From Pseudovibrio axinellae (lineage in GTDB: Bacteria; Pseudomonadota; Alphaproteobacteria; Rhizobiales; Stappiaceae), in contig NZ_FOFM01000021.1 in assembly GCF_900110875.1 (NCBI RefSeq), positions 1 to 33,473 on the forward strand: a DNA stretch of 33,473 nucleotides. Reading direction: 5' to 3'. The position numbers and the translations under genes are program-made. The number at the start of each line of letters is the position of its first letter. The stretch's first letter is position 1. Positions 1 to 33,473 of this stretch are shown piece by piece. The notes below the pieces were generated by a model. That model did no database searches, was not told the DNA's origin, and saw only the letters and a program-made list of their open reading frames with translations.

Positions 1-57
1 CCCAACATGGCCATCGGTGGCATTACGCCCGCAACAAAACTAAAAATGGCGGCATAG
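1..57 (+). pseudogene. 3' end of probable IS3/IS481-like transposase (cut by window edge)
   Basis: Frame 1 reads through the first 18 codons and ends at TAG 55-57. The peptide is PNMAIGGITPATKLKMAA. It resembles the extreme C-terminus of DDE transposases of the IS3/IS481 type, where an R-P-H-x-x-L-G-G-x-T-P-A-x-x-L pattern is usual; here the Pro-x-x-Ala-x-Gly-Gly-x-Thr-Pro-Ala spacing is kept. The catalytic part lies outside the window, so family and intactness cannot be judged. The sequence just after the stop (about 58-110), including an ATGGGGGGATTACC segment, could hold the terminal inverted repeat, but only one end is present, so this cannot be tested here. Confidence 0.45.
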
Positions 58-122
58 CTCTATTACCAAACTCCTCCATAAATGGGGGGATTACCGGCTG
101 AAAGACAGGCCATTTTCTGCCC

Positions 123-150
123 TTGACAAATTTGTTTGAGTTCATATATT
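123..150 (+). promoter_or_regulatory. sigma70-like promoter for the DUF2798-like gene
   Basis: TTGACA (123-128) is a perfect -35 hexamer. It is followed after 16 bp by TATATT (145-150), five of six matches to the -10 consensus. Transcription would start near 157 and give a leader of about 18 nt before the ATG at 175. The promoter overlaps an upstream in-frame TTG (136), which makes that TTG an unlikely start. It lies immediately downstream of the presumed IS end. Confidence 0.6.
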
Positions 151-174
151 TTGAAGCCAAATAAAAATAGAGAG

Positions 175-450
175 ATGTGTATGAACGTTTCCCCTCGTAC
201 CTACGGGTATCTGCTTCGCATTTGCATTTCATTCTTTATGAGTATGTTGATGTCATTTTCAATGTTGGTTGTTAATCTTGGATTTGTTGCGGACTTCATG
301 TTTTTGTGGTTCAAGTCCTTTTCTATTGCGTTCGCGTTGGCCGTGGTAATTAGTGCCTTTGTTTTTCCATTGGTGGCAGCCCTTCTGTCGAAATTCGTCA
401 ATGTTTGTGAAAAAACTGGTCGCTACAGCGAAAGCGCTGAAAGCTGCTGA
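175..450 (+). CDS. DUF2798-like small membrane protein
   Basis: A 91-residue protein with two hydrophobic segments, about residues 9-37 and 44-72 from the ATG at 175. The pattern resembles the DUF2798 family of two-helix inner-membrane proteins: a first helix with S-F-x-M-x-x-x-N-x-G, then a W-x-x-S-F-x-x-A-F-A stretch leading to a second helix containing Phe-Pro. No function is established for that family. The start was placed at ATG 175 (a second ATG is at 181) because the upstream TTG lies inside the promoter. The ribosome binding site is weak (AGAG). It appears to be monocistronic; the next gene starts about 210 bp further on. Confidence 0.6.
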   Translation: MCMNVSPRTYGYLLRICISFFMSMLMSFSMLVVNLGFVADFMFLWFKSFSIAFALAVVISAFVFPLVAALLSKFVNVCEKTGRYSESAESC

Positions 451-659
451 GCGCAGGTTTTTAAATTGCACGATCCCAGCCTTTTGCAATTAATAATGGC
501 CGCGATGTTTTTTGAGTTTGATTTCTGAGTCGTCTAAGTATAGGTGCATATTGAGTGTCAGCGGACGCTTAATATTTCTTTCCAGCCCATCACCTCTTCG
601 TAGATTAGCTTTCTAGTCGTTTCTAGTCAGCGGTTTTGTGCTGCAAGCAAGGACAGGAT

Positions 660-1568
660 ATGGCTCAGTTTCTCGCAAAGCGAAATCTGGGTATCGCCCT
701 CACGATACTATCAACGCTGATTTTTGCCGCGCAGGACGCAATTACCAAGCAGCTTGTGTCAGATCACCCAGTCTGGTTCATCCTTATGGTGCGCTTCTGG
801 GTTCTACTTGCCATCGCAGTTGGTTGGGCGTTAATCAGCAAACAGGGCTTTTATTCTGTCGTTCGCACCAGACGCCCTGTGCTCCAGATTATTCGCGGCA
901 TTTTGTTGTTTGGTGAGATTTGCCTGATCACTTTCGCATTCAGTATGCTTGGATTGGCAGATGTTACTGCGATTTTTCAGGTGCACCCACTGATAGTGAC
1001 TGGCCTTGCATCGGTTTTCCTTGGTGAAACAGTAGGGTGGCGCCGTATGCTAGCGATGCTTGCGGGAATGTCTGGGCTATTGATCATGCTGCAACCAGAC
1101 GGAAACATCGGCGGATGGGGTGCGGTGGTTGCCTTGGCAGGCTCGGTTAGCTTCGCACTTTATCAACTGTTGACCAGGGTTGTGAGTCAGGATGACAGTG
1201 CGCTGACATCGTTTTTGTATGTCGGTATTATAGGCACGGTGATCTCAACCATAGTTGGATCGCAACACATAATGCCTTTTGACGAGGTTGAGTGGGTTTT
1301 GTTGCTAGGCATCTGTGTGACAGGTACCTCCGCACACTTTCTGCTTATGAAAGCACTCTCCTTGGCGCAGGCAAGCGACATACAGCCCTTCAATTACCTT
1401 CAGTTGGTTTGGTCCATCCCGATTGGTTTTCTAGTTTTCTCTGACCTACCAATTGCCACTACGATATTGGGTGCAGGTATTGTCGTTGGAGCTGGGCTGT
1501 TTTCTCTGTCGCGGCAACGCATTCGTGATGAAGAAAAAGCGGCAGATCAAACCCAGAAAAGAAACTAA
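660..1568 (+). CDS. EamA/DMT-family transporter
   Basis: A 302-residue, very hydrophobic protein with about ten predicted membrane helices arranged as two EamA repeats, the usual size for drug/metabolite transporters. Family features include an N-terminal helix leading into S-T-L-I-F-A-A-Q-D-A-x-x-K, the F-x-L-M-V-R-F segment, and near the end of each repeat a P-L-x-V-T-G-L-A-S-V-F-L-G-E stretch. Substrate cannot be deduced; members move amino acids, nucleosides and other small metabolites across the inner membrane. The start is ATG 660, preceded by AAGGA at six bases; an in-frame TTG at 636 is less likely. It converges on the formyltransferase gene, with 52 bp between the stops. No functional link to the capsule genes is evident. 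Confidence 0.85.
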   Translation: MAQFLAKRNLGIALTILSTLIFAAQDAITKQLVSDHPVWFILMVRFWVLLAIAVGWALISKQGFYSVVRTRRPVLQIIRGILLFGEICLITFAFSMLGLADVTAIFQVHPLIVTGLASVFLGETVGWRRMLAMLAGMSGLLIMLQPDGNIGGWGAVVALAGSVSFALYQLLTRVVSQDDSALTSFLYVGIIGTVISTIVGSQHIMPFDEVEWVLLLGICVTGTSAHFLLMKALSLAQASDIQPFNYLQLVWSIPIGFLVFSDLPIATTILGAGIVVGAGLFSLSRQRIRDEEKAADQTQKRN

Positions 1569-1620
1569 CAAAAGAATTAGGAAGGAGGAGAAGTCTTTCA
1601 GTGGCTCTCCCCGCTTAAGA

Positions 1621-2367
1621 TCAAAGCCTATTTCCACGTCCCAGAAACTTAAGAACGTCGCGGTTGGTTGGCCAACTGCGATAGCGTGCCGGCCGATCGT
1701 CTTCGGTTGGTAGGCAATCACTCTTATTTAGAAAATGAGAGGCAACGAGGTTGCCGGTTTTGCTGAAGAGTTCAAGGTTAGTTCTAAAGAGTGTTCTCTT
1801 TTGAGGCACTATACGCTGCTCTGCCAAGACCAGCCCTGAATCTATCTTTTGAATGCTCTCGTGCAAGCTAACGGTGAAACTCTTTTCATCATCCATGATT
1901 GCATCAAAGACTGGATCTGGGCCCTTGAAGATGGGGAGTTTTCCGGGATGAATGTTATAGGTTTTGCCGCCAAAGCGTTCGTAGAACTTAACCCGTAGAA
2001 TTTGGCCAAGGTGAACACTCAGGAAAATATCTGGTTTGCAGCCCTCTAAGAAATCGAGTGTTGTTTTGGAACTCACATCATTTGTGCGCAGGATAGGGCA
2101 ATTAAGGCTATGAGACCAAACCGGCATGGCCTTCCACTTTGGAACATGAGGAAGCCGACAGGCAGGCTTGGTGACTGCCCCTAAGTAGCCGGTATAGATT
2201 GGGCCAGAACGCGAGATGAGTTTTTTGTAGGCTCGCCAGTTGCCCTGGGTCCCGTCGATGGCTGTGCACTCCACCAAACTCGTAATTTTAATGTCTGGAT
2301 GGCGAAGGAGGGAGTGTAACGCGGCATCTGTATAGACACTGGCGCTCGATATGAGGCAGATCTGCAT
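1621..2367 (-). CDS. Formyltransferase-family protein, capsule operon
   Basis: A 248-residue protein with the formyl_trans_N fold (as in Fmt, PurN, ArnA and sugar N-formyltransferases). The N-terminal strand is MQICLISSAS. The catalytic triad of the family is visible: Asn138 and His140 in YNIHPGKLPIFKGPDP, and Asp176 in IQKIDSGLVLAEQ. These enzymes move a formyl group from N10-formyltetrahydrofolate to a primary amine. There is no Fmt C-terminal tRNA-binding domain, so methionyl-tRNA formylation is unlikely. It is the last gene of the leftward capsule operon, 13 bp after the second kpsS-like gene, with AGGGAA as ribosome binding site. A role in N-formylating an amino sugar of the capsule, or the amine of the lipid anchor, is inference from position. 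Confidence 0.8.
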   Translation of the reverse strand: MQICLISSASVYTDAALHSLLRHPDIKITSLVECTAIDGTQGNWRAYKKLISRSGPIYTGYLGAVTKPACRLPHVPKWKAMPVWSHSLNCPILRTNDVSSKTTLDFLEGCKPDIFLSVHLGQILRVKFYERFGGKTYNIHPGKLPIFKGPDPVFDAIMDDEKSFTVSLHESIQKIDSGLVLAEQRIVPQKRTLFRTNLELFSKTGNLVASHFLNKSDCLPTEDDRPARYRSWPTNRDVLKFLGRGNRL

Positions 2368-2380
2368 CCGTATTCCCTAT

Positions 2381-3679
2381 CTACATGAAGTACTCGTATG
2401 TAACGCCCATCGTCTGCGCCTTTTTTAGTCTTGGTGGTTCGGCACTTTGCACCGGCCGTTCCATGTAGGGGCTGCAGAGAACCTTCTCTGCGGTCCCTTT
2501 TGCAGCAGCTTCCAGACCCTGCGCATTATAGAGCGTGCCGCGAACCTGATTGACCGTCTTCAACGCTTCAATAAACTTAAGGAATACGGTGGGATCTGGG
2601 GGAGTTGTGGAACACCAAAAGTCCTCCCAATCTCCCTGATGTGTGAGTCCGTCAATGTCGTATATAGTTGGCAATATACAGCAGGTTGGAATACCATATT
2701 CCAATGCTTCAATGCCAGCAGAGCTGTTAATGGTCAGCAGGCCGAGAGAAGCTTCAGCGAGTTCCTTTATAGAGCGGCCATGAATGAGTTGTGTGCGCTG
2801 CATAACTCCGTGTTTATCACTCGCCTTCGCGATTGCACGTGAGAGCTCTTTAAAACGGTATTCAAGGGGATGACTTTTGAAAACCAGCAAGGTTCCCACA
2901 GGAGCAATTTTTGAAAAAGACTCTATGACTTTGTCAATGGCCTCATAAATGCTAGCAAACGGTGAATGATCCCTTATCTGGAAATCACCATTGAGCTGTA
3001 AGGCAAACAGGTAATAGGGAGTACCGTCCTGCTTTAAACGCTTCCAGGCTGCATCTGCAGCTTTCTTTTGGCGTTTGGACTGTGCCCTTGCTTTCAGCCA
3101 GCCGCCGTAAACCTGGGTCCGCGGCTCGGTGCGATGATTGAGGTAGTACGGAAACTTTCTGGCATACAATGCGTTATAAAATGTAAAGCCCAGCTCCTGT
3201 AGCACAATTTGCTTGTAACTACCTGGGTACAATAGCTCTGCTGTGTCAGCGGTCACCGGCGTTTGCAACGCCATCAACTCATCTTTGTTCTGAGGGAAGT
3301 AGGAGAGGGCGGAGCACCCACCAAATTCAACTGTCATCCAATCGGGCCGCAGATATCCGAGTTCAGTCGCGATAATGTTCACGTCCAACCGTTTCGCTAC
3401 GCCTATAGCAACTTGGTGGTAAAACCTGCGATCGCCATGAAGGAGTATATCTGTAATGCCGTTGGAAACGATCAACGCTTCCAGAAAGAGTGCCCACGTG
3501 TCAGGCTTTTGCGTGAAGCGAACAGCATCGCTCTGTTCCCAATCAGATACATCGCTACCGCAAAAGTGGACTTTCAGCGTTTTAGCACCAAGAGCTACTA
3601 AATGATGGGCTGTGCGAGCGTAGTATTTCGAAAGGGGCCCCTGTAGCAGCAGGACAGAGCGTGTTTTGTCTGAAGTCAT
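2381..3679 (-). CDS. KpsS-like capsule Kdo transferase, second copy
   Basis: A 432-residue protein of the Capsule_synth family (PF05159; KpsS/LipB type). Landmarks in order: GDRRFYH, ATELGYLRPDWMTVEFGG, LQLNGDFQIRDHSPF, VFKSHPLEYR, LLTINSSAGIEALEYGIP, and YDIDGLTHQGDWEDFW. KpsS of Escherichia coli adds the first beta-Kdo to the lipid terminus of group 2 capsules, on the cytoplasmic face of the inner membrane. The ATG at 3679 overlaps the stop of the upstream paralogue by four bases (ATGA), and GGAG precedes it, so the two are translationally coupled. It shares all motifs with its neighbour but is clearly diverged, so a different acceptor or sugar is possible. Confidence 0.85.
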   Translation of the reverse strand: MTSDKTRSVLLLQGPLSKYYARTAHHLVALGAKTLKVHFCGSDVSDWEQSDAVRFTQKPDTWALFLEALIVSNGITDILLHGDRRFYHQVAIGVAKRLDVNIIATELGYLRPDWMTVEFGGCSALSYFPQNKDELMALQTPVTADTAELLYPGSYKQIVLQELGFTFYNALYARKFPYYLNHRTEPRTQVYGGWLKARAQSKRQKKAADAAWKRLKQDGTPYYLFALQLNGDFQIRDHSPFASIYEAIDKVIESFSKIAPVGTLLVFKSHPLEYRFKELSRAIAKASDKHGVMQRTQLIHGRSIKELAEASLGLLTINSSAGIEALEYGIPTCCILPTIYDIDGLTHQGDWEDFWCSTTPPDPTVFLKFIEALKTVNQVRGTLYNAQGLEAAAKGTAEKVLCSPYMERPVQSAEPPRLKKAQTMGVTYEYFM

Positions 3680-4980
3680 TTATCACTCCAGTAACAATCT
3701 GCAGGTATCGGAACACCTGCTGCCTTGGCTGTTGCAAGACGCGGGGGTACTTCAACAAAAGTGCCGTGTCCGTTGACCCGATCCTCAAGGATACGTTTCA
3801 CAAACTCTTTTGCAGCAATCCTGCGGCCTTCCAGATTGTAAAAACTGCCATGTATCTGAATGGTATGTCCCATCAGCTTTTCTAGGTCGTGATAAAGTTC
3901 AGAGTCTGGTTGAAGCGGATCTTCCCAAAAATTGTCCAAAGTGCCCTGATCGGTCAACCCGGCAATATCATAGATTGCAATACCCATGGGCTTAACAGGT
4001 ACCCCAGTCTTCAAAGCTTCCATGCCGACTGTGCTGTTAACCAGTACACAACCACGAGAATGCCTAAGCAGTAGATTCAGGTCGCCACCATCGATGATCA
4101 ATGTCCTGTCTAAGCACCTGAACTCCTCCGCTATCTGTCGGATGACTTTCGGCCACTTTTCAACGTTGTTGTCAAACGGATGCAGTTTAAAAACTAGTTT
4201 ACTGCCGGCATCCGAATTTGCAGAAAATGAGCTGTAGAGTTCTCTGATGAAACTCGATAGATGCTTATAGCGCGAGTGATGCCTGATCTGGTAGTCACCT
4301 TGCATCTGCATAGGCACGACAAAATACTCGGTTTTATCGCGTACAAGCGCGCTGATCGTCTCATCAGCTTCCTTCGCAAGCCGTTTTTGACGAATCAACC
4401 GTGGAATGTAGCTGAAGTAGTCCCTGAATGGGTGATAATATCTATCCCGTTGATAAAAGGGGAACAGGTAAGGAAAGAACACCGGAATCAGATTGCAGAT
4501 CACCTCATTGACCGCTTCCTCTAAGAAAGAGTGTGGGAAAGGACCAGGAGCCTCCAGCTCAGGTAAGTCCGCAGCACTTGACCTTATTTGCAACGGGTCA
4601 TTGGGATAGTGAGAGTAAACACCCATGCCGCCGCGCTCAAGTGTTATCCAGTCAGGGCGCATGTACCCGAATTCGTAGGCAAATGTGTTGATCCCGCGCC
4701 GCATCGCAACATCATGCGCCACCCGGTGGTATGGCCGCCGATCTGCATAATAAATAATGTCTGTAATGTCGTTTTCGACAATCAGCGTCTCAAGCTTGTC
4801 TTGCCACTTTTTCAAACGACCAAAGTAGTTAACAGCACCAGTACCAAAACGGAAATACCAATCACTGAGCGAAAAGTTAACAACCTTGCACGCGACGTCT
4901 TCGCCTTCGAACTCCTTGAGTAACGACCGACAAAATCCAGAAGGGTGGGATTGCAAAATTAATATTGAACGGGCCGTCAT
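3676..4980 (-). CDS. KpsS-like capsule Kdo transferase, first copy
   Basis: A 434-residue Capsule_synth (PF05159) protein. The same motif series as its neighbour is present: ADRRPYH, AYEFGYMRPDWITLERGG, MQMQGDYQIRHHSRY, VFKLHPFDNN, VLVNSTVGMEALKTGVP and YDIAGLTDQGTLDNFW. The YDI-x-GLT-x-QG...FW block is characteristic of KpsS/LipB proteins, which start the Kdo linker on the lipid. The start was set at ATG 4980; an in-frame TTG at 4995 immediately abuts the kpsT stop and lacks a better ribosome site. It lies 15 bp downstream of kpsT and overlaps the next gene by four bases, so all are one transcript. A sequence-based split of roles between the two copies is not possible here. Confidence 0.85.
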   Translation of the reverse strand: MTARSILILQSHPSGFCRSLLKEFEGEDVACKVVNFSLSDWYFRFGTGAVNYFGRLKKWQDKLETLIVENDITDIIYYADRRPYHRVAHDVAMRRGINTFAYEFGYMRPDWITLERGGMGVYSHYPNDPLQIRSSAADLPELEAPGPFPHSFLEEAVNEVICNLIPVFFPYLFPFYQRDRYYHPFRDYFSYIPRLIRQKRLAKEADETISALVRDKTEYFVVPMQMQGDYQIRHHSRYKHLSSFIRELYSSFSANSDAGSKLVFKLHPFDNNVEKWPKVIRQIAEEFRCLDRTLIIDGGDLNLLLRHSRGCVLVNSTVGMEALKTGVPVKPMGIAIYDIAGLTDQGTLDNFWEDPLQPDSELYHDLEKLMGHTIQIHGSFYNLEGRRIAAKEFVKRILEDRVNGHGTFVEVPPRLATAKAAGVPIPADCYWSDK

Positions 4981-4995
4981 ACCAAGTCCACTCAA

Positions 4996-5652
4996 CTATT
5001 TGAGTTGATTTTTGCGATGCTGAGCGAGACCTTCAGCAAGAGAATCATACATTTTCAGCCGTCCCTCATGAAGAAGGCAGGCAGTATCGCAGAATTTCTT
5101 GATCGTCCCTTCAGAGTGAGAGATCATAATGATGTTCGAGTGTTTAAGCTTCGATTCAAACATTTCATTACATTTTTGTTTAAATCGTGCATCGCCGACG
5201 GCGGTGATCTCATCGATCAAATAGCAATCAAAATCAATTGCCATGCTCACGCCGAAGGCCAGACGAGCTTTCATACCACTTGAGTAAGTTTGGATTGGAA
5301 GGCTCATGGAGGGGCCAAGCTCCGAAAAATCCTCAACAAACTCCACCATCCGCTCAGTGTCCTGACCATACATGCGTGCCACAAATCGCGTGTTCTCGAT
5401 CCCGGTCATTTTACCAGCAAACCCACCACCAAAACCGAGCGGCCAAGATACCTTCACGTTTCTTTTGATACGTCCACTATCAGGTAACTCAGCTCCCGCG
5501 ATGAGACGCATTAGTGTGGATTTGCCTGCCCCGTTATGGCCGAGGATACCTACATTTTTTCCCTTGGGAAATTTTGCTGTTAGCCCGTGGAGGATAGTTT
5601 TAGTGACTCCTTTCAGGCGATATGTCTTTCGAACGTTTTGGAACTCAATCAT
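4996..5652 (-). CDS. kpsT: KpsT-type capsule polysaccharide ABC transporter ATPase
   Basis: A 218-residue ABC ATPase, the usual length for KpsT/CtrD/BexA. Walker A is GHNGAGKS (residues 38-45). The signature YSSGM is followed by KARLAFGVSMA, Walker B is YLIDEITAVGD, and the switch histidine lies in MISHSEG. The glycine-rich W-P-L-G-F-G-G-G-F segment after Walker A is typical of polysaccharide exporters. It hydrolyses ATP to drive export of lipid-linked capsular polysaccharide through KpsM. Its ATG overlaps the kpsM TGA by one base (TGATG). The protein lacks the C-terminal carbohydrate-binding extension of Wzt O-antigen exporters, so recognition is probably not of a non-reducing-end cap. In rhizobia the equivalent gene is rkpS. 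Confidence 0.93.
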   Translation of the reverse strand: MIEFQNVRKTYRLKGVTKTILHGLTAKFPKGKNVGILGHNGAGKSTLMRLIAGAELPDSGRIKRNVKVSWPLGFGGGFAGKMTGIENTRFVARMYGQDTERMVEFVEDFSELGPSMSLPIQTYSSGMKARLAFGVSMAIDFDCYLIDEITAVGDARFKQKCNEMFESKLKHSNIIMISHSEGTIKKFCDTACLLHEGRLKMYDSLAEGLAQHRKNQLK

Positions 5653-6419
5653 CAGTGTGACTTCTTCCTATAAAGACGTTCGCCATAAAACCCGACTAGC
5701 AGAAGAATTATAGCACAGGTCAAAAGGTAAGGTTTGCTTAGGACAACACTATCGTAGTTGCCATAATACCCCTCTCGAAACCACTCCACACCGTGTAAAA
5801 TTGGATTCCAAGCAAGAATTTTTACGATATGAGAAGGAAAATCACTCGGAACATAAAATATGCCAGATAGAAAAAAGAGAGGCCGACTTATGATTCCGTC
5901 GATCTGTTTCCAAGTTGGCCACAGTCGCAAGAGCACGGCATTTGTTGCGCCCGCGCCTAAACCGAGCAGAGACACGGCAAGAAACGCGGAGGCGCACTCT
6001 TCTGGACGAACCGGCAACGCTGCGTTATCCCACCAAATAATCAGTGTAAAAAATACAATAATGATCATAAGGTAAGTCAGCGTGATCAAAATGTACTTCG
6101 AAATTAGGAGGTCAGCTTCGTGAACAAGCGGGTAGCTTAACAGCCCACGACTAGAGTTGATCGCAGTCATCAAAGAGCCAGAAAGTCTTGAATATGTTTG
6201 GAAGGTCAACACGCCCGTTGCAAAAAACAAGGCGAAGCTTGTCCCAAAGGCGGGTGATCTGCCAATAGCGGAAAAAATCATCACAAGCACTAGAGTACTC
6301 AGAGCAGGATTAACGATTGCCCAAAGATAACCTAGTTGCGTGTCGCCGAATGCTGTCCTGGTTTCTCTAAGGACGAGAGCCCCAATGACTCTTGCTTGAG
6401 TAGTGATTACACCTTCCAT
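5652..6419 (-). CDS. kpsM: KpsM-type capsule polysaccharide ABC transporter permease
   Basis: A 255-residue ABC2-type membrane protein with six predicted helices. The N-terminus LRETRTAFGDTQLGYLWAIV carries the L-R-E-x-x-x-R-(Y/F)-G-x-x-x-x-G-Y-x-W motif of KpsM/CtrC/BexB permeases, and the fourth helix region has FFLSGIFYVPSDFP, also typical. It forms the inner-membrane channel with KpsT. The start ATG 6419 is nine bases after the kpsE-like stop, with AGGA as ribosome site. Rhizobial homologues are called rkpT. Length and motifs are intact. Confidence 0.92.
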   Translation of the reverse strand: MEGVITTQARVIGALVLRETRTAFGDTQLGYLWAIVNPALSTLVLVMIFSAIGRSPAFGTSFALFFATGVLTFQTYSRLSGSLMTAINSSRGLLSYPLVHEADLLISKYILITLTYLMIIIVFFTLIIWWDNAALPVRPEECASAFLAVSLLGLGAGATNAVLLRLWPTWKQIDGIISRPLFFLSGIFYVPSDFPSHIVKILAWNPILHGVEWFREGYYGNYDSVVLSKPYLLTCAIILLLVGFYGERLYRKKSH

Positions 6420-6428
6420 GCCCGCATC

Positions 6429-7808
6429 CTACTTGAGGTGATCACGAATGGAGTAAGCGATCATAGTCGCAAGCGCCCAGACCGCAAATAACCCGAGGAA
6501 GAGAAGGAGTGAGTTGGTCAGGCGGCGTGGATAGATGGCTTCCTCCGGTTTTGATGGAGGGTTAAAGACCGCAAGGTATCTTTGTTGACGGTCGGCCTCA
6601 GCGCGAGATCGTTCCAAACCGGCAAGTGCCGCTGTGTAGGCTTGTTGTGCAAATTCCTGCTCGACCAAAAGCTCTTCGTAGTTAGCCAGGAGAGAGGACA
6701 AGGAGGAAAGGCGATCAGCACCTTGCGGGACTTGACGCAGTCGATCAGTACCAACTCCACTTATCTCATCGCGCTTGCTCAGGATTTGCTCAATTAGAAC
6801 TTTTTCCTGCTTTCGCAATTGGCGAATGGTAGGCGAACTTTCATCGATGGTTCCGACGAGGGTTGCAAGGCGTGATCTCGTGTCAAGAAGCTGTTTTTCT
6901 AATCCCGCGATTAACTCGATCTGCACTTCTGCGTTACGCGTTGGATCTATCGAGCTCTGAGTACTACGAAAATCTTTCATTCGCATACGGCTGATTTTCA
7001 ATCGCAACTCTGAGCGGCGCACTTCCTCTTCAGCAAACTTCACCGCATCTTTACGCGCATTTTGGGAAAGCGTATTGACGAGATCGGCACCGTAGGAAAG
7101 AACGCGGGAGGCAATGCGCTCAGTCATCTCAGGCGTAAACGCCTGCACTTCAACTTCAATTATGCTTGATGTATTGTCAAAACTCGTTGCGATCATACCC
7201 TGCCAATAGTCAACTAGGTCTTCGATCGGCAGGCCGGGATCAAGTCGGTAAAGAAAATCGACGTTGTCATCGCCGAAATGCTCAATGATACCTTCGTCCG
7301 CGGCTAATTTTGCGACAACTTCGCGGCCTTGCATATAGTCCATCAAGATGAAGGAGTCAGTTGTGGTTGTCCCTACACTCGCAAGGCCCGTTAAAGCGCC
7401 TAGGAAATCTCCGCCTGCAGATGACCCATCCATGCCGCGAACGGCAAAGCCGATGGTTGAAGAATAGCGGTCCGATGCAATCAATAAGAAATAGGTTGTA
7501 CCAAGTAAGCTCGGAAGCAGCACCATTAAAGCGAAGGACAGCGCCAAGACCTTCCGCCTGAATTGTTGAGGCCTTAAACCGCGAAATTCGAAGAAGCCCT
7601 TAGCTTCTTCGGTTATCGTCTGCCTCGCCTTGTCGATAGGCAGTGCGACGATAGAAGCAACTTTCTTTGGAGAAATTTGCTTCTTCGCTGGCGTGGCAGC
7701 TGCCTTTGGTTGAGCCACCTTGCCGCTTTGCGGTGGTTTTGCACTATCAGGGTTAGCCGCGGCTGCAGGCAGAACCGCCGCAACTTTTGCTGTTGTCCCT
7801 TTTTCCAT
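6429..7808 (-). CDS. kpsE: KpsE/BexC/CtrB-type capsule export inner-membrane protein (polysaccharide copolymerase)
   Basis: A 459-residue protein. Residues 1-60 are rich in Ala, Pro and Lys and unstructured-looking. A first membrane helix is at about 87-110, then a periplasmic region, a long Arg/Glu-rich coiled coil at about 240-345 (EEEVRRSELRLKISRMRMKD within it), and a C-terminal helix at about 436-455 (YPRRLTNSLLLFLGLFAVWA region). This is the PCP-3 topology of KpsE/CtrB, which links the KpsMT exporter to the outer-membrane channel. Rhizobial RkpR is the counterpart. It lies 178 bp downstream of the Wza/KpsD-like gene and nine bases upstream of kpsM. The disordered N-terminal tail is longer than in E. 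coli KpsE. Confidence 0.88.
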   Translation of the reverse strand: MEKGTTAKVAAVLPAAAANPDSAKPPQSGKVAQPKAAATPAKKQISPKKVASIVALPIDKARQTITEEAKGFFEFRGLRPQQFRRKVLALSFALMVLLPSLLGTTYFLLIASDRYSSTIGFAVRGMDGSSAGGDFLGALTGLASVGTTTTDSFILMDYMQGREVVAKLAADEGIIEHFGDDNVDFLYRLDPGLPIEDLVDYWQGMIATSFDNTSSIIEVEVQAFTPEMTERIASRVLSYGADLVNTLSQNARKDAVKFAEEEVRRSELRLKISRMRMKDFRSTQSSIDPTRNAEVQIELIAGLEKQLLDTRSRLATLVGTIDESSPTIRQLRKQEKVLIEQILSKRDEISGVGTDRLRQVPQGADRLSSLSSLLANYEELLVEQEFAQQAYTAALAGLERSRAEADRQQRYLAVFNPPSKPEEAIYPRRLTNSLLLFLGLFAVWALATMIAYSIRDHLK

Positions 7809-7986
7809 AGCGGGTCGTCACCTTTTCGAAATTATCACTTTAACTCAAGCTTGATAGTTCAATCTGAACGCTAAGCATGGAAAGCAGCTGGTCTCCCGCA
7901 AGCATAACACGGGATCGAAATTTGAGAAGTTCATTTTAGCTTCAAATTGAGGAGGATGCCTTTACATCGGCAGGATTTCCCCAGGC
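7809..7986 (-). other. Intercistronic region between the Wza-like and kpsE-like genes
   Basis: This 178-bp spacer is much longer than the other gaps in the operon (0-15 bp). It contains an imperfect inverted repeat, AATTTGAGAAG at about 7919-7929 and CTTCAAATT at about 7941-7949. It could allow partial uncoupling of the two genes (attenuation or an internal promoter). No convincing promoter hexamers or uridine tract were found. Confidence 0.3.
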
Positions 7987-9183
7987 TTAGAAACTGGTAG
8001 CCGCCCTGCCAATCGCTAATGTCCCGCCTAAAATGCGGATGAACTTGTTCAGTTCTGCACCGTAAGAGCTGGCAACGTAGACAACATCTTTGTCACGTAG
8101 GGCAAATAATTGACCTTTAAAATAGGACCGCGCATCTTTCATGTTAAGACGATAAATAACAGGAACTTGGCCTGGATTCGTGCCTACATACTCAGGTTTA
8201 AGCTGGGTGATGACCTGTGGGTCTTCGTATCGGAAAACAAATAGACCTTGTGCACTTGCAGAGTTTTTGTCGAGGCCACCGATGCGGCCTAAGGCTTCAA
8301 CCAGAGAAACGTTGGAAGCTTGAATTGGATATTCGCCAACTTTTGGGACAGATCCAAACGCGGTAAACGTTTGAGGATCATGGGTAACGAATACCCGATC
8401 TCCCGGGCGAATATAGACGTTTTCGTCTGAGTTTAAGAACACTGAGCTCAACAATTGTGTTGCTTGACGGCCGTTTCGTGCAACAGATACATAGCTTTCT
8501 GAGGCAGGAGATGCGTTTCCGCCTGCATTTGCAACGACATCTAGAAGTCGCTCACCATTTAACTTCAGTGGGTATTGCCCTGGTTGCCGAACGGATCCGT
8601 TGACAGTGACGAGGCTACTTGCATTTTGTTTCAATGTTACAATGACTTGAGGGTCGGTTGCCTTACGATCGAGCGCAACCTGAAGCGCTTCCTGAAGCCG
8701 CTCTACAGACTTGCCTCTCGCATGCACTTTCCCAACATACGGGATCGTAATAGCTCCGCTTTGATTGACCATAAATGGTCCAAGTTCAACGCCTCCGGCT
8801 TGCCCGGTTGGCGTAAATAGCCGATCGTTGCCCTGTTCCCAGACGACGACCGAGACCGTATCACCTACGCCGACGATGTGTTTAGGGGCCCATTTCCCAC
8901 CTTGAAAGACTTTTGCCAAACCGTTGGGTTGATAAGAGGACAAGACTGAAACGACTTCCTCATCCAGTTCAATCAAGTGGAAATCGAAGGGTTTCTCGCG
9001 ACGATCGGATGAGGCGGCTTGGATTTCGGAGGTGATAGGCCCAGCAGAAGGAAGCACCCCACAGCCTGAGACTAAACCAAGAAGCGGCGCGGCAATTGCA
9101 ATGGCTTTAAAAATTTTGGAAGTTCCTGGAACAGATTCTGACTGAGCAAGAGTACGAATTAAATGCATGAAACTTCTATCCAT
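7987..9183 (-). CDS. Wza/KpsD-type outer-membrane polysaccharide export lipoprotein
   Basis: A 398-residue protein with a lipoprotein signal: hydrophobic segment then lipobox LVSGC, lipidated Cys41 from the chosen start. Next comes a Poly_export domain (HIVGVGDTVSVVVWEQ). Two SLBB-like repeats follow, recognisable at VTVNGSVRQPGQYPL and FTAFGSVPKVGEYPI. It would form the outer-membrane pore for the capsule, as KpsD, CtrA or BexD do; RkpU is the rhizobial relative. Start choice is uncertain: ATG 9183 was used, ATG 9168 has a slightly better upstream purine stretch, and a TTG at 9213 is probably too close to the promoter. It is the first gene of the leftward export operon, divergent from the rkpH-like gene. 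Confidence 0.87.
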   Translation of the reverse strand: MDRSFMHLIRTLAQSESVPGTSKIFKAIAIAAPLLGLVSGCGVLPSAGPITSEIQAASSDRREKPFDFHLIELDEEVVSVLSSYQPNGLAKVFQGGKWAPKHIVGVGDTVSVVVWEQGNDRLFTPTGQAGGVELGPFMVNQSGAITIPYVGKVHARGKSVERLQEALQVALDRKATDPQVIVTLKQNASSLVTVNGSVRQPGQYPLKLNGERLLDVVANAGGNASPASESYVSVARNGRQATQLLSSVFLNSDENVYIRPGDRVFVTHDPQTFTAFGSVPKVGEYPIQASNVSLVEALGRIGGLDKNSASAQGLFVFRYEDPQVITQLKPEYVGTNPGQVPVIYRLNMKDARSYFKGQLFALRDKDVVYVASSYGAELNKFIRILGGTLAIGRAATSF

Positions 9184-9413
9184 TGTGCCGGCGGGCCGGG
9201 AATAACTTGTCAAATATACTCAATTTGAATACGAGTTGATTATTACTCGATCCGCCGTGAGAAATCAAACCTTTGACTCGATACAGATGCTGCTATCTAT
9301 TGTTTTTCTTGGAGAAAGTTTAGTTTTCACCCAAGTGTTCCAAAGAGGCATTGTGCGTTAAGGATCTGTTTGCCACCACACGCAAAAGTTTTGTTGCTAG
9401 GAGAATATTGCTG
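9184..9413. promoter_or_regulatory. Divergent promoter region between export operon and rkpH-like gene
   Basis: On the plus strand TTGACT (9273-9278) and TCTATT (9296-9301) are 17 bp apart and are a plausible promoter for rkpH, giving a leader of about 105 nt. On the minus strand TTGATT, an 18-bp spacer and AATAAT (about 9242-9271), or a TATATT near 9214-9219, are candidates for the export operon. The motif ACTCGAT occurs twice (around 9244 and 9276) and might be a shared operator; that is speculative. Confidence 0.4.
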
Positions 9414-10181
9414 ATGTTTATCCCGAAGTCGATTCTCATCACCGGGGCGAGCTCTGGTCTTGGGAGGGCCCTGGCGCTTTCCTATGCAAGAGAAGGAGTT
9501 ACGCTCTGTTTAACGGGGCGTAACGAAGAACGGCTCCGGAAAACCGTAGGCGCAGTAGAGCAAACAGGCTGTCGGGTACGTTGGAAACCACTCGATATTT
9601 GTGACGCGCAATCAGTTCAAGAATGGGTTGAACTACTAGAGCAAGAGACGCCACTTGATTTGGTAATTTCAAATGCTGGGATCACGGGCTCTCACGGCGT
9701 GAACGGGACTGTTGAAACCGCTGAAATTGCGCATGCTCAAGTTGCTACAAATCTGGGAGGAGCGATTAATCTGCTGACAGCGGTGGCACCGTTTATGCAG
9801 CAGCGGAGACACGGTGGGATTGCTCTGGTCAGCTCACTCGCAGGGATGCAGCCTATTTCCGATGGTCCTGCATATGGTGCTTCAAAAGCAGGTATCATCG
9901 CTTACGGTGAGGCGATGCGTGACCACTTACATCAGTGGGACGTGTTTGTTTCTGTGATTTGCCCTGGATATATATCCACACCAATGGCTGATCAGTTTAA
10001 GAGCTGGCGGCCCTTTGAGTACACACCTGATGGGGCTGCACTCAGGATTAAGACCTCTATTGGTCGGCGAAGAGCATTCTATGCTTTTCCATGGCAGCTT
10101 GCGTTAAGCATTCGCCTCGGAAAGCTATTGCCATGGAAATTACGCCGCTTGGCGAATCAGCGCTTTAATTATGAACGCTGA
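9414..10181 (+). CDS. rkpH: RkpH-like short-chain dehydrogenase/reductase
   Basis: A 255-residue classical SDR. The cofactor-binding motif TGASSGLG is at residues 10-17, SNAG at 86-89, and the catalytic Ser141, Tyr154 and Lys158 are in the YGASK context. The C-terminal part (WKLRRLANQRFNYER) is basic and somewhat hydrophobic, suggesting membrane contact as in 3-ketosphinganine reductases. ATG 9414 was chosen because it starts right before the Rossmann strand and has AGGAG at ten bases; an in-frame TTG at 9351 is less likely. In Sinorhizobium the homologue rkpH follows rkpA and rkpG on one strand and is needed for K-antigen. Here it is on the opposite strand, ending 19 bp from the rkpG stop. 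The likely job, inferred, is reduction of the ketone made by RkpG. Confidence 0.82.
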   Translation: MFIPKSILITGASSGLGRALALSYAREGVTLCLTGRNEERLRKTVGAVEQTGCRVRWKPLDICDAQSVQEWVELLEQETPLDLVISNAGITGSHGVNGTVETAEIAHAQVATNLGGAINLLTAVAPFMQQRRHGGIALVSSLAGMQPISDGPAYGASKAGIIAYGEAMRDHLHQWDVFVSVICPGYISTPMADQFKSWRPFEYTPDGAALRIKTSIGRRRAFYAFPWQLALSIRLGKLLPWKLRRLANQRFNYER

Positions 10182-10200
10182 TTCTATATCCGATTTATCG

Positions 10201-11562
10201 CTAGGCTGACATAAGCTGTTGGAGAGAAACCGGCTCATTTTCGTAACTGCGTAGCTCTTCCTTGATCAGCTTGATTGCAAGGTCGATCTGATCTTTCGTA
10301 TGCTCGGATGTAATGAAGAACCGAAGCCGCGCTGATTTTTCTGGTACAGCGGGGTGGATGATCGGTAAAACGTTGAGCCCGCGCTTGAGCAAGCGATCAG
10401 ACAGCACAGTCGCTTTAAGTGAGTCGCCAATCATCATTGGTACGACAGCACAGCCTTGGCTAACACCCGTATCCAACCCAGCTGCTTGAGCTTGTTGGAG
10501 GAAGTAGCGGCCATTTTCCTGTGCTGCCTCCACCCGTGACGGTTCATCACGCATGGTGCGGATCGCCTGACACACGGCAGCTGCTATTGGAGGCGCGATA
10601 CCCACGCTGAATACAAAGCCTGAGGCGGTAAACTTGAGGTATTCGATTAGATTGTGGCAACCCGCGATATAGCCGCCGCACCCGGCAAGTGTTTTGGAAA
10701 AGGTTCCCATCCAGATATCAACATCACGTGCATCAACCTGAAAATGCTCAGCAATCCCGCGGCCAGTCTTGCCTAATACGCCAATGGAATGTGCTTCATC
10801 GACCATGAGCCAAGCGCCAAATTTCTTCTTGATCTCGATTAGACGGGGAAGGTCCGGGTAGTCACCGTCCATCGAGTAAACGCCTTCAACGACAATTAAA
10901 GTGCGCTGGTGTTTGTGTGCACGCAGTTCAAGAATGCTCTCGAGTGCATCAAAGTCGTTGTGCTGGAAAGACTGACGAACCGCGCCTGACAGTTTGGCGC
11001 CAGTGACGATGCTATTATGGATATAGCTATCATGCACGATGAGATCGTCTGGTTGCATAAGCTGACCAATGGTTGAGACATTGGTTGCGTGTCCGCTGAC
11101 GAAAGCAATAGAACTGTCTACGCCGTGCAGGTGCGCAATCCGTTCTTCGAGTTCGGTGTGGATCACGCGTTCCCCGGCGACGACACGGCTTGCGCTGGCC
11201 GAGATTCCGTAGTGATCCACTGCTGCTTTAGCGGCTGCTTGAACCTTGGGGTGGCCGTTTAAGCCCAAATAATCATAGGAGGAGAAATTAAGATAGGTTT
11301 GTCCATCAATTTGCGTCGTCGCTCCAGCGCGCCCTTCATGTGCACGGAAGAAGGGGTTGTCGATGTTTAAAAGTTCAGCTGCCGCCTTCTGCAGTCCGAT
11401 CTCCTTAAACCCTGGTAGATCGGCAAACTTCGGAGCAGTTGCCCGAGCCTGTTGAGGTTTGGGCGTGGATTGTTTCGGTGCTGCATTTTTTAAACGCCGT
11501 ACAGCGCTTAAAGCTATGGACCGTTCATCCGTGCTTAACTTTTTCTTGTTTGACTTTGCCAT
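10201..11562 (-). CDS. rkpG: RkpG-like alpha-oxoamine synthase (PLP-dependent acyl transferase)
   Basis: A 453-residue fold-type I PLP enzyme of the alpha-oxoamine synthase family (AONS/BioF, KBL, serine palmitoyltransferase). The PLP lysine is Lys290 in GTFSKTLAG, the ring-nitrogen aspartate is Asp255 in VDEAHS, and the substrate-loop FSSYDYLGL is at about 93-101. Family members condense an acyl thioester with a small amino acid, losing CO2, to give an alpha-amino ketone. Residues 1-45 form an extra Lys/Ala/Pro-rich tail not seen in BioF. Its ATG overlaps the rkpA TAA by one base (TAATG), so acyl-ACP from RkpA is the obvious candidate substrate. Pathway assignment follows rhizobial RkpG; the amino acid used is unknown. 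BioF itself is an unlikely call in this context. Confidence 0.85.
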   Translation of the reverse strand: MAKSNKKKLSTDERSIALSAVRRLKNAAPKQSTPKPQQARATAPKFADLPGFKEIGLQKAAAELLNIDNPFFRAHEGRAGATTQIDGQTYLNFSSYDYLGLNGHPKVQAAAKAAVDHYGISASASRVVAGERVIHTELEERIAHLHGVDSSIAFVSGHATNVSTIGQLMQPDDLIVHDSYIHNSIVTGAKLSGAVRQSFQHNDFDALESILELRAHKHQRTLIVVEGVYSMDGDYPDLPRLIEIKKKFGAWLMVDEAHSIGVLGKTGRGIAEHFQVDARDVDIWMGTFSKTLAGCGGYIAGCHNLIEYLKFTASGFVFSVGIAPPIAAAVCQAIRTMRDEPSRVEAAQENGRYFLQQAQAAGLDTGVSQGCAVVPMMIGDSLKATVLSDRLLKRGLNVLPIIHPAVPEKSARLRFFITSEHTKDQIDLAIKLIKEELRSYENEPVSLQQLMSA

Positions 11563-14500
11563 TAGTTTAAAATTCTTACGGTTTTATCGTGATGGGTGTC
11601 GAGAATGTCGCGTACAGCGGACTTTTGCGCATCATCCATGTCGTCAGCAACGTGCTGGCCTGCTAGCACGCTGTGTGAGCTATCCTCCGCCGCCATGTCT
11701 CCGTTTTCACGCTTGCGAATCTTCTGTAGAATTTGAGCAGCAAAGTCATCCAAACATGTTCCACCAGAGATGGAAACCAGCGGAATTTCCAGATTGAAAC
11801 GTTTCTGAATACCCATACGCAACTCAAGGCCCATTAGCGAATCCATACCAAACTCAGCGAGCGGACGCTGGTGTGAGATATCTTCTGCGGGCAACCGAAG
11901 GATGCGTCCGATCTCAATCGCGAGAAGGTGCGCAACAATCTCATTTGCTTCAGGGTCAGTCTTGTCTTCGATGAGAGAACGGATGTCTGTGGCGCTATCA
12001 CTCTCATTATCTCCGTCAGCGCGACCAACAATCTCGCGGAACAACGGTTTGCTCAAAAGTGATAGCGATTGGTGAGCTGCGGCCCATGCAAAGCGTCCAA
12101 TATGCACAACTGCGTTCTGTTCAACGCCATCATCCTGTTCCACCACGCGTTTGAGGATATCAAGACCCTCGCGCGCTTTGATGGTTGCTTCGCCAAGGTG
12201 GCGTGAAAGCTTGTCTGAAACATCTGTGTTTCTTGCAAGGAACCCTACATCGCCAATGGCGCCCCAGCCAACAGCAATAGCTGGCTTACCTAACCTGCGG
12301 CGGGCTCTGGCAAGGCCTTCAAGGTACCCATTCGCAGCGACATAATGAGACTGCCCTGGATTTCCAATCATCGTTGTTGCTGAGGAGAACAAGATGAATT
12401 GTTCTAGTTCGTCCTGCCTCGTCAATTCGTCAAGCAAACTTGCGCCCTGAACCTTAGGTTCCAGAACTTTCCGGAATCGCTGCTCGTCAAGCTGTTGAAT
12501 AATTCCGTCGTCGAGAACCATGGCAGCGTGTGTAATGCTTTTTATCGGTGCCGACTGACGGAGTTCGTTTAGCAACGAGTGAACAGCTGATCTGTCGGTT
12601 ACATCACAACTCAGTACCGAGACAGTAACGCCTTTATCTGCAAGCGCTTCAAATAGTCTTTCATGTTGCTCGCTTACATTGGCGGAGCGGCTGGTGAGGG
12701 TGATGCGGCGGGCCCCGTTATCGGCAAGCCAGCGACAAACTTCCAAGCCAAAACCGCCAAGGCCACCAATGACGACGTGATGACCATCAGGAGAAAAGGC
12801 AAGCGACTTCCGCTCCTGTGGAACTTTTACGAGCTCTGGCTTTGGAGGGGTGATCAGAATTTTTCCAATATGACCAGAGCGCTGCATGAGCCTGAAGGCA
12901 TCTTGTACGTTGCGTCCGTCAAACTGGCGGTAAGGCAATGCCTTCAAACTACCGTCTTTGATCAGCGCAAAGACATCCTCAATCAACTCACGTGCCAGCT
13001 CACTATCGTGGAGCAGAATCTGGTCCAAGTCGATCCCGAAGTAGGACACATTCCGACGGAAAGGACGCAAGCCTATCTTGGTATTCGCGTAATAATCTCG
13101 TTTTCCGAGTTCTAGGAAACGACCGAATGGACGAACGACATTGATGCTGGCTTCCATTGCTTCACCCGCGAGCGAGTTAAGCACGGCATGCACACCTTTT
13201 CCGTTCGTCAGCTCCATGACTTGATCAGGGAACTCCAGACTACGGGAATCCAGAACATGGTCTGCCCCGAGTAACCGAAGAATTTCTCGTTTTTCGTCTG
13301 AGCCAGCAGTTGCTATCGTTTTTGCGCCAATATGCTTTGCAATTTGCAACGCAGCAAGACCAACACCGCCAGCACCACCGTGGATGAGAACCCACTGATC
13401 TTCTTTGAGATCTCCAAGGTGGACGAGTGAATAATAAGCGGTCAAGAAGGCAACGGGGTAGGTCGCTGCAGCAACAAGGTCCTGGCTTTGCTCAAGCTTC
13501 GCTACCGCAAATTTTGGACATGTGACATATGATGAGTAGCCACCTGATGTAAAAGCGACCACTTTATCGCCTTCAGCAAGTCCGGCAACATTCGCGCCGA
13601 CGCGCGTGACAACACCAGAGACTTCCAAGCCGAGATTCGGCCCACCATATCCATCTTCCAGCGCTTCTTCGGGAAGCATGCCAAGTGTCCACATAACATC
13701 GCGGAAATTCAAACCAGTCGCTGCAACTTGTATCTCGACATCATCCTCAGACGGGTCGACTCTTTGCTGACCTTGCCAAGTCAACTGGTTCAAAGAGCCT
13801 GCTTCAGCGAATGTTAGCTCCACATTTTCAGCAGGCTTCCAGGAAGACTGACCAAAGCCCGACTTCACACGCGAGACGACGTGATTCTTTTTTTGCTGCA
13901 GGAACTCATTCTCGTCATTTTTGTCGCCGAGAGCTTCAATAACATCAGATGCGATACTAGAGTTTTCATCATCAAGGCAAACGTCAAATGCGAGCGGTGA
14001 AAGTTCCGGCGCTTCATTTCCTAGGACCCTGGCAAATACCCATGCTGCAGTTTGGACTGGTGTAGCTAGCGTCGGATTAAGCCCACTGCCTCCTGCTGCA
14101 ACAAGTGTAAGCTGACCAGCAAGACCTGGATATGCTTTGACAAGCCCAACACAGCTTACGCAGCGCTTAATCACGTGATCGACAGGGCTATCACCGGTCT
14201 CTGTCAAGCCATATAGATGCACGATTGTTTTCATGTCGGCATCTAGGAAGTCGGAGCCCACAAGAGCCTTTTTCCAGCCACTCGCCGTATACAGATCGTA
14301 GTTTTCGCTATCGGCATCCAGCAGTGTGACGTTGCAAGAGGCTAAACGTGGATCATTTTGTATTGCCTTGGCAATTTCTTGCTCGCGCTTAGCCTGACCT
14401 GCCAGAATGATCATTGCTTTATTGTCAGGTGTCGTCTCCGGATGATCTGAGATTTCCTCAGTTTCAGTTGGTTTTCCGCAGGCATGTAGAAGCAAAATGG

Positions 14501-17500
14501 ATGTGCCATCTTTTAGAGCTTCAATGGCAACGAGCTCTTCAAAGGACTTGGCGCCAATTTCCGCTACCCAATCGTTGCTCGTCTTTAACGGGCCGACAGG
14601 GTAGTCATCTGCAATCGAGCCTGAGAACCAATCTTGCGACAAGCCAAAGGCTACGTCATGGAAGACATCTGCTGGAGGTTCGATTGCAATAAGCTGACCT
14701 CCTTCAACAAGTGCGTGCCCTAACTTGTGAAACAGATCTGGTTCGCTTTGACTTGCTGCGTGTAGAAGGCCAGAGGACACAATGATGTCGAACGGCGCGT
14801 GCTCCAGCACTGCTTCCCAAGTGTGGTTTTTGCCCTCATTACTGGTGTCGAAGACCATGATGTTTGGTTCATCCAGAACGCTGGCGGACAGGCGAGAAGC
14901 ACTTTTGTGGTTGCTATCTGCAATGCAGATCTGCGTGACATGGTCCGGAAGAGACTGTTGAATATCTTTTGCCAGATTGAGACCAGAGCCACTCAAATCA
15001 AGTACCTTGAGAGGCGTATCGGTATCCCAATTGGCAAGGGAGGTTTTCAACCACTGGGAAACACATTGGCTCCGTGTTTGGGCTTCAGGTGACGAATACC
15101 AATACTGTTCCAACATAGCGCTAGAATGTTCAAAGCTACTGTCTTCAAGGCCAGCCAGTTTTAAGCAGCTCAGTACATGTTGGCGTGTGCTCGCGAGTAT
15201 GGTTGCTGCTGCAATGTCTTGCGGGCTTTCTTCCAACACGCTTTCAACCAGCAAATCAAACTCTGGCAGCTCAAAGTCACTGTTAAGATCAAATAGGCCT
15301 GTCCCGCACTCGGTGACTGCTCCTGCCTCCTGCAAAATCGTCAGAAGGTTCACAAAGTACCTGCGGTTGTTGACAGGCAAATCTTCGATCGTGATCGTCT
15401 GTTCGGTATCAGCAAATAGGGAAATGATATCAAATGCTGTTCGTTGAGCAGCTGCATTCAACAGCAAATACGCTTCGCGTTCGGCTTCGTCTTCAACAGT
15501 TTGGAACTTCTTTGCAACGTAGTCTTCAATCGGAGGGAAGCTGTGGTTGAGCCTTTCGATTGGTTTTGCTGGGTCACGTTGCAATGCAGTCTCAACGCGA
15601 TAAACCAGATCAGAGGGATTATCTTGTCGACCAAGCTCGGTCGCTCTGAAACGACCACCTAGAATAACTGCAATGATGTCGTCATTTTCATCAAAGATCT
15701 GGAAGTCTGCCAGAATTGAGAGATTAGACGCACGCTTGACCTGAATACGAACATATGCAGGCGAAATACCTGATTGATACTGGCGTACTTTGTCAAAGAA
15801 AATAGGTACATAAGCTTTGGGGCGGCTATTATGCGCAGTCGTCTCTTTAAACAATGAGAGCAACCCGTGGAAACAACCGTCCAGTTCAGCCGGATGAAGT
15901 CCGAAAGGAGAACACTTCTCACGCTCTTCGAGCGCTGCTAGGTGGACAATGAACGTTCCTTTGTCAACCTGCGATACATTCTGCGCCCGTTGGAAACTTG
16001 GTCCGAACTGGAGGCCGTAAGTAAGAGCTGCGTCGTAAATCTCTTCACCCGTATTGATGAGGCTGGCAGATTCAAAATCAAGTTGAATTTCTGGAGGAGC
16101 TGTTTCGAGCTTACGCACTCGCCCAACTGCGTGCAAGGTCCAGTCGTCGCCACTCAAACGCATGCGGCTGGAGATCTGAACAGTGCCTGTTTCCTCTGAG
16201 ATCTCGGTTTGAACTTCCATCAGATAGTCATCGCTCAATACGAGCGCCTGCAGAATATCCATGGATTTTAGTTCAACGGATGCCGTTCCATAAAGTGATG
16301 CACCAGCAGCCAAGGCCATTTCGACGTAGCCAGCACCGGGGAAGATCATCTGGCCGTTGATCACATGATCTTCGAGGAATGGAACAGTGAAGCGGTCTAG
16401 GTGCGTTGTCCAAAGGTTGTAGTTTGCATTTGGACGCCATCCCAATAGAGGATGGTCTCCTCCTCGGAAGATGCCCATATTTGCTTCGCCACTGTTTTCG
16501 AAGCGATAAGGCTTGTTCTGCCATGGTAGGCTAGGCAACTCTACGCGTTCACTTGGGTTTTTGCCAAAGAGCTTTTCAGTATCAACTGTGATGCCTGCCA
16601 CGAATGCGCGAGCAGCTAGGTTAAGGACTGGGTCGGTGTCGCCATGAGACTCGTTGGATAGACTTGCAAGCGCGGACCCTTTCCCGCCTTTTTCAGCAAG
16701 CACTTGACGTAGGTAGCTTTGCAGAATTGGCTTGGGTCCAATTTCAACAATCGTTTGAGCTCCAAGATCAATTGCCGTCGCCACAGCCTTAGAGAACAAA
16801 ACGGGCCGGCGTAGATTGCGCCACCAGTAGTCATCAGTTAACTCAAGACCATCAGCAACTGCACCCGTGACTGTTGAGATGAAGGGGACATTCGTTGTGT
16901 GTGTTGCAACCGTTCCAACTGCATTCCTGAATGGGTGTTCAACGGGCTCAATCAATCGACTATGGAATGGATAGTTCAGCGAGACCTTTCGGAATGCAAC
17001 ATGGTTTGCACGGGCAAACTTTGCAAACCCGTCTAAGTCCTCTTTAGTCCCTGACAAACTAACGGATTTTGGACTATTTTCAGCGGCAATTTCGATGGAA
17101 TCGAAACCGCTTTTTGCGATCAGTTTTTGTGCTTCATCTGCTGGTAGGACGAGAGCTGCCATCGTTCCATGGCCTGCGACAACTTCTTGTTCTGCTGAGC
17201 GGTGATAGACAAGACTTACGGCAGATTCCAGGGTCAGAGCACCTGATATATGGGCTGCCGCAACTTCACCAATACTGTGCCCAAGGACCATATCTGGTTT
17301 TAATGAGTAATCTGCCAGCGCATCACAAAGAGCCACTTGCACAGCAAATAAAAGCGGCTGCGCAACGCTTGTTTTCTTTAAACCGATCTCAAGATCTTGG
17401 TTGAAGAGCTCAGTTTTTAGGGACCAGCCAGACAGGGGTTCAAAGAGCTTGTCAATTTTTTTGAAGGTTCGTTTGAAAGTCGGGTTTGCAGCATAAGCAT

Positions 17501-19145
17501 CGAGACCCATTCCGGCCCATTGAGCTCCGTTTCCTGAGAATGCAAATGCGCACTTTCCAGTGAATGCTGCCTTATTGGAATAAATTACGTTTGCGTTTTT
17601 TTTGCTCTCAGCAAAATCGACAAGAGCAGCCTTTAACGCATCTACATCATCTCCAACAATAATCGCCTTTTCTTGAAACCCGCGTTTCCTGTGATAACTC
17701 GCGGCGCAAACTTGCTTGACGTTGTTCGCTTTAATCACATCGTCCTGCACGTATTTTTCAGCAAGTGCCAGCAACGCTTCCTTTGTTGGTGCTGAAAGGG
17801 GCAAGCAGGAACTGGTTTCTTGGCGGTCAGCGATTTGCCGAACATTATCACTGGTGTTTTCTGGATCACGGATTATGACGTGTGCGTTTGTACCACCGAA
17901 ACCAAAGGAATTGATACCAGCATATCTGGTGCCTGAATCACGAGAGAGTTCAACCCCTTTGCTGGCGACTTTAATGTTCAATGCGTCAAAGTCGATATCC
18001 GGATTTGGTTCATCAAAATGCAAGCTGGCTGGGAAATAGTCGTGTTGAAGTGCTAGGACAGACTTTGCCAATCCAACTAGGCCTGAGGCTGGTTCAAGGT
18101 GGCCTACGTTTGTTTTTACGGAACCAATCGGCAAAGGAGAACGACGCTTTTGGCCCAGTGTTCGCCCAATTGAGCCGGCTTCGGCAGGGTCGCCAACACG
18201 CGTTCCAGTGCCGTGCGCTTCGATAAACGCCAGCTGGTTAGGATCGATGTCGTGCGACTTGTAAATACGCTCGAGGAGGTTTGCCTGCTCCACATCGGAT
18301 GGAAGGGACATGCCAACTGTGCGTCCATCCGAGTTTACATCAACGGCAACAATATCTGCATGCGAGCGCTGGCCTTTCCAGCGAGGCGCATCTTTTCTAC
18401 GGATGACAAGTGCGACCCCACCTTCTGAGCGCACATAACCATTTCCTTTGGCGTCAAAGGCCTTACATTGCCCATCTGACGAAAGCATTGTCGCTTGCGC
18501 GAAGCCAACAAAAGGAAAGGGGCTTGCCAGCACGTTGACGCCTGCGACGATCGCGCAATCAATTCTTCCAGAGTTTAAGGCGCGGTATGCCTCATGGAGC
18601 GCGACTAAGGATGACGAACAAGCCGTATCGACTGTGAAGCTCGGCCCTTTGAAGTCATAAATGTAAGAGAGGCGGTTTGAAATAATGGAAAGCGTATTGC
18701 CAGTCATAAAGTGACCGGTTGCAACGTTAGGATCAAATAAGCTTTCATTGGCATAGTCAAGGGCAGACGCACCCACGTAAACACCCACTTGGTCACCGGC
18801 CAGGACATCAGGTGAAATGCCTGCGTCTTCAATAGCTTCCCAGGTAAGTTGCAACAAAATTCGCTGCTGCGGATCCATTTGCTCCGCTTCCCTCGGAGAG
18901 ATTCCGAAAGCTGTTGGGTCGAAATCCCAAAGGTTTTCCAAAACACCGGCCTTAAACGTATAGGCTTTACCCGGTTCGGAAATGCGAGGGTGAAGGTATC
19001 TGAAGTGCGACCAGCGGTCCGAGGGAATCTTCGAAATACTGTTCTGTTCAGAACGCAATAAGTGCCATAATGCTTCCTTATTTGAAGCTCCCGGTACCCG
19101 AACAGATAAACCTACAATTTCCAACACGCAGCAAAGCCCATTCAT
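11562..19145 (-). CDS. rkpA: RkpA-like reducing type I polyketide/fatty acid synthase
   Basis: A 2527-residue megasynthase. Domains in order: KS about 5-425 (active Cys176 in VDTACSSSL; HGTGT; VGHLEPASG); AT about 525-840 (Ser624 in GHSIGE; YPFHS, closest to malonyl-type HAFH); DH about 890-1170 (His927 in DHVINGQMIFPG; Asp in AELDGCFHG); a degenerate C-methyltransferase about 1330-1540; structural KR part about 1570-1750; ER about 1800-2095 (HGGAGGVG at 1922-1929); KR about 2120-2300 (GGLGGFG at 2127; Tyr2268); ACP about 2405-2490 (phosphopantetheine Ser2436 in GMDSL). No thioesterase is present, so the chain should leave by another enzyme, plausibly RkpG. All reductive sites look intact, implying a saturated chain made iteratively. 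Architecture and neighbours match rhizobial RkpA, which is required for K-antigen capsule. Confidence 0.9.
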   Translation of the reverse strand: MNGLCCVLEIVGLSVRVPGASNKEALWHLLRSEQNSISKIPSDRWSHFRYLHPRISEPGKAYTFKAGVLENLWDFDPTAFGISPREAEQMDPQQRILLQLTWEAIEDAGISPDVLAGDQVGVYVGASALDYANESLFDPNVATGHFMTGNTLSIISNRLSYIYDFKGPSFTVDTACSSSLVALHEAYRALNSGRIDCAIVAGVNVLASPFPFVGFAQATMLSSDGQCKAFDAKGNGYVRSEGGVALVIRRKDAPRWKGQRSHADIVAVDVNSDGRTVGMSLPSDVEQANLLERIYKSHDIDPNQLAFIEAHGTGTRVGDPAEAGSIGRTLGQKRRSPLPIGSVKTNVGHLEPASGLVGLAKSVLALQHDYFPASLHFDEPNPDIDFDALNIKVASKGVELSRDSGTRYAGINSFGFGGTNAHVIIRDPENTSDNVRQIADRQETSSCLPLSAPTKEALLALAEKYVQDDVIKANNVKQVCAASYHRKRGFQEKAIIVGDDVDALKAALVDFAESKKNANVIYSNKAAFTGKCAFAFSGNGAQWAGMGLDAYAANPTFKRTFKKIDKLFEPLSGWSLKTELFNQDLEIGLKKTSVAQPLLFAVQVALCDALADYSLKPDMVLGHSIGEVAAAHISGALTLESAVSLVYHRSAEQEVVAGHGTMAALVLPADEAQKLIAKSGFDSIEIAAENSPKSVSLSGTKEDLDGFAKFARANHVAFRKVSLNYPFHSRLIEPVEHPFRNAVGTVATHTTNVPFISTVTGAVADGLELTDDYWWRNLRRPVLFSKAVATAIDLGAQTIVEIGPKPILQSYLRQVLAEKGGKGSALASLSNESHGDTDPVLNLAARAFVAGITVDTEKLFGKNPSERVELPSLPWQNKPYRFENSGEANMGIFRGGDHPLLGWRPNANYNLWTTHLDRFTVPFLEDHVINGQMIFPGAGYVEMALAAGASLYGTASVELKSMDILQALVLSDDYLMEVQTEISEETGTVQISSRMRLSGDDWTLHAVGRVRKLETAPPEIQLDFESASLINTGEEIYDAALTYGLQFGPSFQRAQNVSQVDKGTFIVHLAALEEREKCSPFGLHPAELDGCFHGLLSLFKETTAHNSRPKAYVPIFFDKVRQYQSGISPAYVRIQVKRASNLSILADFQIFDENDDIIAVILGGRFRATELGRQDNPSDLVYRVETALQRDPAKPIERLNHSFPPIEDYVAKKFQTVEDEAEREAYLLLNAAAQRTAFDIISLFADTEQTITIEDLPVNNRRYFVNLLTILQEAGAVTECGTGLFDLNSDFELPEFDLLVESVLEESPQDIAAATILASTRQHVLSCLKLAGLEDSSFEHSSAMLEQYWYSSPEAQTRSQCVSQWLKTSLANWDTDTPLKVLDLSGSGLNLAKDIQQSLPDHVTQICIADSNHKSASRLSASVLDEPNIMVFDTSNEGKNHTWEAVLEHAPFDIIVSSGLLHAASQSEPDLFHKLGHALVEGGQLIAIEPPADVFHDVAFGLSQDWFSGSIADDYPVGPLKTSNDWVAEIGAKSFEELVAIEALKDGTSILLLHACGKPTETEEISDHPETTPDNKAMIILAGQAKREQEIAKAIQNDPRLASCNVTLLDADSENYDLYTASGWKKALVGSDFLDADMKTIVHLYGLTETGDSPVDHVIKRCVSCVGLVKAYPGLAGQLTLVAAGGSGLNPTLATPVQTAAWVFARVLGNEAPELSPLAFDVCLDDENSSIASDVIEALGDKNDENEFLQQKKNHVVSRVKSGFGQSSWKPAENVELTFAEAGSLNQLTWQGQQRVDPSEDDVEIQVAATGLNFRDVMWTLGMLPEEALEDGYGGPNLGLEVSGVVTRVGANVAGLAEGDKVVAFTSGGYSSYVTCPKFAVAKLEQSQDLVAAATYPVAFLTAYYSLVHLGDLKEDQWVLIHGGAGGVGLAALQIAKHIGAKTIATAGSDEKREILRLLGADHVLDSRSLEFPDQVMELTNGKGVHAVLNSLAGEAMEASINVVRPFGRFLELGKRDYYANTKIGLRPFRRNVSYFGIDLDQILLHDSELARELIEDVFALIKDGSLKALPYRQFDGRNVQDAFRLMQRSGHIGKILITPPKPELVKVPQERKSLAFSPDGHHVVIGGLGGFGLEVCRWLADNGARRITLTSRSANVSEQHERLFEALADKGVTVSVLSCDVTDRSAVHSLLNELRQSAPIKSITHAAMVLDDGIIQQLDEQRFRKVLEPKVQGASLLDELTRQDELEQFILFSSATTMIGNPGQSHYVAANGYLEGLARARRRLGKPAIAVGWGAIGDVGFLARNTDVSDKLSRHLGEATIKAREGLDILKRVVEQDDGVEQNAVVHIGRFAWAAAHQSLSLLSKPLFREIVGRADGDNESDSATDIRSLIEDKTDPEANEIVAHLLAIEIGRILRLPAEDISHQRPLAEFGMDSLMGLELRMGIQKRFNLEIPLVSISGGTCLDDFAAQILQKIRKRENGDMAAEDSSHSVLAGQHVADDMDDAQKSAVRDILDTHHDKTVRILN

Positions 19146-19737
19146 TTATAAGACACCACCCCAATTCATGATGTCAGCAGTAAAAGTTAGTGTTGAGTAT
19201 ATTACCTTGCTGCGATTGGGGTTCCAAAAAAAGCCACATCAACAGATATTTTATTAATAAGAGACTAATTACGGGATCTTAGAGGTGTAAAATTGATTAG
19301 TTTCCTTGAGTTTTCATGGTGCAAATAATTATATTCTGAGCTTATTGAATTGCAGCTTTTTATTGACCTTCGAGATCTTATCCAAGATTCGTTATTACGT
19401 ATTTTCTCAAGAATGCATGTGTGTGTTATTTCGATAACAACTAGGGTTTACATAATATCGATCAAAATTTATATTTGTATCTGGTGTTTGTTTTAGCGAA
19501 TATGTTCCTTCAAGTAAGTAGTTCAATTTTTATTATTTAAATATTTAAAGTATATATGTCCCAATTGATTTGTTGCTATCACAAGTAGTATGTGGCGAAT
19601 TACACGAGGCGATTCCTTGCTATCTTAATGTAATCTTATTTTGTTAATGCGTTCGGCAGTTTATAAAACGCCGATGAGGTTCGTTAGATACTGCAGACTT
19701 ATCTCAAGATTATTTGGCGGACCCTTATTGATTTGGC
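19146..19737. other. AT-rich intergenic region upstream of rkpA
   Basis: About 590 bp without a credible gene on either strand, much richer in A+T than its surroundings. It separates rkpA from the end of the fic gene. A candidate rkpA promoter on the minus strand is TTGGAA (19222-19227), a 17-bp spacer and TAATAT (19199-19204). An inverted repeat ACCCCAAT (19158-19165) and ATTGGGGT (19215-19222) flanks that -10 element. No clear terminator for fic was found. An AT-rich upstream region of this size is compatible with silencing or binding by MucR/H-NS-like proteins, which is inference. Confidence 0.45.
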
Positions 19738-21273
19738 TTATATTTTTTCATCAAAGCACCTCGTATATATATTTTCGACTAGCTCTTTTTCTTCTAGCGT
19801 AAGTGCAGCAAATTCTTTGGATTTGGCGCGTTCAGAGAGCTTTCCATTGTTTTGGTTTAAGAATCGGAAGAGGAGATCTGCAAGACGGGCCGGCATATCT
19901 ACGACTTCGTTGAGTTCACGTTGAAAGCGATCATGGCTCTGTAAGAAGCGGGCCTCTTCGGGCAGATCGTGTTCAACTGTTTGCATTACGCAAGCGTAAA
20001 GAAACTGGGCATGAGCCGTTGCATCAAAGAAACGATAGAAGTCAGCGGTGTCATTGGTTACCGTTAGATTGCCTTGCTGTGTAGGCTGCCAGTCAACTTT
20101 ACCGAGCAAACGCGTAGAATAGTCCTCCAAAACCTGCCTGTAGTCGTCGATCCGTTCCAAAATAACGGAGGACACAGGAAACACGACCCCGGCTGGATTG
20201 AAGCCACGCTGTGCAAGGACATGATGGAACAAGTAACGGTGCAGCCTACCATTTCCGTCTTCAAAGGGGTGCACATACACAAAACCAAAAGCGAGGACAG
20301 CTGCTGCGAGAACGGGATCCAAGTGTTTTGCATGGTCTTGCGCAAAGTCAATCATGCCTTTCATGAGGCTTGATAAATCCTCCGGCTTTGCACTGATGTG
20401 GTCCGGAACGGGCATATGGCTTTCGCGGTCATGTATGCCGACAAAGCCGCCTTCTTCGCGGAATCCCAGTTGCACGAAGCGATCATCCCCAATGACGATG
20501 CGCTGGAGACGAAGAAACTCTTCAATGCTGAGCGGCGTTTTGCCCGACTCCGCAATTGCGCGGCCCCATCGTTGAATGCGGTCATGGGCAGGTCGTTCGC
20601 CCTCTATTTCGAAACTCGACTTGCTGTCTTTGAGCAGGAGAAAGGCTGCGGTGCGTGCAAGCAGGTCTTTTGGTACGGAGGCGGCAGCTTCCATGGCCTT
20701 TTGCTGGAGGTTTGCTTGCTGAAAAACCTCCAACTCCTTCCTGCGGAAGATGAGAGGGCAAAAGAGCGGAGTACCTGGTAGGTTGTTGCGAACACGGTGG
20801 CGCGGTGAGGCGATGGGAGTTCCGCCGTACTGTTTTGCCGTATCCAGTGCGTCGACATAGGCGCCAGTTTCGACCGCTGGTAAATCAAGCAAGTCATTCG
20901 TAAGCCATTCATATAAAAACCAAATCCGGCGGGAGTAGCGACCCGTTGGACGTGACTTCACCATTTCCTCAATTGGTTTTGGGCCACAGGCAAGGAAGAG
21001 CCGCTTCAATACTGCAAGGTCCAACCCCTCATTTTTTAACGCAAAGGTGAGGTGCCCAAGCAGTGTCGGTTCTGGGGCGTGGCGGGGGGTGAGAATATGC
21101 CAGCCGTCTTTTTCGATGATCTTGTGACGGTCTCCGATTGCGTATAAAGTGTGCGGGATGGGGACACGAAGGTCATAGGCATCAATTAGCGCGGCATACC
21201 CAGCGGGAGTCGCAGGCACTGGGAGCCAGCTTTCGCGAAAAACTGTTACGGCCTGTGAAAAAGTCTTACTCAT
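19738..21273 (-). CDS. Class II Fic family protein
   Basis: A 511-residue protein with the Fic motif HPFEDGNGR at residues 335-343, a full match to HPFx(D/E)GN(G/K)R. Such enzymes usually transfer AMP from ATP to a Ser, Thr or Tyr hydroxyl of a target. Upstream in the same chain Ser220-Phe-Glu-Ile-Glu224-Gly225 fits the inhibitory helix motif (S/T)xxxE(G/N), placing it in the self-inhibited class II. Residues 1-200 form an N-terminal region I cannot assign; it includes basic stretches that might bind DNA. The C-terminal 100 residues are helical-looking. ATG 21273 has GGAG at eight bases. It lies 112 bp downstream of hmgA on the same strand, with a repeat array over its promoter. No separate antitoxin gene adjoins it, consistent with built-in inhibition. 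Confidence 0.88.
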   Translation of the reverse strand: MSKTFSQAVTVFRESWLPVPATPAGYAALIDAYDLRVPIPHTLYAIGDRHKIIEKDGWHILTPRHAPEPTLLGHLTFALKNEGLDLAVLKRLFLACGPKPIEEMVKSRPTGRYSRRIWFLYEWLTNDLLDLPAVETGAYVDALDTAKQYGGTPIASPRHRVRNNLPGTPLFCPLIFRRKELEVFQQANLQQKAMEAAASVPKDLLARTAAFLLLKDSKSSFEIEGERPAHDRIQRWGRAIAESGKTPLSIEEFLRLQRIVIGDDRFVQLGFREEGGFVGIHDRESHMPVPDHISAKPEDLSSLMKGMIDFAQDHAKHLDPVLAAAVLAFGFVYVHPFEDGNGRLHRYLFHHVLAQRGFNPAGVVFPVSSVILERIDDYRQVLEDYSTRLLGKVDWQPTQQGNLTVTNDTADFYRFFDATAHAQFLYACVMQTVEHDLPEEARFLQSHDRFQRELNEVVDMPARLADLLFRFLNQNNGKLSERAKSKEFAALTLEEKELVENIYTRCFDEKI

Positions 21274-21389
21274 GCACTAACTCCGTGAAAAACTGTTACA
21301 CAAAATAGCGCATTGCTTCACTAATGTGAATACCTGTAATTTCTGGCGTTACATATGAAAATTCGACATATGCCGTGAAAAACCGTTAT
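21234..21389. repeat. Direct repeat array over the fic promoter
   Basis: The 16-bp motif CG(T/C)GAAAAAC(T/C)GTTA(C/T) occurs at 21234-21249 (inside the first fic codons), 21284-21299 and 21374-21389 (over the hmgA stop codon), all in the same orientation. A diverged copy, GTGAATACCTGTAA, is at 21326-21339. Start-to-start spacings are about 50, 41 and 49 bp. A partial GTGAAAAA also follows at about 21254. The arrangement looks like an operator array for fic, perhaps for autoregulation. No other gene depends on this stretch. Confidence 0.6.
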
Positions 21390-22750
21390 TTCACACCGGG
21401 TGTGCCATCAAACTTGCGGTTGAGGCCGGCCCAGCAGTCTGCATAGTCGTCTTGAAGAGGCGCATCTTTACCTGCAAATTCAGTAAGTTGTTGTGGGAAG
21501 CGAGTCTCGAACATAAAGCTCATCGTGTCTTCAAGCTTTAACGGGTCCCAACTGCTGTAGGAGGCTTTCTCAAAGGCGTCCTTATCTGGTCCGTGAGGCA
21601 ACATGCAGTTGTGAAGGCTGATGCCGCCGGGCACAAAACCTTGTGGTTTGGCATCATATTGACCGCATATATTGCCCATCAGCTCGGACATGATGTTTTT
21701 GTGGTACCACGGTGGCCTGAAGGTATTTTCCTGTGGGAGCCAGCGGGGCGGGAAGATGACGAAGTCGATATTGGCCGTCCCCTCTTCGGCGCTGGGGGCG
21801 GTGAGTACGGTAAATATGGATGGGTCAGGATGGTCGAAACTGATGGCGCCGACCGGGGAGAAGTGGCGTAGGTCGTACTTGTAGGGTGTGTAATTTCCAT
21901 GCCAGGCAACCACATCCAAAGGGGAGTGGTTGATCGTTGTTTTGTGAAACTCTCCGCACCACTTTACCGTGACGTGCCGGGGCTTTTCTATATCTTCAAA
22001 ATGGGCGACGGGTGTTTTGAAATCTCTAGGGTTTGCAAGGCAGTTAGCGCCTATTGGCCCACGGTGTGGTAACGTGAACTTTGCACCATAATTTTCGCAA
22101 ATGAACCCTCTGGCCGTTCCGTCTGGCAGGCTCACTTGAAACAGGATGCCGCGTGGAATAATGCAGATTTCGAGTGGTTCCAGATCAATAATTCCTAGCT
22201 CAGTTGTGATTTTCAACCGTCCAAGTTGGGGGACAACGAGCAGTTCGCCATCGGCGCTATAAAAGAAATCCTCCACCATATCGGAGTTGGCAAGGTAGAC
22301 GTGGGTGGCCATTCCCATCTGGAGGGTGACGTCTCCAGCTGTTGTCATGGTGCGGATTCCGTCGATGAAGGTGAGTTGTTGGTTGTCAGGGAAGGGAACC
22401 GGGTCCCAGCGATATTGGCCGAGTGAGATTATATCGCGGATGATGTTTGGTGCGGACTTCCAATAGGGTAGTGATATTTTCTCTAGTCTGTTCAGATGCT
22501 TAACAGATGGCCGGATGCGATATAGCCAGGAGCGTTCGAGCGTTTTGTTGGGCGCGGTAAAAGGTGAACCGGAAAGTTGTTCGGCGTATAGTCCATATTC
22601 CACGCGTTGTGGAGAGTTGCGCCCCTGGGGGAGCGCGCCTTTTAACGCTTCGGTTTCAAAGTCATTTCCAAACCCTGGCATGTACCCAGCTGTCGTCCCA
22701 TAATGGCTGTCATGCGAGGTGGCCGTGGGTTGGTCATCTGACTTTTTCAT
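21386..22750 (-). CDS. hmgA: Homogentisate 1,2-dioxygenase
   Basis: A 454-residue enzyme that opens the ring of homogentisate to maleylacetoacetate in tyrosine and phenylalanine breakdown, using Fe(II). The start region [20 protein letters not shown] is diagnostic. The iron ligands seen in the human enzyme are matched by His350 (WYHKN), Glu356 (MSELMG) and His386 (LPHGPD). Length is normal. ATG 22750 has GGAG at eight bases. The usual partners (maleylacetoacetate isomerase, fumarylacetoacetase, hydroxyphenylpyruvate dioxygenase) are not in the window, so the gene stands alone here. A palindrome CTGATCAG at 22809-22816 lies about 60 bp upstream and could be part of an operator. Confidence 0.97.
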
Positions 22751-23195
22751 CTCTTACTCCAACGCGTTAGCTGTGGACTTTAATTGCTGGCTCATCGAGT
22801 TGATCTGTCTGATCAGCACTATCAGAGCACAAAATTGCAAGCTCAGAACCAGCTCTATCTGAGGGGACAATCTATTTTATGATTATTGCTGGAAGAAGGT
22901 GACGTCGTGCGCTCGTTTGCGTTGCTATGTTTATAGGGTCTTTTTAAGTGACCTGTCAGATTGATAAAAACATAATAATATCAACCGCCTAAATCATTTT
23001 TATATGATCAGACGTAGCTACCGTTTTTTTGCGCGGTTTTGCGTTTTTTAAAATGGCTTGGCAGAGCCACACAAACACTTGCCGATCTGCTGTTGATCTG
23101 ATGGCAGCCGCCAGGCTGATGGCCTGAGCCCAAGACACTTTAAAAGGGAGCAGGCCGTCTCGTTTTCATTGCATAGCCGGCTTAACCGGAAGCCT
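22751..23195. other. Intergenic region, hmgA upstream
   Basis: About 445 bp. It must hold the hmgA promoter on the minus strand, but no strong hexamer pair stands out. The CTGATCAG palindrome (22809-22816) and a T-rich stretch at 23022-23050 are the only notable features. Short open frames here have no recognisable similarity and no ribosome site. Confidence 0.4.
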
Positions 23196-23387
23196 TCAGC
23201 TGGAGCGATGCATGTTTTTGATCTTTTCATCGGTCCTGTACTGCCCCAGAGCATACACAGCCCAAATTGCAGCTGGTAGCCAGCCAATCAGCGTGAGCTG
23301 AAGCAAAAGACAGAAGATCCCCTGAAACGGACGGTTGATTGTGAAGAACACAACAAATGGAAGTAGGATCGCTATGATCAAACGCAT
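23196..23387 (-). CDS. YqaE/Pmp3-family small membrane protein
   Basis: A 63-residue protein with two hydrophobic helices (about residues 2-15 and 22-45). The spacing LLPFVVFF...LLLQLTLIGWLPAAIWAVYAL matches the Pmp3/YqaE (UPF0057) family, where the second helix normally reads L-x-L-x-G-(Y/W)-x-P-x-x-x-x-A-x-Y. Members are small proteolipids of bacterial and fungal membranes linked to salt and low-temperature stress; the mechanism is unclear. ATG 23387 has GGGAG at nine bases. The common P-P-x-x-V start is replaced by LPFVV, so it is a divergent member. It stands alone, without partner genes. Confidence 0.7.
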   Translation of the reverse strand: MRLIIAILLPFVVFFTINRPFQGIFCLLLQLTLIGWLPAAIWAVYALGQYRTDEKIKNMHRSS

Positions 23388-23960
23388 GAAGACAATCTCC
23401 CGATTAATAAAATCTCTCTTACTAAACACCATCTCGTGTGGTTTTGAGGGCTATGTGCTGAAAACCACCCGGCATGATGTGAGAACCCTGAGTCTCAACG
23501 CTGAGGTATGGCGCAGTTGTTTCACTTAAAGCAAGTGATTTACGCAAAGTCAGTAAAGTGAGCCAGCAGCTTTGCTGGTGAAAGTCGTACCTGATATCAC
23601 CCTACGAGGCCTGTGCGTTGTTAAATGACTGCAACGGACTCTTTTGGTGTGAAACTGTTGCAACAACCTGCCCACTGTTTAACTGACTAAAGCCTATTGA
23701 TCAAAAATTGTATCGTTGGGGGCGGTCAAGGCCAACGCATGAGTTCGGCTCCAGATGAACAGTTATGACGTCCGCCCGTTTTAGTGAAAGGTTGTTTTGA
23801 AAAAGGAGAAAGGATCACCGCATCATACACGAGAGAGTATAGGCCAGTGTTCGCGATAAGGTTGACCGGAAGCAAGCGGCGGGCCTAGCACGATCAAACT
23901 TCTAAGTTGTGCTGGGAGTTGGCCTGGGTGGAAGGGCGCGTCCGGCCCAGGCCGGGTCTA
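23388..23960. other. Intergenic region without recognisable genes
   Basis: About 570 bp. Six-frame reading gave no protein I could recognise. A small hairpin CCAGCA/TGCTGG is at 23563-23578. The 3' side has a stronger hairpin (23921-23953). Sequence character suggests decayed DNA, but no parent gene could be identified. Confidence 0.35.
23921..23953 (-). terminator. GC-rich hairpin after the small membrane gene
   Basis: GGCCTGGG (23921-23928) and CCCAGGCC (23946-23953) form an eight-base perfect stem with a 17-nt loop, starting eight bases after the stop of the gene ending at 23961. No uridine tract follows on the minus strand, so intrinsic termination is uncertain; it may simply protect the 3' end. 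Confidence 0.3.
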
Positions 23961-24305
23961 TCATACAATAAGGCGCCGTCCCTTGATGGTCTGGGACAAC
24001 CACCCAATAGCTGCTCCGAAAACGACAGCCATCACGAGAATTGGGACAAGAAGGTCCGACTGACCATGTATGAAGACAAACTCAATCAACCAAGGGATAT
24101 TGAAGAGCAGACACAATCCAATGCTCTTGATGATTGGATGCACCGGTAAATCCGCTGAGGTATGGATCGCCCAACCGACCATTGTCCAGACTGCAATTGC
24201 ACTGGCCAAATCAGCGGGTTTGACTGGCCCGGACAAAACAAAAACAACGCAATCCAGTAATCCGGCCAACACTCCAATTGCTATCCCCTCCAGGTGAAGT
24301 CTCAT
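23961..24305 (-). CDS. Small four-helix membrane protein, unknown function
   Basis: A 114-residue hydrophobic protein with about four predicted membrane helices: GIAIGVLAGLLDCVVFVLSG, ASAIAVWTMVGWAIHTS, IGLCLLFNIPWLIEFVFI and LLVPILVMAVVFGAAIGWLS. I do not recognise the family with confidence. ATG 24305 was chosen because AAAGGG precedes it by six bases; ATG 24320 and 24323 are alternatives. It lies 35 bp after the ABM-like gene on the same strand, so the two probably form an operon divergent from the WYL regulator, which may control both. Confidence 0.6.
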   Translation of the reverse strand: MRLHLEGIAIGVLAGLLDCVVFVLSGPVKPADLASAIAVWTMVGWAIHTSADLPVHPIIKSIGLCLLFNIPWLIEFVFIHGQSDLLVPILVMAVVFGAAIGWLSQTIKGRRLIV

Positions 24306-24340
24306 TTTAAACCCTTTCATCATGTTGTGGAGGAGAGGTG

Positions 24341-24649
24341 CTATTCGTAGGTCTTCAACGACTGACACACTTCGAATTCTTCATCGGTCATGTCCATTAC
24401 CGAAAAAAATGCATGGCAAATTTCTGAGGTTTTTTCTTTTTCGATTACGACGTCCATGTCATTGGCGCTTCGGAACTTGACGACATCTAGATAAGTCCCG
24501 TCGGGTTTACGGACGAGTTCACGACGTAGAATGCCGGGTTGCTTTGAGGCGAAGCCAACCTCAAAGGCATCGGAGGCTGTGAGCAGGTCTTTCTCGGTTT
24601 TGCCCTTTGCGAGCTTAATTTGCGCAATAACGGTAATAGGTGCAGTCAT
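24341..24649 (-). CDS. Dimeric alpha-beta barrel (ABM-like) protein
   Basis: A 102-residue protein with the strand-helix layout of the ABM/ferredoxin-like dimeric alpha-beta barrel superfamily. It begins with ITVIAQIKLAKG, then a helix, then QPGILRRELVRKPDGTYLDV, which is the usual F-x-G-x-x-x-x-x-x-x-x-x-x-G-x-x-x-x-x-x pattern. Members include quinone-forming monooxygenases and stress-response proteins without cofactor. The exact role is unknown. ATG 24649 has AAGGA at about eight bases. It is the first gene of a two-gene unit divergent from the WYL regulator, and the shared operator at 24690-24718 lies just upstream. Confidence 0.6.
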   Translation of the reverse strand: MTAPITVIAQIKLAKGKTEKDLLTASDAFEVGFASKQPGILRRELVRKPDGTYLDVVKFRSANDMDVVIEKEKTSEICHAFFSVMDMTDEEFEVCQSLKTYE

Positions 24650-24689
24650 TGTATGCTTTCCTTTCATAGTGAATATGAGAGTTTTATTG

Positions 24690-24718
24690 ATAAATAAGAC
24701 AATTTATGTCCTATTTAT
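24690..24718. promoter_or_regulatory. Palindromic operator between the ABM-like gene and the WYL regulator
   Basis: Arms ATAAATAAGACA (24690-24701) and TGTCCTATTTAT (24707-24718) are inverted repeats with one mismatch in 12 and a 5-bp spacer. The right arm ends three bases before the regulator's ATG at 24722, so a protein bound here would block its transcription or initiation, and it also sits over the likely promoter of the divergent genes. Binding by the WYL regulator itself is inference. Confidence 0.65.
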
Positions 24719-24721
24719 TTG

Positions 24722-25456
24722 ATGGCACGTTCGACGACCCTGAGCCGGCTGGACCGGCTTGAGATGATTACAGCACTAGCAAAATCCGGTGAGCCTCTGA
24801 CAATTGGCGACATCGCGATGGAACTGGGCGTAAGTTCGCGTACGGCTTCACGAGACATCGAAATTCTGCGCGACAGAGGCCTACCTATCGAGGCTGATCG
24901 TGGACGAGGTGGGGGTGTGCGGCTGCAACGAAACTGGGGTGTTGGCAGGTTAAGTCTCAACTACACCGAAGCAGTTGATTTGTTGATCAGCCTTGCCGCT
25001 GCTGAGCAAAGCGGTTCGCCGTTGTTTATGGCGCAACTTGGCGGCGTTCGCAGAAAGCTCGTTGCATCATTTTCCCCCGCGATGGCGTTCAAAATAAACG
25101 ACATAAAGTCGCGTATCCGGATTGGAAAATCCGCACCCGCACATCTTCTGTCACAGTATAGGGCGCCCGCGGTCGAAATCGTTGGCACGTTGCATCAAGC
25201 TTTTCTTGATAGAAGCGCGATTTCAATCACTTACACAACTGTCGCGGGTGAAGAGAGCCAGCGAATTATTGAGCCGCACTACCTCTTACTATCTAGCCCT
25301 ATCTGGTATGTACTTGCCTGGGATGAGTTGAGACAGGATGTTCGAACTTTCCGTTGCGATCGCATTACTTCACTTGTCACAGCCCCAGACCGCACTTTCC
25401 GACTGCGAGCCATTGGTGATTTCCAAACCTCTCTTGAAGGAATAGATAACATCTGA
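24722..25456 (+). CDS. YafY-type HTH/WYL-domain transcriptional regulator
   Basis: A 244-residue protein. An N-terminal winged helix (about residues 5-65) includes TIGDIAMELGVSSRTASRDI, the HTH_11 pattern of DeoR/YafY regulators. This is followed by RGRGGGVRL, the glycine-rich wing. A WYL domain at about 145-235 contains EPHYLLLSSPIWYVLAWDE and FRCDRI. WYL domains sense small ligands or nucleic acid. There is no Shine-Dalgarno sequence before ATG 24722 (or TTG 24719), so initiation may be leaderless or very weak. It is divergent from the ABM-like/membrane gene pair, which it probably controls together with itself. Confidence 0.85.
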   Translation: MARSTTLSRLDRLEMITALAKSGEPLTIGDIAMELGVSSRTASRDIEILRDRGLPIEADRGRGGGVRLQRNWGVGRLSLNYTEAVDLLISLAAAEQSGSPLFMAQLGGVRRKLVASFSPAMAFKINDIKSRIRIGKSAPAHLLSQYRAPAVEIVGTLHQAFLDRSAISITYTTVAGEESQRIIEPHYLLLSSPIWYVLAWDELRQDVRTFRCDRITSLVTAPDRTFRLRAIGDFQTSLEGIDNI

Positions 25457-25469
25457 CGAATGCACTTTC

Positions 25470-25801
25470 CCAGTAGCCAAGGCGCTGGTCAAAACAGGTG
25501 ATCACCGATATGCCTGGCTCTTATGGGGCGACTAAATGCAAGGACATGCCAGCGGTCGAGCATCGCTCCCATAAAGGCTTCGAACAACCTCAAAGAGAAC
25601 TCATTTTTACCGTTGCGAAAGCAAGAGAGAGCTATGCAGAGGTTTAATTTGCCGCGATAGCTGCAAGGGTTTGTGGCTGTCTTCTACGGCCAGTGCAATC
25701 TCTTCGGTCGGCGTTGCAATAAACGTTCTTCAATCAACACTCAGCATCATCGAGTTATTGCTTTTTTTCAAAGGCTAATGGTTGCCATGCCTGCTTTATG
25801 A
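25470..25801 (+). pseudogene. Remnant of an IS6-family (IS26-like) transposase
   Basis: Reading from 25498 gives VITDMPGSYGATKCKDMP, then AVEHRSHKGF. From 25583, one frame on, it continues NNLKENSFLPLRKQERAMQR, FNLPR, a TAG at 25658, then LQGFVAVF and NKRSSINTQHHR to a TGA at 25799. This is the C-terminal half of an IS6 transposase (consensus VTDKLxSYGAAK ... NNRAENSHxPxRxRERxMQRF ... LQRF), including the second Asp and the Glu of the DDE triad. At least one frameshift and one internal stop are present, and the N-terminal half is missing. It starts just after the WYL regulator. It is certainly non-functional. Confidence 0.82.
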
Positions 25802-25859
25802 AGGGAGCACAGTTTGATTTTTACGATCAGTTCCAACTTAATGTAGCAACACCATCAAC

Positions 25860-25915
25860 ATTGAGGGGCATGAACTGGAAGAGCACGCAATGCTCTCAGG
25901 TTCATGCCCCTCAAT
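25860..25915. repeat. Long inverted repeat / hairpin
   Basis: ATTGAGGGGCATGAAC (25860-25875) pairs perfectly with GTTCATGCCCCTCAAT (25900-25915), and GAGC/GCTC extends the stem inside after a short mismatch. The whole forms a long hairpin with a small loop. No T-tract follows on either strand, so it is not a classical terminator. It lies between the IS6 remnant and the 3' end of the aldehyde dehydrogenase gene, about 65 bp from its stop. It may be a bidirectional 3' barrier or a mobile palindromic element. Confidence 0.6.
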
Positions 25916-25979
25916 GGGTGTGGCTCTAGCAGCCCATGATGTGGTTTACAAATAGGTCTGTCTTTTGGGCAAAGGGTGT

Positions 25980-27497
25980 TTACGCCATTTCGTTGGCTTC
26001 AAGGCCTTGAACCAGCTCAAGCGGGATATCCTGATAGCAAACCGGGCGCAGGAAGCGGCGTATTGCCATGGTGCCAACTGCGGTGGCACCAAAGTTGGTT
26101 GATGCAGGGTAAGGGCCACCATGAACCATAGAATCGCAAGGTTCCACGCCGGTTGAGAAGCCGTTTGCCAAAACGCGGCCTGCCTTGCGTTCCAGCAGCG
26201 GCATCAGTTTGCGCGCTTGTGGGTGGTCAGCTGCATCAATATGGATCGTACAGGTGAGCTGGCCTTCTATGGTGCGCGCCACGTCTTGCATTTGCTCGCT
26301 GCTCTTAAGCTTCACGATAATGCCCAGTGGGCCAAAAACCTCTTCCTGAAGCTCTTTGTTTTCAAGCCAGCTTTCAGCATCAGTCACAAACAGGAACGGT
26401 TTAGCACTGCGACTTGCACATGGAGTGCCGACCAGTTCATCCACACCTGCACTGCTGGCGATTTTTTCAGCTCCACTCCGATAGGCAGCGGCAATACCGT
26501 CTGTCAGCATTGGTTGTTCGTTTGCAGCTTCCAAAGCTTTTTTCGCTTTGGCGATAAAGGCATCTGCCTGCGCACCTTCAACCAGCAAAACCACACCCGG
26601 ATTGGTGCAGAACTGTCCAGCGCCCATACACAGGGAGCTTGCCCAGCCAGCCGCAATTGCTTCGCCGCGGTTGGCAAGCGCATGTTCGAAGATGAAGTTT
26701 GGATTGACGGAACCAAGCTCACCAAAGAACGGGATCGGCTCAGGGCGTGTGGCACACAGGTCAAACAAAGCGCGGCCACCGGCAAGGGAGCCAGTAAACC
26801 CAACAGCTCTGATGAGTGGGTGCTGAACCAATGCTGTCCCAACTTCGTGACTTCCTCCTTGCACCAGTGAAAATACACCTGGATGCAAGCGGCAGGTCTT
26901 GATTGCTGCATCGATGGCCTGGGCGATGATTTCTGCGGTGCCTGGGTGGGCTTCATGGCCCTTTACAACAACGGGGCAACCAGCTGCCAGCGCAGAGGCG
27001 GTGTCTCCGCCAGCGGTCGAGAAGGCAAGCGGAAAGTTTGAAGCGCCGAAGACGGCAACCGGACCAAGTGGGCGTTGGCTCAGGCGCAGGTCGGGGCGCG
27101 GCAGTGGTGCACGATCTGGCAGGGCCGCATCATGGCTAAGGTCAAGATAGCTGCCTTTTTCGATGTGATCTGCAAACAGGCGAAGCTGCCCAACAGTGCG
27201 ACCACGCTCTCCAATTAGGCGCATTTCCGGTAAGCCGGTTTCAGCACACCCGATAGAGGTAATTTCCTCGCCGCGGGCATCAATTTCGCTGGCGATTTCG
27301 CGCAGGAATTGGGCGCGATCTGCGCGGCTGGTCCAGCCGAAGCTCAAAAAGGCATCTTCTGCGCCTTGTACAGCGCGCTCAACAAAATCAGTGTTGCCGC
27401 AGGAGTAGCTTTGAGCGCTACCAGAAAACGGGGATGACTGGAACTTTTGGGTGTTCTCGACCCATTCACCGGCAATGAGATGGCAACCGTTTAGCAT
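25980..27497 (-). CDS. Aldehyde dehydrogenase, alpha-ketoglutaric semialdehyde dehydrogenase type
   Basis: A 505-residue NAD(P)-dependent aldehyde dehydrogenase. The catalytic Cys297 is in GAGQFCTNPG, the general base Glu260 in FFGELGSVNP, and Lys179 in VVVKGHEAHPG. The sequence FGASNFPLAFSTAGGDTASALAAGCPV is characteristic of the 2,5-dioxovalerate/alpha-ketoglutaric semialdehyde dehydrogenases (KGSADH) that complete pentose, glucarate and hydroxyproline breakdown to 2-oxoglutarate. The sugar pathway is not visible nearby, so the in vivo substrate is open. ATG 27497 has AGGA(AAA) at six bases; an in-frame GTG at 27512 overlaps that ribosome site. A palindrome about 75 bp upstream may bind its regulator. 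Confidence 0.87.
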   Translation of the reverse strand: MLNGCHLIAGEWVENTQKFQSSPFSGSAQSYSCGNTDFVERAVQGAEDAFLSFGWTSRADRAQFLREIASEIDARGEEITSIGCAETGLPEMRLIGERGRTVGQLRLFADHIEKGSYLDLSHDAALPDRAPLPRPDLRLSQRPLGPVAVFGASNFPLAFSTAGGDTASALAAGCPVVVKGHEAHPGTAEIIAQAIDAAIKTCRLHPGVFSLVQGGSHEVGTALVQHPLIRAVGFTGSLAGGRALFDLCATRPEPIPFFGELGSVNPNFIFEHALANRGEAIAAGWASSLCMGAGQFCTNPGVVLLVEGAQADAFIAKAKKALEAANEQPMLTDGIAAAYRSGAEKIASSAGVDELVGTPCASRSAKPFLFVTDAESWLENKELQEEVFGPLGIIVKLKSSEQMQDVARTIEGQLTCTIHIDAADHPQARKLMPLLERKAGRVLANGFSTGVEPCDSMVHGGPYPASTNFGATAVGTMAIRRFLRPVCYQDIPLELVQGLEANEMA

Positions 27498-27570
27498 TGT
27501 TTTCCTCGGCACATGAATTGTGTAGCTGACCCAGCGGTGCTTGTGTTTAGCCCGCAGTGATTGTGAGGTC

Positions 27571-27590
27571 GTGATATATTAATATCTCAC
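27571..27590. promoter_or_regulatory. Palindromic operator candidate upstream of the aldehyde dehydrogenase gene
   Basis: GTGATATATT and AATATCTCAC are inverted repeats with one mismatch in ten and no spacer, centred 83 bp before the ATG at 27497. Size and symmetry suit a GntR- or IclR-type dimer. The regulator is not in the window. Confidence 0.45.
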
Positions 27591-27633
27591 AGGAGGTTCA
27601 AGCTGATAAGTGTATTTTGTGCAACGCTCTTTT

Positions 27634-28134
27634 CTATCTCGTGCCCGTTAGCGCTTCATCTTCTACGCGGATACGCAGTGCAAGCATGGCTCCGTTCAAT
27701 CCTGAGTAGAGGAAGGCAAGAGGGAAAAGCCCGAGGACCATGGGGGCTGTAAAAATTTCCAGAGCGACCAGCAGATAGTTTGGGTGGCGCATAAATGCAA
27801 AAGGACCCGTGCTGATAAGCGGTGTCTTGGTTACGATAATACGCGTGGTCCAACGCCCGCCGAGTGAAAACAGAATCCAGCCGCGAAACACTTGCAGCAC
27901 GGCAAACACAAGAAGCCACGGTATTGAGATGGGTTGATGATAGCCAAGGCCAACAAGGGCGATAATCCAGGATACATGAAGACTGATGATCAGCGGATAG
28001 TGAGCCGCGCCCACCTCATGCGCTCCCTTTGCAAGCAAGCGCTGAGTGTTTCTGCGCGCAAGAATGAGCTCGAACACGCGTTGTAAGATTATAAAAGCCA
28101 GAAAGAGCAGTGCGGGGAGCGAAGCGTCAGGCAT
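27634..28134 (-). CDS. ICMT-family membrane methyltransferase paired with type III PKS
   Basis: A 166-residue protein with about four to five membrane helices. The C-terminal GPFAFMRHPNYLLVALEI is the R-H-P-x-Y-x-x-x-x-x-E signature of isoprenylcysteine carboxyl methyltransferase-like (ICMT) proteins, which use S-adenosylmethionine at the membrane. It overlaps the end of the type III PKS gene by eight bases. The same pairing is known for SrsA-SrsB of Streptomyces griseus and BpsA-BpsB of Bacillus subtilis, where the second protein O-methylates the alkylresorcinol or alkylpyrone. By analogy it should methylate the PKS product here; prenylcysteine methylation is unlikely in bacteria. Confidence 0.83.
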   Translation of the reverse strand: MPDASLPALLFLAFIILQRVFELILARRNTQRLLAKGAHEVGAAHYPLIISLHVSWIIALVGLGYHQPISIPWLLVFAVLQVFRGWILFSLGGRWTTRIIVTKTPLISTGPFAFMRHPNYLLVALEIFTAPMVLGLFPLAFLYSGLNGAMLALRIRVEDEALTGTR

Positions 28135-29248
28135 TGGTCACCACCTCTGGTTTGTGGGTATGTGTTGTGGTGTGGCGTCTGGTTGTTTCATTTGAAAGAA
28201 TGCAAACACTTTGAAAAGATGCTGTAAAACCGGGCCCAAGTGCGCACATTACCAAGGTGCCTGATGTGCTTTGCTCCAACACGCGTTCCAAAACAAACAG
28301 CACTGTGGGCGCAGACATATTGCCAAATTCCTGAAGGATCTCGCGCTCAACCTCCAGCGTATTTGCGTCCAGCCCCAAAGCACCTTCCAGAGCCTGAACG
28401 ACTTTAGCGCCGCCGGGGTGACAGACAAAGCGATCTACATCGTGCTTGGCCAGCCCCAAGGCTTTAAGAGCGCGCGTGCTCACATCATGAAAGTGCTTAG
28501 CTGCAAACTCGGGGATCGAGCGGTCAAACACCACGCCAAGGCCGTGTTCCTCTACATTCCAGCCCATAATGTTGAGCGTATCAGGCCACATCTCTTGATG
28601 TCCTGCCCCAAGTTCAAGGAGTTGCTGGGGTTTTTCTGGTGCATTGGTGGAAACACAAGCGGCGGCGGCCCCGTCTCCAAACAAAACGGTGGCGATAATG
28701 TCAGCTTTGGTGAGCCGGTCATTGCGAAAAGAGAGTGTGCAACCTTCCAGTGTGACGATGAGTATGGTGCTGCCCGGTGTCGCGCGTGCCAGTTGACGTG
28801 CGATCTCTAAACCAGAAACTCCGCCAGCGCAGCCAAGGCCAAACACCGGAACGCGTTTGATGTCTGCGCGAAATCCCATTTGCCGCCATGCGCGCGCTTC
28901 CAGTGTTGGGGTGGCGATCCCGGTTGAGGAAACCGTGACCACGCAGTCAATCTCATTGGCGCGCAGGCCTGCTTTTACCAGCGCTTTGCGCGCTGCGGTG
29001 ACGAATAAGTCAGTTGCACCGCGCAGGTAAGCCTCGTTTCGGCTCTTCCAGTCTTGTGGCTCCAAAAACCACTCTAACGGAACAAAGGAGTTTCTTTTAT
29101 TTACCCCAGCGCGAAGGAACGTTCCGGCCATGCGCTCAAACTGCGCAAATTTCGGCCCCAGAATTCTGCGGGCATACTCCAGCACAAGGGTCTGTGGCAA
29201 TTCGTAGGGCGGCACCGCTGTTGCAAGGCCGGTCAAATAAACAGGCAT
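28127..29248 (-). CDS. Type III polyketide synthase (chalcone/alkylresorcinol/alkylpyrone type)
   Basis: A 373-residue homodimeric ketosynthase. The catalytic triad is Cys140 (VFGLGCAGGVSGLEIARQ), His277 (FVCHPGGAK) and Asn310 (EFGNMSAPTVLFVL). It extends an acyl-CoA with malonyl-CoA and cyclises it to a pyrone, resorcinol or phloroglucinol. The starter is not predictable from sequence, but the ICMT-type partner points to long-chain alkyl pyrones or resorcinols. ATG 29248 has GGAG at six to seven bases. Residues 355-373 form a Thr/His-rich tail that overlaps the methyltransferase start. The two genes form one unit; no flavoprotein hydroxylase (SrsC type) follows. Confidence 0.92.
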   Translation of the reverse strand: MPVYLTGLATAVPPYELPQTLVLEYARRILGPKFAQFERMAGTFLRAGVNKRNSFVPLEWFLEPQDWKSRNEAYLRGATDLFVTAARKALVKAGLRANEIDCVVTVSSTGIATPTLEARAWRQMGFRADIKRVPVFGLGCAGGVSGLEIARQLARATPGSTILIVTLEGCTLSFRNDRLTKADIIATVLFGDGAAAACVSTNAPEKPQQLLELGAGHQEMWPDTLNIMGWNVEEHGLGVVFDRSIPEFAAKHFHDVSTRALKALGLAKHDVDRFVCHPGGAKVVQALEGALGLDANTLEVEREILQEFGNMSAPTVLFVLERVLEQSTSGTLVMCALGPGFTASFQSVCILSNETTRRHTTTHTHKPEVVTNA

Positions 29249-29693
29249 TAGTACTCCAACCTTGCTTTCACTCTTGCCAGATCATGCATGAATAACGTTA
29301 TAGGCTTTGTCCAACTTGCTGAAAATCCAGTGTTTTTTGGGGTTGTTTTGGTGGGGTAAAAACACGTAATCAAAACCCTATTGGAGGGCTGGCTAGCGCA
29401 TTGTCGGTTATGTTTTATTCAGGAAAGTCACGAAGATATGGGCAGTGAGGGCGGGAATTCGACAGGAAGCGCCAGTGGTATGCTTGCATATAGGCAGCAG
29501 CGGATTAACTTGTGAAAATTGAGGGGGAACCAGTCGCTTTGGACATGACGTATAGTCTGCCCGAGGTCCTGTTTTGTGTGCGGGTCCATCTTATTTTTCT
29601 TTCTTCTTGGAAGAAAGCTTATACACCTGAAAGTGGTAGAGATCGTCTGTAGTCGTGCGGGTTCGAAGTAATACGAGCCGCATTAGTGCTGGC
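29249..29693. other. Intergenic region between the type III PKS and the GNAT gene
   Basis: About 445 bp without a recognisable gene. It should contain the promoter for the PKS-methyltransferase unit on the minus strand. An eight-base hairpin CTTTCTTC/GAAGAAAG (29599-29617) is preceded, not followed, by T residues in the plus direction. Nothing else stands out. Confidence 0.4.
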
Positions 29694-30224
29694 TTAGAGC
29701 GGCAGCACAAAGTGAAGCAATGTCAACGGCACGTTGTTCAGCTTCACGGTTTTTGTAGCAGCTTCATCCTGCTTAAAACCACAAGTTTGCAACACGGTGG
29801 AAGAGGCAGGGTTGTTGTCTGCTGCAAAGGCGACAAGCTGTGTTAATACGGGATCTTCACGCGCTTGCTTTGCAAGTGCCAGTACCGCTGCTTTTGCGTA
29901 ACCTTTGCCCAGATGTTGCTCTCCCACACGGTATCCAAGTTCGGCGCTATTGTAAGGCTCTTTGCCAAGCCCGCGCAGGTTGATCCGACCCACCAGCTGT
30001 TGGTGCTGGTTGCGGATCAGGTAGAACCGGTCAGGGTCAGCGACAAGGCCTTGAATGATGAGCTTAAGGGGCTCTTGCGCAAAATATCCCGGGTTGCGGG
30101 CAGGGACCCATTTTTCAAAGAAGACGCGGTTACTGGTCTCAAACTCCAAAAGCTCAGGCCAGTCAGCCTCACTTGCTTCATGAAGGAAAACAGTTGGTAG
30201 GGCAAGGTGTGAAGGAGCACTCAT
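29694..30224 (-). CDS. GNAT family N-acetyltransferase (RimJ/RimL type)
   Basis: A 176-residue acetyltransferase. Motif A reads ELGYRVGEQHLGKGYAKAAV, with the Q/R-x-x-G-x-G/A acetyl-CoA loop as H-L-G-K-G-Y. Motif B has FAADNNPASSTVLQTCGF, typical of RimJ/RimL-like proteins that acetylate protein N-termini or small amines. The substrate cannot be called. ATG 30224 has no strong ribosome site. It appears to be transcribed alone, downstream of but separate from the NCS1 gene (131 bp gap, same strand). Confidence 0.85.
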   Translation of the reverse strand: MSAPSHLALPTVFLHEASEADWPELLEFETSNRVFFEKWVPARNPGYFAQEPLKLIIQGLVADPDRFYLIRNQHQQLVGRINLRGLGKEPYNSAELGYRVGEQHLGKGYAKAAVLALAKQAREDPVLTQLVAFAADNNPASSTVLQTCGFKQDEAATKTVKLNNVPLTLLHFVLPL

Positions 30225-30355
30225 GAAACCGCTAACTTAAATTACTGAAGTAAAATTTTAGCTGGCAACCCAAAAAGAAACAACCCCTCGCGCGAGCTCT
30301 GCATATGCGGACCAAGTGCACGGCAAGGAGTTGTCGGTGTTATTGCAAGAAAGTG

Positions 30356-31858
30356 CTAGAGATCTTCGCGGGAAAGAGCGTTGTTTGGAATGCTCGCACA
30401 ATCCATTTTCAACATGCCCTGACCTTCCAGATACACCCAGTTGCGGTTGACGCTGGTTGCCAGATACTTTCCGTCATCCAGATGCTCAAGCTCATCCTGT
30501 TTGAACTTTGGCAAGATCCACGTTTTCATGAGCACGAAGTACAGCGCGAATGCGGCGAAGAAGCCCACAAAGTAAGACCACTCAATGGCGTAGATTGCCA
30601 AGGCGCCACCAACGGCCCAGGCAATCAAACCAGCCGGGTTACAGCCAGCAATGTAGGCGAACTGGCCTTCTTCCTTGTACAGCTCAGGCACATTGAGACG
30701 GCGCTTACGGATCATGAAGTAATCGCAAATCATGATGCCACCAAGGGAGGCGAGCATGGCACCATACAGACCCAGATAGGTGAACAGGTGGTCGAGGATC
30801 AGCCACGGCATTGCCAGTGTGCCAACAATCGCCGCCAGCACCAGGCCCATTGCGTAGGAAATCCACGGAGCGCCAGCGTTCACGAAGGTCAGCGCAGCTG
30901 GAATAAGGTTTGCACTGGTGTTTGTAGACCACTGCGCCAGCACCACCATAACAAGCAGAACAACAAGCGTGATGCCTGTACCCTGACCTTGAATAACTGT
31001 AATCGGGTTCCAATCACCAGCAGCGATAAAGGAAACAGCGCCGATCAGCGCGATCCAGCTTTGCACCACAGGCAGCGCTACAAACTGGGCAAGAAACACG
31101 TTCTTGTTGCGTTTGAAGAAGCTCTTTGTGCCCGCTTCAACACGCAGGAACCGGGTGATGTTCGGGATATCAACTGCCAGGGAAGACCAAAAGGCCATAT
31201 TGGCAACAAACAGTGCCATGACGGAGATTTCTGCATCGCCTGCAAAGGTCCAGATGTCCTTGCCGCTCGCCGTGGCTAGACCGTCAAGAGTAAAGTACAT
31301 CCACAGCGATATGGCAATGATTGCAGGCGCTGCAATCTTCGCAAGCCGCTCAACAGCGCGAATGCCCATCGCCGTATTGCCAACCTGAAGCACCGCAAAG
31401 CCGACATACCACACAATCCAGTTATCAAAACCGGTGAGGTACGCGAATATGCCGTTTAATGCCAGCGCGCCAAGGTAGGTTTGAATGCCGAACCAGATCG
31501 CCGCTACGATCCCGCGAGTAATAGAAGGGATGTGTGTGCCCACGGTTCCGAAGGGCGCGCGCAGGTAAACTGCAAAGGAAATGCCGTGCTCTGTGCCAAT
31601 ATCCGCCGTCAACGCCATGACGAGGCCCAAAAGAAGGTTGGCGAAAAAGATTGTCGCGATCACGGTTGGCAGCGGCAAACCGGCAACGCCGCCAGCGCCA
31701 AGTTGGAACGTGGCGATGATCACCGCCATTGAGATCCAAAGCCCGATGTATCCACGATTGGAAATGGCACGTTGTTTAAGCCAGACGGGAAGGATGGCTG
31801 GCTCCATCAGACGTGAGTGTCCGCGTGAAGTCTCATCCATAACTTGGGTTTGCGCCAT
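30356..31858 (-). CDS. NCS1-family nucleobase/hydantoin:cation symporter
   Basis: A 500-residue, 12-helix membrane protein of the nucleobase:cation symporter-1 family (Mhp1, PucI, CodB). Family landmarks: the N-terminal N-R-G-Y-I-G-L-W-I-S-M, QLGAGGVAGLPLPTVIA in the first helix region, the AIWFGIQTYLGALALNG segment, and QWSTNTSANLIPAALTF in the eighth helix. A proline-bearing helix and LGGIMICDYFMIRKRRL follow. It imports purines, pyrimidines, hydantoins or allantoin with Na+ or H+. The closest type is uncertain; the STNTSANLIPA motif is shared widely. ATG 31858 has AGGA at about nine bases. No catabolic genes are next to it. Confidence 0.9.
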   Translation of the reverse strand: MAQTQVMDETSRGHSRLMEPAILPVWLKQRAISNRGYIGLWISMAVIIATFQLGAGGVAGLPLPTVIATIFFANLLLGLVMALTADIGTEHGISFAVYLRAPFGTVGTHIPSITRGIVAAIWFGIQTYLGALALNGIFAYLTGFDNWIVWYVGFAVLQVGNTAMGIRAVERLAKIAAPAIIAISLWMYFTLDGLATASGKDIWTFAGDAEISVMALFVANMAFWSSLAVDIPNITRFLRVEAGTKSFFKRNKNVFLAQFVALPVVQSWIALIGAVSFIAAGDWNPITVIQGQGTGITLVVLLVMVVLAQWSTNTSANLIPAALTFVNAGAPWISYAMGLVLAAIVGTLAMPWLILDHLFTYLGLYGAMLASLGGIMICDYFMIRKRRLNVPELYKEEGQFAYIAGCNPAGLIAWAVGGALAIYAIEWSYFVGFFAAFALYFVLMKTWILPKFKQDELEHLDDGKYLATSVNRNWVYLEGQGMLKMDCASIPNNALSREDL

Positions 31859-32253
31859 GTTCTAGATCCTGGTGTTTATCTAAATTTTTGAGACATTAAA
31901 TCTTAGCAGGGCGCACGTATGTGCGTGCGTAAACAGCACCCACAGTAAAACCAGGTAATGGAGAGGCCGTTTACCGGTCGTCACATTACATGCACTGTGA
32001 AGCTGAAGACAGCCTGATGAGATTGTTCTGCTAAAGTCGGCTAAATAACCTCAAAATATGTAATACGCAAGTAGGCTCGTGAAAATTTTACTCGAAACTT
32101 CAAAAAAATATTAGGGGCGGTCCAGCTGTAAGGGACGAATACCACTCCAGACTGTATTTTTTGATCAAGTGGTCAAAGTATTTCCTGTTTTAAAACTTAG
32201 CTTTAAGCTAGTGACTTCTCTTCAACACTAACCACCGCCTCACCTGAACGCTC
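31859..32253. other. Intergenic region upstream of the NCS1 gene
   Basis: About 395 bp. It holds a palindrome CGCAC-GTAT-GTGCG (31912-31925) about 55 bp before the NCS1 ATG, a possible regulator site. Further away are TTGATCAAGTGGTCAA (32161-32176) and a small perfect hairpin TAGCTT/AAGCTA (32198-32210) that lies about 45 bp after the MATE stop. No coding sequence is recognisable. Confidence 0.4.
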
Positions 32254-33345
32254 TCACTGAGCCGTGGTCGTGGTTACTCCTTGTGTATGTTGATCACGGA
32301 TGCACGCGGAGAGCCTTATGGCAAACAGCACGCCAAGGCCAAGCTCAAAGGTGCTCAGCGAAATCCATATCATCTCAAGAGCGCCATCTTTCACGCTCCA
32401 GTTATAGGCAATCAGATATGCGAGAGGAACGCTGCCACACCACATGGTCACAATTCTGGTTTTGAAGACAAATGTATTTTGCTGAAAGCTTTGCAGTAGG
32501 CCGCTTGCAATAAATGAAACAGCAAATGCGACTGCATAACACCAGATGTAAGAGGTGACGGAGATTGAAAGCTCGAAAATATCGGGACCATACTGCCCCA
32601 GAGAAAAGAACGAGGTGATCTCCCGGTCAAACGTTTGAAGCAACACAGTTACGACTGCCACATAAGAAAGGGCAACCAACAACGAAGAGGCCGCGATCTT
32701 TACAATGCGCTCATGCTGGTTCTGTCCGATGGCCTGGGAGGCCAGAATTGTCGCTCCATTGGCAATTCCGATGACGGGAATGATGCCGATGTAATTGAGA
32801 ATAACATTGAAGTTATTGGCCGCCAGCGCTGTGGCACCGATGATGGAGATCGCCCAGAGAATTGCCGTGTTGCCAATCTCGTCTGCGCTGTCATGTGCAC
32901 CCAGCGGAAGACCGCGTTTGAAAAGGCTGACCACACGAACGGCCTTGCGCGATTTACCCAGCAGCGCTTTTACCTCGTTAAGAGCGGCCATGCGCAGCGC
33001 TTGGGGGGTGTGAATGAGGTAGACCAGTAGGACCGTCAGTGACCCGAGCGCTGTACCAATGGCTGAACCTGCCATGCCAAGCTCAGGAAAACCATAATAG
33101 CCAAAGACGAGCAGATAGGTCATCGGCATGGAGACCAGCTGGCCCGCAAGGCTGGCCCTAAAAATTAGGCGCGTGTTGCCGGTAGCGCCAAAATAACAAC
33201 TTGCCGCGCTATCAAGGATCATCATGGAACCAAACACCATGGCCCAGCTGAGATACACATTTTCAAGCGCGACCACTTCGGCTGAACGAGCACTGAAGTG
33301 TGACAGGTTCATCAGCACGGGCAGTGTGATGATGAGGCCAAGCAC
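32254..33345 (-). CDS. MATE-family efflux protein, N-terminally incomplete (possible pseudogene)
   Basis: A 363-residue hydrophobic protein with about nine to ten helices. It aligns with MATE multidrug/Na+ antiporters from the third helix on: YLSWAMVFGSMMILDSAASC, FGATGNTRLIFRASL, ELGMAGSAIGTALG, and the second-half ASQAIGQNQHERI, the MATE V-x-Q-x-x-G-x-x motif. Normal MATE proteins have about 450 residues, so helices 1-2 are missing. The frame is open back to 33426 without an ATG and is then closed by TGA (33427-33429). The listed start is a GTG (33345). The 45 bases beyond show no MATE helix in any frame before the window ends. A frameshift or N-terminal deletion is likely. Confidence 0.6.
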   Translation of the reverse strand: MLGLIITLPVLMNLSHFSARSAEVVALENVYLSWAMVFGSMMILDSAASCYFGATGNTRLIFRASLAGQLVSMPMTYLLVFGYYGFPELGMAGSAIGTALGSLTVLLVYLIHTPQALRMAALNEVKALLGKSRKAVRVVSLFKRGLPLGAHDSADEIGNTAILWAISIIGATALAANNFNVILNYIGIIPVIGIANGATILASQAIGQNQHERIVKIAASSLLVALSYVAVVTVLLQTFDREITSFFSLGQYGPDIFELSISVTSYIWCYAVAFAVSFIASGLLQSFQQNTFVFKTRIVTMWCGSVPLAYLIAYNWSVKDGALEMIWISLSTFELGLGVLFAIRLSACIRDQHTQGVTTTTAQ

Positions 33346-33473
33346 ACACAGAACTGCAACGGCAAACAGCCTGCCACCGGCGGTGTTGCAATATTCCGGC
33401 TTTAGAGCGTATTGCTTCGGGAGTTTTCATCAGCCAAGATTTTTTCATGCCCTTCAAACACAACGCTGCTCGC

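Follow-up and report, generated by a model that had tools for sequence, protein, structure and literature searches.

Which lipid is made by the polyketide synthase (PKS), alpha-oxoamine synthase (AONS) and SDR genes that lie beside a capsule export locus in Pseudovibrio axinellae, and is the capsule built on it? An earlier note had proposed that these enzymes supply a lipid base that carries the polysaccharide instead of phosphatidylglycerol. The window, i.e. the whole stretch of DNA that was analysed (33,473 nucleotides, positions 1 to 33,473 of contig NZ_FOFM01000021.1), did contain the open reading frames of all three enzymes, and the locus was composed of the following features:

1621..2367, minus strand: formyltransferase-like gene lying downstream of kpsS2 and linked to the capsule by position alone
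2381..3679, minus strand: kpsS2, second KpsS-like gene (PF05159), candidate beta-Kdo transferase
3676..4995, minus strand: kpsS1, Capsule_synth (PF05159), candidate alternative anchor enzyme, in a clade of clusters without an RkpI-like gene
4996..5652, minus strand: kpsT-type ABC transporter ATPase (Pfam/NCBIfam match)
5652..6419, minus strand: kpsM-type ABC transporter permease (Pfam/NCBIfam match)
6429..7808, minus strand: kpsE/BexC/CtrB-type export protein, without Pfam match (TIGR01010, 237 bits, cut-off 437.5)
7987..9213, minus strand: kpsD-type outer-membrane polysaccharide export protein (Poly_export/SLBB)
9414..10181 (ORF from 9351), plus strand: SDR ("RkpH"), predicted 3-ketosphinganine reductase, 255 aa with an ATG start at 9414
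10201..11562, minus strand: rkpG, 453 aa, PLP alpha-oxoamine synthase predicted to off-load the PKS and to make 3-ketosphinganine from serine
11562..19145, minus strand: rkpA, highly reducing type I PKS, predicted iterative, ORF of 2527 aa, Pfam domain order KS-AT-DH-ER-KR-ACP

The domain order of RkpA confirmed a reducing PKS, no thioesterase was present among its 15 Pfam matches, and the iterative mode is a prediction. The motifs TACSSS, HGTGT, NVGH, GHSIG, HVINGQMIFP, GGAGGVG, GGLGGFG, SHYVAAN and GMDSL were found, and the homologues of Sinorhizobium and Pseudomonas carried the identical Pfam domain set. The rkpA/rkpG junction, AACTAATGGCA, was read directly from the sequence as TAATG, so the proposed coupling by overlap was borne out. 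The SDR gene does adjoin rkpG as had been noted, but it lies on the opposite strand and converges on rkpG, and in the window the two are therefore neighbours that do not share an operon. An alignment scan of genome contigs gave at least 581 relatives, the best 80 of which were used as named loci; a single-protein scan of the contigs for close relatives found nothing. An rkpA match was detected in 78 of these 80 loci, with rkpA on the opposite strand in L136. Among 115 same-strand loci (not dereplicated), the two genes overlapped by 1-4 nt in 68 and were separated by 0-50 nt in 25 and by more than 50 nt in 6, and the larger overlaps in 16 presumably arose because automated start calls were set too far upstream. 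Given this spacing, the overlap is more than chance. A PKS-AONS fusion, suspected from long open frames in L042 and L044, was rejected, as no locus had both in a single ORF. In Planktothrix, a fused PKS-AONS CDS is annotated.

In the scheme that we consider probable, RkpA would assemble a saturated long-chain acyl group on its own ACP. RkpG would release this group as 3-ketosphinganine by condensing it decarboxylatively with an amino acid, most likely L-serine, and the SDR would reduce the 3-ketosphinganine to a sphinganine-like base. This base would be the lipid on which KpsS-type Kdo transferases start the capsule, and KpsMTED would export the lipid-started, ABC-transporter capsule. In clusters with an RkpI-like gene, a phosphoglycerol transferase would act first and give sphinganine-1-phosphoglycerol. 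With the head group of lyso-phosphatidylglycerol (lyso-PG), the known acceptor of KpsS, this product would mimic the KpsS substrate. In Pseudovibrio and other Stappiaceae, no RkpI-like enzyme was found and the second KpsS belongs to a separate clade, so that Kdo (or another first sugar) may go directly onto the base.

The link to capsule export was strongly supported by context. KpsM, KpsT, KpsE, KpsD and KpsS were recognised in the window by Pfam and NCBIfam models, consistent with an ABC-dependent, group 2-like capsule locus, the model matches of KpsE, KpsM and KpsS being below the equivalog cut-offs. A two-domain KpsC was not found within the window, and on contig C61 a GT8+PF05159 protein was present among the matches listed. 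PF05159 capsule initiation genes occurred in 19 of 20 RkpG genomes vs 61 of 377 other genomes, the 20 leaving out seven genomes whose AONS matches were weaker (7.5e-90 to 5.4e-116), at least one of these seven having PF05159 among the matches listed. Relatives with two strong PF05159 matches were counted by eye among the matches listed. This co-occurrence across genomes is new, and so are the findings given below on the RkpI-like gene of sister clusters, on SPT in genomes without RkpG, and on the second KpsS of Pseudovibrio. The general idea of a lipid carrier for rkp-1 is not, and dates from 1997: the review PMC4881576, citing Kiss 1997, gives this role as already proposed and connects rkp-1 with K-antigen secretion by way of a specific lipid carrier. 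Among the matches listed in the open-licence PMC literature, no paper was found that joins PKS/AONS sphingolipids with a capsule anchor.

The same genes might make free sphingolipids (sphinganine or phosphoglycerol-sphinganine), which as membrane or signalling lipids would aid capsule assembly or membrane order, while the anchor would be ordinary lyso-PG. Free sphinganines and probable PG-sphinganines in Pseudomonas MYb115 (PMC12134224) are in keeping with this, as are the K-antigen of P. gingivalis, which was lowered and not abolished by sphingolipid loss, the "phospholipid anchor" given for S. meliloti 1021, and the only partial effect of deleting the wcbR region (other sources behind the literature statements: PMC3908369, PMC7902896, PMC7694667, PMC13410964, PMC7858667, PMC5126122, PMC9045371). 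Such a role is nevertheless unlikely, given the PF05159 genes in nearly all RkpG genomes, the specific K-antigen carrier to which the review ties rkp-1, and the RkpI-like gene that adjoins KpsS in three genomes which have SPT but no RkpG. A sphingoid base as the capsule anchor is strongly suggested, its attachment to the capsule would be covalent, and the RkpA-RkpG-SDR product is a candidate for the long-sought lipid carrier of this type of capsule.

That this base would act instead of phosphatidylglycerol was only partly right, because many sister clusters have, at the RkpI position, an LtaS/GacH-like phosphoglycerol transferase, and the lipid predicted there is therefore sphinganine-phosphoglycerol, a lyso-PG look-alike. 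The RkpI-position protein and its relatives matched 5u9z and 4uop, the catalytic-type residues being conserved, and the RkpI-type proteins carried PF00884 with N-terminal hydrophobic segments. The gene was found in clusters of Sinorhizobium, other Rhizobiaceae, Ancylobacter, Faunimonas, Burkholderiales, Chitinilyticum, Marinobacterium and Pseudomonas; which matches to alignment A2, used to recognise RkpI-like PF00884 proteins, lie near PF05159 or rkpA was judged by eye among the matches listed. Enzymes of the LtaS/GacH type are active outside the membrane and decorate polymers, and RkpI-type proteins, with their N-terminal hydrophobic segments, might likewise add phosphoglycerol to the polysaccharide after export and not to the lipid. 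We regard this as improbable. Wherever the RkpI-like gene lay beside capsule genes, a sphingoid-base synthase was present (16/16), which sugar decoration does not predict, and among the sampled genomes with PF05159 and without RkpG, SPT was found in 4/4 with the gene beside capsule genes vs 1/57 without it. The probable PG-sphinganines of MYb115 also speak against such decoration. In the window genome, no RkpI-like match was obtained with A2 at E<=1e-8 (17/17 candidates scored), and its four PF00884 proteins were rejected as candidates (three without match, one distant). The base may therefore be used there without phosphoglycerol, and KpsS1 may serve as an alternative anchor enzyme in Pseudovibrio, which has a second, clade-specific KpsS and no RkpI-like gene. 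A Fic gene upstream, and an MTTB gene upstream of two other Stappiaceae loci, gained no support as head-group enzymes.

The proposed chemistry, from acyl-ACP and amino acid through a 3-keto amine to an amino alcohol, fared well, and a sphinganine-type lipid as the product of the RkpA-RkpG-SDR route is well supported by homology. RkpG grouped with Sinorhizobium RkpG and Pseudomonas AONS (29 rows, support 92/94, in a tree without SgaB itself), the latter being presumed orthologues of SgaB; with this placement and the adjoining PKS, it belongs to the RkpG/SgaB-type PKS-coupled AONS. It has the residues H182, D255, H258, K290, R412 and R414, which we take to be the His stack, Asp, His, PLP Lys and carboxylate Arg of a fold type I PLP enzyme of the AONS family. 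As a classical SPT it was rejected, lying outside the six SPT rows and below the curated cut-offs (NF047599 283/500, NF047600 327/640, NF047603 218/670 bits), and SPT was kept as a likeness only. In the phage collection, AONS matches had less than 37% identity in the 10 rows listed out of 17. For the SDR, KdsR membership (NF049977) was not supported at 97.4 bits against a cut-off of 400. Its closest likeness was to SDRs from clusters of Stappiaceae, Methylobacterium, Caballeronia and Pseudomonas (39-40% identity to those of Caballeronia and Pseudomonas, 31% to that of the Sinorhizobium locus), and it is predicted to reduce 3-ketosphinganine.

Within the AONS family, BioF takes Ala, and Kbl and HemA take Gly. 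RkpG might do the same and give a fumonisin-like 1-deoxy amino alcohol linked via its amine or C3 hydroxyl, and the missing RkpI in the window would suit a base without a C1 hydroxyl. This is quite improbable, since Y96 and S289 of RkpG were common to one compared SPT row (L195) and not to the BioF, Kbl and HemA rows (although the SPT 3a2b has N at the Y96 position), and since the assayed relative points to serine. According to PMC12134224 (2025), SgaB of Pseudomonas joins serine to acyl chains with demonstrated serine palmitoyltransferase activity, is near-exclusive for serine, and yields PKS-dependent C24-C28 sphinganines via SgaAB; by analogy, window RkpG would use serine. That RkpG is a biotin-pathway BioF lying here by chance is hardly credible: bioF (TIGR00858) was its best NCBIfam model and some database entries name its homologues 8-amino-7-oxononanoate synthase, but its 363.3 bits were below the cut-off of 426.45, it fell outside the two BioF rows in the tree, and another AONS elsewhere in the genome, followed by a BioD-like ORF, grouped with E. 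coli BioF (the genome's own HemA, BioF and BioD being presumptively recognised by eye).

If the preferred scheme is true, every classical rkp-1 gene can be assigned a step, from chain, base and reduction to phosphoglycerol and Kdo, the "phospholipid anchor" is reconciled with the presence of an AONS, and the bacterial PKS-sphingolipids of 2025 are tied to capsules. Which lipid carries rhizobial capsules and those like them could be tested in a single mass-spectrometry experiment, and sponge- and plant-associated bacteria would use host-like lipids as capsule anchors. More tentatively, a widespread class of Gram-negative capsules could be anchored by a sphingoid base from a dedicated PKS/AONS pair or borrowed from SPT, and not by lyso-PG, with an RkpI branch mimicking lyso-PG for KpsS, a Pseudovibrio/Stappiaceae branch without RkpI whose distinct second KpsS glycosylates the base directly, and sgaABC being a capsule-anchor pathway.

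Among known systems, SgaA-SgaB-SgaC of P. fluorescens MYb115 resembles the window in its single-module reducing PKS, AONS off-loader and SDR, and PMC12134224, which never uses the word "capsule", regards sga as a cluster for secondary metabolites. In Pseudomonas sp. TMW 2.1634, the PKS-to-SDR locus-tag offset of 30 units equals that reported for MYb115, and PhyH, capsular-biosynthesis (KpsC-like), GNAT and LTA-synthase genes lie between AONS and SDR, whereas in the window cluster an LTA-synthase-like gene is absent and there are two genes for KpsS. Sinorhizobium rkp-1 (rkpA-G-H-I-J) and Burkholderia wcbR-type clusters share RkpA, RkpG, KpsS homologues and capsule export with the window; the S. 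meliloti Ak57 region, which has no rkp names, is taken to be rkp-1 by its gene order. The Sinorhizobium SDR is of another lineage and lies on the same strand as its rkpG, and no match to the RkpI-like gene there was found in the window genome. The predicted acceptor of RkpI is sphinganine, whereas that of LtaS/GacH is a glycolipid or polymer. Fungal fumonisin (FUM1/FUM8/FUM13) and sphingofungin clusters also combine a reducing PKS (FUM1), an AONS (FUM8) and a KDSR-type SDR; such sphinganine-analogue clusters make secondary metabolites, and we know of no capsule genes in them. FUM13 and SphF are named as the KDSR-type SDRs in PMC12134224. The E. coli group 2 capsule has the same KpsMTED-type export and KpsS-type initiators, but its acceptor is (lyso-)PG, where window-type clusters have a sphingoid-base pathway.

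The contig (C44), part of a 5.13 Mb genome, was entirely covered by the window, and the genes discussed here were arranged as follows.

1621-2367, minus strand: formyltransferase-like gene
2381-3679, minus strand: kpsS2, PF05159 (Capsule_synth)
3676-4995, minus strand: kpsS1, PF05159 (Capsule_synth)
9414-10181, plus strand: SDR gene ("RkpH")
10201-11562, minus strand: rkpG, alpha-oxoamine synthase (AONS)
11562-19145, minus strand: rkpA, reducing PKS
19738-21273, minus strand: Fic/DOC protein gene
27634-29248, minus strand: type III PKS next to an isoprenylcysteine-methyltransferase-like protein

The earlier note's observation of rkpA, rkpG and an SDR gene is confirmed. RkpA (2527 aa), described there as a reducing PKS without thioesterase, contained KS, AT, DH, ER, KR and ACP domains whose motifs were intact. 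Its gene was coupled to rkpG (453 aa) by a TAATG overlap, both on the minus strand. The SDR gene was indeed the neighbour of rkpG, but on the plus strand and convergent on it; beyond it followed kpsD, kpsE, kpsM, kpsT, two KpsS-like (Capsule_synth) genes and the formyltransferase. The same domains were found in the Sinorhizobium and Pseudomonas homologues, and no thioesterase domain was matched in RkpA or in these homologues. Chain release should therefore need another factor, for which RkpG would be the obvious candidate. Named Pseudovibrio proteins or loci matched the window RkpG at 69-82% identity, and on this basis we assign the genome to Pseudovibrio.

The Fic/DOC gene lay directly upstream of rkpA, and an MTTB methyltransferase took its place at the two other Stappiaceae-family loci examined (L083, L043). 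The type III PKS and the adjoining isoprenylcysteine-methyltransferase-like protein form an alkylresorcinol/pyrone-type pair. As well as the formyltransferase-like gene in the window, weak matches of this kind (44-53 bits) lay next to the SDR gene at Methylobacterium rkpG loci (L105, L109, L118, L132). In sister clusters, an LpxC-like deacetylase gene followed the PKS in Burkholderiaceae and one other genome (L162:13979-14905, L163:13908-14822, L176:5442-6380), directly before the AONS in L162 and L163. Genes of about 380-390 aa, grouped by position and size, lay directly 3' of rkpG (L172:11622-12767, L177:8836-9984, L086:11301-12479, L178:7518-8669); the two products examined, from L172 and L178, had no Pfam match. 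A Planktothrix plasmid CDS (L165:5560-13158) matched PKS and RkpG-like AONS in one frame.

Across 397 genomes spread evenly over the Pseudomonadota, RkpG (E<=1e-129) was present in 20, and PF05159 (E<=1e-15) was detected in 19 of these compared to 61 of the 377 others (Fisher, 1.6e-13), absences being uncertain since few first-look candidates were scored per genome. The 19 included G327, where PF05159 was weakly present (1.3e-17). The 20 do not include seven further genomes whose AONS matches were weaker (7.5e-90 to 5.4e-116), one of which had PF05159. Among the 80 named loci (the best 80 of at least 581 relatives), rkpA was matched in 78, excluding L129 and L154, and lay on the opposite strand in L136. 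In their flanks, none longer than 10 kb and many on truncated contigs, kpsD was matched in 37, KpsT in 13, KpsM in 10 and KpsE in 10 of 80. KpsS was located in the flank of 71 of 118 rkpG loci and was not seen in 47; the 118 include duplicate entries for some genomes (e.g. L034/L080, L037/L081, L042/L093, L046/L084, L050/L102, L177/L088).

An "LTA synthase family" gene adjoined the SDR gene in annotated plasmid clusters of Pseudomonas, Caballeronia and Paraburkholderia, and an "alkaline phosphatase family" gene adjoined KpsS in Shinella. In S. meliloti Ak57, whose record carries no rkp names, an unannotated stretch encoded a homologue; from gene order, we take this gap to be the position of rkpI in rkp-1. 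All six RkpI-like proteins scanned were PF00884, with matches to the phosphoglycerol transferase GacH at 4e-9 and LTA primase at 1e-3 for the Sinorhizobium protein, and LTA primase at 9e-14 and GacH at 5e-13 for that of Pseudomonas. The catalytic-type residues were invariant (14/14), and 23 of the named loci (the best 80 of at least 581 relatives) carried the gene. Acting on sphinganine, such a phosphoglycerol transferase would yield sphinganine-1-phosphoglycerol, which would be the +154 Da lipid of Pseudomonas fluorescens MYb115 discussed below. Its head group would be that of lyso-PG, the E. coli KpsS substrate. Because LtaS-type enzymes have their active sites on the outer side of the inner membrane, the lipid would have to be flipped before KpsS could act on it.

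Matches to A2, an alignment of RkpI-position PF00884 proteins, were obtained in 38 of 397 genomes (E<=1e-30). In 16 of the 38, judged by eye from coordinates among the matches listed, the gene was either no more than about 2 kb away from PF05159 (15) or next to rkpA (G327), and 12 of these 16 were RkpG-positive. The remaining four (G306, G400, G330, G320), three of which belong to one family, lacked RkpG and all had an SPT-family gene, scoring 470-619 bits on NF047603 (cut-off 670; window RkpG 218); in three of them the RkpI-like gene directly adjoined KpsS, beside kpsMTE. Among the 61 PF05159-positive, RkpG-negative genomes, SPT was present in 4/4 with the gene beside PF05159 compared to 1/57 without (Fisher, 9.6e-6). 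Thus, the RkpI-like transferase co-occurs with a source of sphingoid base, be it RkpG or SPT. None of the other 22 was placed near PF05159 among the matches listed; G310 and G437 had PF05159 on other contigs. In G101, rkpA-rkpG-like genes shared the A2-match contig (L221:3608-14450), where no kps gene was seen, and this pair with its LTA-synthase-like gene is possibly a non-capsule PG-sphingolipid cluster.

At E<=1e-8, A2 matched nothing in the window genome; among 61 relatives, weak matches were seen in 4. Among the 118 loci examined, an RkpI-like gene and two KpsS occurred together in 0/33, and two KpsS were present in 32 of the 42 KpsS-bearing loci without an RkpI-like gene. The window KpsS1 fell in a clade of 17 rows (support 100/100) that held 0/18 KpsS from loci with an RkpI-like gene. 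At least two PF05159 matches above 190 bits were counted in 32/34 RkpG-positive vs 0/27 RkpG-negative relatives (61, by eye, among the matches listed). We hypothesize that in window-type clusters a second glycosyltransferase replaces the phosphoglycerol step.

According to a review (PMC4881576, citing Kiss 1997), the gene products of rkp-1 are responsible for the synthesis and modification of a specific lipid carrier. A phospholipid anchor was reported for the capsule of S. meliloti 1021. In P. gingivalis, K antigen decreased when SPT was deleted, and sphingolipid anchoring of the capsule was speculated. In B. pseudomallei, capsule was reduced but not lost in a deletion that included wcbR (review). 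A sphingoid capsule-anchor role is likely but unproven. A bolder unified scheme, with PKS/AONS- or SPT-derived sphingoid anchors and either an RkpI cap or a second KpsS, is offered tentatively, as a possibility.

Peters et al. 2025 (PMC12134224) showed that SgaA (iterative PKS) and SgaB (AONS) of MYb115 give C24-C28 sphinganines and that SgaB uses L-serine near-exclusively compared to alanine and glycine; reduction of the ketone is presumed to fall to the SDR SgaC, and the +154 Da lipids also present are most likely phosphoglycerol-sphingolipids. The homologous clusters counted there number 6,101, dominantly Burkholderia. Bacterial PKS-derived sphingolipids are thus already known; the string "capsul" was absent from this text, and the capsule link is not in that paper. 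Very likely, the RkpG route yields a serine-derived sphingoid base. The MYb115 tags of sgaA, sgaB and sgaC (RS19805, RS19800, RS19775; PMC12134224) have the same spacing as those of PKS, AONS and SDR on the Pseudomonas TMW 2.1634 plasmid (RS26445, RS26440, RS26415), where AONS and SDR are separated by PhyH, KpsC-like, GNAT and LTA-synthase genes; from this spacing, we infer that the two clusters are alike.
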